Source of the DNA: Vitis vinifera
Taxonomy: Eukaryota; Streptophyta; Magnoliopsida; Vitales; Vitaceae
Length of the DNA stretch: 64,000 nt
Direction: 5' to 3'
Assembly: GCF_030704535.1 (NCBI RefSeq)
Contig: NC_081823.1
Location: 6,144,501-6,208,500 of the forward strand
Shown: one piece after another, positions 1-64,000 of the stretch
Layout: every line of letters starts with the position of its first letter
Numbering within the stretch: the stretch's first letter is position 1
Notes under the pieces: generated by a model
The model's input: only the letters and a program-made list of their open reading frames with translations
What the model was told of the DNA's origin: nothing
Database searches by the model: none
Position numbers and translations under genes: made by a program

Positions 1-1604
1 TTATGGTCCAATTGGCCTTTTATCACAACCATGGAGCCCAATGAGACTACTTTGATAAAAAGAGTAGATATATGAATAAGAGTCTCTTTTCAAAAACTCA
101 GTCAATGCCTCGGTGGGTTTGCTATTGTTGGTCTCTTTACGCCAGGGAGAAAACAATTTCAATTATGAGTTTGGTAAAGATTCGAGGCATCATTCTTTAA
201 AGAAACCTTTTTAATAATCATGATTCGTGCTGTTGGATTAGATTTGGGTTAAACGATCAAAATTTATTGCCATGTCTTGATCAGACGTGTTTAATAAGGA
301 AGAGGGTGGGTTCTGTTTGACTCTTCTTCACTTGCATATTTTATGTAAGAAAACAAAAAGCAGGCCTCTCGAAATCCTAATCCTAATATCAGGTCCCTTC
401 CCTTTCTCTCTCACCCCTCTCTGCCCATGTTTGGTTCATGGAATGGTATTCAATCCTAATACTACATCTTTAGAAATCCAATCTCCTACTGCAGTTACTT
501 GGGTCAATAAATGAACCCCACCAACTGCATGATTGCTACTTATAATCTAAGTTAAAAGAACGGAAAATGAAATGAATTAATTTCATATTCCGATACTACT
601 GTAACTCCTGGACGTACCCCAATTAGTTTTGATTTTTTTTCCCATTAGTCTCCCTTGGTTAGGTGGGAAAGTGACAACTTTGGCACCATTCAATTAATTT
701 GAAGAAATTCCAGGTTGGATGTTAAGTATCATGTTTTAGACGGCTTTGTGTGAATCACCCATCACTTTCATTTATTTTGGTTAGTGTGTCAACTTGAGAA
801 ATGTTGTTGAAGGATCCCGAAAGTTCAATTACAGAGTCTCGACATAATCTTGGCCTCTATATTTTGAACAAACCAAGGTGACAATGAGATTATAAAAGAC
901 AAATAAAGGGGCAAAAGAAAAAGACATCTAAATAAGGCAAAGGATATTTAAAAATATTTATTGTTTTCAAAAAAATAAAAATAAAAATCACAATTTCAAG
1001 ACCCACACACTGTCGGTTAAACCACTAGTTTGTCGGTTAAACCACTAGTTGAGATGAAATAAAATCTCACTTATAAATGAGATTTCATCTCCGTTGTATT
1101 CCATTCTTATCATCATTTGAGTTATCCATATAAGAATTTAGGAGAAAAGAAATAAGAATTTGATTTTACCAAACACACCCTAAAAAACCCATAGATTTTT
1201 TTATATCCTGATAAAAGAAGGTGTAAAAACATATAAAATTTTAAAAATAAAAAGTATTCATAGTTTCATAAACTTGATTTTAAAATTATTTTTCAAAATT
1301 TAAAATTTTTAAAATAAAAAATTATAAAACAAAAAATACAACAAACCAAGCACAGCCAAAGAGTGCCTTTGCAGACAAAGAGAACAAATAGCTTTGTTGC
1401 CGTATGATTCCGCTACGGGTCCGATGTCTCAACCATTCAAAAACAATCACACTCTTCTACTAACCCATAGTATTCATATATAAATAAGACAGTCTTTTCA
1501 AGACACACAACATTATTACCAAGGGAAAGAATTGCAGATTAGGGGACTCAAAACCACATCTCTTCAAGCATAAGGTTCAAATCAATGGCACCACACAAAC
1601 ACCA
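1..1604. other. Intergenic region downstream of TSB
   Basis: No convincing gene is seen here; open frames are short and unlike known proteins. It holds a perfect tandem repeat of a 20-bp unit (TGTCGGTTAAACCACTAGTT at 1011-1030 and 1031-1050). A transposon-end-like phrase, ACCAAACACACCC, lies near 1170. The region just below 1605 is the likely 3' UTR of the minus-strand TSB gene. Confidence 0.6.
1011..1050. repeat. Perfect 2 x 20-bp tandem repeat
   Basis: Two identical adjacent copies of TGTCGGTTAAACCACTAGTT, at 1011-1030 and 1031-1050, directly visible. Confidence 0.9.
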
Positions 1605-4600
1605 TCAAACCTGCAAATGCTTAATGGCTGTATGAACATCCTTATCTCCTCTCCCACTGCAATTAAGTACAACCTTAGTCCCATTTGGGAGGGTTGGGCA
1701 CAGCTTCTCCAAATAAGCCAGGGCATGCGATGTCTCCAGAGCAGGGATTATGCCTTCAAGTCGAGATAATCTCTTGAAAGCTGCATAATAGCAAACCCAG
1801 CAAAAATCAAATAATGAAAATGAGGAAAAGGGGAATGATTGATATACAACGGTAATTGAGCAAGACAAATTTTATGCAACACTAGTAGAGAGGCAGACAC
1901 AACTCTTCTCTAATTTGGAATGTCAAGTGTTCCAGTACATCCACTCTGGTCAAGCTATGGTGAAAGTATTTGGAGGAAACAAAATGTAGAGTAACTCAAA
2001 AGAATAAAAATTCAAAAGCTAGAGCACAATTTTTTTTTACGAAAAAGAAATAGCGCTGCAAGAAGAAAACAATGAATTGACTGATGAAAGATTAGAAGAT
2101 TTGTGACAAGTTGGATGATTTCTATTATAACAAGGATCTTATTTGAAACTCATGGATTAAGCTTCCAAATTTCTATGTAAATGAATTAAGAAGAAACCCC
2201 TCATGAAATGGCAGACCAACTCCTACATGGGAAATTCAAATTACCAAATTCACATTTAGAATACTATGAAAGATCTGACAGACCCAAGAAAGAAAATTGA
2301 AGTGTAAAATTTTGATACCTTCCAATGCTTCTTCATCAGTGATGCTATGGTATTCAGCACGTCCTAAATCTTTCAGAAAGCTATGCTCTGGCCCAACTCC
2401 AGGGTAATCCAGGCTATTCACAGTAAAATTGGTAGGGTTAGTTAGCAGCAAAAATAAGTTAAGACTAATCACAAAAAATTAATAATTGTCTTACCCAGCA
2501 CTAATAGAATGAGGCTCAATTATTTGTCCATCATCATCTTGTAATAAATAACTCATCGCGCCATGCAAGACCCCAACCTCCCCTCTAGTCAAGGTAGCAG
2601 CGTGTTTACCGCTATCTAAGCCAAAACCTGCTGCCTCCACACCAATCAGCCTAACGTCTTCATCATCAACAAATTCATAAAAAAGCCCCATGGCATTGGA
2701 ACCTCCACCTACACATGCAACCAGCACATCTGGTTTGCCTCCCCACTTTTCCATTGCCTGTTTTCTTGTTTCTTTGCCAATCACTGCATGGAAGTCCCTG
2801 ACCATCATGGGATAAGGATGGGGCCCAGCAACAGAACCCAAAATATAATGGGTTGTCTCCACATTAGTCACCCAGTCTCGTATAGCTTCTGATGTTGCAT
2901 CTTTCAGAGTAGCTGTCCCAGCATGAACAGCTCTAACCTGTATTGAAATGGTTCAGTTTACAGTTAAACGAAGAATTACCAGGACAGCCATATTACAGAT
3001 AGCACAAGGAGCTAAATGAGAAATACACAGTAATAAACATTATTGACAACTAATAGCCAATCTACAACCTACTCAACAAGTAATTTTGACCCAGTCGAAC
3101 AACAATGGCAGTTACTCTAGAATGCTATCCTTCTTATTTATTAGCAAACAGGTGACTTATGTTTTCTATAATTCAATTTAGTGACGCAGATTTGTATAAA
3201 CAAGCACTGCCGAAGGTATATAACAGAAGCAATATGATATTGCTTCACACAAAACACAAATTATTTATATAGAGGTCACCGGCTGAGGACATGGTAGCAT
3301 TACTAACACAGCGTCTGAAAGATACAGGACATTATGACCGCAACAGAGGTTCTCCCACATCATAATTTCATCACAACATCATGAAACAAAGAATTACTGA
3401 ACTAAAAAAATTTGCACTAATTTGCAAACAATAAAGTAGTGCATCACGCTGAATAGACAATTCAAAAGACCAGCAAATAATAGCAATAATAAACAAACCT
3501 CAGCCCCAAGAAGCCGCATTCTGAAAACATTAAGTGCCTGCCTTTCCATATCTTGGGCACCCATATAAACAATACACTGCAATCCAAACCGAGCACATAC
3601 AGTTGCAGTTGCAACTCCATGCTGACCAGCACCAGTTTCAGCAATAATGCGTGTTTTTCCCAAACGCTTGGCAAGCAGAGCTTGGGCAACAGCATTGTTA
3701 ATCTTGTGAGCCCCAGTATGGTTCAGATCTTCCCTCTTGAGGTAAATGAGTGGCCCTTCACCATTGTGACGCTTATAGTGCTCCGTAAGCCGCTCTGCAA
3801 AATAAAGAGGGCTCTCCCTGCCAACATAGTCCTTCAATATTCCATCTAGTTCTTTCTGCAATCATAAACATACATCTCAAAAACAAGCACAAAAATATAA
3901 ATATACACACAGACACATGTAGATAAACACAGCAATTCCCTTGTAGTTTATATAATGTAGTTGCAGAAGACACCCTCTCTATGCTCAACAGAGTACATTG
4001 GAATTAATGTCTATGATAAAGTTGTAAACTTCCTAATCCATTGTGGTTTTGGTCCGTCCATGAAAACCATAATCAATTTAATTTTTTGCTATAAGGGTTG
4101 ATACTCCATTTCCCATAACCAGTTCCTGAATTCTGTTTTTCCAAATGCCCTGTTTGGATGCATATAAACATCAATCAAAAGGGAAAAAAAGATTTGAACT
4201 TTGAAACCCAATAATTCCAAGCCCCATCATTAACAACAAACCTAAAGCAGATTCCCCCCCTGAGTTTTCTCAGCAATTAAGCAGACTTTAGAAGATCGAT
4301 AAATCCAATTAAGGCATAACAAAGTTGAATGTTCGCACCCCTGAAACCGTTTTCAAACCCAAACATATAAAGTTCGCGTTCCCTCTGTTTTCCCAGCAAC
4401 CAAACATATATCATAACTTCAATATCCCATACCAAACATGACAAAAATCAATTCCTTACACCTCTGAAACCATTTTCCTAACCAAAATAGAAACTCATTC
4501 TTATTAAAAACCAGAAAAGCCCAGAAGTTGCTTCCCACTAAAAACCAGAAACAAAAGAAATCCAGAAACAATTTCAATTGAAACCAAAAAACGAAAAACG

Positions 4601-4945
4601 AAAACCCAAATAAAAGGAAAAGAAGAAGAAAGAAAGAACCTGAAATTCTACGTCTCCAGAGAGAGCCCGGAATGCAGACTCCAGCTCGGTGAGGGCATGC
4701 ATCAGAGTTTCGGGAACGTACTTCCCTCCGAATTTCCCGAACCGGCCAAACGAATCCGGCACCTGCGAACCAGGTCCAACCTTGGGCTCCATTTGCAGGG
4801 CACAGCAAATGGACAGCCCTTTGGCGGCGCAAGGGGTAGGTGTAAGCTTGAGGAGTTTGAAGGGCAATTGGGGAGAACTGCTGTAGGGCTTATAGAGAGA
4901 CGTGGTCTGGGTTCTGGAGATTGGGGTTTTTGCAGAGGCGGCCAT
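1605..4945 (-). CDS. TSB: Tryptophan synthase beta chain, plastid precursor (5 exons)
   Basis: PLP enzyme that joins indole and serine to make tryptophan, the last step of the plastid pathway, in an alpha2-beta2 complex. Exons read 4945-4640, 3855-3499, 2937-2495, 2413-2319 and 1780-1605. All junctions are GT-AG, and the 1377-nt join gives 458 residues, close to the family length (about 470). The Ser/Thr/Pro-rich first 50 or so residues look like a transit peptide; the mature enzyme begins near [19 protein letters not shown]. The PLP-binding lysine lies in [10 protein letters not shown] (exon 2), the catalytic-face motif in [10 protein letters not shown], and the glycine-rich phosphate loop in [10 protein letters not shown] (exon 3). 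The end is [11 protein letters not shown] plus a short tail. Introns are 784, 561, 81 and 538 nt. The start is the only Met ahead of the transit peptide. No lesions are seen, so it should be functional. Confidence 0.96.
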
Positions 4946-6698
4946 ATTTTATGTTTGGTTGGAGAGAAAGAGCGAGTTTATAGATGGAGGACGGGATTGT
5001 GTTCTATCTTATATTTTTGTTGTTTATGTCAAAATATTTGTTGTAGATTGTGCTGGATATTTTTCCATTTAATTTTATAGGAAAATAATATGATGAAAAA
5101 ATAGAAAATAAAAATAAAAAATTGTTATTTTTTTTTCTAAATTTGGAAAATTGGTAGGTAGGATGATAAAATTAAACATTAAAAAAAAAAAAAAACATAC
5201 TATAAGAATTTGACATGAGAAACAAAGAAGAAATCTTTGTAATAAAAAGAAAATTTCTAATTCATTTTGTTCACGAGAGTAACAAATCTTTCTTTCTTTG
5301 GTAAAGTTTCTCTTTTTCTTCTGCAACATTTTTGTGATGAGAGTGCGGGTGTGTTGATTGATGTGGTTGTGTTTGGTTTATTTCAATATTCAGGTCCTGC
5401 CTACTTTCTTCCCCCTGTATAAAGTATTTGATTGAGACAAGTTGAATTAAATTCTTTTCGGATGTGAGTTGGCGGCCGAAGACTTAGTGGGGAAAAATGG
5501 GTGATGGTAATTGAGAAGAAATTGGCTGATTGAAAATGTTGGAAAAAAAATTGGGCAATTAAGCCTTTGGAAAAATGATGTGAATATGGTTGTGGTTGTT
5601 TTTTAAAATTCATTTTGTATGTGATTTTAAAACTTTTAAAACTTTACACTTTTTAATTTTTTTTTTTTTTACTTAGGTGATGTTTATTTTTTAATTTAAT
5701 GTTAAATGTTATTTGATTTATGATGAAAAATAAGACTTTCGAATTATAAATGTTTAAGAATTCTAATCGGTTATTTCATTGATCAATTTTCTCGCCTCAA
5801 TTACGAATAAAAGAACTATTCTTTTCTTACATTATCACAGTCTTTTGATATTTGTTTTCATGAAGAAAATAGGAAAAATTTTAAGAAATGATATTTTTTT
5901 TAAATGTATGTTTATTTTGTATTAAGAGAAGGGAAAAAAAAACGTATTTCTCACTAGTGTTTCTTTTGGGAGAGAGTTCTATGAGAGAGATTTTTATTTA
6001 TTTATTTAATAATAACAATTTTTGGATAGTTTTAAAAGTTTCAAAAATAACTCTTCTTATTTCTCTCATTTATTGGGTTGGGCCGGGTTAGCCCATTTGG
6101 GCATCCAAACTCAACTTCAACATTTTAAATGATTTGTTTTTATTTTTACTTTTACTTAATATTTATTTTAATTTTTTTTAACTGAATAAAAAAATTCAAA
6201 AGATTCATCTGTTTGCTAAATGTTAAAAATAATTTTTAAAAACAACTCAAATAGAATTTCAACATGACTCTCATCCTATTAATACTTAATACTTCACATA
6301 AATAAAATAATAAAAAACAAAACAAATTAATACTTAATCTTATTAAGATATTTAGAGTTAAACTAAATTTTATTAGATTCAAGTAAAAATAAATAAACAT
6401 ATTAATTTGATGATATTATAAACAAATTCATGATGAAATGAGGAGCTTAGGCTGGACTAATTGAGTGAGTCATTATGTTGATAAAATTGAAAGGGGAAAG
6501 AGTGGTTAAACAAAAATAGGGATCCATTAGGTAGATAATTAGGATGGTTATTATTTTAATTCCTAGGAAATAGAATAAAATGATTGGAAATTGGTTTTAG
6601 TTAAAGATTTCTAAAAACCTAAATTTTGATGAAAATAAAATGAAACTTGAATTTGATTGCACTTGTTAAAAACAATGAAGACTTGTTGTAAATTTAGT
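4946..6698. other. TSB upstream region and AT-rich spacer
   Basis: The first few hundred bases should hold the TSB promoter and 5' UTR; I could not fix a TATA box. The rest is AT-rich with poly-A/T runs (for example 5180-5196 and 5659-5670) and no convincing gene. Confidence 0.5.
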
Positions 6699-7124
6699 GG
6701 GTATTTGGTAAACCAATTTAATAACTTAATTTGAGTCATTAAGTATGTTTTTGTAAAATAACTTAATGGTATGACTTAAAGTAAAAAACAACTTTAAGTA
6801 ATAAATAAAAGCACTTAATTTATTCTTTAAGTTTACATCTTTATTTTATCTTTTTATCTTCATTTGTTATAATTACCTTAACAATATTTTTTGTTAATCC
6901 ACAACTTCCATTATTACTCGATCTCCTTTACTCTAATTATAAAATATGAGGATAAATATGTTAATTTGATAATTTAGAATAAATTTTAAGTTAATTTTAT
7001 AAAACAAACTTAATACTTAGAGTAGAAATTAAATAATAAATTTTAAATTAATAATTTAAATATAATTTAACTTAAAATCAACTTAAGACATTAAATAATA
7101 GGTATTAAGTTTTACCAAACACCC
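6699..7124. mobile_element. Possible hAT-like MITE (426 bp)
   Basis: AT-rich non-coding block whose ends form imperfect inverted repeats: GGGTATTTGGTAAAC at the left and TTTTACCAAACACCC at the right. The motif GGGTGTTTGGTAAA is a common terminus of small plant hAT-type elements. I see no clear 8-bp target duplication (AATTTAGT left, TCCTAGAA right), so the boundaries or class could be wrong. An old copy with decayed flanks is equally possible. Confidence 0.45.
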
Positions 7125-7656
7125 TCCTAGAATATATGTTCATGGTCTTAAACTTATTATGATCGGAGTATTGTAATCAAATAAGGATAAATGTACATTA
7201 TTATTGACTTTTAAAATTAAGTTTTTTAAAAAAAAAAAAAAAAAAGAGTAAACTCTTTAAAAAAATTTCTTAAAAAGAAGTTATTTTACAAAAAATGAGT
7301 TGATTCTTTTAAAAATGAAAATCCATGTTTTCGCATAAATTTCAATATTAACAAGGGTTTTTAATCATAATTTTTCAAATTGAACCAACTCAAGTGGGTA
7401 AAGATTATATGTGCAATATTTTTCTTAGGTTTTTATGTGGTTAACTAGTGATTGACCACAGTACAATCAATCAAAGTGGCCACCTTGGCAATGTTTATTG
7501 GTAAAGTAACTGGCTAACAGTTGAATCTTAATGATCACTTGTAACTACTAATAACTAGTATATGTTTGATCAAGCGATCAATCGATTGAGTGGAAAATAT
7601 GTCTAATGGCTAGTTTTCTACAAAATGCTAACATATGACCATTGGAACTCATTATT

Positions 7657-7658
<2 letters not shown>

Positions 7659-7692
<34 letters not shown>
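7659..7692. repeat. (TAA)n microsatellite
   Basis: About 11 uninterrupted TAA units, directly visible, in intergenic DNA. Confidence 0.95.
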
Positions 7693-7703
<11 letters not shown>

Positions 7704-7970
7704 GTGTCCACATTATATATTAGTAATTTTGTTCTAATTATTTTTTAGCTTAGGAAACTTTTTAGATAGTTACTTAATCTCTATCAAAGATTCAAAGTTG
7801 TTGCGCTTTCGATTAGAAAGTTACAAGTAAGTCTCAAAAAAGTTCAAATAATAGCAAGTTAGGTGCTAAATAGGTTAAAAGTGGATTGGTATTTTTTTAT
7901 TGAACTAAAAAGCTTAATTTAGTATTTTGAAAAAAGCAGGGCTACATTTCTAGGGGGGTGGGGGGGTATT

Positions 7971-8235
7971 GCTCACCTACATCTATCCCAATGAGCCGTC
8001 TATCGAATCGTTGCAATTGATGCTCGATCCAGAAGAGAAGGAAGAGATCTTCGGAAAGTGGGTTTTTATGATCCGATAAAGAATCAAACTTATTCAAATG
8101 TTCTTGCTATTCTATATTTCCTTGAAAAAGGAGCTCAACCTACAGGAACTGTTCATGATATTTCAAAGAAAGCGGAGGTTTTTACGGATTCAAATTCAAT
8201 CAATGAAATACAAAAAAATAAGGGGGGGATGACTC
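7971..8235 (+). pseudogene. rps16: Nuclear copy of chloroplast rps16 exon 2 (NUPT)
   Basis: From 7998 the frame reads [15 protein letters not shown], then [14 protein letters not shown] and [15 protein letters not shown], which is the second exon of plastid ribosomal protein S16. The bases before it (from about 7971) look like the 3' end of the group II intron. The codon just upstream is TGA where the plastid gene has CGA, a C-to-T change typical of methylated nuclear DNA. The C-terminus is altered: the expected ELxxNQTKF is replaced by a short novel stretch, probably through a small deletion. It has no exon 1, promoter or transit peptide, so it is a dead plastid insertion. Confidence 0.88.
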
Positions 8236-8900
8236 GTATGAGCACTGCTTGAGCAGTGGAAATAATGCTCAAGTGTTGGGACCACTCAAGCGCTTAACTA
8301 AAGTTCAAGCGCTTGAGGTGTTGGGTAAGTGTACTCGAGCGCTCATACAAAATACTAGAATATGACAAAATATCTTCAAATATTTCACACAAATTGAGTT
8401 TGAAAACTTCAGGATACTGATCTCCTAGGACTTGGATGATTATAAATACACTATTATAACTCTTTTAATGGAGGACACTTTTCATAGGATTAAGCCTAAC
8501 AAGCCATACCAGAAAGATTCGTTATGTTGAATCATGGGTTGTTTAAAGATCTACATCCTTTTAGTGAGATTGAGGTGTATCGCGAACATAAATCAAGTTA
8601 TAAGTTTTAGATACTAAGTCTTTAGAATAAAATAACCAAGTAAATATGTGTGACTTAATCTCATATAATGGATTTTGATTATTTTAAGGTCTTACCCCTC
8701 GTGGTTTTTTATTTCCATACAATTAGTATGAAGGTTTTCCACATAAAAATTTCTTGTGTCTCTTGCATTCTTATTTGTTTACTTTGATTAGTTTGATTAT
8801 CTTGATTATTCCTGATATCTTGCAAATTTAATTGGGTTAAAATCTCAACTCCCTATTCAATAATTTTTAAAATACCCTCATTCACCCTCTCAAGGTTTAC
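8236..8900 (+). mobile_element. Degenerate Ty1/copia-type LTR fragment
   Basis: Contains the alternating CTCAAGCGCT / GCGCTTGAGG phrases and, near 8733, the TTTTCCACATAAAAATTTC and TTGTGTCTCTTGCATTC wording often seen near the 3' end of plant copia LTRs. No flanking gag-pol or clear LTR boundaries are visible. It lies directly against the chloroplast rps16 fragment, so the plastid piece may have been next to or inside this element. The assignment rests on pattern memory only. Confidence 0.4.
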
Positions 8901-10162
8901 CATGGGTTTTTCAAATACTTGTGGATCATTAGTGTGCATCAAACCTAAATTGGTATACTCACTAAAATCCAAGTCCATTTTACTTTTATATTTACTCTAA
9001 ATGAGAATTACATTTTGTTTTTCTTCAATTTTAAATTTATGAAAGGTTGAGAAAATCTTGTGAAAGCTTGTTAAACCTTGTGAAAGTATGATGACCTTTT
9101 TAAAAATATATTATAATTTTACAAAATCTTTTTTAAGATATTGCACTTTAAAAAATATTTCCAAATCTATGACACTTTGTGCCAACAAGTTGTCATATAG
9201 GTTTTAGAGTATTTTTCTGAAGTCATGATTTAAAGACATGATTTTTATGCATTTTATTGAAGTTGTAATTTCAAGATACGATTTTAGTGTATTTTAGTGA
9301 AATTGTATCTTCAAAACACAATTTCAGAAACATTGAAGACTTCATTAAAATATATTAAGATTGAAAATAATAATAATATTAATATACGACTTTTAGGAAA
9401 TAATAATAGTAAGTCAATTAATAAATTTATTTGAGATTCTCTTATTTTCTATCCTAATAATTAGAAAATAATAATAATTAATGATTGGAAAATAATTTGA
9501 TAATGTCAATCATGATACAAACCCTTCATTTCATTACTTTTTCCTCATAAGAATATGTATAAATATACCTAATACATTTTTTAATCAACAAGAAAACTTT
9601 TACCTTTTAGAAAAAAATCAACATATGAAATATGTTAAATTTATTTATTTTTAATTTTTTTCATTTCTTTTCAAATCTTTATTTAATTATCCAAATTTGT
9701 ATAAAAGTATAAATGGATCAAGAAAATTATTTTACCTAAATAACCGATTTTATTTATTTTTAATTTTTATTTGTTTTTAAAAATAAAAATTTGTATACTA
9801 AAAAACATCGTTACTGTTCATGGACAGTAACACCAGTTTCCAAGCTCAAAATTTGATCTCCATCATTCAAATTGTAGCTACTCGAGTTTCAAACCTTTCT
9901 TCCAAATTTTAACTCGATTGGACCACAAATGAAACTGGATTGGTTTGTTGATAAAATCTAAGTAGATGCGTTCTTTCCTCTCTCTCTCTCTCTTCACTTC
10001 TCTCTGTTTTATTTTTCTTTTCCCATCTCCTCCTTTTTTATTTTTTATTTTTTTTTAATGTAATTGACTTTGGGCCAAGCATATGGGGCCCACTCCCTCA
10101 CATACGAGGGAGCCCAACATACTAATAATTGTGTCATTGAGAATTTGGAAAATCCATTTAAA
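8900..10162. other. AT-rich spacer with CT tract
   Basis: No gene recognised. Holds a near-perfect 22-bp palindrome at 9810-9831 and a CT-rich run at about 9976-9995, which may belong to the F-box gene's distant 5' region. Confidence 0.5.
9810..9831. repeat. 22-bp near-perfect palindrome
   Basis: Reads GTTACTGTTCATGGACAGTA followed by AC; it equals its own reverse complement apart from one symmetric pair of positions. Could be a transposon-derived inverted repeat; no function is evident. Confidence 0.7.
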
Positions 10163-10356
10163 GCAATCTTGTAGTAGAAAAATGAAAAATCTAATGAGAA
10201 TAGGGTCCATGAAGAGTGACACCGTTTGAGTCCACCACGCAAAGCCGCTTGCTGCTGGCAATGCAATCTTGTAGTAGAAAAATCTAATGAGAATAGCGTC
10301 CATGAAGAGTGACACCGTTTGACGCCACCACTCAAAGCCGCTTGCTGCTGGCAATG
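10163..10356. repeat. Tandem duplication of ~95-100 bp upstream of F-box gene
   Basis: Copy 1 (10163-10262) and copy 2 (10263-10356) both run from GCAATCTTGTAGTAGAAAAA to GCTTGCTGCTGGCAATG. They differ by a short deletion and a few substitutions. The array ends about 185 bp before the likely start codon of the F-box gene, so it may lie in its promoter or 5' UTR. Confidence 0.9.
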
Positions 10357-10541
10357 AAAAAGCGCGTTGAATGTAACACAACTAAATGAGATTAAATGCT
10401 GGAAAGCCAATTTTGGAATGAAATAGCGGCACACTTTTCCACACTACGATGATGAGGAGTCATGACCGTTGGGGCTTAAGCCCTATCAAGTCAATAACAA
10501 CTGTTCCAATCTTTCTGATTCTCTCTAACCAAACACTAGAC

Positions 10542-12123
10542 ATGGCCATGATCAAGAAGAAGACCAATGCCGACATGTTCTCATTTCTTCCAGACCATGT
10601 CATCTCTCTCATCCTGTCCTTCTTACCCTTCATAGATGCTGCCAGAACCAGCGTTTTGTCCAAGAGATGGCGCCATATATGGCACGCAACGGTAAGAATC
10701 GAGTTTGATGAGAGTTTCTTTGTGAAAAGAGAAGAATCCACTGAGAAAAGAGAATTGGCGAGATGCGGTTTCATCGATTTTATGAGACAGTGGATGCTTA
10801 ACTATAAGGAGCCAGTGGTGGAGACATTTAGCCTCTCATTCACCAACCCCGGAGAATATCGTTTGGACATGGAGAATTGTCTGAGATTCGCCATTCTCCG
10901 AGGAACAAGAGGCCTGTATCTTGACTTTGCTGATCCATCATGGGGGGAAGACGAGTTTGATCCACATCTCAGGCTGTTCCAGCTGCCAACATTTGTTTAC
11001 AAACATAAAGTTCTTGAATCCTTGAAGCTGTTTTCATGCAGATTCGATGTTTCTGAGTTCAGCGCCTTCAGTGTCCTCAAGGATCTTTCTCTGGGATGGG
11101 TAGAAGTTAGAAGCTCTTCTCTAAAAGCCTTGCTGATGAACTGTCCCCTTCTGGAGGGTCTGTGCTTGAAGAACTGTTGGAATTTAGGCGATCCTGATAT
11201 TTCAGGGCCAAATCTGAGGCTTCGGAGGCTGATCATAGATAAATGTTCTATCGACAATCACATTATACTCATGGCACAGAAGCTACAATACTTCAAGTAC
11301 TCAGGATTGGTGAAAAGTTTTCTCTTAGAAGACCAACCTGATGTGGAGGAGGCCGAACTCGATTTTGGGCTCGAGTCCGAATTCGACAACAGTGGCTACT
11401 GTGGTGATACCCTGCAAGACATCCTCAGAAATATCTATTCCAATACTTTAACTGTATGCAGTTACATGCTACAGGTACAAAATCCTTGATCAAACACTAG
11501 ATACTCCATTTATTATTTTAGGGAAAAAAAAAACTTGACTGATCTATGTGACAACCTGAAGGAACTTCCGTCCGGGGAGGAGCCACTGCGCTTGTACCCT
11601 TACCTTGATGACATGCGGCATCTGATACTGAAGACCTCAATGCATTCATATGAACTCTATGGAATTTCCTTCCTGCTAAAAAGCTGCCCCGGGTTAGACA
11701 TGCTCACCATTGATCTAGGCCCGGCCAGAATATTTGCTGTAAGTGTCATTTATGAAGATACTAGTCTGTTATATATCTTATAGCTTTCTAAGTTATCTAC
11801 CTCTTGATTGATTCTTTTGGTGGGGTTTTTCTCAGGATTATGAACCACCATTTCAGATTCAGAGTCATGTATTCTGGGCACAACATATACCATTTATTGA
11901 CTGTGTAAGAGAAACATTGAAGGTGGTGGAAGTAAATGGCTTCAAAGGGGAGCCGAACGAAATCGAACTGCTGCAGAATGTGCTCCGGTATGGGTGTGTG
12001 TTGGAGAGAATGAGAATCAATGTCATAAAGAGTAGTGATTCGGATCCGACTTATCAATGGCGGGCTCAAATGTTGCAGTATTTCACAAAAGCCTCTCGGA
12101 GGCTGCAAGTTGTGATCTCTTAG
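10542..12123 (+). CDS. F-box/LRR/FBD-type protein (3 exons)
   Basis: Likely substrate-recognition subunit of an SCF ubiquitin ligase; the target is unknown. Exons 10542-11474, 11562-11738 and 11836-12123 join in frame for 465 residues. The F-box is near the start (FSFLPDHVISLILSFLPF, then RTSVLSKRWRHIW). Leucine-rich repeats follow (HKVLESLKLFSCRF, LKDLSLGWVEV, CPLLEGLCLKNC), then an FBD-like end (LKVVEVNGFKGEPNEIELL, VLERMRINV, RRLQVVIS). An upstream in-frame ATG at 10449 would add 31 residues; I prefer 10542 because MAMIKKK sits just before the F-box. The second exon's acceptor is uncertain: the AG at 11521 is one base out of frame, whereas the AG at 11560-11561 keeps the frame and gives ELPSGEEPLRL. 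This is a fast-evolving family, so a lightly damaged copy is possible. Confidence 0.85.
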
Positions 12124-14480
12124 ACATGCATTTACAAAGACGCGCACGCAAGTCGTTTCTTATTTATTTTATCTAATCATTCGACTTTATGAACTCGATT
12201 TGCACAATACCCTTCTACATTGTTATAGATAAAGTATTTTGTAGAGTTACAGTTGAAAAGTTTATTACTCTTTGTAAAAGGTATTTTTAATTTTTACAAA
12301 TTATAATTCTTTTATTGCTATTGGTATAGGATTTTATACTTCTTTTTAAACTACACCAGTCTCCTTTTTCTTTGTGACAAACAATATTTAGCATCAATTT
12401 CTCTTAGGACCTTACCTTTCTTGGAGGACTTGAAGACGACTGAGAACTTGTTTATGATGAAGATAGGCTTGAGCTTCAAGAAGAGGGACTTCAAACTTCA
12501 GACTAGATTAATCCCTTTGAATTAGTTAAAAATAATTTTGAAAATAAAAATTTGAAAAATAATTAAAAATTAGATGGAGTCATATGGGGTTATGAGAATT
12601 TCCTATACCCATCCCATTTACTTTTTTTTTTTTTTTTTGAATTGATATGAGAATAGATATAAATAAACAAGAATTAGGATAAGGATGACCTGTCCCCAAC
12701 TTGCTCTGCTTTTATCCCTAATTTTGATCATAACATTTATGATTGTGTGAATAAAGACTGAGTTTTTAGTGTTTGAGGAGTATGATCTTCATGACAATAC
12801 TTGGTTGGAAGATTTATTTGAAGTGAGAGAAAAGTGGGCCTTGGTGTATAGAATGAATATTTTTTTCCATTGGTTAAAAAGGCATTCAACTTAATGAGAG
12901 TTTCAATGGTCATATTAGAGACTATTTGAGATCTGATATTTAGACGTACGTGGTGCAAATTTTTAAACACTTTCAAAGGACAATTGATAATCGGGGTTAC
13001 AAGGAAATCCTTGCAAATATCGATGGATAACACGCCTATTGAATCCAAAATAGCATGTGATATATTGGTTTTTATGCGCCTATTGAATCTAAAATAGCAT
13101 GTGATTTATTATTTTTTATTTTGTGTTCCAAACAAACTAAATCAAGAATTGTTTTAGAGTAATCCATATTCAGATTTTTTTTAAATAATATTATTTTAGT
13201 GCAAAACTCAATCGTAGTCCAATTAGCTAGTAAAACTCACTAGGATAAGCAGTATTTCGAGTTAAAATAGATAAAACATTTAAACTATAAGACAAGTAAA
13301 CATTTCCAAACCATACAAGTCTGCGCTCATCTCATGCCTTGCATCTCATGCAAGGGGTTTGGTTGAGATATACTAGATTCCACTAAATATATAAATGGAA
13401 TCTAACTATACATGTTCTCTAATTATATCTTTCAAATCGTCCATAATAACAATCCATTCTTTCAATCAAATGAATATTTCAGTGATTCTTATTTTTGTAT
13501 TTTGAAAGTAAAAAAGGTTATAGATGATAGGAAATTTATTCCAATTGAATCATAATTTTATTCTTCTTAGATTTTTTATTTATTTTTTTATTTTGATGAA
13601 CGAGTTCTTATCAAAATTCTATATGGACAATGAAGAACAATGAATCCCTTTTCTTATTTGTTTTATTTGTTTCACTCTCTAATATTCAAAGAGGAAGTTG
13701 TTCTATTATTAAGTGGATAGGAATGGTGGTTGCCCAACGAGATATTACACATAATAAGATCTTGTTTTGGGTGAGTCTCATATTGTGCGCTTACCGCTTA
13801 TTTTATCATTTTAGAAATTGGATTTATGCTTTATAGACCCATTTCAAATCATGGTTCAAAGGTTAAAAATCTATGGGTTTTACTTTTATTATATTTTCTT
13901 TCAAAATATGAAGAAATTATTATATAATTCCTTGGATCATCTATCATTCAATCAATTATTTTTTTGAAATACTGAAAAAATAAATAAGATTACTTGGTTT
14001 TTTTTGTATATGCCCATACTATTTTTCTTTTATTGTTTTGATTCTCTTGATTGATACTAGGATTCACATTTAAAATCATAAAAAGTCTAGGAATTAAACC
14101 CATAAGAGTAAGATTTCACTTTCAATTATTTCAATTTGATTGTAATCAATACAAATCAACCTAAAGCAAAGAAATAAAATTGGGGTGTTATGTACATATA
14201 TATCATTGATATCTATATATACAAAAATACATATCATGGATTGATCTATATCAAGATGTTATACAATACAATTTTAAATAATATTAATATTAATACTATA
14301 GTAAATATAATAGAGTAATAAATAGATAAATTGGTAGAAAGATTTATATTCATATTTTTAAAGTGTTCTTATTCAAATCGACTAGTTAGGGTTTGTTCAT
14401 TATATGTATGTCTACAATTGTGTAAATCTATGATCCACCTATATTATTATATTGTCATTTTCCCACCATGATATTCTTAA
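12124..14480. other. AT-rich intergenic region
   Basis: No convincing gene. It contains the F-box 3' UTR, a T-run at about 12622-12639, and a short direct repeat (CGCCTATTGAATCCAAAATA-type) at about 13033-13065 and 13076-13112. A 68-codon open frame at 13630-13836 (LSNIQRGSCSIIKWIGMVVA) reminded me of plastid DNA, but I could not match it to a gene. Confidence 0.45.
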
Positions 14481-14499
14481 ACTCTTAACGCTTAGATAT

Positions 14500-15450
14500 G
14501 TCAATAATAGAAAGGGGTTAGTGGTTGATCACATCCCCTCCACAAGGAGTTGAGAGGAGAGGAGTGCAAAGTATCATGTCGAGGATGTGATAGTAGAACA
14601 TAGGTGCTAGTCAAAGTAAGTCCCCTGGAAGGAGGTAGGGTTTAAATTCAAATATATTTGTCTACTACTCTTCATATTTAGTGGATTTATTTCAATTGAT
14701 TAACACATAGTTTTTATATCTATCGGTGGTTTTTCTTATACATCGTGGTTTTACATAGTTTTTATTTATATTATTTTCATAACCAAATAAAATAGATAGC
14801 AAATAATATAAAAAAAAATTGAATTTTTAACCTTATATATTTCACTAAACTACTTAACTAACACTCCCCTCTAGGTTGTTTTAAGAATTAAGAACATTCT
14901 TCATTTATGAAACCATAGAATTATCTATAAATAATCTTCCATACTTTGATCTACATCATGATATGAAATTTTTTTAAAAGAATACAAGTCCAACAAGTTT
15001 GGAATTTAATTAAATTTAGATGGAAATCATTGTCGACAATGGATGACGTTAGGAGATTTACTAGTGAACTTAAGTCCAAATATTAGTAGGATAAAATTGA
15101 TAACAAAACAATGAATTAAGCTAACATTGGCGTCTTTATAACATTTTTAATGATGTGAGTTACGATAAATTTCATAGGATAACAACACGTAAATGTGTTA
15201 AGAAGTTTTAGGATACTTTAACTATTACATACAAGGGTTTTTCAACTATTAAATTATCAAAAAAATTTATGCTAACCACCAAATTTGAAAGCATGAGAAT
15301 GAAAGAAGATGCAAAACTTTTTTGAACTTTTATATCGAATTGAATTGCAATATATTATATAGATGAGAAAGCCCTAGATTTTAAGATAGTTAGAAAAGTC
15401 AAAAGATATAATTTAATTTTGTCTTAGTCTATTGGAAACATGTAAGGTCA
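14500..15450 (+). mobile_element. Degenerate Ty1/copia element (LTR-like part plus gag remnant)
   Basis: From about 15150 one frame, with three stops, reads NDVSYDKFHRITTRKCVKKF, then DTLTITYKGFSTIKLSKKF, then MLTTKFESMRMKEDAKLF and later DEKALDFKIVRKVKR. This follows the copia gag (UBN2-type) pattern with its TAKEaWd..leaTYEGT and L..kFE.lrM.ede blocks. The preceding 14500-14890 segment includes TTTTTCTTATACATCGTGG and ACACTCCCCTCTAGG, phrasing common at the 3' end of copia LTRs. The remnant stops about 160 bp before the lipocalin start codon, so that gene's promoter may overlap or abut it. Confidence 0.7.
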
Positions 15451-15615
15451 TTAGAACATCAGGAAACGGATTGGAGTTACAGAAACGACACCGTTTCAGA
15501 GGATCTTTTCCAGCTTCCAGCTGAATAGAATGGGACTAATCATGGGCATAAAGCTGAGAAAGGTCTGGCAGAGAAGCGAAGCTTTGAATGAATTAAGCAC
15601 ACAGAGCGAGAGAAG

Positions 15616-18600
15616 ATGATGCATCTTCAAACAACTACATCATCTCGGGTTGTTCTTCTTCAATCTTCCTCTTCTCCCCCTATCCGCAGGTACATCTCCT
15701 TTTTCTCTATTTTTTTTTATTTTTTTTTATTTCTCACTTCCCATCTTTTCTCCGGAAACAAACAGCTCAGTGTGGGAAAATAATGGTATGATTTCTGGTT
15801 TTTCTTTTTGAGAAAATTTAACCTAAGTACTGATCGTGTTCCCACAAAATGGTAGGATTTTTGTGGGTGTAATACATAATCTACAATGGTTATGAAGGAA
15901 ATTGAGAAATTCTTAAAGGAAAAGAGTTAATTTTTATGATTTTCATTAGTCACTCCATGGGTTTCTTAGGGAAGAACGAGAAAAAATTGTTTGTAAATTC
16001 AAGGGTATTTGGAAAACTCCATTATTGAGGCCATATATGGGGATTGAATTTTTGGGTAAAGGGGGAGGTTAAAGTGTTGTTTGGTTGTAGGGAGCTAAAT
16101 TTTGAAATGATTGTTGGAAATTGAAGCTCCATTTTACTATTGGGGTTGGAAAGGATCAATTGGACCAATATGAATGTCGTTGCATTTGGTATGAAAATGA
16201 TGATGGCCTGATGTTCCGATGTACATATCCAATGCATTTGCAGTTGGGGTTTGATTTGTTTACTTTTTCTAGTCAACTTCATTTAAGATAGACGTATTGT
16301 GCTTCTTGTATATGCTACTTCTGTTTTGACATTTCGCTGTTCTGCGCCGCAGGGGAATGCCAAGCAAACTAATGTTGTGCTCTTTTGAGCACCCCACATC
16401 AAGTAAGGCTGTGGCCAGAAATGTATTATCTGGGCTTGCTGCTTCAGTTGTAATCCTCTCACAAGCAAATCAGGTTGGTTGGTTTTGTTAGCCAAAACCG
16501 TGGGCTATTGGAACATATATCTGAATTCTTTCCAATGTTGCCTTCCCAGCAAATCAAAAAGTTGTTAAAGAGAGATCTTGTTGAGTTTGGGCGGGTTGCT
16601 CCCTTCCAGATTCACTGTTTGTATAAATATGTTTTAGTGTATAGTTTTACGGGCAAGGGTAGAATTTCCATTAGTTCTAGTTAAGTTGACTCTGGAGAAC
16701 AATAAATCAAAATCCTTCAGGTTTTCTTGTGGAGTTGCAGGAGGAAGGTCAGCATACAAGATTAGATATATTGAATAATGGATAAGCGGATTACATGATC
16801 ATTCCAATGAACTGAATAGTGATGGGAAGCATTTTAGGATATTTGAATGTAACGGCCATTGACCCATTTCTAAAATCGGCCTCATTTATCTTGGGCAGGT
16901 AATTGCAGAAGGTTTATCTCACCCCAATAATTTATGCCAGCTTGCAAGTGCTACCAGTAACACAATCACTCTTCCACTTGATGAGGGGTCTGGGGAAAGA
17001 AGTGGGAAACTAATGATGATGAGAGGTATGTCAGCTAAGGATTTTGACCCAGTGAGATATTCTGGAAGATGGTTTGAAGTAGCTTCCCTCAAACGTGGAT
17101 TTGCTGGACAAGGCCAAGAAGATTGCCATTGCACTCAGGTAAATGCTGTGGACAGTTATGATTGGACCTGAGATGAGGATTTCTATCCTTTGGGGCTTGA
17201 ATGCAGAAAAAGAAATCTGGTTTCTGATCTCTCATAATGCACCACAAAAATGGCCTGTCTATGGTCTATTTTGAACCGTTTAACTTGCAGCCAACGTTTT
17301 GACAGAGAATCGCTTAAAAGGCATGAAATAAACAATCTTAAGCTTCTAGGTTGTCCATCTGAGTGGAAATCATTTGAGATGCAAAAATGAATTTGGTTTA
17401 ATATAAGGTTTTTTTCGGTCAAAACTGTATACTCTGGAATACCTGACTGCCAAAGTATCCCGTTTTATCAAATTGCAGGGTGTATATACATTTGACATGG
17501 AATCACCTGCTATCCAAGTTGATACTTTTTGTGTTCATGGGGGCCCTGATGGATATATTACTGGGATTCGGGGAAAGGTTCAATGCCTGGAAGAGGAAGA
17601 ATTGGAGAAAAGTGCAACTGATCTAGAAAAACAAGTGATGATTAGAGAAAAATGTTACCTTCGTTTTCCTACATTGCCATTTATTCCCAAGGAGCCTTAT
17701 GATGTGATTGCTACTGATTATGACACTTTTGCTCTTGTGTCGGGAGCAAAAGACAGGAGTTTTATTCAGGTAATTACTTATTTGATAGAAAATGATCTTA
17801 TGTGCGGGAGGATGTCCACATATTTTAGAATAGTATCAAACTATGTCACTTCTTTCATAGTTTTATTAAACTTTAGATTAAATTTAAATTGCATTTAGTT
17901 TCTATAGTAGTTGGGTCTTTATTTTCTTAGCACTTGTTTTTGTTCTTGTTAATGCAATTATACTTAGCATACCTAAAATTGCACACTTGCTTTACATCTG
18001 TTAGTTGACTTCAGGTGCGGTGGACTCTATGTATTGAACTGAAAGTGCACACACATACTGAATAACTGGCATCAACTTAGTATGTTTGCATAATTTGTTT
18101 GTTTATCCAAAAAGCAAATTGTTAAATCATAAGATGGTTCAATTCAGTAAATCATACCTTGTTCTATTTCAAATTGGGGCAACTAGGTTCGTAGCTTGGC
18201 TTGCAGTGCAGTTACAAACTCATCTTTTCCCTCAAAGATTAGGGCTTTATAACTATCATTAGAAGCAATGCATTTGCGGAGCTAAAGCTTTATAATTGCT
18301 TAACCAATGCTTTTGTCCACTCATCAGCTATCAAGAAGCTGCATGCTGTCATAAATCTGATGTCATTTGCATTTTTCCCATGATGGTCAACCAGCTGCCA
18401 ACTTCATAGTTGGTCAGCCTTCATCTTTTCATAACCCTGTTTTTCTTATTTGACTCAGTTCACCAACCCTCTCCAAATCCCAAATGGATTTACATCAGTT
18501 TCAAATATTAGTTTGCATACTGGACTGCTATACTAGAGCAGATGTTTGAACATGTACAATATGCTTCTATATAGAGTATAATATTCATCACAGTTCCTTT

Positions 18601-19256
18601 ATGCTTGAATTCCACAGAATTTGAATCTACATGCCCTTTTTACTGTATTACAAACTATCTAGACTTGTAAAAATCAAATATCATTTAGACTCAGCATGCT
18701 CCGGTCCGGGTATATGCATTCCATTAGTTTTTCACTTTATGAAACCATAAACTTATGTAGAACTGGCTATTGCTAATTCTCCTCTTCCATACAAGCAACT
18801 GATGCTGTCATTAATATCATACCATTGCTCAGGTTCTTTGAGATACTGTAGTAACCTTTACATACAATTGTTTCCCCATCAACTGATTTGATATCGAGAT
18901 GCTGCCAATATGCCTCTAATGTCATGATTTTAGTGGCTGACTAATGAAAGTTTGCATCTTTGGCATCAACATTTCAGATTTACTCAAGGACGCCTAATCC
19001 TGGACCTAAATTCATAGAGAAGTACAAAGCTTACTTAGCAAACTTTGGGTATGATCCAAGTAAGATCAAGGACACTCCACAAGACTGTGAGGTGATGTCT
19101 AATAGTAAGCTAGCAGCGATGATGTCCATGTCCGGAATGCAACAGGCTCTAACAAACCAGTTTCCTGATCTAGGATTAAAATCACCCATCGAATTTAACC
19201 CCTTTACAAGTGTGTTTGACACTTTGAAGAAGCTTGTTGAGCTTTATTTCAAGTAG
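15616..19256 (+). CDS. LCNP: Chloroplastic lipocalin LCNP/CHL (5 exons)
   Basis: Plastid lumen lipocalin. In Arabidopsis it is needed for sustained photoprotective quenching (qH) and protects thylakoid lipids from oxidation. Exons 15616-15689, 16353-16473, 16899-17138, 17479-17769 and 18978-19256 join exactly in frame for 334 residues (Arabidopsis protein about 350). The Ser-rich start is a transit peptide, and ARNVLSGLAASVVILSQANQ in exon 2 looks like a thylakoid transfer signal. The lipocalin GxW signature is RYSGRWFEVASLKRGF (exon 3), and barrel strands follow, including GVYTFDMESPAIQVDTFCVH and YDVIATDYDTFALVSG. Paired Cys residues (DCHCTQ, DTFCVHGG, EKCYLRF, PQDCEVM) could form lumen disulfides. 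The LCNP tail extends past the barrel in exon 5. A second ATG at 15619 is equally usable. The 3' end faces LTD and is duplicated downstream. Confidence 0.94.
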
Positions 19257-19933
19257 ACATTTGAGCTCAAAAGAGTTGTAGTGTGCCTCTTGTATTTAAT
19301 ATAGAGCTATTGGATTCTAATTCTTTTCTGTAACCTATAAGTTCTTTTGTGAAGAGAAGCTTATCCTGTATGTTCTGCTTAGTTGCCCTATGTTCGTTTA
19401 TTTATTTTGACTTTGCTTATGGAAATAGCCCGTTGGAAACCATTTCCAAATACCAAGAGCTGTGCACCTTGAATGGGAGGTTTAGTGTACAATAGCACAT
19501 GAATTCCAAGCTCTATACATCTCCTTTAGGGTGGCTTTATAAGAAAGCAACAGCTAGCAGAATAATGTTGAATTTATTAGTAGGGTCTGAATTTGTTACT
19601 AGGATATGGTGGGTGGCTTTGATTCTGGTTCTAGCTTTGGATGGCTAATTAGAGAATAGTTGAATTTTTTACTATGAGTGGGATGCTTGTGAATTTTATA
19701 CTGAGGATTGAATGTCTTTGAATTTGTTCTATCATTGGGATGGCTAGTTGATATAATTCTCAAGACTCAAATTTGCTGCTAGGATTCCATTGCTACTGCA
19801 ATTGGGATGGGCTGAATGGTGTCACTTTATTCAGGGGAGCTGTTGAATTAATAGGAATGAGAATATCTCCATTGATTCCAATGCCAAATTCATTTGCAAG
19901 TACATCACAATATGACTAATGCGATATGGTCAA

Positions 19934-20783
19934 TGATGAAAATATCGGAAATCACAGATATATCGATTTTTAGGTTTTACGATTATATCAAGAAATTTTG
20001 GTAGATATTTTGATAAATATATATATATAAACTGATAAGACAAAAATTAGTCAAAACTCATAGAAATGTATGAAAAAAAACCTTTAAAAAATAATGGAAA
20101 AAATAATAATGATATTTTAAAATTATTTTGTCGAAAAAATTAATATATGTATAATATAATTTATTGTATACAATTGATAAAAAAAAATATGAATTTTATA
20201 AACGTATATTTATTATTAAGTTATATTAAATACTATTCAACAATAATATTGTGATATTTAATAATAATATGTCCAACTTGAAAATATATTTAATTTTAAA
20301 ACTATTATCTATTTAATGAATTTTATGATATAAAATCAATGATGATATATGTTTTTTTTAATATTTATATTTTATATTTAATTATGATATAAAACAAAAC
20401 TTGTCACTAATTTTTACATTTTTGGTACTCAATTAAATAAAATAATTAGAATTAATTAATTTGTTAAAATATTGTTTTAATATTTTGTTTTTTCAATGGA
20501 ATTAAATATATACGTGCATTCTTAAGTATGAATTTGCCCTAGTGGTTGCTAAGGTGTGAACTTTTTGACTTGGTTCAATTACCCCTTCTCCGTAGTGTAA
20601 ACCAATTTTTAGGGATTTTTAGGGTTTGAGCAGCAAGAGGAGCGAGTTGAGCAAGGTAAGGGGGAGTACTATATATTCCTAAAAATCGTTGATTTTTTGA
20701 CACCGCAGTTGTAATAGCTGCATCGACGATTTTATCAATGGTATTCAATTAATGGCCGATTTTTGCTAAAATTTCCTTCATCA
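19934..20783. mobile_element. 850-bp insertion specific to duplicate copy 1
   Basis: Flanking sequence in copy 1 (CAAGTACATCACAATATGA before, ATATAAAGTGTATGATAGCT after) is contiguous in copy 2 at about 23583-23660, which lacks this block. The ends carry a short inverted repeat, TGATGAA at 19934 and TTCATCA at 20777-20783, extended imperfectly by GGAAAT / ATTTCC. It is non-coding and AT-rich. Inside is a tRNA-like pair of boxes (GCCCTAGTGG near 20536, GGTTCAATTACC near 20572). No clean target duplication is seen. It could be a MITE, possibly with a nested SINE-like piece. Confidence 0.6.
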
Positions 20784-21977
20784 GAAGTTGATGGACAAAA
20801 AAATATAAAGTGTATGATAGCTTTGTTATCATTTACTTAACATGAGAGATTACTTTAAATTTCAAGCAATTGCATTAAATTTCAAAGAATTGCAGGTAGA
20901 CATTGAACACGTGTTTTCAGACGGTGGATATGCTTTTAGTAAAGTATTTTAGATTCCTAAGATTTTATGGACATGCTTTTAATAAAGTATTTTAGATTCC
21001 TGAGATTTTGGAGGTTGCTAAAACTATTAAGAATAATTTGCTATCTTTGATTGATATTTAGAGTTCGCTATTATAAACATGATTCAGAAATGTTTGATTA
21101 GATTTGCGAAAAATATGGATGAACTGTTTTATACAATTTATAAAAAATTATGGATGATGTAATAGTCCTATATCACCTGAATATAAAATAGATTAATAAA
21201 AACAAATATGTCAAAATTAGATGAAATTCACATCATTTCATTACTCAAATTAAGCTAATCCTAAATCTAATTTCAAGAAGTGGCATTGGGTTAGGCTTAA
21301 AACTTATTATTTAATTATTATTTTCATAATTATAATGGTTTAATCAAATCAACTTAAATTTTTTGTATTTATCATGAAAATTTGAAATGTATAAAAAATA
21401 TAAAGTGTGATGGTTAGAAATGTGAATTGTGAATTGTCGGGCCTTTAAATTTTAATACTTCCATGTATCAAAAATACTGCTACTCATATACATTTATGCC
21501 CAAATTTTTGGAGCTTTGAACTTAAGAAAATATGATGAGTTTCAAGTAAAGAAAATATGTTGGGAGAGAAAACCAAATATCTTTATCAAAGGTTGATGTA
21601 CATGGTAAAATTTTAATGTAAAACCCCTTATATTAGTTAAAATTCTCATTCAAAGGCGGACAACATTTTTTTTGAACTCTTCAATAACAAGTTCCAAATT
21701 CAATTGTGTTAATATTGTTGTTTAAATATATGAAAATATGAGGTACTTATTTTAATAAGCTTATGTGAATTTCAATCATCAACTTATTGGTATGTCACAA
21801 AATTATAAATTATTGAGATAAAGAGATATATTTATGGATCGATGCAAAAAGCATTGACAGATTTTTTGAGATTTATTAGAATTATTTATCCTCATGGCTT
21901 TGTCAACTCTAAGAAATGGATAGCTGATTGCGGCCTTTTTAAGCATCCAAGTAATATGAAACTCTCAAACATACCAT

Positions 21978-22191
21978 CATCATTGGCAGCCCTTTCAAGT
22001 GCAGTCCACCCACCTGCACCCTTGACAGTGTAACTAGCTCCAGCCCTCAACAGCTCTTCAATTTTGGGCTTGTCGCCTTCTGAGGCAGCCATCATCAATA
22101 AGATGTCTACTGGATAGATGTTTTGGCTTAGAAGAGCCTTCATCTTATCATACGTACCCTCAACAGCAAGCATCCCCATGTAGTTGAAGCA
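21978..22191 (-). pseudogene. Duplicated, truncated last exon of LTD
   Basis: Reads CFNYMGMLAVEGTYDKMKAL, then SQNIYPVDILLMMAASEGDK and PKIEELLRAGASYTVKG, nearly the same as exon 2 of the intact LTD at 25446-25189. It keeps the TTTTGCAG acceptor but lacks the first exon. A deletion of roughly 150 bp removes the true C-terminus (DLILNFSTQKA), so the frame runs into unrelated residues. It has no promoter of its own and is a fragment created by the local duplication. Confidence 0.92.
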
Positions 22192-22611
22192 CTGCAAAAG
22201 TAAAACAACACTTCTGATTTTCCATAAATCATATTCAGTGGAATTTTAAACATGACTAAAGTGAAATCTTTCACTTCCATTGCTCATGGTTCATAGTTTT
22301 CCTTCCTGTGAGACAAACTGGTTAGCGAATACCAAGGATACAAGTAAAGCCGCTTAGGCTTTGAAGCTTCTCTGGAAATGTTGACTACAGTCAATAGTAT
22401 GGACTGCGTTCTAAGAGGAAAAGTCGAAGGAAATGAAAAGGAACAGAAGACAACATTGAGTTGAAACATTTCTCAGCTTTCTTCATGACTCTGCTAAACA
22501 AAAAATGAGTACTTTCAAAATGTATGAACTCCTCCTAGTTTTCACCCTTTTTTTTCTTTTTCTTGCAATTTTCCATCCCTCAGGAACTTGCTCTTAACCA
22601 AATAGAAGCCT

Positions 22612-22680
22612 TTTAAAGCCGTGAGGGCCCCTTGGGCCCAAAGCGGACAATCTCTACATGGTTGGGAGCAGGTCGTTACA
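22612..22680 (+). mobile_element. 3' end of a repetitive plant element at the duplication breakpoint
   Basis: Contains CCGTGAGGGCCCCTTGGGCC, CCAAAGCGGACAATCTCTAC and GGGAGCAGGTCGTTACA. This resembles the 3' end of a repeat family common in plant genomes that begins near TGTRACATCCCACATCGG and ends in GGGCYGTTACA. The matching place in copy 2 (about 26970-27000) lacks it. It lies only about 25-100 bp before the copy1/copy2 junction. Confidence 0.6.
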
Positions 22681-22716
22681 AATAAAATAACAAAAATTGT
22701 CAATCCTTCTAATGTA

Positions 22717-22935
22717 AACTTTGGGTATGATCCAAGTAAGATCAAGTGCACTCCACAAGACTGTGAGGTGATGTCTAATAGTAAGCTAGCAGCAATGATG
22801 TCCATGTCCGGAATGCTACAGGCTCTAACAAACCAGCTTCCTGATCTAGGATAATTAAAAGCACCCATCCAACTTAACACCTTTCCTAGTGTGTTCGACA
22901 CTTTGAAGAAACTTCCTGAGCTTTATTTCAAGTAA
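22717..22935 (+). pseudogene. Duplicated, truncated last exon of LCNP
   Basis: Starts within exon 5 at NFGYDPSKIKCTPQDCEVM and continues SNSKLAAMMSMSGMLQ, matching the intact gene at 19040 onward. Just after QLPDLG, a 3-nt insertion makes an in-frame TAA. Beyond it the frame still reads VFDTLKKLPELYFK and the normal stop, so the rest of the exon and 3' UTR are present. It lacks exons 1-4, the splice acceptor and the first 20 or so residues of exon 5. It is a non-functional remnant. Confidence 0.92.
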
Positions 22936-25188
22936 CATTTGAGCTCAAAAGAGTTGTTGTGTGCCTCTTGTATTTAATATAGAGCTACTAGATACTAAAT
23001 CTTTTCTGTAACCTGTAAGTTCTTTTGTGAAGAGAAGCTTACCCTGTATGTCCTGCTTGGTACCCTGGCCTATTTTCGTTTATTTATTTTTACTTTGCTT
23101 GTGAAAATAGCCCATTAGAAACCATTTCCAAATACCAAGAGCTGTGCATGTTGAAGGTCATAATTATCATTGAGATAAACCTGGGAGATTGTACAATAGT
23201 GCATGAACCCCAAGCTCGATACATCTCCTTTAGGGTGGCTTTATCCGGAAACAATGGCTAGCAGAATAATGTTGAATTCGTTAATAGGATCTGAATTTGG
23301 TGGGTGCCTTTGATTCTGGTTCTAGCTTTAGATGGCTAATTAGAGAATAGTTGAATTTGTTACTTTGAGTGGGATGCTTATGAATTTTATACTGAGGATG
23401 GGATGTCTTTGAATTTGTTCTATGATTGGGATGGCTCAAATTTGCTGCTAGGATTCCATCTTTACTGCAATTGGGATGGGCTGAATTTGTTACTATATTT
23501 AGAGGGAAAAAATGGTGTCCTTTAGGGGGACTGTTGAATTAATGGAGAATATCTCCCTTAATTCCAATACCAAACTCATTTGGAAGTACATCACAATATG
23601 AACCATGCCATGTGGTTGGGATGCAAGATGAACGCAGAAATACAAAGTGTGTGACAGCTTTGTTATCGTTTATTTTACATGAGAGATTGCTTTAAATTTC
23701 AAGGAATTGCATGTAGACATTGAAAATGTCTTCTCCAGATGTGGATATGCGTTTTAATAAAGTATTTTAGATTGCTGAGATTTTGGAGGCCATTAAAAGC
23801 TATTAAGAATAATTTATTATTTCCTTCTCGAGATGTGGATATGCTTTGGATTGCTGAGATTTTGGAGGTTATTAAAAGCTTCTAGACATTATCATCTGGA
23901 TTCTTATGGAAATATTACAGAACATAGTTTTCAATAGAGTCATTATTTTGTGGACTCACATTTAGAGTCATCATAATCATTATAAAAATTTGAATTTTTA
24001 AAAACAGAATCACTTTTTTTTTATTATATATTTCATCATTAAAAATATTTTTAAATGATTTTTTTTGTTTGGATCGGGCTTAACATAATCTAAACCCAAT
24101 TGCATGATATTTTCTTTTTCACAATGCAATCCATCTTATTATATCTGTCCTTCCTTAATCATCCACTAATCAAATCTAACTTAAATTTTTTAGAAATTTA
24201 ACAAAGTTGGTAGAAGGAAGAGATTGAGGAATATTGATGTGGCATTTGGGTTGGAGTTAAAACTTATTATTTATTTATTATTTTCATAATTATTATTTAA
24301 TTAAGTTAAAAACTTAGTACAAAAAATGTCACTTGTTAGTACCATATCACAGTAGATTTCTAAATTAAACCTCTTCCTCAATTCCATTACAATAATCAAT
24401 TTCCAAGGACATGGATATGAGAATTTGAACGTAAATAATGTAAAGTGTGATGGTTAGAAATATGAATTATGTGATAGCTTTGCTATTATAGATGACTTTA
24501 AATTTGAATGCTCCCATGTTATCCAAAATAATGTTAGTCATCAAACATTTTTATGTACATGATAAAAATATTTGACTTTCTTGAATACCCTAAAATGTAA
24601 AAACCTTCTAATTTTGATGTACATATGAAAATTTTAAATGTAAAATCATTTATATCAGTTAAAAAAACAACATTTTTCTTATCCCTTCAATAACATGATC
24701 GAAATTCAATCTCGTTAAATTTGTTGCCTGAATATATGAAAAATATGAGATGTTTATTTAAAACTATCTACGCTGATGCAAATTTTGATCATTTACGAAT
24801 TTCGATCATTGGCTTGTTGGCATGTGACAAAATTATATTTTTAAGTAAATCATTCACCTAAGAGTCTTATGTGAATTTTAACAATTTAACTTGGCATTTG
24901 AAAAAATTATATTGATTTTTTCAAAGAAGCATTAAGAGACATTTATTGAACAATATTTTGCTTACAAAGAAGCATTAAGATTATGAATTTTTTTTTTTAG
25001 ATTTACTCAAGAATTATTTATCTGCATGGCTCTTCTTAATTCTAAGAAGGGGGGCATCATAATACAGTCTGATTGTGGCCTTTTAAGCATCTTAGTATCA
25101 TGAAGCATAAATTTAGGGGGAAAAATAATTCAAAACTGAAGTCATAACAATAAGTGAGAATGTTTAATTCTACAAACAAATCTCTAGA

Positions 25189-27598
25189 TCAAGCCTTTTG
25201 AGTAGAAAAGTTGAGGATCAAGTCTTTGATTTCATCATTGGCAGCTCTTTCAAGTGCAGTCCGCCCATCTGCATCCTTGACAGTGTAACTAGCTCCAGCC
25301 CTCAAAAGCTCTTCAATTTTGGGCTGGTCACCTTCTGAGGCAGCCATCATCAATAAGATGTCTACTGGATGGATGTTTTGGCTTAGAAGAGCCTCCATCT
25401 TATCATACGTACCCTCAACAGCAAGCATCCCCATGTAGTTGAAGTACTGCAAATTAAAACAATACTTTTTTTCATGAACACAATTTGAATTTTAAACATG
25501 ACTGCAATGGAATTCTTCATACAAAGAGTGTGAATGTATGATCACAAGTGGGTTAAGAATCAAAATTGAATATGAAAAAGGCATATTCTCATCTATATTG
25601 CTGAAGGTCTTGTATCGAATCCTGTAAGCGATTCACTGGACTGCTATACATAGGAGCAAAAATTCGCATAACCATCCATCTTCCATGATAGGCAAGAAGG
25701 ATGACTGCCAATACCTTTCTAGTGCTTAGATTACTAACTAAATGGCTTCGTTCTAACCTGCTCGGTATAAGCTTACAATAAAGTTAAAAAGAACTTAAGT
25801 TCTATAATTTGAGGCATGTGAACTATCAATAATAGTACACCCGCTCCTGGAGCCCTAGTCGGTCCTCTTAAAATAATGCGCATGATGAACATTTTAGCAA
25901 GGAAGACAACCGTGCTATTTGACTTTTTTTATCATATTTATTTCACTTCCATTGCTCAAAATTCATAGCTTTCCCCTCCTATCAAACAAGTAGGTAAGCA
26001 AATATCAAGGATATAAGTAAAGCCCCTTAAGCTTTGAAGCTTCTATGGATATGTTGGCTACATCCGATAGTTGCAGATGCAACCTAGATCCAAGTTGAAA
26101 AAAGAAATGATATCGTAAAGATGAGTGATGAGAATTGTTGACAATGATATCAAAGAGTTCTAAGAGAGTCTCTCTGGACAATCAAATCAAGAGGGCTTTT
26201 AAGCACTTGTAGCAATGTGCCTGCATATTCCACATGTAAGCCAATCCCAAATGCCACCAACTCTGTTTAAAAGATGCGATATAGCCCATTTGGCTGTGAT
26301 TCTGGCCTTTCTAGCAATTGAAAACTTTTACCAAAAAACTGCTTTCAAGTGCTTTTATCCTATCATCAGGCCTACTTTTGAGTGATAATTGAAATCTAAT
26401 TTGATAACAAAAATGAAAAATAATTGGCATCATTCCAACTGTTCCAATTGTTCAACTAGTACTAGTTACTTTCCATGTAATGTTATTTCTTCTTCTTTTT
26501 TTTATTTTTTTTTATTTTTATAATTGAGGGACCTTCCATGAACAAACCCTTAGACTCTCCATGGCTATCCAAACCTCAAGGTACTAACTGTCCCACAACG
26601 ACTAGTAGTAGGTAAATTCAGGGTATCATTAGTGGTAAGATTCGAACATAGGACAATATGTCACTTCTCCAACGTAATAATGACATTAAAATGGAAGGAT
26701 TTAACCAAAAAAACAGAACTCCAAAAAAAAAAAATTGAAAAATAATACACATTATCCATTCCCTTGTGACAAAAGATTTTGGAAAATTGCAGCCTCTCTT
26801 TGGAGGAAATGGAAAATCAAACGTAGAAGGAAATGGAAAAGAAAACAAGACAAGGTTGAGCTGAAGAAAATTTTCCAGTTTTCCTCCATATTTCTCAACT
26901 TTCTTTACTCTGCTAAACAAAACATGAGGAGTTTGAAAATGTATAGACCCCCCCTAGTTTTCACCCAATTTTCTTTTTCTTGCAATTGTCCACCACAATA
27001 AACAACAAAAATTGCCAATCCTTTTCCCTCTTCCTCATTATTTCTTTTAGATTCAACCAAAGTCTGAAGATCATAGCAGCCACATAAATAACAATTCAAG
27101 TCAACCCATTAATCCAACAATCCCAAACTCAAGAATTTGGACGACAAAACCTAAAAATCCCCATAGCACCAAATTCAGCCAAAGCACATTACATCACCAA
27201 GTTAAAATTCTTATTTTCCTGAATTTTTTTATTTTTTATTTCTTAATTTGAGCAGTTCCTAATTCATCAACATTCACATCATCATTCCAAAGCTACAAAC
27301 AATAAACACACAGATGGAGAGACAGAGAAAGAAGAACCTGTTCAACATCATCTCTGTCAAAATCATCCCTTGTTTGGCTACCATAGATCCCAGCTCCTTC
27401 AGCATCAACACCCCTGTTACCAAACCTGAACCAGCATGTGGCTCTGGAGCCATTGCTGGGTCCAAGTCTGGTGGGTGTGGACCATGACAGTTTTCTTGGG
27501 ATACCCAGTAACTGAGAAGTAAAAATGGGTGGATTTGAAGGAGAAATTTGGGGTTTTGATGTGAAGAGTAAATGGGTAGTGCATGGGATTGAAGCCAT
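25189..27598 (-). CDS. LTD: LTD / GDC1: ankyrin protein for LHCP import targeting (2 exons)
   Basis: Plastid protein that in Arabidopsis (LHCP translocation defect / grana-deficient chloroplast 1) passes imported light-harvesting proteins from the envelope to the cpSRP route. Exons 27598-27338 and 25446-25189 join in frame for 172 residues across a 1.9-kb intron. The Ser/Thr/Pro-rich first 50 or so residues form a transit peptide (MASIPCTTHLLFTSKPQ). A conserved linker follows (WFRFGNRGVDAEGAGIYGSQ, DDFDRDDVEQ). Exon 2 holds YFNYMGMLAVEGTYDKME and two ankyrin-type repeats (HPVDILLMMAASEGDQPKIE, GRTALERAANDEIKDLI). An in-frame ATG at 27628 would add 10 residues; 27598 is favoured because MASIP looks like a normal transit-peptide start. 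A truncated copy of exon 2 lies at 21978-22191. Confidence 0.93.
26480..26690 (-). mobile_element. SINE-like fragment in LTD intron
   Basis: On the minus strand there is a perfect polymerase III B-box core, GTTCGAATC (about 26638-26646), then about 130 bp of unique sequence ending in an A-rich tail (T-rich on plus at 26491-26520). No good A-box is visible upstream, so it may be a 5'-truncated SINE or only tRNA-like by chance. It falls in the copy-2-only part of the intron. Confidence 0.35.
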
Positions 27599-27628
27599 GA
27601 CTGAGTTTCTGAGTGGCAAACTCACCAA

Positions 27629-29137
27629 ACTGCTTTATCCTTAGAATGCTATCCACCCATCGTGAAGTAGAATCCAAGGGAAGTGATGGGGTATGGCTTC
27701 TGTTCCAGTGCTGTGGGCTTGGATTGATCTCCACCCTCCATTTAGGGTTGGGTCACTGTGATCAAATTTGGGACTCTGATTGGTTGACTCCTAGGAAGGA
27801 AATTTTGGTTGTACACTACAGAATAGAGACAGCTTCTTCAATTTATTCTTTTAATGCTCATCACTAATTATGTTTGGGTACGGAAAATTTGAAGAAAAAT
27901 ACATGGGAAAGAAAATAAATAAATAAAAATAAAAGAAAAAAATTAAAATTAAAACTTAATAAATTATTTTTATTTATTATTTTAAAATTATTTTATTTAT
28001 TTTAACTCAATATAATGATTAAATAATTTAAAATACATAAGTTTCTAATTAATTTTAATTATATTTAATTTTTTCTAATATTATTGATAAGACAACCAAA
28101 TATGAAAAAATTATTTTTCTTAATATTTTTTTTCTTTATCATTTTCTAAAAATCAAATATAACCTAAAATTTAATGATATTTTAGTGAAAATTAGAATAA
28201 TGCACAATTGAAAAGTGTAGTTTTTAGCTAAACGATGCTTTAATGAAACTACTTAAGAAAGTGTTTTGGTATCTTGAAAATATGGATAAAATTTTAAAAA
28301 TTTTAGTATCATACATAAATATGCAATAATACCTTGATAGAGAATAAGTCAAGAAAATTGATATTCAGGACAAAATTTTGTTCATGCAAATAATTAAGAG
28401 CTCTTTATTATAATTATTTTCTAAAAACATTTCTGATCAAATGGGGGATACGTTTACTTGGTGCTGATGGTTTCATAACTCCAACAACCCACCTAGCTGT
28501 TCAGTTTGTTGTATGGCTTCACCAATTGTTAGGTTACTCTGCCTTAATTCATCCACATTTTTGCAGCCATCTTCATAAATGAAAACCAAAAAGAAGGGTG
28601 AAATCATCAGAAAACTCCTCCCACACTTGAAAGGCAGTCAAGTTGCTCCACCAAACCAAAGCCAACACCAACCCCTATCCTATCTTCCCTTGGCATTGAA
28701 GATATGGAAGTGAAAAGACACTCCCCCTTCTTTTGACTCTCACATCAACCTTTCATGCTCTTTGGTCAGTTTGATCAGCAGCCGGACAATGATCATAAAT
28801 CATCATCAGATCCCATTTGTGAGACTGATCATGAGTCACAGAGAGATGAGATTCCTTTGAGTAGTTGAAGGAAAAGGAGTTGGGTAGCTAAATGTTTTAA
28901 CTACAAACACATGAATAAAGTGACCAGATTACAATGCAATCAAACCTACTAGGCAAAATACATTGCTGCTTTCTGTAGATAAAGGACATAAGCTAAAGAA
29001 TTCATGTGAAGAAAATTCAAAGCAATAGGTCATTCCGCAAATGCCCCCAAATTAAAGCGATTTCCCCACCAAGATAAGGCTCCAAACCACCTCTCTTCAT
29101 TACCAAGCTGCCTCTCTCAACTCCAACCAAAACCATT
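27629..29137. other. LTD upstream region and spacer
   Basis: Just above 27598 is the LTD 5' UTR and promoter. Then come about 500 bp of AT-rich DNA (27890-28420) and a more GC-balanced 28430-29137, likely the 5' region of the plus-strand gene at 29180. No other gene is seen. Confidence 0.5.
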
Positions 29138-29179
29138 TTGTATAAATTCAGCAGCATTGCCAAAGAAAATCCTGAAGAT

Positions 29180-29512
29180 ATGGCAGCCCAAAAGCCGGTG
29201 GAGATTGGCACCAGAGGCACTGTTGGATCCCTCATAATGCAAGAAATCGAATACTTCAGTCGGCTTGAGATAGGCCGCAAAGATTGCTCTCAGAAGCCTC
29301 AGTGTAAGATTGCAGATGCCATTTCCTCTGGTAGTCATTCCATACCAAAGTTTGGCATTATGATCAAGGCCCAGAAAAAGAAGAAGAGAGGCAGCAGGCT
29401 CCTACCAAGCATGTGTTCGATAGTGGAAGTTGCAGACAGCAATCAGCCAAATGGGATTTCTGGGTTCACTTACAGGAATCTGAAGGCTGATGTAAAGAAG
29501 CTGCAGCTTTAG
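29180..29512 (+). CDS. Small plant protein of unknown function, paralogue of its convergent neighbour
   Basis: Single-exon frame of 110 residues from MAAQKPVEIG (an upstream in-frame ATG at 29138 would add 14). I do not recognise the family by name. The N-terminus carries VEIGTRGTVGSLIMQEIE, clearly matching IRIGTTGTIGSLMTRELE in the opposite-strand gene at 29509-29994. Two further blocks align: SHSIPKFG with SHKIPMLG, and CSIVEVADSNQPN with GSVEIVDIKCGN. The middle is basic (KAQKKKKRGSR). There is no signal peptide or membrane segment. Its stop overlaps the neighbour's stop codon on the other strand. Retention of shared motifs in both genes argues that it is real, not chance. Confidence 0.68.
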   Translation: MAAQKPVEIGTRGTVGSLIMQEIEYFSRLEIGRKDCSQKPQCKIADAISSGSHSIPKFGIMIKAQKKKKRGSRLLPSMCSIVEVADSNQPNGISGFTYRNLKADVKKLQL

Positions 29513-29994
29513 ATCATGCTCTCAGAGAGCTTAGAGAAGCCAAGCTTCTTGAGTCGATTAGTTATAGGACTAGACCATGCTCTATCTGTGTTACCACATT
29601 TTATGTCAACAATCTCCACAGATCCTTTCTTCTCCGCCTTCTGTCTACAAGGAGTTCTATCCAAAGCAATATTATCAGCGCCAAGCATTGGTATTTTATG
29701 GCTTTTTCTAGTGTAGTTTTTTGTTTTCCGAGCAGTTTCAGGACTTCTATGATTGACGCTTTTGCTGCTGCTGGCTTCATCAGATGATGTTCTTGGTTGT
29801 AGTTTTTTGGGAGCAGAAGTACTACAAGGAACTGAAACAGCAACTGGAGCTTTGTTTCTGGGCGATATCGTTGGAACTTGAGACACAGACTTAACAGATT
29901 CCAATTCCCTTGTCATCAGAGAACCAATAGTCCCAGTGGTACCTATCCTGATGGATTTTCCATCCTCCTTGATAATTTCAAGTGTCTGAGCCAT
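29509..29994 (-). CDS. Small Ser/Lys-rich plant protein of unknown function
   Basis: Intact frame of 161 residues starting MAQTLEIIKEDGKSIRIG. The conserved N-terminal motif IRIGTTGTIGSLMTRELE (about residues 16-33) is shared with the convergent gene at 29180-29512. A long low-complexity middle rich in Ser, Lys, Arg and Pro follows (SSDEASSSKSVNHR, RKTKNYTRKSHK), then GSVEIVDIKCGN and a C-terminus NRLKKLGFSKLSESMI. No domain I can name; probably soluble and partly disordered, perhaps nuclear given the basic clusters (inference). A splice acceptor about 35 bp upstream of the ATG (CCCTGCTAG) suggests a 5' UTR intron. Confidence 0.8.
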   Translation of the reverse strand: MAQTLEIIKEDGKSIRIGTTGTIGSLMTRELESVKSVSQVPTISPRNKAPVAVSVPCSTSAPKKLQPRTSSDEASSSKSVNHRSPETARKTKNYTRKSHKIPMLGADNIALDRTPCRQKAEKKGSVEIVDIKCGNTDRAWSSPITNRLKKLGFSKLSESMI

Positions 29995-30031
29995 GTTGCT
30001 CTCCAGTCTTCCCAGAAGTTATCTTCTAGCA

Positions 30032-31180
30032 GGGAGAAAAATCAAAGCAGCTCAAGAGCCTGTCATTTAGCAGCAACACCCGAAACATCATATGGATGGT
30101 AATTATGATTTTGAGTAGAAATATAATCTTTGTATACTTATATTAACAAAGAATAGGCAAAGGGTTCTGCACTAAATCAAACCCTCATCTTTGTGACCTT
30201 TCAAAGGTTGAAAGAGATCTATAATCTCCAGATACCCAATTGAAACAGGGGATCTGTTTAGCAGAAAAAAGAAAAATGTGAAGATGAAGAAGAAGATTCA
30301 AATTACACCTTTTCAACTACCAGATTTTCATTAAACTTGTAGGATGAGATCAACAACAAACGATTCTTCCCTCAGATAAATCTCAGTATAAGGAACAGGA
30401 AGCTAACCCATAAAGGACTAAAGGTTTTTTTTCTGGATTTAAAAATGAGGAGGGGCATGGATCAGTAATGTGTAACAGCAACTCCATAATCACAAGCTTT
30501 TGACAAAAATGAATATAGACATATTGGGGGGAAAGGATTTAACATTTTAAGATCTAAAGAATAGGAAGATACAAGTCAAGCTATCCCCATTAGGTGGTGG
30601 TTGGTGAGAAGTAGGAGAAACACCACCAACCTGAATGAGAAGAAATTAATGGTAGTGAGCTAGCTGAAGTTGATGATGATTCCAAACCAACAAGAATCAA
30701 CAATAACGGCGCTGAATGAAACGAAATACAAAATGCAAACTTCAAAATGAAATTGAAACTCCTTTATCAAGGAACCAACCTAATAATTTGACCAAAACCC
30801 ATGAAAAAACCCTCAAATTTCAATAAACAAAATGCCACATTCAAGCAGAGTAGAAAATAGAATTGAATAATTTGGCAACAAGAACACAAGGTCCCAAGCC
30901 AGAATCCATGGATAAGAATCAAACCCCAAATTTTTTTATTCCAAAAAAAAAACCCAAAAAAACCATGGGTATGAAATTTCCATTTTCTCAGGGCTCAGAA
31001 TCACAACTCTCATAACTTGCCCCAAATTACTGTAGAGAACCCTATTCATCAGTGACTGAACAAATCATTACACAGATAACCAAAGAGCAGGATCCAAAAC
31101 AAATTACACTGCACGAAAAGTAAAGATCAAAGACAAGTATGAAGATGAAACCATAAAGATTAGAGATGAAAAGCATACCC
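30032..31180 (-). other. Candidate 5' UTR intron of the 29509-29994 gene
   Basis: On the minus strand a good donor (TTGTGG then GTATGC, about 31180) and an acceptor (TTTCTCCCTGCTAG, about 30032) bracket 1.15 kb with no coding potential. A short first exon would lie at about 31181-31300, below an ATTTAAATATT TATA-like motif and a GA/CT-repeat patch at about 31362-31376. This fits a plant leader intron but is inferred from motifs alone. Confidence 0.45.
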
Positions 31181-31379
31181 ACAACTATGGAAGGTGCTTT
31201 TTTGCAGATGAGAAATTAAAATCTCTTGCAGATGGGAGACGCAGAGTGAAATGATGCAAACCCACAACCAGAAAAATGATAATGAATGTGAGCAACTGTA
31301 ATATTTAAATGTTTCACATGTATGCTATAATGTGTCACCTTCAAAGATATCTGCAGCTTCCACTCTCTCTCTCTTTGTC

Positions 31380-34300
31380 TTACTTGCAGTCTGTCAGACT
31401 CTGACCAGTCAACCCGATAGGAGTAGGGGTTTTGGCCCCAACCATTATTTTCCTACCTCTCACCTTCAATTTTGAAAATGTGTCAACTGACCACGGAGTC
31501 ATTATTAGTTTATTTCTAGAAATATTTTGTTAAAAGGATGAAATAATAATCCTCAAAATTGAAAATTTATCGCTTCCCATGTTTTTCTTTTAAATTATTA
31601 TTTAAATGTTTTTATCTGGGTACGATTTTTTCCATGCACTAAGAAAATGTTAAATTCGTTAAGAGAAAATTAAGAAGTCATGTTTATTTTTTATTGAATA
31701 GAAAAAATTAAAATATTAATTTTTTTTATTTAATTAAAAATAATTTATTTACATAATTCGATATAACTAAACTAAATCTATTGATAGCAAATTCACTTTA
31801 GTTATGTTAGATGATATCAATAGGTTATATTTAACTTAATAGAAAAAATCAAATATTCAACCAAAAAATAAACACCACCTAAACTTTTTAAAAAATTAGT
31901 TTATTCCATATTTTTTATTTTAAAAATAAAAAATATGATTACTTCCTCCATATAATATATTAACTATTATATAAAATTATGGATTTACTTTATATTTTTA
32001 AAATTATTTCAAATTTGAGGGAATAAAAAAAATTTAATAGCTTTTTTTAAATTAGTTTAAAAATTCACCATCCTATTAAAATAAGTTAGTGAAGAGTTCT
32101 TATAATTTATATTAAAGTTATTGCCACTTTTTGCTTTCGAAATTGGAAGGATACAAACAAAAAGTAAAAAATGGGAAGGATATGAAACCATTTCACATTT
32201 TTCATACCCTTCCTAATTTTGAAGTTTTTTATTTTCTAATTTTTTTTTTTTAGAATTTCCATCCATCCTATGTGTACTTGATATGAAAAAATTCTTAAAA
32301 TTTTAAGAATGTGTACCCTCTTCCAAATTTTAGATTTTTTTATTTTAATTTTTTTTTCATAAATTCTATCATGGTAAAGTGAAAATAGTATTACTAAACT
32401 ATTTTATTCTCATTTTAGGTGAAAAATTAAATCTTCAAATTAAAAAAATTTAAAATTTGAACGCTACTAAAAATATGAGGAAGATATGAGGAAGATGCGA
32501 AGAATATAAGGTTTAAATTTTTTTTTTTCATAAATTCTATCCATTCTAAGTGAAAATAATATTACTAAACATTTTATTGTCATTGCAAGTGAAAAATTAA
32601 ATCTTTAAATTAAAAAAACAATTGAAAATACGAAAAATGTGATCGAGTATAGGGAATGTGATGAATCCTCACCTTTTCCGAATCATCCTTACATTTTTTA
32701 TACCCTCTTTCAAATTTTTTTTTTCAATTATTTTTTTCATAAATTATATTCATTCCAAGTGAAAATAGCATTATTAAACTATTTTATTGACATTTCAAGT
32801 GAAAATCTAAATCTTCAAATTAAAAATAAAATAAAATAAACTTTGGACGGTAAAAAAAAAAAATATGAGAAGGCTCCTCACATTTTTTTGTATTCTCTTT
32901 TATTTTAAATTTTTTTGTTCTTTTTTTCCATAAAATCTATTCAGTCTAGGTGAAAATAGTATCACTAAACTATTTTATGGTTGAAAAATTAAATCTTCAA
33001 ATTAATTTTTATTTTTTTTTAAATTTAGATGGTACAAAAAATGTGAGAGTATGACAGCATCGCATCCTTCATGTGTCAATTTTTTTAAAAAAAAAATTAT
33101 TTTGACATTTAATATTACCTACCTAACTATACCACAAAAAATATTTACGATAATCCATTCAAGCATTTAAGAATATATTTTCTAGATGTGGTAAAAAATT
33201 TAAAATTAAATTTAACTCACCTAAGAACCAAAATAAGATTATAAATTATATGAGAAATTTAAAACATTGCAAAGTTGAATGAGAAAGGTTTGTGAATGTA
33301 AGGAAGTTTATTTATTGTAAATGAAACTAAAATTTGTGTAAGGAATATTTGTAAAAATAATATTAAATCAGGTTATTTTAAAAATATTTGGAGAAAAATC
33401 ATTTATAAAACTAAAATCATGTTTATTTTAATTTCATTTTTTTTTAAGTTATCATATTGCTTAATTAATCATATTAGGTAATATATGCATATAAATTGGA
33501 AAATATCCAATATAATTTGCAACAAGAAAAAGGAGAACGGAACCTCTATAACTCTTTTTTTTTTTTTTTAATTCATTGCCATTTAGACGGTTTGGATTGA
33601 AAGTTGTTCATCCAAGTGTCAAAATTTTTGGAGGTATGGTACCACCTTTAGTACCATAGAATTTTGGGACTTTTCAACTTGATAATTAAGATAAGGTCCT
33701 CCAATCATTCATAATTGATGATAAAGATATGAGATAGTAATTAATAAAAATACCCACTTGACTCACTTTTGTCTTTATTCTACTACTTGGCACTATTTTT
33801 TGCTTATTTAACCATTTTTAGATTTTTCATTATTTTTTTAAACTCTTTTATAAATAATTCAAAAATTAAATTTATTTTTTATTTTTAAATTATAAATAAA
33901 CAAAAATTATATTAATGATTCAAAGACTATTTTGGAAAATACTTTCTAAAAAATATTAATTTAAATAAATAAAAATTATCTTTTACATTTATTTTTATCT
34001 TTTACATTTTAGAAGTAAATAATTTAATGATTAAAATACCATTTAAAATAAATATATTCACTATTTTAATTTTTTTCTAAAAAGTATTTTAAAGTTTTTT
34101 TTTACTATTATAAAATAAAAGGTTTAATTTTTTTTAATCTTCTTCCTTCCTTATTTTAATAACTTTTTTATTATGACTTTTAGTAATAAGTTATATGAAA
34201 TGTTACAAATTTGTTTATTAAGGATTTTTTTTAATGATTTGAATTAATTGAAAATTTATTAAAATAAGAAAAAGAAAAATAAAGAAAGATGATAGATGGA

Positions 34301-34660
34301 GAGTTTTTATTTTAAGTATTCAATTAAAATGTTTTCATATGACTTAATTTTAGAAGTGGATTATATCGATACATAGTAGAGATTGAATTTTTCTTATATA
34401 AAAGGGTTGAAAGGTATATTTATTTATTTTAGATGAAAACAAGTAACTAAAAATTATATATATTATATTTGAGTTTGGTTTTAAAATATTTTTCTAGTTC
34501 TTATTTTTTATTTTTTATTTTTAAAAAAAAATTATTTTCTATATTGTCTCTTTTTGAAAATACGTTTAATTAAAAAATGAAAACTATTTTTAAAAATGAA
34601 AATTGAAAACCTTGTTTAGTACTCTTTTTTTTTATGAAAAAAAAATATTTATTCATTTAT
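31380..34660. other. AT-rich gene desert with repeats
   Basis: Very AT-rich; all open frames are short and unconvincing. It holds the ~190-bp tandem array at 32358-33003 and many poly-A/T runs. Probably old transposon debris. Confidence 0.55.
32358..33003. repeat. Four-copy degenerate ~190-bp tandem repeat
   Basis: A block starting CATAAATTCTAT and ending AAATCTTCAAATT recurs at 32358, 32529, 32738 and 32929 (spacings 171, 209, 191). Each copy holds AGTGAAAATAGTATTACTAA-type wording, with indels in the spacer. Partial older copies may precede at about 32255. Confidence 0.85.
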
Positions 34661-35335
34661 TGCGTCACTATACAATTGTATTACACTAAGTGTACAAAGG
34701 CTTACAAGGCTATCATTTATGAAAGATTATAATAGATTATGAGTCATTCCTTTATTTTTCTTATCACTCACGAATTGTGCATATATGTCATGTACTTTAT
34801 TTAATTTCTGCACAGAAATTCCAATACTTTCTTCAATAATGATATTTGGGGGAAAAAAAATTGACCTTAAGTCATCCACCATTTTCTCAATTAAACCATT
34901 GGAAATATGGTTAAACACTTCTACGTGAACACATAACTTATGACGGATATGAAATTTGTGTCATTGTACAAGGGTATTACACTAATTGTATAAGGGAAAT
35001 GTACTAATTGTATAAAGGTGTACAAGATTACCCTTTGTAAATTATTTTAATAAATTCTAACCCACTTTTTTTATTTTTCTTGTCACCCAAGGATTGTACG
35101 CCTATGTCATGCATTTTATTTAACTCTCACTTGGAAATTCTAATATTTTCCCCAATAATATATTTGGAAAAAAAAATTGACCCTAAGTCATCCTCCATTT
35201 TCTTAATCAAACCATTGGAAATATGATTAATACACCTACATGAACATACAACTTATGAAAAACATGAAATTTGTGTCATTGTACAAGGGTATTACACTAA
35301 TTGTACAAGGAAAATGTGCTAAGTGTACAAGGGTG
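34661..35335. repeat. ~300-315-bp tandem repeat, 2.2 copies
   Basis: Unit A 34661-34958, unit B 34959-35273 and partial unit C 35274-35335. Shared wording includes TGTCATTGTACAAGGGTATT, CTAAGTCATCC and AAACCATTGGAAATATG. On the minus strand unit A holds a 63-codon open frame with NHISNGLIEKMVDDLRSIFF; unit B keeps a similar peptide (NHISNGLIKKMEDDLGSIFF) but is then shifted. This suggests coding ancestry, perhaps of a transposon. I do not recognise the protein. Confidence 0.85.
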
Positions 35336-35927
35336 TACATGCTCCTAATATGTTTTGTACGATTTTTAAACAACTTGAATTTGACATTAAGACGATTATT
35401 GATAATTTTTTTTTCTTTTTTTACCAAACTATGTCATTAAGACATTCCCTACAAAAATTAACACATAGGAAATAAAATTAAAATCAATCATATTTGAATT
35501 GTTCATTATAAGTAAACTAAATGAAATATATATTTTTATTATTTTGCCTTTATAAACGTAATTTCTTTGTTATCAATAGAGATTTAAAAAAAATCATATT
35601 TAAATGGAATTAAAAATAAACAAAAATTATTTTTATAACATTTTTATTTTTTAAAATCATTAATTTAAATTATAAAATTAGTTTTAAAATTAAAAATATT
35701 TGTTGTAATTATAGTTTTGAAGATTTCATGATTTTTATCTTATTACTTTGAAAAATTTTCTTTAATAAGAAAGTATTTATTTTAATGATTTTAAATATTT
35801 ATTAAAAAATATTTAGGATTAGTGTGGAGAGCAATTAGGTAATTTTGGAATGGAGAAATTTTGAATATTTTGAAGAATTTAATTCGGTCAATTATCCTAT
35901 TTACACTTTCAAAATTATTGGAAGGTT

Positions 35928-36055
35928 GGTAAATTAGTCTTAAAAATATTGTCTTCTTGATTTATATTTTATATATATGCATGTGATTGGTAAATTAGTC
36001 TTAAAAATATTGTCTTCTTGATTAATATTATATATATATATATATGCATGTGATT
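35928..36055. repeat. 61-bp tandem duplication
   Basis: GGTAAATTAGTCTTAAAAAT through ATGCATGTGATT occurs at 35928-35988 and again at 35989-36055, the second with a longer TA run. Confidence 0.9.
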
Positions 36056-36959
36056 GTTTACATTATTTTCGAAATAATAAACACCATGTGTCTAATTTGC
36101 AAGTTAGAAAAAAATAATAATAATATTTTATAAGGTATTTCAAAAGTATTTATTATATGTTCTATAAATTTGAAAAAATATAATATTTAATGATACCTAT
36201 TTTACAAGTTAGAACAAACAAATAATACTAATATTTTATGAGGTGTTTAAAAATTATTTAATATATATGAGAAATAATATAAGTTTGAAATAAAGAATGA
36301 TATTTATTATATATTATGTAAGTTTTCAATATATTTAAAAAATATTTATTATATATTATGTAAGTTTGAAAAAAAAAATATTTGATGAGGTATTTAAAAG
36401 TTATTCACTTCAAAAATACATTTGGCAATAATAATTTTTAATCATTTTTCATATTCAATTTGATGAAGAAAAATGATTCAAGTTAATTCCACTATTAAAT
36501 AGATGAGAGAAAGGTAAAAGAGTCAATGAGAAAATGAGAAAGGTAAGATAATTGGTTAGTTTTTTCATTTAATAGTCAATGGTATTTTAGGAATTTTTTA
36601 AAAACAATATCATTACTCTCAATTTTCACTCTTTCGTTGGGTGAATGGTTTAAATATGGAACTTATATAGACCATACTTTAATTTTTGGGCCCTTTTCCT
36701 ACCGTATACTATTTTTTTTTTTTTAAAGTAACCCTCCTCATATTTTTCTTTTCCTCTCTCATTTAGTCCTCCTCATATTTGTTTTCCCTTTCTTTGTTAG
36801 TTCTCTCACTTCAACTTCTTCACCCTTGGGACAAATTAATTCATATGTGAAACCACCTCGTTAATATATATATAAATTTTTTACTATCACCAATCAAATC
36901 AAGCTCATAAATTCCTTATTATTACTTATAAAATTATATTCATAAATTCAGTTTCCTCC

Positions 36960-37560
36960 AACATATCAGGAAGTTCTTCCTTCATTGCATATTAAACACT
37001 CTCCTAGCTTTTTTTCATGAATGTTGTGTTTGCTTTAACATCCTTCTTAAATAGGGATGAGAATTTGGACAATATATATAGCAATGACATGAAAAAGGCC
37101 TCTTAGAATACCTTCACACACTCACACACTCATAATTGGTTACAATAACAAGGCCAATAATCCATGATCATGCAAAAGTTTGCTCCATATCAAAATCTCT
37201 CCTAAAATATTTGAAAATTAAAAAGCCTTCACCCAATCATAATTTGTCAAAGTAAGAAGGCCTATAATTGATGGTCATGCAAAAGTTTTCTTCATATAAA
37301 GTAAATGAAATCCAAAATCTCTCCTAAAAAAAAACACTTACTATGTTTTCTTAAGAGGAAAGTTAAATTGCATGCCTTACTATTGTACAATAACAAAGTA
37401 TTACTTACTTTAAAAAAGATTACTTAATTATATTAAGTTGAGATTTAGAATTTAGTATTAGGGTTTATGAATGTCATTTTAATTTGATAAGTCTGATCAC
37501 CAAAACCCAAACTTTACAAAGTGAACTTAGGTGACTTGGAGAGCTTGGTAGACTCTACTC
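36960..37560. repeat. Dispersed duplication, copy A (partner 40260-40690)
   Basis: Shares with 40260-40690, in the same orientation, blocks such as GAAAAAGGC(C/T)TCTTAGAATACC, CATGCAAAAG, AAATCTCTCCTAAAAT and AAACTTTACAAAGTGA. The copies are clearly diverged with indels. No coding content is seen; probably a non-coding transposon family. Confidence 0.7.
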
Positions 37561-38249
37561 ACCCTGAAATGAGTCTTGCAAATTGCAACTAAGGATATAA
37601 AAATGTTTGATTTGGTCAATTATGATATAAACACTTACTTAAATCAACATCATTTATGCTTTGATTAAATCAAATCTAACTTCTATTGGTAGAAAAATAT
37701 AACCAAACCAATTTGATAATATCAATTTGATTGTATTTTGGATGGGTATATGCTCATATACATGCGCATAGACCTACATACCAAATATGGCACGCATACA
37801 CATGCACACAAGCATAAATATAGACTAATAAAACCCCTAGGAGAGTATAATTAATAAATAATACATCCAAACGGAAAACATAATTTAATAATGGATGAAG
37901 TTAAAAATAAATTTGAATAATAATTTAATAAAAATAATACACATTGCAATTTCAATCTAATATGTAGTGGATGTAGTTCAAAATGTACAAAATATTCATT
38001 TGGTATTTTGATTTCCAATAACACAATCCAAATTTTAATAAATCACACCCATCAATCTGAATTTTATGGCTTTATTTTTCATTAACGGTGTTCATAATCT
38101 GTCAATTTTAGTTTACATATTAAATTTCGTACCTTTTTTGTATAGTAAAATAGGAGTTGTCGAGGCATAGTTAGGCATGTATAATATTTTAATTAATTTA
38201 ATTTTTGAGTATATAATATTTTAATTAACTTCTTCATCAAATAAGCTTT

Positions 38250-38898
38250 TGTTGGAAATATCTCAAATTCTTAATTAGAAATATTTCTTTTTCGTAAAAG
38301 GAATATTATATAGAATATTTCATAAGTTCAATTAATTGGAGTTAGATTCCTTATAACATAAGGAAAGTTAGTAAGAATATTTATATAAATATTTTAGATA
38401 ATAAGAAGAAAAAGTTATAACAAAGATATGACTTTGTGAAGACTATAAGAGAAAGAGTGAGAGACACCTGATAAAACGAGACATCTAGTGGAGTAAATGA
38501 CTCGTGGTTTGAGGTGGAAATACAAAGAGTGAGGAAACATGAGATGTTTCAAAATCTCATAGTTATATCTATTTTTGTCATCTATAATATTTTTTATTAT
38601 ATGGTAGAGTGTTATATCTCGTCTATGATTTTATGGAAATATAAGCATGGTTGGTTAAACCATGTTAAACTTTATAGTTGTATTTGTTTTTATACTTTGT
38701 AATATTCTCAATCATATAGTAGAATGTCATCTTTCATCCGCGGAAATATACATGATTGGTTGAACCATATAAAAAATCTCATATATCTTTGTGTGTTAAT
38801 GACTCTATTTATGTTCTTCTATTTATATATATTTGCATTAAATGTTCAAGTGGCATAGTAAGTATTATCAAAGCTGACATAGTAAGTATTATCAAAGC
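38250..38898 (+). mobile_element. Decayed copia-type LTR followed by primer-binding-site-like repeats
   Basis: Starts TGTTGGAAATATCTCAAATT. About 600 bp later comes AGTATTATCAAAGC, repeated once (about 38861 and 38885), resembling the copia primer binding site TGGTATCAGAGC. A related LTR-like block follows at 39276-39770. Boundaries are approximate and there is no gag-pol. Confidence 0.45.
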
Positions 38899-39060
38899 TT
38901 TTGTTGAAGATGTTTAGAAAAGTCTTAGTTGAAGGTGCCCATAAGAGCCTTAGTTGAAGATGTTTGAAAAAGTCTTAGTTTAAGATATCTAAAAGAGTTT
39001 GGAAAAGCCTTGGTTGAAGATGTCTCGAGGAGCCTTGTTTGAATATTTCAAGAAGAGCAA
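38895..39060. repeat. ~26-bp tandem repeat, about six degenerate units
   Basis: Units of the form GCCTTAGTTGAAGATGTTTG(A)n recur from about 38895 to 39060, for example GTCTTAGTTGAAGGTGCCC and GCCTTGGTTGAAGATGTCTC. They lie just 3' of the primer-binding-site-like sequence, where a copia leader would be. Confidence 0.75.
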
Positions 39061-39275
39061 AGAATAAAGCACAAAAGATGATTGCAAAAAGAAATTTTTG
39101 TTAAAGTGAAGTCAAGTATTCCCTCATTGAAATGTCATACAAGAAACACACAACACAATCAGATCATGATTTGCAAAGGGAACTATAACACACGAGAAGA
39201 ACAACAACAAATGACACAACATAGAAAGATACAAAATTGACTTAATAAAATTTAATTCAAAGTGAAAATTATCAA

Positions 39276-39770
39276 GAAATGTCTCAAATTCCTAATTAAA
39301 ATATACTTTTTTTTGTAGAATGAATATTATATAAGATATTTACTAAGTTCATTCGTGATTGAAATTAAATTATTTACAGAATAAGGAAAGTTAAAAGCAA
39401 TATTTGTATAAATATCTTAGGTTATGAGGTAAAAAAGTTGAGAGAGATATGACTTTGAGAAGACTATATGCGATGGATATCTCTTTAGTTGAGTGGTTCA
39501 GGGTGGACCTATTTAGTTCAATGGTTCAAGATGGACAAAGAGTCCATAAACAACATTTTAGAATCCAATAATTGTATCTACTATGTTTACTATGATATTT
39601 CTATCATATATTGGAACATTAACTCTCATATGTGGAAGTGAGTATGGTTGAACATAAAAACTTTATATATCTTTGTGTTCCGATCGTTTTATTTTATGTT
39701 CTTCCATATTACTTTTTAATAACTTTTTGCATGAACGAATCACCAATGGATATAATGATGGTATTAAAGC
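39276..39770 (+). mobile_element. Second decayed copia-type LTR with primer-binding-site-like end
   Basis: Begins GAAATGTCTCAAATTCCTAA, parallel to 38250, and shares AATATTATATA, AAGGAAAGTTA and CTTTATATATCTTTGTG-type blocks with it. It ends near TGGTATTAAAGC (39759-39770), two mismatches from the consensus copia primer site. With 38250-38898 it may be the LTR pair of an element or two solo relics. Confidence 0.45.
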
Positions 39771-40259
39771 TTAAATCCGTATATTTAACTCGTGTTTCAC
39801 ATTCAATAATCATGCTCAATTGCTCAATTAAAATTTTTTTATCAATTGATATCCTCCTTTTCCCTGTGCATTAATCTTTCAAAAAAAAAATTTACTATAT
39901 TTAACAATGTAATATTAACCTTCACTTGTTTGAGAATCTTAAAAAACTATTAAGTATTTTTTGCTTTCATTTTGAGAATTTAAAAAAACAAGTATTCTTT
40001 GCTTTTGTTATGAGAATCTAAAAAACCTTTCTAATTCTTGCAGAGATGATAGTACCGGAGTTTCGTTTTCCATTAACATTCCTTGATCTTTTCCTATTTC
40101 TTTTTCTATCGTTCTTTCACTTCGACATTGGACTTCGACCTAATGAGTTACATATTCATATGATTTCACTTATTACCACTTAATTTATATACATAAATTC
40201 TTTACTATCACCTACTAAAGTATATTCATAACTTTAGTTTCCTCCAACATTTCCATTTC

Positions 40260-40351
40260 CATTGCCATGAAGTCTTCTCTTCTATGCATATTAAAAATTC
40301 CCCTTGTTTTTTCCTGATTCTTCAATATCCCTTTTCAAATAAAGATAGGAA

Positions 40352-40388
<37 letters not shown>

Positions 40389-40690
40389 AAGACATGGAAA
40401 AGGCTTCTTAGAATACCTCTCTCACAACACAATGATCATGCAAAAGCTTGCTTCATATAAATTAGATGAAATTCAAAATCTCTCCTAAAATAGTTGAAAA
40501 TTTAAAATAAAAATTACATGTCTTAATGTTTTGTGCCACAACAAAGCATTTTTTTTAACTTTAAAAAGGATGAATTAGTTATATCAAGTTAAAATTTAGA
40601 ACTTAGGAATAGGGTTTGTGAATCTCATTTTAATTTGGCATGTCAGACTACCAAAACCAAACTTTACAAAGTGAGCTTAAGTCAGGTGGC
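40260..40690. repeat. Dispersed duplication, copy A' (partner 36960-37560)
   Basis: Diverged copy of 36960-37560, same orientation. It contains an (AT)n tract at 40357-40386 where the partner has only a short TA run. Confidence 0.7.
40357..40386. repeat. (AT)n microsatellite
   Basis: About 15 uninterrupted AT units. Confidence 0.95.
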
Positions 40691-41367
40691 GAGCCTTAAA
40701 GCATAGGAAGGCATGAGTAATATTTTAAATAATTTAATTTTTGAATGGTTTAAATCATAATTTTAACTTAATTGAATGTTAATTACTCTTAACTTAATTT
40801 AATTTAAATCTATTTTCAATTTAATTATAATATTAAATTATTTTATCAATTATATTTTATGCGTTTATATTAAATTATTGAATTGATTTACCAAAAATCC
40901 TTTTACACCATTAAGTTAAAAAAAAGAAACCATTCTAAAAATTAAATAAAGCAAGTTAAAAAAACCCCTTCAAGTTACCGAAATAGATCGCAAATGAAAA
41001 GGGCTAAGGTTCTCAAGTTTGACCCATCATGGGGTGGACGTGGTAGAGCAATTAACTAGTAGGTTAGACGTGAACAATCAATTCAATTTAGAATTCAGGC
41101 CATAACAAAATCATCCTAAATTAATACTTAACCTAACCAAGACATCATTTATTAGGATGATTTCGCGACTACTATTTACTTCTCTTTTGCATTTCATTGT
41201 GATAGGTATGGCTTGGTTCGATCAATCACTAACCCTTCTAAAATTGGATCAGTTTATATGAAACAAAAATCTTTCAAACTGTAAAGAGGAATCATTTGTG
41301 TTAGAAGACAATAATAAAACATCTCACTGCATGTACTCATCAACATCAAGGAAAGCTAGCTAGCTTC
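40690..41367. other. AT-rich spacer and TRAPPC3 3' flank
   Basis: No gene seen; the bases just below 41368 are the likely 3' UTR of the TRAPPC3 gene. Confidence 0.5.
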
Positions 41368-44300
41368 TTACTCGTCATCTTTGTAAGGGTATTCTTCTGG
41401 AACTTGCTTCAGAAGTTTTACCTGCAACTCATAAGCATCATCCCCTCGAAGCATATCACGGATCCATGTGACTTCAGTCTTCATTGACACCTGAACATAA
41501 AATTACGAAAAACACAAAAAACCACTATCATTATAAACAAGGACAGGAATTAAGTTCTTGGGTACCACAGAAATTGTAAAGCATTGAAGGAGTTAAATAA
41601 ATTGGAGTATGTTCTTCCACCTCAACCCAACCCCCACTCCTAGGACAGAGTAAAGGAAAGGAAGCATGTGGACTAACAAAGAAATAAATGATTATTTTGG
41701 TAATACATCCATTACATTAACAGCAAACGACATAAACCCTATACTTGTTCTAATGTACCTCAGGATTAATACCGTATTTCACAGGCAAAAAGTGTGCATG
41801 TATGCATACAGACCAGAAATGGCAGAAAAACCAAAGGCACTATCCACCCCTCACCCTCAGGATGAATACCATTTTTCAAAGGCAAATACAAAAGTCATAA
41901 AAATGGACCTCCCTTAACTAGGGTAAAAAAACAGAAAGAAAAATGGGAAAAGCATAAGCCCAAAGTAAAGGGTTCATTCGCCAGGATTGTGCCAAGACCA
42001 TAGGCGCAGAGACTTGAGGAAAATTAAGCAGTTACTATGCATTAACGTATTTGTTCTCACAACCCATTAACAAATCTTTGGCAAAGTAGAGATAATTAAA
42101 AAACATATTCAGAGAATGACATTGTTAAATTTAATGGTTCTCTTGGCAAAACAACTAAATAGTACACCATATCAACAACAAGGCCTAGAATGGAAACTTC
42201 TTAGAATGGAGGACATGCTTTCATTCTTGTTCATCACCTTAGGTGTGAAAATGATTGCTAAGCTTGTTGGATTCACCCACTGGTGTCACCTCACTTCATA
42301 GGATCTTTTATCCCATGCCTCTTTTGACCAAAACAAATTCCACCATGTGATGTAAGAAGTTATATAGAAATGACACTTCCTACAATCTCACAAATTCAGA
42401 GGCCTGATCCACTATACAAAGCCAGAAGTAAAGCACATGACTAGGGTTATGTCCTTATTGTTAAACAATCTTATAAGAAGCCTTGTGGAAAAATGTAAAA
42501 ATGAAGTCTCACAAGGTAGAATGATAGCGTCAAACTTGTGTAGCAGAAGGAAAGGCACTCACCATTTCTAGAGCTCCTCTAACAACTCCACTCAAGATGT
42601 TGCAGTAGTACAGACCTTGACAAGTATCAGGAAGCTCAACAAAATCTACCAGTGGATTATCCTCCAAAACAAGACTGCAACTTGTACCATCAGCATCCCA
42701 ATTGGTCACTGATGCAGTGACCCCCAAGAACATTTTGAAACCAACCTGTGTAAAAGTATTATAAAAAAACAATGTTAACATTAAATGTTCGTCATACTTC
42801 AAAAAAGAAGTCGGAACAGTCCTATAGGTAACAATAATGCAAATATAATGCAACCAATATTGCAGATCTACAAAATTGTAGGAAGCTACACCACTTAAAA
42901 ATCTCAGATTCAAATACAAGGTACAAATGCATCCATCACAACTTACCTACAGACCTTAGACTGAATACATTTTTGCTTGTCAGACAAACTTCAAGGATAT
43001 AAACCAAAGGCTGGATCAGGCTGAAAGCAAACCATAGGTCAACCTAGGGGTTGAACTGGTCTCCCTATCATATATCAGGTTAGAATGCTCAACCCAATCG
43101 GGATTACATCAGGTTAGGTGGTGAGGAGCATGATAGTTGCTTGCCTTTGTACTGCACCAGTAAAACTATTGTGGGGATGACATTGGCTAAAATAGTTTTG
43201 AAACCCTAGATGGACCATAGACTGCATAAGGTGAGGTTGCACAGTTTGGGGTGGAATGATTTCCTTTCTCCGCAATGTACAGGTATCAAACATGCTTTAA
43301 AGAAGTTTTTGGATAAAGGTACTATTTCTGGACCCAAGAAAGAAGGGGAAAACATCATACAAAGCAATAAAGAGGACAAAAACAAATTACATGGTATGAA
43401 ACAGAGGAAGCAAATTAGGGCTTTAACTTCTAATATCGTATTTGCTCGACATAGATTAACATAGTCTGCGCTAGCTCAGGCACAAGTTGGATCTCAGGCA
43501 CCTCAATTCAACCCTTACCTTATTCCTTAAAACTACATAACAACTTGGCATGATTCAGGCCAGGGTGCATTTATGGTCCAAGCTATTTAACAGTCCTTTA
43601 TGTATATGTTCTTGGATAGGGTCAAGGTGCATTTAGGTTTTAGCTCGTTGTCTTTATTTGATTTTATTGTGTGACTGGGTTGTAAGTGAGGTGAGGGTGG
43701 TGTCTTTTGTGTATCCCTCTTCTTTTTTGGTCTTAGGTGTCTTGTATGCATCATGTATACTTTTATGCGCCCTTCTTTAGATGCATTTAGTACAATTGCT
43801 TTTACCTATAAAAAAAAATGGCTCAGGCCAATCCCTGGTTTAGCCAGGTTCAACACAGCTAACTTGCAGATTAGCATCTCCACTTGTCAACCAAAATACT
43901 TGTCCACCCATTTTCTACACGGGTTAAGATCATCCAAACAAGCTCACCTTACTTTGCTTTGAAAAGTGCAGACTATATGCTGACAAAAGATTCATGACTA
44001 CATGTGTCCAACACAAATCTAGATACTTAAAATTAAACCATAATACATTCCCACAAGAATGAGATGATGAACTTATAGTAAATACTTCCTTTATTACATT
44101 AAAACTTATGATGGTTGATCAATGACACATGATATTGTTGAGTTGACTATCATATTCACCATGGATCTACATTGCATGGACTTGGGTCCAGGTATTGGGA
44201 ATGGGTATGTGTTTAGGTATCTAATCCTTTACACTTCCAAATATTAGGATATAGGTTTTGGCTAAAAGAATCTCAATATGAACACTTGGATAGGGCATAA

Positions 44301-47300
44301 TAAAAGGGGAAAAAAAAAATCAATTAAATATCAATAAAGAAAAAATAGATATCTTGGATAAAAGCTCTCCTTTCCTATTTTTATCCCTATCATCTTTTTC
44401 TTATCCCTGAATACTTTTATAAAAGTTTACTTCCAGCAAACTCTCTTTTCAATATAATTTTTTTCTAAGGAAGTTAGAAATAAAAAACATATCAATCACA
44501 GTCAAATAACCAAATCCAAAGCAAAATAGGAGTATCTGATAAGGATCTCATACACAAACTCATGTTGGGTCGACACAAATAAGCTAAGTGAAGTTGGAGG
44601 GTCTGGGTACCATGGTTATGGATTTAGGACTATGGTCCAGGCATATACACACACATGAACCAACTAAAACACCTAGGGAAAAAAAAGGTTCCATAAATTC
44701 ATGCACACATCTTGTCTTCAAGTCTAAAACCTAGGAGTTGATGCACCTAGACCTAGGGAATTTTGGAGCAAGGCAATCATGTTCATTCCTACCAATTGAA
44801 GCCTTCCTGTGAAGTGCAGAAAATGCAAAGAATTTTTATATATCAAGCTAAGCATCCCTTCCCTGTTCAATCCACTTTCTTATTTTACTTCAAAATCTTC
44901 TATCTGCTTTATAATTAGTTTCATTTTCATGTATTAATTATTTATTGAAGTACTTTCAATTCTATAGCATTTTTCCAATAAGCATATATTCATTCTCCCA
45001 CACAACAATTGTAGATAATTCACCATTTAGCAAAATTATAGGCTGTAAACCTTAGATCTAATTTTTCTAATCAAAGATCCCACTCTGATCAGTATTAGTT
45101 CAAATATTACTACAAATAGATAATGCCCAAAATGGTCTACTGATTCTGGATAAATAAATAAATTTGCTAACACAAAAAACTAATAAATAAAGAAATAGTA
45201 CATATACGCTGACACACATACAGATGCAAATACAAGGAACAAGCACAAAGTTAAAAAAAGAAGAAACGTTTGTAGATAATTCACCATTTAGCAAAATTAT
45301 AGGCTGTAAAATCTGAGCACCTTAGATCTAATTTTTCTAGTCGAAGATCCCACTCTGATCAGTATTAGTTCAAATATTACTCCAAATAGATAATGCCAAA
45401 AATGGTCTTCTGATTCTGGATAAATAAATAAATTTGCAAACACAAAAAATAAATAAAGAAATAGTACATGCATGCTGACACACATACAAATGTAAATACA
45501 AGGAATAAGCATTTAGTTAAAACAAGAAGAAACAATTAATCCAGGGTTTACCTGTTGGGAAGACTTTCAGTCATACACTATTTGAATATTATATTAAAAT
45601 GAAAAATGGGTCATAGTTAACAAAAGGAAACTATTAATCCAGGGTGGAGAATTTCAGTCATCAATATTTGAATATTATATTAAACTGTGAAAGAATAATA
45701 GACCTTTGCAATTGCTTCAGCTGTCTCCTTGAAGTCGACGCATCTGGAGACGTTAGATTTTGCTAGAAACTCATCAATCAATCGAATTCCAATATTATAA
45801 CCCCTGAAAAATAACTAACTGGTTAAATGGGCATCAGGTCTATGGTGTGCAATTATGTGGTCAACTAAATTTCATTAAGTTCTGATAAGAATATTTGTTA
45901 TCCTGCTAATATTGTACACACATGAAGAACGCTAAGTGTCACCAAGAATTGCAATTCTGTATCAAATTGAGCCAACACTATACCTAGAATTATCAAACAG
46001 AACAATAAGATCATATTTACATGAAAAGGCAAAACAAATTACCAACAAAAATACGATCATAGTGACAAACACTAAGTCTTGACGTTGGCTTGAAAGAATG
46101 CAATAGGACTGAATCTTTTTCTTCTCATTGGGTGGAATGATGGACAGAACTGAATATCCAAAAAAGAAAAAGGGCAATCTTCAAAGCATCTTCTCTTTAA
46201 AACATGATGCTCCAATGCTCCTTCTGAGATCTCTTCTTTAAGCTGCATAGTTTTGAAACAATGCCAATTCTCAATATTTTTAGTGTTCAATTCACTAAAT
46301 CCTTCCATCTCTCATGTATAATCTGGAGGAGACAAAATCATATGGACATAAACTAGAATGTTTAATCTCCTTTCTTCATCAGGGCATTTCCATACTGGAT
46401 CTAACAGTCACAAAAAGTCAACATCTGTTATAAGGAAGGGATCCATGTCCAAAAGGTATTCTTATAAGATTACCCCAGTGCTTCTTTCCTTCCCTTTCTC
46501 AGTACTTTACTAGAAAGGAAATCTCTGACAAATGTCCAATGAACCCTTCAAACACAAAAGGATTCATGGTAGTCATGGATGAAAATGTCACACTCACATG
46601 TCCTCTTTATTATCAATTTGCAAAGCATAATGTTGATCATGCATACCAAAACTGGAACATAACCACTAGCTACATTCTATGAAATTGTGCACCAGAAATG
46701 AGAGCTAATAAAGAGACTGGCTATTCCATGGAAAGACATCACAATACTTGTGGGAAAAAAAAAACATTTTCTGATATGGAAATAAAAATATCAAATTCCT
46801 ATCAGGCCAACTGGATTTCCTGACAATAAGAATCCTGATGAACCAAAAAAAGGGATAAAGGCCTACCAGAAATTACTTATTTTTCAAAACCCTGTTTTAA
46901 GTTCTATCCAAATGTGTTCTAATCCCCAACCCATGCAAAATCCAGTTGCATTTTATCGTAATTGGGAGAATTAACCCAAATGAATTTTACTTTACTTCCT
47001 TTGTTTCTAAAGTAACTATTATCAACTCGTACCACCTGATGTGAATCTTTAGAAGTAATTCATCTAAATGGTTACATTTAGACTAATAATATCCCCTCAT
47101 AGGATCCCTTATAGATATCTATATAGATATAGATATCTATATCAGACATCAAATGATCCTGATATATTTGAAAATAACTATAATTCATTTACCTATATAT
47201 CATGTTTCTGCTTATGTAAGAGTTCTTTCATTTATGTTCTATGGAAGCCACATGTTATACTATGTTCCACTAAATAAAAATCTGCTATGATCCAAGTCCA

Positions 47301-48481
47301 AGTCTTGAAGAAAAAAACAATGGATGAGATTCTTAATGGGACAGCATGGGGTAGGATGTGTCAATTTTTTAAAACTTATTACCCCTATAACATGTTAATT
47401 GCGAAAGCATTTCAACAAGGCTCTCATGCCAAATAGTTCAAGATGAGTACCAAACTTAATATGATCTTGAAGAAACCTAATCATGCTTGTGTCCACATGC
47501 TTTCTTGCCTCAAAGAGTTATTAGTTTTAAGAAAGTTACATCACAGGCTTAATTTTTGTTATCTTAAATGGCCATGATCCCATGTTATATATTCAGAATT
47601 GAACTCTTTTAAGTAATGGCATTAATTTTGCTAATAACTTTTCAGTCTTAAAAAACAATGCATAGAATTATGACATTCTCTTCACAAACTGCAAGGTTTG
47701 ATTGGAAACTTTGAAGAAGCCCCAAAACTAATATCCTACATAATACTCTTCATTACCATCACCTCAGTTTCAGTAGATAAGATGGAACTAACCAATTTTC
47801 TCCCAAAGATTCTGAAATTGGCAAGAAGGAAAGTAAACTAGTGTACAGTTCAAAATTCAGAGAAAATCAAGCCATAGATTCTGCACGCAATAGACCATCA
47901 AGCGCCAACTCAACTAACCACACATTCAAATCGCACATAACACACACACACACAAAATTTTCATAAACAAAGAAACTGTAAATTTCCCAAATTAAATTCA
48001 TTATTATTAAACAAAAACAACCGGACAACAGGAAAGCAAATCAGACTACGGTAACAAAGCATGAAATCAAAACAAAAATTAAAAGCGTTAAGAAACACAG
48101 AAGTTTAAGAAAAAACACCATTACTAAGTACACGGAATCGAAACAAAGAGATTACATTTGATCGAGCTGTTTGTTGACTTCTTCAACCTCCTCCAGATCC
48201 GTAAGCAGTTGACGCACGATCGCACCATAGGTTAGTGTGAACAGTTCCGCATTCTACCCACACGTCAATATCAGAAATTAACAAAAATCCGAGAACACTC
48301 ACAGGCCAAATGAATCAGAAACCTTTTGTTAGATTTAGGGTTTTTTTTATATAATTTTATTGTGTTCCTCGTCAACCAAAGGAAGTGAAATGAAAATTGG
48401 AATGGAGATGTGTGGATTTCTTACCACGCGCTCAACGTTAGCGAATATTGCATCTCCAGATCTTGGAGCAGCGGGAGCCAT
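41368..48481 (-). CDS. TRAPPC3: TRAPP complex subunit 3 (BET3 homologue), 5 exons
   Basis: Core subunit of the TRAPP tethering complex and Rab exchange factor at the ER-Golgi/Golgi, involved in vesicle traffic. Exons 48481-48425, 48253-48156, 45803-45704, 42745-42563 and 41490-41368 all have GT-AG borders and join in frame for 186 residues, the usual plant BET3 length. It starts [19 protein letters not shown], followed by [20 protein letters not shown]. The Cys that is palmitoylated in BET3 proteins is probably the one in [17 protein letters not shown] (exon 3). Exon 4 carries [20 protein letters not shown] and [20 protein letters not shown]; the end is [20 protein letters not shown] plus KDDE. 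Introns are large (171, 2352, 2958 and 1072 nt). Intron 3 carries a tandem duplication and a LINE-like tail. No lesions are seen. Confidence 0.96.
43560..43820 (+). mobile_element. LINE-like 3' tail in TRAPPC3 intron 3
   Basis: The stretch CTTGTATGCATCATGTATAC, TTTTATGCGCCCTTC, TTTTACCTATAAAAAAAAA resembles the 3' ends of plant L1-type elements (TTTGTATACttc...gcgccc...TTACCTATCAAAA) and ends in poly-A. It would be a 5'-truncated insertion antisense to the gene. No reverse transcriptase is seen. Confidence 0.45.
45011..45530. repeat. 261-bp tandem duplication in TRAPPC3 intron 3
   Basis: GTAGATAATTCACCATTTAG begins at 45011 and again at 45272. The following 240 or so bases (CACTCTGATCAGTATTAGTT, ATAAATAAATAAATTTGC and others) repeat with few differences. 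The duplicate ends about 175 bp from exon 3. Confidence 0.92.
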
Positions 48482-49932
48482 GGAAGCTGGAGTTAGAAGT
48501 GAAAGGACGAATATGGGGATGGAGAACTGAGCCGATGTTGATTCAATGGCTTGATTCGTTTAAAGAGAGTAGCTTCTACAAATGAAGAAAAGAAGTGGGG
48601 CTTATTGCACAAATACACTAGTTTTAAAAATAAATAAATAAAAATTAAAAACACTCCTCTAACGAAAATATTTCTAAAACTATGGCAATCATTAACATTC
48701 GTCCATCTCAACAAATGAATAGGTTATTATCTAGTAACTGTTTTTTAAAATTGTTTTTCTAAAACAATTTTTTATTCTTTAAAATAAAAAAATAGAAAAA
48801 CATGTGTAATAAGTAAAAAATCAAAAAAATAGGTTTTTGTTCTTAAAAATAAAAATAAGATGGTTGTCAAAAAAAAGGAGCAATTTTTTAGTTATTTTTT
48901 ATTACTTTTATTTATTTTTTTAAGATCTTTTTCAAAAAAAATAAGTATATAAATATAAAGAATAATTAAAAATAAAATATTGCATATAAAAATTATTTTA
49001 AAAATATATTTCATAATATATAAAATATGTTAAAAACATTTTAGGTTTTTAAGTAATTTTTTGTTTTATAAAATATCAAATAACAAATACACAATATTGT
49101 GAGATCAAACAGACAAATACTCGTTATGATGTTAAATAAATCTTCATACACAGGTTGGGGTCGGGATTGACTCTTACACCGTTTGTTTGGTCTTTATGAC
49201 TTTAAAACTCATTTACAAAATTAAGAAGAGTTTATATATATAGTGTAAAGAACTTTATTCTTTATCTGATTTAAAACATTACAATGTCCGTTATGAGCCT
49301 AATTGTGATGTTCCACATCAAATTGAGAAGAAATTTTCTAATGCTATATATGTATAGATTATTCTTAATTTTATAAACGTATTTTAAAGTCGTGAAAACT
49401 CTTTTGAACTCAAAGTAAACAATATGTATACCAATTGAGAATAAGTCATTATAAATGATATCAAAATCAATCGTCAACTTTGATATAGAAGTTTGTTTAA
49501 TCCTATGAGTATGATTGTCTATTTGGTCTTACAACTCCTTGAGATACGATAAAATATAATGTTTTCATATTGATAATTATGATATTTCACATTATATAAA
49601 AAAGAAACTTTTTAACAAAATATATATATATATATATATATATTAAAATATTTAATTCATTTTGCTCTTATTTGAATTTTTCTTCTTAAATTCATCTTTT
49701 CAAAAAATAACTTTTATCATATTTTAATAACATTTTTTAAATAACATTTTTTTAAAATCCAAACTGTTATTTATAATTTACAAAATAGAGTAATATTAAA
49801 TCTTATAAATGGTTAATTTGATTTTTGTTATTGCTGATAAAGAAAGAAAGAAAAAAAAAACAGTTTACAAATATCCAATACATGAATCACAAAAAAATTT
49901 GGAATGTTTGTGGTAGAAACACAAAATCTCTT
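48482..49932. other. TRAPPC3 promoter side and AT-rich spacer
   Basis: Next to 48481 is the TRAPPC3 5' UTR/promoter. Beyond are AT-rich repeats, an imperfect inverted repeat (49192-49401) and a (TA)n run at about 49620-49642. No gene seen. Confidence 0.5.
49192..49401. repeat. Imperfect inverted repeat of ~65-bp arms
   Basis: The left arm (49192-49258), reverse complemented, resembles the right arm (49331-49401): both read like TTC-TAA-TGCTATATATGTATA, TTCTTAATTTTATAAACG and TTTTAAAGTC. Between them lies TGTGATGTTCCACATC, like the 5' end of the TGTRACATCCCACATCGG plant repeat family. Possibly two such elements in opposite orientation. Confidence 0.55.
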
Positions 49933-50008
49933 TGTAGACCCCATTTAGGGCTCATTCCTTTGCATCTCTACAGGTTATAATTCTTTGCAGGTGGAGGGGT
50001 CTCAAGGA

Positions 50009-50086
50009 GCCACGTGTCGCCTCGTGGTTGGTGGTCATAGAAACAGATGGTGGAATTGAGGAGCGAGTGAGAGTTTGACACGTGGC
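50009..50086 (+). promoter_or_regulatory. Paired G-box/ABRE-like motifs in LTR 1
   Basis: GCCACGTGTC at 50009-50018 and GACACGTGGC at 50077-50086, in opposite orientation within the LTR 5' part. LTR 3 keeps CCACGTGTCA (59349) and a decayed GACACCTGG at about 59416. ACGT-core boxes bind bZIP/bHLH factors in plants; a regulatory role here is inference. Confidence 0.4.
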
Positions 50087-50099
50087 ATGGAGATATTCT

Positions 50100-50710
50100 G
50101 GCCGTTAGAGAGGAGGTACGTTTCTGTTGAGGAGCAGCAGGCCAGCTAGAGGAACCAGGGGGGTGCCTTTTCAGCGAGGAGAGTTTTTTTTTAGAGAGAG
50201 AGGAGAGTTTCCGGGAGGCGGGTTACAGAAGAGAGAGAGAGAGAGATTTGAGAGGAGGGGGGGATGCCATGGACGACTGTGAGAAATTCTAGAGTCTTGG
50301 AGTTTGAGCTGAGGTAGGGAGACGATTTTCCTGGAGCTTAGGGGAAGGCTGCAGAGAGAGGTGGTTGCTTTTAGAGAGGCTGCAGAGATCTTTAGAGGTG
50401 AGGGATATGAAAAAAAGGAAAAAGCTCGTGGCTGGTTAGAGTGAGAAAGGGTGAGATTCCGGTGGTTTTTCTGAGAGATAGCTTGGAGAGAAGGTTGCTT
50501 GAGGGAGGCGTGCAGGGATTCTGCAGGTATGAGAGAGCTGTGAGGGGGATTTCTGGAGAGCGAGGAGCAGGAAACTGTGAGAGGTAGTGGTGCTTTTGGT
50601 TGCTGATTGCTGGAGGAACCTTTTGGGAGAAAGATTCTGAGCTGAGTATTCACCGAAGACAGAGCAACGAGTCACAACTCAAAACACCCAGCTGAAGAAG
50701 AGACTTTCAG
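50100..50710 (+). other. GA-rich leader of LTR 1
   Basis: Purine-rich stretch (GAGAGAGAGAGAGA near 50231, many GGAGAG words) ending in TTTCAG then GTTTGG at about 50708. The corresponding place in LTR 3 (about 59835) reads TCTCAG then GTACGT. These may be splice donors of the LTR transcript. Open frames on the minus strand are artefacts of the purine bias. Confidence 0.45.
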
Positions 50711-51112
50711 GTTTGGTTACTATGGTTTTCATGTACGTTTCCATTCTTCATACTTTTCCTATCTCATGCTCTGTGATTTTTAACTTTGCTTGTTGAGTTG
50801 CTTTGATTGGGTGATTATTGGTTTAAAATTTGAAGAGTTTGCTGCATTTTATGTTTTACTTTGGCGAATATCTTCCGTCCTAACCCACTGATTGTTAAAC
50901 TCATGAATGAAATAATGACACGGGTTTAGCATACTGGTTAAAAGTTCCATGCTCTGTTCTCCTCTCTGTTTTTCTTGCTCCTCTGTTTTCCCCTGAAGGA
51001 GATTGTCAGGCTTTAAGATTGGGAAGCTGGAGAGGTTGATTTACGGAGGATGATGATGATATGAAGAGGAGATTGACAGCTATGGGATCTGAATCTGAAA
51101 ATGCCTGTATGA

Positions 51113-51450
51113 GGTGGATTGCCTTATTACTTCACTGAAGAACAGATACAAGAATTGTTTGATTCCATTAGACCCCTGTGTGGTTTTGATCTTGTCAAGG
51201 ATGGAGACACAGGGAACTCTAAGGGATATGGTTTCTGTGTTTATCAGGATCCAGCTGTGACTGACATTGCTTGAGCTGCATTTAATGGTTTGAAAACGAG
51301 TGATAAGACTCTCACAGTGCTTCATGCCACAGTTGGAAGTGGACAAGCAAAATCAGAGCAAGATAATATATTGGCCCAGGCACAATAACATATAGCTATG
51401 CAGAAAGTTGCCTTGCAAGCTGGTGGTTTGAATTTCCCGGGAGTGGGATG
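51113..51450 (+). pseudogene. U2AF65-like splicing factor fragment (RRM)
   Basis: From 51113 the frame reads GGLPYYFTEEQIQELFDSI, then GFDLVKDGDTGNSKGYGFCV, YQDPAVTDIA and NGLKTSDKTLTVLHATVGSG, which is an RNA-recognition motif of plant U2AF large subunit with its RNP1-like KGYGFCVY. It goes on to IAMQKVALQAGGLNFPG. Stops interrupt it (after TDIA and after AQAQ). The real gene has many introns; none is visible here, so it may derive from mRNA. In sense with LTR 1. Confidence 0.8.
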
Positions 51451-51882
51451 ATGGGCGTATGAAGAAATATTGGAGAGCATGAGAGGAATGAGCCAAAGAG
51501 CAGTCCACAAGGCTATGTTTGAATCTGTAGCATTAGCGGCAGCTAGTGTCCTCCAAACCTCCTCCACATGCACCAGAAAATTTATCATCTCCAGTGGGTA
51601 GTGTCTCATCTGGGAGAGTTTGACAAGGCCTAAACTGTTAGAAACAATGACTTGGGTCTATTTTGGGGAATTTGTTGAAATTCAATTTGACAAGAATGGA
51701 GGAGTACGAAGCATGAACTTCAGTTTCTGATATCAGGTTCACTTGATGGCCAAGTTCCCATTGGGAAATCACTACCAGAATCACCATCAGTTAGTGCTTC
51801 ATGTTATATAAACTCCGTAGCATGGTGATGTAGTGAATCTAATAATGGTGTTGGGAGTACTAATGGGCCTGCATTTGAGTGC

Positions 51883-52280
51883 ATCTTGATGAAAGATTTC
51901 CTCAAGTCACTCTCCAAGAGGCTCAAAGGCAACATCGCTGGTTATGAGAACTACCATAGGGTCTATGTTCCTGAGGGACAGTCTCCTAAGTTTGATCCCA
52001 AGGAGCCTTTGCGGGTTTATGTTCTGTTCCAGCATATACAGAAAATGCTGTCGGGCGAGATTGCTGTCATTGCTGAGACTGGATATTCTTGGTTTAACTG
52101 TCAGAAACTGAAATTGCCTAGGAAATGCAGATATGAGTTCCAAATGCAATACGGATCAATTGGTTGGTTAGTAGGCGTCACACTTGGGTATGTACAGGCC
52201 ACGCCCAAGAAGAGGGTGATGATTTCTTGCATTGGTGATGGTAGTTTTTACGTGACTCTGCTAGATATCTCTATAATGAT
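51883..52280 (+). pseudogene. Pyruvate decarboxylase fragment
   Basis: Frame reads [20 protein letters not shown], then [53 protein letters not shown] and [18 protein letters not shown], the C-terminal part of plant PDC. It includes the start of the thiamine-diphosphate GDGS motif (IGDGSFYVT). It ends abruptly and diverges after that. Open for 139 codons but lacks most of the enzyme, and has changes such as Asp-to-Tyr in AETGDSWFN. In sense with LTR 1. Confidence 0.88.
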
Positions 52281-52289
52281 CCTTTTGAT

Positions 52290-52500
52290 AAGGAACAGGC
52301 AGTAGTAGCATTGTGGAAATGTTCACTTGAAGGAAAGCAATATATTGATGCCGTAATGCAATCCTGAGGCTGCTTGAATCTCGCAGTAAATCTCCTTAAA
52401 TCAGATTCCAGTTCTACTTGTGAAGCAGCTGCAGGCCTTCTACAAGAAATAGCTTCAATTAATCTATACAGAGAGTCAGCAGCAGAAAGCAGGGCAATCT
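52290..52500 (+). pseudogene. Armadillo-repeat protein fragment
   Basis: Reads [20 protein letters not shown], a stop, then GCLNLAVNLLKSDSSSTCEA and AAGLLQEIASINLYRESAAE, typical armadillo helices of a plant ARM protein. One in-frame stop. It abuts the PDC piece within about 20 bp, with no shared gene origin, so the junction was made by the element. Confidence 0.7.
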
Positions 52501-52504
52501 GGGA

Positions 52505-53000
52505 TTACTGATGCTGTTCATCAACACTCCCCCACCCATTGCTATCAAACCCATGCATATCACCAATTCCTACATATATATATTGCCATACCCCTCATAC
52601 CCGTTATATCCCTACATTCTGCCACTCATCCCACTATTCGATACCCATTCATTTACTAAATCACTTTTCAGCCATCCCACTCACTGTTTAAGTCCGTTTT
52701 TCTCATCACCATTCGTCACCCACGAATCCACTTCCTTTGCTTCCCTACATGTGATCATCCTCATCCGAATGCGCCCTTCATACTCGGCATCTTTCATTCA
52801 TTTTTGACTCCATATCCATTTAATCCCCTTTCCTACTCTATTTTACCCACATTCCTACTTCACTCTCCACATTTTCCCTTTCTTCCACCAACGAACGCGC
52901 CATTTTTATTGTCCTTCATCATCCAAGCCGTCATCCCAACTTTCATATGTTCCAAACTCATTATCCATCAAACCTCATGCATGGGATCTCGTTCTTCCTG
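52505..53000 (+). repeat. CCCAT-rich linker in LTR 1
   Basis: Pyrimidine-rich low-complexity DNA with many CCCAT, ACCCAT and CCATACCC words (for example near 52530, 52590, 52640 and 52750). Similar stretches lie in LTR 2 (as ATGGG on plus, 57600-58450) and LTR 3 (61120-61400, 63030-63130), always among the captured fragments. Confidence 0.65.
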
Positions 53001-53109
53001 TTCTTGGTTGTTAACATGGTATATACCAATCCGATGAAAGGAAAGACAGAATCTGATAGATGGGTCAGGAAAGTGATCAATAAGTTGGTATGATTGACCT
53101 ATGTTTGAA

Positions 53110-53580
53110 CTCAAATGTCCTTCATTACTTCGTATTACACAGTGGTTGGCTGCTATGACAGTTTCGGCATTTCCATTGCTCATTGGGGTAGGGATATCGT
53201 GCTACAGGTTGAGAACTGGACTGCTTGCGTCATTGACTTTCTTGGTTTTGTTGCATTGGATAAACCAACAGGCTTTGCACATGCTATGAAGACGTGAAGT
53301 ACCCATTATTCACAGGCGTATTGGGTCCAATTTGAATAATGTCTTGTGCCCAGACCTATGGAGACATGCTGCCCACCCAAGATCATGTTCGAACGGTCCC
53401 CTGACAGTCGTAGTACCAGCCACTGTTTGAATTGGGTTCCCCAGGAAACCACATTAAATATGATGGCTTAGACCAGGTTGAGAAAAATAATGCACCAGTT
53501 ACTGATAATATTGTTGACAAGCAAGACAAACTAGAGAATGAGAAACACATGGATTCATTTCCAGATTTCGCCAGAGATTT
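53110..53580 (+). pseudogene. Unidentified coding-like fragments in LTR 1
   Basis: Short open stretches such as GCYDSFGISIAHWGRDIVLQ (53145 onward) and GSPGNHIKYDGLDQVEKNN (53432 onward) have protein-like composition but I cannot name the source genes. They sit between the CCCAT linker and the DUF716 fragment and are probably more captured pieces. Confidence 0.4.
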
Positions 53581-53916
53581 GTGTTTGATAAAAATGTTCT
53601 CGCGTCAGTTTCTTTGTGGCACATATGCAGCGCAGTAGTGGGATTTGTGATGAACCCAAAGGAGTTTCAGGTTCGGGTTTTGAACCCAGTGTCTGGTTTT
53701 GATGGAAGGCTTAGATACTTGGAGCTTTATGTGTTGGCAATCGGAGCTTTTATTGATATGTGCATAGAGTTTTTGTATTCAACTCGTCTCAAGTTCTTTG
53801 TGAATGGGGTCTTGAACCCATCTCACACGAATGACTTTGAGCACTCTGGGATGCTTCTCATGTTCTTTATTTTCGGGGTCGTCGCCTTGTTCTCTCAGCA
53901 AACTGGGCTTGTCTAA
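53581..53916 (+). pseudogene. DUF716 (TMEM45-like) membrane protein fragment
   Basis: Reads VVGFVMNPKEFQVRVLNPVS, then GFDGRLRYLELYVLAIGAFI, DMCIEFLYSTRLKFFVNGV, LNPSHTNDFEHSGMLLMFFI and FGVVALFSQQTGLV, the central part of a plant DUF716 protein with the conserved NDFEHSG motif and hydrophobic helices. The start and C-terminal helices are missing. In sense with LTR 1. Confidence 0.8.
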
Positions 53917-54334
53917 AACTGAATAACCAATGCTCAATAGCCTTCACATAGCTCCGTTTCTGCCCTCACATACTTTCGGCGCGTGACTTGTTTGAATGAG
54001 AGCGACTTTCATTGCCAAATAGTTACTTGGGGAACCGGTGACGTTACTCCTATTGCAGGATTGCTTGGCAAATCTCAATTCCAGATTCACTTAGGAGGGA
54101 TCCTTGGCTGCTAATTGGAAGGCTTCAAGACAGAAGGAAGTGAAGAGTGATGACACCAGGGAAGTGACTTGATTATCTACTCTACACTTGCCTGCTCATG
54201 GCCCCAAAATTTCAGAAGTGGTAAAGAAGCTGGAAGACTGCAAGTTCTGAAATTGACCTAGCCTTTCAAGTTGGGTTCCATACATTGAAATAAGAGGCAG
54301 TAGCATGAGTTGTCCTCCAGAATGGCTCTATTCT

Positions 54335-56170
54335 CTGCATGGTGCATGGCCACCTTTGGGCCACAGTGCCATTTTCCCATTTCACCATCTCTAATTTTGA
54401 AAAATATTCTTTTAAATCCCTTTCTTCAAATAATTTTCTAGATCTTAGTTTGTTTTAAAATAATTTCAAACTCATCCATTTTTCATCCTTAGTTGTTTTC
54501 TTAGGTTCTCAAAATCCCATTTTCAATAAATTTTGGTTGCCATTCTCTTTCCGGAAAGCCACTTTTGAATTTTCTTTGTTTTTTAAAATGTTTTAAAATA
54601 CGCAAGAATCAAATTGTGTAATTCCTAGTTATGGAATTTACAGATTTGGTCCATGCAAAATAAATGGGCTTTGGTGGGGGCCCAACATCAAATAAAATTT
54701 CTTTAAAATAAAAATGAATTTTCAGTGGAGTGCCATGCGTGTCTTTGATGATTTTGTACTCGATTTAGTGACATGTATGCTATATCTTGTGATCATTGTT
54801 TTGTACTAATCTCATTTCTCTTGATAGCGCATAGTGGTTCGCTGCTCAGGTACACACTCATTCCTACTCTATTTAGTCTATGTGCATTTTCTGACTCCCG
54901 TATGTGCATGTTTCGCTCTGAGTATTCATTGATTTATTCATCCATTGCCATGTCAGCTTCATTTTATTAGTAGAGACCTGACTTTAGGGACTTAGAGGGG
55001 TGCTATGGTCTTTACCGTACCTTCCCGATAAGTAACCTGACCCCCGAACCCGATCCGGTTTTTCACAGACCACCTTTTCCAAAATAAGGAGTCACACTTA
55101 GGGTTTTTCTTTCTTATTTTGTTTACCCTTTAAAAATAAAACAAAAATAAGTGGCGACTCCAAGTCATTTTCAAATAATCAATAAAAATCAATTTTTCAA
55201 ATAAAAATCAAGCTCGCCATCGAGTGGGAAACGCATTCGAGCCATCGAAAATGCGGGGTCCACAAAATGGCGACTCCACTGGGGACCCCGCATTTCGGCT
55301 CATGCGTTTCCCACTCGATGGCGAGCTCGATTTTTATTTAAAAAATTGATTTTTATTGATTATTTGAAAATGACTTGGAGTCGCCACTTATTTTTGTTTT
55401 ATTTTTAAAAGGGTAAACAAAATAAGAAAGAAAAACCCTAAGTGTGACTCCTTATTTTGGAAAAGGCGGTCTGTGAAAAACCGGATCGGGTTCGGGGGTC
55501 AGGTTACTTATCGGGAAGGTACGGTACGGACCGTAGCACCCCTCTAAGTCCCTAAAGTCGGGTCTCTACTAATAAAATGAAGCTGACGTGGCAATTGATG
55601 AGTAAAACAATGAATACCCTAATCGATCATGCACAATATGAGAAGTAAAGCATGTATAAAGAATAGGCGAAATATGAATAGATGCGCACCTGGGCGGCAA
55701 ACAGCAACGCGCTATCATGGAACAGGGTTAGTGAATTATGAACAGATATAATTAAGCGCATATCAAGAACAGAGCAAATCAATCATGCCGGGAAAGCCAG
55801 TCAACTAATCAGTAAATCAATCATGAAATCACATATGTAGGGCCCCCACCAAAGCCCAATTCATTTTTGCATGAATTAATTCCATAAATTCCCTTGCTTG
55901 GAATTACGGAATTCGATCCTAGCTTATTTAAAACATTTTGAAAATCAGAGGAATTTTGAAAGTCACTAGCCAAAAGAAAGAATGGCGGTGAATTTTATTT
56001 GAAAAGTGAATTTTTGAGACCTAAAACCCTAAGGATGAACGACTCTCAAAAGATTATTTGAATAAGGAGAATTCGGAAAATTATTTGAGGAAAGAGAATA
56101 TGAAAACTACTTTTTAAAAAAAAGATTAAAGGTGATAGGATGGGGAAAATGACACTTGAGTCAGAGGCGG
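54335..56170. repeat. Large palindrome formed by two LTR 3' ends
   Basis: Left arm 54335-55264 and right arm 55286-56170 are inverted copies. The inner 300 bp (54970-55264 versus 55286-55575) are nearly identical; outer parts are more diverged but share GGGCCCCCACCAAAGCCCA and the GGCCACCTTTGGG / GGCCGCCTCTG region. The spacer of about 21 bp contains the primer binding site. Confidence 0.93.
55268..55285 (+). other. tRNA-Arg-type primer binding site
   Basis: TGGCGACTCCACTGGGGA lies 3 bp after the LTR end CACA. From memory it is complementary to the 3' end of a plant tRNA-Arg (...CCCCAGTGGAGTCG plus CCA), the primer used by Ogre-type Ty3/gypsy elements. Confidence 0.75.
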
Positions 56171-56440
56171 CCATGCCATGAGTGCTTTCCCGCATAACTT
56201 CACTTTCTAGTTCTATCATCTGTGGTTCACTAGCGTCCATAGCAATGGAAGAAGAGTGGTGCTTGATCCTTCTGTAACGCCCTTTCTGTGTTGGATGTTT
56301 CAACCGTATATACTCACTGAAGCGACCTGCAAGCATTGAATGATACCCTTCATACCAATCAACACAGAGGAAATATCTCTGTTCGACAAGCTGGACTGCA
56401 TGAATAACTTTGAAGTATTCTTCCCCTTCTCTTCTCAATG
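56150..56440 (-). pseudogene. Unidentified coding-like fragment in LTR 2
   Basis: Minus-strand frame reads EEYFKVIHAVQLVEQRYFLC, then VDWYEGYHSMLAGRFSEYI and MDASEPQMIELESEVMREST. Composition is protein-like and the frame is open, but I cannot assign a family. Probably captured host sequence. Confidence 0.4.
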
Positions 56441-56784
56441 AGCAGTAGCAGTTTGGTATACAGACCTGAGTTCAAGAGAAACGGAGTGCCATTCTGGAGG
56501 GTCACTCTCTATAAGGAATCCCATAGCAGGTACAGAAACACTGATTACACTGACTCCCTTACTCTTCAAATTCTCACTATCATGTCCCGAGAGGAGTATT
56601 CATCACTGGATTTTCACAATTCTCTGGTGACTAACAGCCGTATTAGCTTACTGAATCTTCCCATACTCTTCCTGAAAACACTCCACCAATCTCTCTGAAA
56701 CTGAACACAGGTTGCGTTGAAATTTAAGCTGGGAGACGCCCTGGGATATTCGTCTTTATTTGATCTGAAATATAATCACATCTC

Positions 56785-57215
56785 CTGCAACTTGTCATAA
56801 CCAGCAAGCACGCCTGCATCAGCAACTGCACAAAGAATGTTAGCATCAGCACCCTTGAAGAGAGACTTGATACCCTCATTCTTCAGGACTTGAGCAAAGG
56901 CGTCAAAGAAGCTCTTGTGTTTGACAGCTTCGCCAGAGGTCATCATCATTCTTCTACGAACCGTCTCCATTGGGTAGGAAGCAAGGCCAGCATCATTTGT
57001 GATCAGCCAACAGAGGGCAAAGCTAGCGAAGAAACTATCCTGCAAACCTCCAGTAAAGACCACTGGTTTCAGAGGATCAGATATTCCAAAGTAGAGACCA
57101 CGGCAAACAATGATCCCAACACATGAAATATTGACTCCACGGTAAAACCCAGCAATACCGTCAGACTTCAAGGTCTTCCTGTAGACATCAACCAATCTCT
57201 GACCACCTGAGGGGA
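56785..57215 (-). pseudogene. Mitochondrial ADP/ATP carrier fragment
   Basis: Reads [20 protein letters not shown], then [60 protein letters not shown] and [20 protein letters not shown], covering carrier repeats 2-3 with the RRRMMM signature. It lacks the N-terminal third and the end. Changes at normally fixed sites (the Gly in GWLITN is Cys; PIDTVRRR reads PMETVRRR) mark it as non-functional. In sense with LTR 2. Confidence 0.9.
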
Positions 57216-57599
57216 TGAGGCCCTCGCACCTTTCTTTGCAGAAACTTCAGTTCCAATCTCAGCTTTAACTTTCCTATTCCCAGCAATATAATCAAATGCA
57301 ATCACCATCTAGCAGAATTGAGAAAGCTTCTTCATTATGAATAAGACCTGTCCTGTAGCTTCCCTCGCCAATCCCAATGTATTCAATAGAGCAGGTATCA
57401 TACCTCTTAAGAGATGTGAGAGTCGGGATGGTATCAAAGAGTTCCCCAACCCCATCAGCACGTCAGCACCTGGTAATCAACACAGTCCAAAACACAATAT
57501 TTCCATGGGTATTTCATCACAAATACGCATACATAATCCCATATAACCTCACGATGCATACTCATTGGGCAATGAATTTCAATACGTAAATATCATCGT

Positions 57600-58450
57600 G
57601 CGGACCAATTTCACGACAAGGGCATGTAAACATTGGCATTTTCTGAAACCTTCAAAATCCACCAGAAAACTTGAGAAAGAAATGGAATGAGAAGTTGTTG
57701 GGAAGAGTGAATTGCCTTGCATGAGAGTGTAAATAGAGAAAAAGGTATGAGAGTGTGTTTGAAGATGGGAGTGGCGGGGTTGATGAAAAATAGGTATGGG
57801 AACGATAGTGGCATGTAGGATGCATGGATGACTTAGGAGCCTTCATGAAAACGTGGAATAAATACAAGGGTAAGCCATGCATGTACAAGAAAAAGAACTG
57901 TGGATTGGTGAAGAGAGTAATGGGTATAAAGGATGATGAGAGAGAAAATGTGGCGGGATGAATGTGAAGGTGTAGGGATATGGGTATGAGAGAGATGATC
58001 AGATTTGCATGGGAGCTTAGGTCGGTGAGCAAAGAAGAGAAATGGGTATGAAGTGAAAGTACGCAGGCATGCAAGGGTGAGAAATAAGGGTGACAGACAG
58101 GGAAATTACCATGAGCATGGATATGAGAGATGTAATGGTGATGAATAGAAAGTGAGATCTAAGGAAAAGAAGAAATGGGTACTATTATGAAGTTGGTGGG
58201 TATGGGTATAATGAGATGTGCAGGTATGAATTAGTGGAATGGATGGTGACGATTAGTGAGAAATAGATACGGGAAGAAGGTTAGGCTTGCATGGTCCACC
58301 ATGTACGTGAATAGGTGACTTTGAAGAGCCTTGAGCAGCCATGTATAGTGCAAGAAAAAGGCTATGAGTAGATATAAATATATGGGGTGGGTATGAGATA
58401 GTCAACGAAAAGGACCTGCACCATTTGGCATTGCAGAGCTCTTATATTTG
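57600..58450 (-). repeat. CCCAT-rich linker in LTR 2
   Basis: On plus it shows repeated ATGGGT/GGGTATGAG words (for example near 57790, 57920, 57980, 58040, 58200 and 58390), i.e. CCCAT-rich in the LTR orientation. It lies between the F-box and ADP/ATP carrier pieces. No coding potential. Confidence 0.6.
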
Positions 58451-58484
58451 TGCCCATTTACATGCTTATTCCTTGCGTGATAGC

Positions 58485-59092
58485 CTAACTTTCCCCAGCA
58501 AAGATACTGAGAACAAAATCTGAACCTTGACGCATCTCTATGAGTTTCAGGAGCTTCTTCCTCTGCCAAGATCCTCTCAAAACTTTCAGCGCAGGACCCT
58601 CATCAACCGCGTACTCCAATGCCTCTTTTGTGCAGCAATCAGGGAGCATCAAGGCTGTAGCCAATCTATTGCTACAATGAAGTATGGAATTTATGAATGA
58701 AGTGACGGAGAAGAGTCCCATGCTTTGATACACTTTCATGAGCTTTTTCATAATCGTCTGTTCAAAGTGAGGAAAAACAAAACGTTTCCAGCACACAGGA
58801 TCCAGGCTCACTTGGTACCACGACTTGCATACATATGGAACTGCAAATAGTAGTGAATCCCTTTCCACTCCTCCAAACACATTCACCAATCAGTCCATGT
58901 TGAATTCCACCGATCTTTGTTCTTCCCTCTTGGGCACAGAGGCGGCCTCGAATGGAGGGCCTCTAGTTCACTAGGCAAGGCAAGGTCCTCCTTGTTGCAG
59001 AAATTAGGAAACTCTCGAGTTAATGGCAGCACAGCTTCTTTCTCGTTGATCTGTATAATATCCTTAGTGATAAACTGATCCAGATCAACCAC
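58485..59092 (-). pseudogene. F-box/LRR protein fragment (SKIP19/FBL23-like)
   Basis: Two minus-strand frames, 59092-58883 and 58889-58485, overlap by a few bases and are offset by a frame. Around the break the reading is DRWNSTWTDW, then VNVFGGVERDSLLFAVPYVC, KSWYQVSLDPVCWKRFVFP, a degenerate F-box (Wxx..LL..vp.VCksW). Downstream is LMLPDCCTKEALEYAVDEG-like wording, as in plant F-box/LRR proteins. The upstream 60 residues are of unknown origin. In sense with LTR 2. Confidence 0.7.
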
Positions 59093-59949
59093 GGCTGTAG
59101 TATTTCCTCAAAGTACAACTTGAGCATTACCCTGCTTCCTCCCTAGCTGAGATCTTTGCACAAACCCAAACCAACTGGAAGAGCTTTATTCATCCTCTTC
59201 TCCCATAAGCTTAGCTCTATGGTAGCTTTACCATGAATCCCTCAGGTAGGGACATACAGCCTGATGTACCACAAGGTAGGTGTAGACCCCCATTTGGGGC
59301 TCATTTTCTGCAGCTTGCTTTTAGCCAGGTGTCACAATCTGGGGGAAGCCACGTGTCACATTTTGACTAGCTGCTAGAGAATCACAATAGTGGAGTTGGA
59401 GGAGCAATCAGGGATTGACACCTGGAGGGGAGCTGCAGATGGGTACGTTCTGTTAGAGGGGGAGCGTCTCCTGCAGGTGGTGCTTTTCAGAGAGGGGGGC
59501 GATTCTGTTGAGGTAGGAGGAGATATTTTTGAAAAGCAAACCAGGGAGAGAGCAGGGAGAGGTGGTCCGGAGTGCTGCCGCTAGAGATATTTTTTTTTAG
59601 AGAGAGGGGGGAGCTTTCACAGGAGGTCAAGACAGAGGGAGAGCAAGCTAGGTAAGAGGCTTTTGGCTGCCATAGTGGAGAGATGGAGAGGACAAACAGG
59701 GAGAAGCTCGGTTGGCTTCAGGGGAAAGGATTCTAGCTAGAGTAAAAGCCATTCCCCAAATCGAGTAAAAGAGAAAAGGAAACTGGTTTTGCTGAAGGTA
59801 GTGGGTAAGGAAAGAAAATTTGAAAGAGCATCTCAGGTACGTTTGTTGCAACTTCTTGGATTATTCTCACTCATCACACTTTTTTTTTTGTTTTCTTTTA
59901 TTATCTTTCATTCTCCCTGATTGTCTCTATTTTTCTAAGCCTTAGTTTT

Positions 59950-61110
59950 TTGTTCAGATATGAGTGTGATTACTGTGTTACTCTCCTCTCGTATTTGTTT
60001 ATTTTAACATGGCTCACTCCCATTTTGGTATTGGTTTTAAACTCTTCTGCTAAACCACTGGTCAGAACCCCTGGATCTCAATATGAAAGGGGATCCCACT
60101 TAATGCTTGGCTCACTCTATTTACTCTGCCATGGGAACACTATATCTTGTTTTATTTCTTCCTCCATTTCTGGTATCTCAATCCATATCTTGGTTTCTAG
60201 CTCACGTTTCTGGATTTGTTTTGGACTATTGGTTTTGTGCTCTGGTTTGTGCTTGAGGGGAGAGGGTGGTGCTTTAGCTATTGCCACAGATTCAGGGTTC
60301 CCAGTGGGCGAGATGCATATGGGTGATACTTCAGCCATTGCTTTGACTGGTTAATGGGTGAAAATTATAGCAACTGAAGTAATTTTCGGTTGATTGGATC
60401 TCTCTTCCATGGAGTTCTCAGGCAAATCAATTTCCCTTGGCAAATGAGGTTGTAATGAAGACTGCAGCTGTTCCCATTTGAGATCGAGCTTTAAATTGTA
60501 ACAGGGTGCCTATTTGGAATAGACCAAGTTCCTTAGTGGCTACTATGCATTTGGATTTTCGCCTTGTTTCATGGTCACAGCTAGCAAGAAGGTGCAGTAT
60601 TGTCATGCAAATCCCCTGGTTCTGAGCTTATGTTTTCTGAAAGATTTGGTCAGTGTGTTTTGTGGCATTAATGCACTGGAGATTCATCAGGTGATGATAA
60701 GACATCATGGTCCATTTCTGTATACTGAAGCCAGGGATTTTTTTTGTTCAAGCTTTGCCACCTGGACGCGTATTGCCCTCTGGTTGTAACAACAATTCCT
60801 AGGAGATGAGTGATATTGATCCTTGAGGGTCTTGCGCCGAGATACATATTCAGGGAAAGTTGGATTAGATGATACAGACAAAGTTGACATGGTATACGAG
60901 GTTATTGCTGATCACTTAAGAACTCTTTCTTTTGCTATTGCTGATGGGTTTTGCCCAACTTAAAGCACTTTTGACCCGTGGATTGGGTATGGGTGAAATC
61001 CACTATGAAGAATGCTACTGCTAAGATACTTGCCCATTTTAAATGATCAGAGTGAGGTTGAATGCTCCTTGATACCTATTTCTGTACATGCATGGTTGTC
61101 CAAAGCTCCT
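59950..61110 (+). other. Unassigned cargo in LTR 3, 5' half
   Basis: Mixed open stretches (for example VTASKKVQYCHANPLVLSLC at 60571 onward) with stops. Composition suggests degraded exonic or UTR pieces, but I recognise no source gene. Confidence 0.35.
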
Positions 61111-61119
61111 TCTAAAGCC

Positions 61120-61400
61120 CTTGTTGACATCCCAGATCCATCCATCCATGTGCATGGGAACCATGCAAACCCGGCTGTCATTCCCATGCCCATTTCCCAT
61201 CATCTCCACACCCATTCTCCAAACCCATTAAACCCATTCCATGTTCATCACCTTCATCCATCAATATCTCTCGTACCTATTTTCTCTCTCTAAACCTTCC
61301 CATGCATGCCACTACTCTGTTAATACCCATAAACCCACTACTCATGGCCGATACTCCCCTCATTACCCTCTATCACTCATCCATTCTGCCATTAAGTGCA
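61120..61400 (+). repeat. CCCAT-rich linker in LTR 3
   Basis: Dense CCCAT/CCCATT words (61170-61250 and around 61330), equivalent to 52505-53000 in LTR 1. A second short one lies at about 63030-63130 (CATACCCATTTCCATACTTA). Confidence 0.65.
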
Positions 61401-61920
61401 CACCTTCTTTGGTAAGGCTGCTCACCTTGTTGACAACACCAATCACCAGGGCCACTTCCAAAAGGTGTTGACTGCCATTGTGAACTTCTGTATATACTCC
61501 ATTGCGTTTGGCATAGTAGTAGAAATGGTGATGATGTACCCAATTCAGAGACGCAAGTACAGGGATGGGATCAATAATCTTTCGGTGTTTCTCATAGGAA
61601 GAATACCAATTGCCATGCCAACAGTGTTGTCAGTGACAATGGCCATAGGCTCTCCCCGGCTGTCAAAGCAAGGTGCTACCACAAAGAGGATGACAGCAAT
61701 AGAAGAGATGGCTGGAATGGATGTTTCTTTGCGGTGACAAGATTGGGACTCTCACCTTCAACAAGCTTACCGTGGACAAAAGCATGATTGAGATATTTTC
61801 AAAGGACGTGGACAGTGATGTGGTGATTCTGCTTGCGGCTAGGGCTTCCCGGGTTGAGAATCAGGATACCATTGATGCCTGCATTGTGGGAATGTTGGCT
61901 GACCCCGGTGAAGGCAAGAT
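61399..61920 (+). pseudogene. Plasma-membrane H+-ATPase fragment
   Basis: Reads [20 protein letters not shown], then [56 protein letters not shown] and [15 protein letters not shown]. After a frame change near 61725 it continues [20 protein letters not shown], then [20 protein letters not shown] and CIVGMLADP. This is the membrane helix 3-4 to phosphorylation-site region of the AHA pump. The catalytic DKTGT is changed to DKIGT and the frame is broken, so it cannot work. No intron is visible although AHA genes are rich in introns. Confidence 0.92.
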
Positions 61921-62480
61921 CAGAGACAGTTGGAGGACGCACAGTTGATAAAAGCTTGCGATGATCTTCGAAGCAGGGTCAAATTCCTCCAGAAACGGTC
62001 TGAAAGCTGTGACATACAAGGGCGCATCAAGTCACTGGAGGATGCAGTCGCATGTGCTCTTACAGCTGACATGGATGTAACCTATGGTCATTATTGATGA
62101 TGACCATTTTTGGTGGCCAAGAATCCAGGTGAGAAGGAGATGAATGCATTGGCGCGTCACTTATTGAATTTGCTGATGCCATTGGTTCCTTTCTTCTTCA
62201 ATGTCCCATGTGACCCTTTCAAGGAAGCAGTAGATTTTTGTTCAGGTGGACCCATTTAGCTTGAAGAAAAGAACCCCCAGTTGACATATATCACGGGCAG
62301 TGGCTCAACACCCCTGATTTTGACGCCCCAACACAGCTTGTCCAATCACTCGAGCATGACGCCGAGCATGTGCATGCTGTTATGATTACCCCAGAGAGAA
62401 AGGGAATCGATTGAAGATGGGAAATGATAGCAAGGATATCTTCTTCATGTTGCAAGTTGATGGAGATTGCGCTCACTCAA
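61921..62480 (+). pseudogene. Further unidentified coding-like fragments in LTR 3
   Basis: Directly after the H+-ATPase piece the text changes to [20 protein letters not shown] (coiled-coil-like), then near 62110 to VAKNPGEKEMNALARHLLNL. These look like captured exonic pieces from other genes; no family assigned. Confidence 0.4.
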
Positions 62481-62539
62481 AAGGCAACAATAACAAATGC
62501 TCATCTGTTACTCTCATGTTTCAAATTGGAAGGCTTTAT

Positions 62540-62880
62540 GGTGGCAGTCCAATAAACAATGGAGAAGGATATGGGAGCTTTTCCTTGGTGACCCTTCCAA
62601 GTCCCTCCCCCTCTCTGTTCGCTCCGGTGCTGTGATTTCCATGCCTAAAACCCTGGTGCCAAGTCCTTCAGATAAACCAAAATCAAAGATTGGACTACAG
62701 CCTTTACGCCTTGTTAATCACTCCCAGCGTGGAGGGTCTGCAAAATCTGATGTTACGAAGACGTCTAATGTAGGGAAGCTCCATGTTCTGAAGCCACCCC
62801 GAGAGAGGAATGGTATCTCACTAGCTGCAAAGGATAGCTTGAGTCCTACAATGGGCAGCAGGGTAGCAAATAACCCCTCT
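62540..62880 (+). pseudogene. Fragment of an uncharacterised Ser/Pro-rich plant protein
   Basis: Frame reads WELFLGDPSKSLPLSVRSGA, then VISMPKTLVPSPSDKPKSKI, GLQPLRLVNHSQRGGSAKSD and GKLHVLKPPRERNGISLAAK. It is open for over 100 codons and shows protein-like, disordered composition. I cannot name it. In sense with LTR 3. Confidence 0.5.
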
Positions 62881-64000
62881 TGTTGTCACTCCACCAGTTG
62901 CTGGATCTGTTTCTTTGAGGAGTCCAAGGAACAATCCAACCCTTAATACTGCGAGCGAGCACCCATTTTCTATGTCCAGATGCCAATCCAATGGCGCTGA
63001 ACCCAAAGCCTTCTGCCAGTCCACTCATTGCCCATCTCATACCCATTTCCATACTTACCTTTCATAACCTCCCATGCATGTCATCTTTTCTTTAAAGCCT
63101 ATAAACCACCTTTCTCTCCCATGCACGACCAGAGGAAAACACTTGTGATAGCCTGGACCTCGATAGTGGTGTTGGTGATACATGCAGCACCTAGCTGGAA
63201 ACAACTCTAGCATTGACTTGTGGAATCATAGAGAATTACCTCACGTAGATTGCAGTACAAATGGAAATTCAGACTTTGGCAGAGACTCAACATGATACAG
63301 GGTTCTAATCAAAGCTTGCTCTCGTCCAAATACTCAATCCTGTAAACATCCATGGGATCAGTAGTGAATATAAGAGGAGGTCAGGAATGCAGATGAAAGA
63401 AAATCATCATTGAAGTATTGGGTTGAATAGTGGGGTTATCATGAGATCAAGAGGCTTATGGCTTGGTGACAGTAGTTGTGACATGGACAGATGAGGGGAT
63501 ATGAAAGGCCAGATTTGAGAGATGAAGCCTACGTTTCTATCAAGGACTATTTTAATTGATTCCATCAAGGTTCTCACGTGTGAGTTATGGATGGCAATGA
63601 ATACCTTGATTACGTGGGTTCATGGGATCAACAATCATTGGTTATATTGATGATGGAACGTTGACGGCTTTGGTTGAAGTAATAAAGAAAGGAAAATGCT
63701 TTGGTGCCCTCTGCCTTCTAGAGAATGTTCTACCCAAGACAGTTATATTTGTGTTCCCAATGGCAAGCCAGGCCCCACGTCACCACTGTCCGGGTTGATG
63801 ATCATTCAAGCACCCTTCCTCATGGAGTGGCCACCTGTGATCTAAATCCCATCCCATCCCATCATCTTTTGACTTAGAAAATAATCTTCCCAAACACCAA
63901 TCTTGCAAATGGCTTTTCAATATTGTTTTCCAAATAATTTTAACTCCTCCATCTTTCATCTTTAGCTTTTTCTTTAGGTTCCAAAAATCCACTTTTCAAA

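Follow-up and report, generated by a model that had tools for sequence, protein, structure and literature searches.

The window, a 64,000-nucleotide stretch of Vitis vinifera DNA, contains long terminal repeats (LTRs) of a grapevine retrotransposon family that is non-autonomous and gag-only; inside them lie spliced fragments of host mRNAs, assembled as a patchwork. Where the orientation can be told, these fragments lie nearly always in the sense of the LTR. We consider it probable (about 0.8) that such elements acquired their LTR cargo from spliced host mRNAs by serial template switching and are mobilised by the enzymes of a relative. The features of the window are summarized in Table 1.

Table 1 Features of the mixed insertion in the window (positions refer to the window)
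Feature	Position	Strand	Remarks
Target duplication CTCTT, left copy	49928..49932	.	right copy C19:6209216-6209220, immediately behind LTR 3
LTR 1	49933..55264	+	5332 bp; opens TGTAGACCCC, closes GGGGTCCACA
LTR 1, 5' block	49933..50130	+	weakly conserved among LTRs; presumed U3/promoter
LTR 1, GA-rich leader	50083..50710	+	splice-donor motif TTTCAG/GTTTGG at its end; predicted exon end 50710
LTR 1, U2AF65 mRNA fragment	51112..51443	+	four donor introns exactly missing
LTR 1, open frame with pyruvate decarboxylase fragment	51829..52302	+	PDB E 6.7e-25
LTR 1, ARM-repeat fragment	52368..52508	+	one repeat; E 1.5e-4
LTR 1, conserved 3' block	54344..55264	+	
LTR 1, acceptor-like site	54804..54830	+	TACTAAT...CTTGATAG/CGC; AG ends at 54827
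Primer binding site TGGCGACTCCACTGGGGA	55268..55285	+	same site behind the 5' LTR of full elements
LTR 2, partial, inverted	55283..59280	-	about 4.0 kb; without 5' TG end
LTR 2, fragment from unnamed donor gene	56349..56569	-	donor C3:9521.9-9522.9 kb; one intron exactly missing
LTR 2, ADP/ATP carrier mRNA fragment	56780..57195	-	E 7.7e-57; one donor intron exactly missing
LTR 2, F-box fragment	58488..58889	-	E 3.5e-4, under the Pfam cut-off
LTR 3	59281..64000 in window	+	continues to C19:6209215; 5435 bp in total
LTR 3, splice-donor motif	59831..59842	+	TCTCAG/GTACGT closing the GA-rich leader; predicted exon end 59836
LTR 3, alanyl-tRNA synthetase fragment	60820..60960	+	E 3.7e-8; newly named here
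LTR 3, plasma-membrane H+-ATPase mRNA fragment	61396..61911	+	E 1.3e-54; two donor introns exactly missing
LTR 3, reversibly glycosylated polypeptide fragment	62104..62256	+	E 1.4e-9; newly named here
LTR 3, 3' block	63923..64000	+	part within the window

The original prediction placed the cargo inside the LTRs, between LTR start and primer site, so that a full element would hold it twice. This arrangement was found in both full elements resolved, one on C18 and one on C15; neither has short LTRs with internal cargo. Their LTRs are paired direct terminal repeats starting with TG and ending with CA, with 0 differences between 5' and 3' copy in the C18 element (5172-bp LTRs) and 17 in the C15 element (5741-bp LTRs), cargo included. 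The primer site follows the 5' LTR, and the purine-rich GAAGAGGGGCATATT precedes the 3' LTR. Both full elements are intact, young and single insertions, flanked by target duplications of GATTG and GGGTG. In general, a perfect 5-bp target duplication, within the 4-6 bp typical of LTR retrotransposons, was present at ten of the 11 insertions with both flanks read, and four of five bases agreed at the remaining one. The start shared by LTR 1 and LTR 3 also opens the paired LTRs of the two full elements, and it opens solo LTRs flanked by target duplications; positions 49933 and 59281 are LTR starts as proposed. The gag domain PF03732 was detected in the C18, C15 and C15:12.88M elements, and no pol family was found among the 14 internal ORFs scanned. 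The longest ORF in the pieces of the C18 element has 456 aa, a value that would miss an ORF spanning the L016/L017 cut.

Three LTRs of the same orientation had been proposed for the window. LTR 1 and LTR 3 are real, but LTR 2 is partial and lies on the minus strand, as seen from an inverted repeat at 54344-56176 with about 75% identity overall and 93% across the inner 363 bp. Downstream of LTR 1 follow AAA and the primer site, which we take to be of the tRNA-Arg type; the 3' end of LTR 2 meets this site with an overlap of GGA. The ends of LTR 1 form a short inverted repeat. LTR 3 ends 715 bp past the window edge, and a purine-rich stretch was not found ahead of it in the window, while the primer site is present behind LTR 1. 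A related empty site at C19:6210870 reads AAAATCTCTTGTTTTTTC. LTR 3 is not a solo LTR nested in LTR 2, as the bases before it are GTAGG and those after it CTCTT. A copy of it with its right flank is present at C19:6223885-6229337 (5453 columns, 1 mismatch, 18 gap positions), where it adjoins a normal internal region. Thus, local duplication had a part in the mixed insertion of the window.

Regarding the constant ends that had been predicted, the 3' part was confirmed and the GA-rich 5' part proved to be weak. In a main set chosen by likeness to the 3' end of LTR 1, the final 743-924 bp or more are common to 36 of 36 pairs of the nine complete LTRs (BLAST). All nine start with TGTAGACCCC, but a 5' block in common, at most about 210 bp long, was detected in 10/36 pairs only, and past the first ~200 bp LTRs 1 and 3 have mainly composition in common. 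The swappable middles were borne out: less than 5% is alignable in 23 of the 36 pairs, while one pair has most in common. The cargo region comprises about 3.5-6 kb. The C18 and C15 elements are 88.6-90.3% alike in their internal regions, but no alignment was obtained between their LTR middles. Some LTRs are mosaics. The solo LTR on C3 (target duplication CCTTG) matches positions 541-5332 of LTR 1 at 98% and holds this cargo after a different 5' end, and L048 joins C10b-type cargo to LTR 1-type cargo. Cargo modules with common edges were found again at many other loci, so the cargo diversity may largely reflect old shuffling and not new capture.

The host genes named by the original prediction were recovered with one exception. 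In LTR 1, the fragments of U2AF65 (RRM with E 4.4e-14 against PDB and E 3.5e-11 for the RRM family), pyruvate decarboxylase and ARM were confirmed, but DUF716 gave no match in the Pfam scan with E up to 1. The ADP/ATP carrier and F-box of LTR 2 and the H+-ATPase of LTR 3 were found, and further fragments of LTR 3 were assigned. Eight introns from four donors are exactly missing (four of U2AF65, two of H+-ATPase, one each of the ADP/ATP carrier and the C3 gene), which indicates an RNA origin of the cargo. Against the donor, the H+-ATPase exons show 94-99% identity, and the fragments of H+-ATPase and U2AF65 have both ends within coding sequence. Host-family matches at E <= 0.001 were obtained for 13 of 104 sense ORFs, but for 2/104 antisense ORFs, one of these likely an artefact. 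For the sense set, 104 of the 294 ORFs with a length of 45 aa or more in 12 LTRs were used, with several window ORFs dropped by hand, mostly in the leader or in C/T-rich spacers. For the antisense strand, the longest 104 of 274 ORFs were taken without trimming. Among the 13 matches in sense ORFs, those to F-box and FPP fall under Pfam's own cut-off, the Sec61-beta matches in C18a and C14 are one common module, and the two kinase matches are perhaps one as well. The young C15 LTR contains one clear antisense module, of transferase family PF02458 (E 4.4e-22). For C10b no host match was detected among the ORFs scanned, and host donors are assigned to a minority of the cargo sequence as a whole.

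The junction of LTR and primer site was found 834 times in the genome with at most two mismatches (reversed control: 0). This is not a count of cargo-bearing elements, as other subfamilies are included. LTR starts of the LTR-1 type number 310, with host pieces demonstrated in part of them. The first six listed junctions, all on C1, consist of four LTRs of other subfamilies without the splice-donor motif and an inverted pair of the LTR-1 type. Five of these six loci (L046 included; L045, its near-identical partner, omitted) supplied 64 sense ORFs with a length of 45 aa or more, none of which had a Pfam match. Thus, host cargo marks a subfamily. A pattern scan of viral contigs gave 0 matches, and the 18-base pattern had 4 matches in prokaryote genomes, about chance level by estimate.

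Paired identical cargo LTRs, target duplications, intron loss, sense bias and shared mosaic pieces are observed in these elements. Template switching is most likely the step involved, and co-packaging of host mRNAs and a helper are inferred. Reverse transcriptase and integrase would probably be supplied by a relative. Minus-strand synthesis would start at the primer site and copy the conserved 3' block; the reverse transcriptase would then switch serially to other LTR variants and to host mRNAs packaged alongside, and land again in the 5' block. Reverse transcription would place the new middle in both LTRs, and each such accident would therefore be inherited and open to reshuffling.

Intron loss is also compatible with retroposition by LINEs, and many processed pseudogenes of V. 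vinifera have been tied tentatively to L1 LINEs (PMC7935947, excerpt). Such pseudogenes might have inserted independently into LTRs and then been spread by the elements. However, LINEs should insert in either orientation, whereas the pieces are mostly LTR-sense; they also abut, A10 runs are absent from all nine middles, and the coding-sequence ends of the U2AF65 and H+-ATPase fragments do not fit either. We regard this origin as very improbable. Somewhat less so, though still improbable, is a diversification of the middles by recombination or gene conversion after integration, with host pieces entering rarely and long ago. L048 and the C3 LTR are recombinants, and the modules with common edges at many loci agree with this, but mosaic LTRs are carried by the C18 and C15 elements, whose young, intact insertions with target duplications imply that such LTRs go through the transposition cycle. 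The close identity of the H+-ATPase exons to their donor likewise speaks against rare, ancient entry. Recombination may act beside template switching, not in its place.

The inverted ends of LTR 1 and the gene fragments inside could recall Pack-MULE-like or Helitron DNA transposons with gene pieces. Pack-MULEs have terminal inverted repeats and a 9-bp duplication, and Helitrons are not known to produce a target duplication. The grapevine elements have long direct repeats of 5.2-5.7 kb with a primer site between them, gag, 5-bp duplications and solo copies, and the missing donor introns point to RNA. This reading is refuted by the paired direct repeats and is hardly conceivable.

A splice-donor motif ends the GA-rich leader in 12 of 15 LTR-1-type LTRs (absent from C15a, L030 and L031); it was defined after inspection of these same LTRs, and some carriers are related by descent in their cargo (LTR 1 and C3; C10b and L048). 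An acceptor-like motif, CTAAY followed by TGATAGCGC, is present in all ten aligned LTR 3' ends. Judged from these motifs, an intron of the leader may house the cargo. Placed between donor and conserved acceptor, it could be tolerated by being spliced out of the gag mRNA and retained in genomic RNA, a proposal less certain than template switching. It is doubtful whether, beyond this, the LTR is an intron-housed cargo bay and a permanently set trap for spliced host mRNAs, serving as a dedicated, recurrent route from mRNA to heritable DNA. Transcription would then start in the 5' block, and the GA-rich leader would be spliced over the cargo to the fixed acceptor of the 3' block, giving gag mRNA without and unspliced genomic RNA with cargo. 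The bay would be copied at the strong-stop/first-transfer stage of reverse transcription, so that the obligatory template jump would trap spliced host mRNAs. Every family member would be a different cDNA collage, and the family one source of the processed-pseudogene excess of grapevine.

Several known systems share single traits with these elements. TR-GAG elements are non-autonomous, gag-only LTR elements, a definition that is not known to include giant LTRs with host cargo. The grapevine elements likewise have a gag ORF without pol, but add such LTRs. In Bs1 of maize the host domains are located in the internal region, outside the LTRs, whereas the grapevine cargo lies within both LTRs and differs between copies. 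Host cDNA fragments are common to both, shown in grapevine by the eight introns lost from four donors. The primer site resembles that of Ogre/Tat Ty3/gypsy elements in its presumed tRNA-Arg type, but this lineage is recognised by its reverse transcriptase phylogeny and an extra RNase H domain, and the grapevine elements read have no pol and so no reverse transcriptase for placement.

The following comparisons refer to excerpts of the cited papers. Non-chromoviruses use tRNA-Arg among others, and LTR cargo is not mentioned for Ogre/Tat in the excerpt (PMC6317226). Bs1 is described as a transducing LTR retroelement encoding host domains, with several host-gene fragments, plasma-membrane H+-ATPase among them (PMC13317346). 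For BARE-2/Veju-L, abnormal template switching inserts foreign sequence in the element or LTR (PMC13317346), and in Triticeae it yields complex multi-LTR insertions with flanking target duplications (PMC1950507). There the foreign sequence comes from another retrotransposon or is of unknown origin (PMC13317346, PMC1950507), whereas in grapevine it is host mRNA and recurs across the family. Furthermore, the outer LTRs of the Triticeae insertions are alike (PMC1950507), but those of the window insertion are unlike and the middle one is inverted. Retrosat2 and its relatives have LTRs of more than 3 kb; unusual LTR length and 10-bp inverted LTR ends are traits in common with the grapevine elements, but Retrosat2 possesses an extra ORF0 upstream of the gag-pol ORF, and the excerpt mentions no host-gene patchwork in LTRs (PMC3485330). 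Gene capture by LTR elements at genome scale is reported for rice and sorghum, within-LTR capture being undescribed in the excerpt (PMC3726574).

Known capture of host genes by LTR elements concerns mostly the internal region or single cases. In the grapevine subfamily, capture is repeated and affects the very section of the element that gets copied twice and remains behind as a solo LTR. The subfamily is thus a natural record of template switching on host mRNAs in which donors, junctions and ages are readable. The processed-pseudogene share of V. vinifera is unusually high and has been linked tentatively to L1 LINEs (PMC7935947, excerpt); the cargo LTRs would be a testable alternative source of this excess. 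Since each copy has its own host-gene fragments in an otherwise constant element, the results point to a recurrent route by which messages of the cell are turned into mobile DNA.

The cargo, i.e. host-gene fragments in the LTR middle between the GA-rich leader and the conserved 3' block before the primer site, is real, and it is unusual. Contigs C18 and C15 each yielded one complete element, both with the identical primer site and with GAAGAGGGGCATATT upstream of the 3' LTR. In a further C15 element the loss of most of the 3' LTR is apparently due to deletion. The remnant (at C15:12882173-12889179) stops near the boundary of cargo and 3' block, a possible breakpoint hot spot. Where both flanks were read, a perfect 5-bp duplication was found for 10 of 11 insertions (the window and one C1 insertion counted); the duplication of the C6:16.33M solo LTR matches at 4 of 5 bases. 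CATAG, the duplication of two solo LTRs on C4 (L029) and C14 (14.63M, L049), was also detected as left flank of a third LTR (C1:7.94M, L047). This recurrence may reflect target preference or chance.

Positions of LTRs, elements and donor genes (LTR 1 to LTR 3 in window coordinates unless a contig is given; window, C19:6144501-6208500)
Feature	Position	Strand	Observation	Target duplication
LTR 1	49933-55264	+	AAA then TGGCGACTCCACTGGGGA directly after	
LTR 2	~55283-59280	minus	no TG start	
LTR 3	59281 to C19:6209215	+	end past window	
C18 element	LTRs 35368305-35373476 and 35383560-35388731		0 differences in 5172 bp	GATTG
C15 element	LTRs 5645651-5651391 and 5661414-5667154		17 differences in 5741 bp	GGGTG
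C15:12.88M element	C15, near 12.88 Mb		6531-bp 5' LTR; 3' LTR reduced to last 876 bp	TGATA
Solo LTR	C3		perfect duplication	CCTTG
Solo LTR	C14:18.1M		perfect duplication	GAGTG
Solo LTR	C10:17.45M		perfect duplication	AAAAT
Solo LTR	C4		perfect duplication	CATAG
Solo LTR	C14:14.6M		perfect duplication	CATAG
U2AF65 donor	C10:5925769-5927699		four introns absent in LTR	
H+-ATPase donor	C9:2081124-2081833		two introns absent in LTR	
ADP/ATP carrier donor	C13:28348052-28348875		one intron absent in LTR	
Further donor gene	C3:9521.9-9522.9 kb		one intron absent in LTR	

The cargo swaps between copies while the rest of the element stays. Between the C18 and C15 elements the internal regions agree by 88.6% in the initial 1.06 kb and by 90.3% in the 8.7 kb that follow, and gag (PF03732) was detected in both (6.3e-12 and 9.5e-14). 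One element encodes a Gag with 100% identity to the V. vinifera protein LOC104877469. Among the 120 of 359 matches listed, all named ones with at least 80% identity belong to Vitis (vinifera, riparia, piasezkii, rotundifolia); six further matches at this level carry no species name. On this basis V. vinifera was accepted as the host. Pol families were not found in the 14 internal ORFs scanned, and none of the ORFs listed for the element pieces read exceeds 456 aa. For the nine complete LTRs (4.7-7.3 kb) the 3' block was common to all 36 pairs, with a length of 743-924 bp in 30 pairs and a greater one in six, where adjoining cargo is also in common. The 5' block was found by BLAST in 10 pairs, and less than 5% of the middle could be aligned in 23. 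Only LTR 1 and the C3 solo LTR share most of the middle (93%); their 5' ends are unlike.

Exons split by introns in the donor genes run continuously in the LTRs, with donor identities of about 83-99%. Read against the donor DNA, each missing intron extends from GT to AG on the LTR sense strand and no base is left over. As judged from these junctions, the cargo is evidently spliced host mRNA. The pieces named in the original prediction were confirmed, DUF716 in LTR 1 being the only exception, and LTR 3 holds two more. Host Pfam families were matched (E <= 0.001) by 13 of 104 sense ORFs from 12 LTRs, namely mitochondrial carriers, Sec61-beta, protein kinases, HSP70, EF-Tu-type GTPase, lipase, ARM, P-type ATPase, FPP and F-box, the last two under Pfam's cut-off. 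Host pieces occur in 11 of the 12 LTRs: LTR 1, LTR 2, LTR 3 and, named by contig, C18a, C15a, C15b, C1 (FPP only), C14 (HSP70, motif-based), C4, C10a and C12. The same scans found none in C10b. Among 104 antisense ORFs, picked by slightly different rules, two had a host match. One is NAD-GH, a known artefact family, in the C14 stretch that also holds the HSP70 piece. The other, a PF02458 transferase (4.4e-22, L020:5131-5559, +) in the young C15a LTR, is a clear exception to the sense rule. At least one C/T-rich stretch of 200 bp (>66% pyrimidine) was observed in each of nine LTRs (LTR 1, LTR 3, C18a, C15a, C15b, C3, C1, C14, C10b); those in the window hold CCCATGCATG-like words.

Cargo modules with common edges recur at other loci. 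For the C15 LTR many loci stop at query position 1751 and start at 958, 1065, 1306 or 1488; for the C18 LTR edges 568 and 1295 recur, and modules of LTR 1 are likewise recurrent elsewhere. In L048 (C6), C10b-type cargo (97-99%) is joined to LTR 1-type cargo (90%). The cargo would have been captured by template switching, a mechanism that is well supported as read from its remains. When pieces left of the ADP/ATP carrier are matched to their separate sources, the matches overlap by 4 or 13, and by 13 bases. Jumps guided by microhomology would produce such overlaps, although chance extension of the matches may also explain them.

Three LTRs had been predicted in 49933-64000. LTR 1 and LTR 3 could be placed; LTR 2 proved to be inverted. 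Self-comparison of the window revealed an inverted repeat at 54344-56176 (93% over the inner 363 bp) and no same-orientation second LTR with the same middle. A tandem duplicate of a host region was observed at 19040-22575 and 22716-26992, with pieces up to 89% alike. CTCTT stands on both sides, directly before LTR 1 and directly after LTR 3. At C19:6210870 a related empty site continues without interruption; its flanks are 81-82% and 96% alike. These features hint at a single insertion with two unlike LTRs and the inverted piece of a third.

At 55268-55290 the 18-base primer site is joined to the end of the inverted LTR 2 over a shared GGA. Plus-strand strong-stop DNA would end where 18 primer-site bases are copied. 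Since the junction sits at this expected end, mispriming of strong-stop DNA on another LTR would be an appealing explanation. A simple origin is called into question by a second copy of LTR 3 (C19:6223885-6229337), which adjoins a normal internal region. The two copies of LTR 3 with its right flank (C19:6203781-6209300 and 6223885-6229450) are separated by 20.1 kb, and a putative host-gene start (open frame from C19:6212648) lies between them; the doubling is due either to a local duplication or to two alleles having been placed in a row in the assembly. Further inverted arrangements were identified on C1. At C1:26611038-26627244 (L025-L027; duplication TTTAT) an inverted 1.2-kb LTR end replaces the 5' LTR, and LTR 3' ends lie at both outer ends. 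The inverted end matches the element's own 3' LTR by 99.7% over 970 bp and by 98.4% over the outer 245 bp. The third inverted pair, C1:7474900-7483170 (L045, L046), has outward-facing LTRs, 99% alike over 3.4 kb, with a primer site after each.

The putative splice-donor motif YTCAGGTWYG closes the GA-rich leader (LTR positions ~510-860) in 12 of 15 LTR 1-type LTRs: 8 of 9 complete ones (C15a lacks it), 3 of 5 further ones, and L046. It is absent from L030, with an altered start, and from L031, for which no start could be identified. Shuffles gave an expectation of 0.06 of 9, for a motif defined after inspection of the same LTRs and with some carriers sharing cargo by descent; on the reverse strand of the nine complete LTRs none was detected. 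In 10 of 10 aligned LTRs the 3' block contains a CTAAY box, pyrimidines and TGATAG/CGC, which look like branch point and acceptor. A position of the cargo inside a leader intron is conceivable but rather doubtful; as a model it is a good lead.

Genome-wide (495.6 Mb in 21 contigs), 834 LTR-primer junctions with at most 2 mismatches (reversed control 0) and 310 LTR starts of the LTR 1 type with at most 1 mismatch (control 0) were counted. The first six junctions listed comprise four LTRs of related subfamilies (~2.2-3.9 kb, without donor motif) and one inverted LTR 1-type pair. None of the 64 sense ORFs scanned at five of these loci, L046 of the pair among them, had a host match. Cargo thus marks a subfamily, whose copies need not all contain recognisable host pieces. 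The other LTRs studied were selected by similarity to the 3' end of LTR 1, which is a bias.

In titles and abstract openings of the open literature, no paper was found that presents the LTRs of a whole family as sites of host-gene capture; an earlier description elsewhere, e.g. in subscription journals or repeat libraries such as Repbase, is possible. For plant transposons, gene capture was reviewed in 2026, with Bs1, TRIM and Rider transduction as well as the BARE-2 and Veju template switches among the cases named (PMC13317346). Host cargo housed in LTRs is a new form of this already known gene capture by LTR elements.
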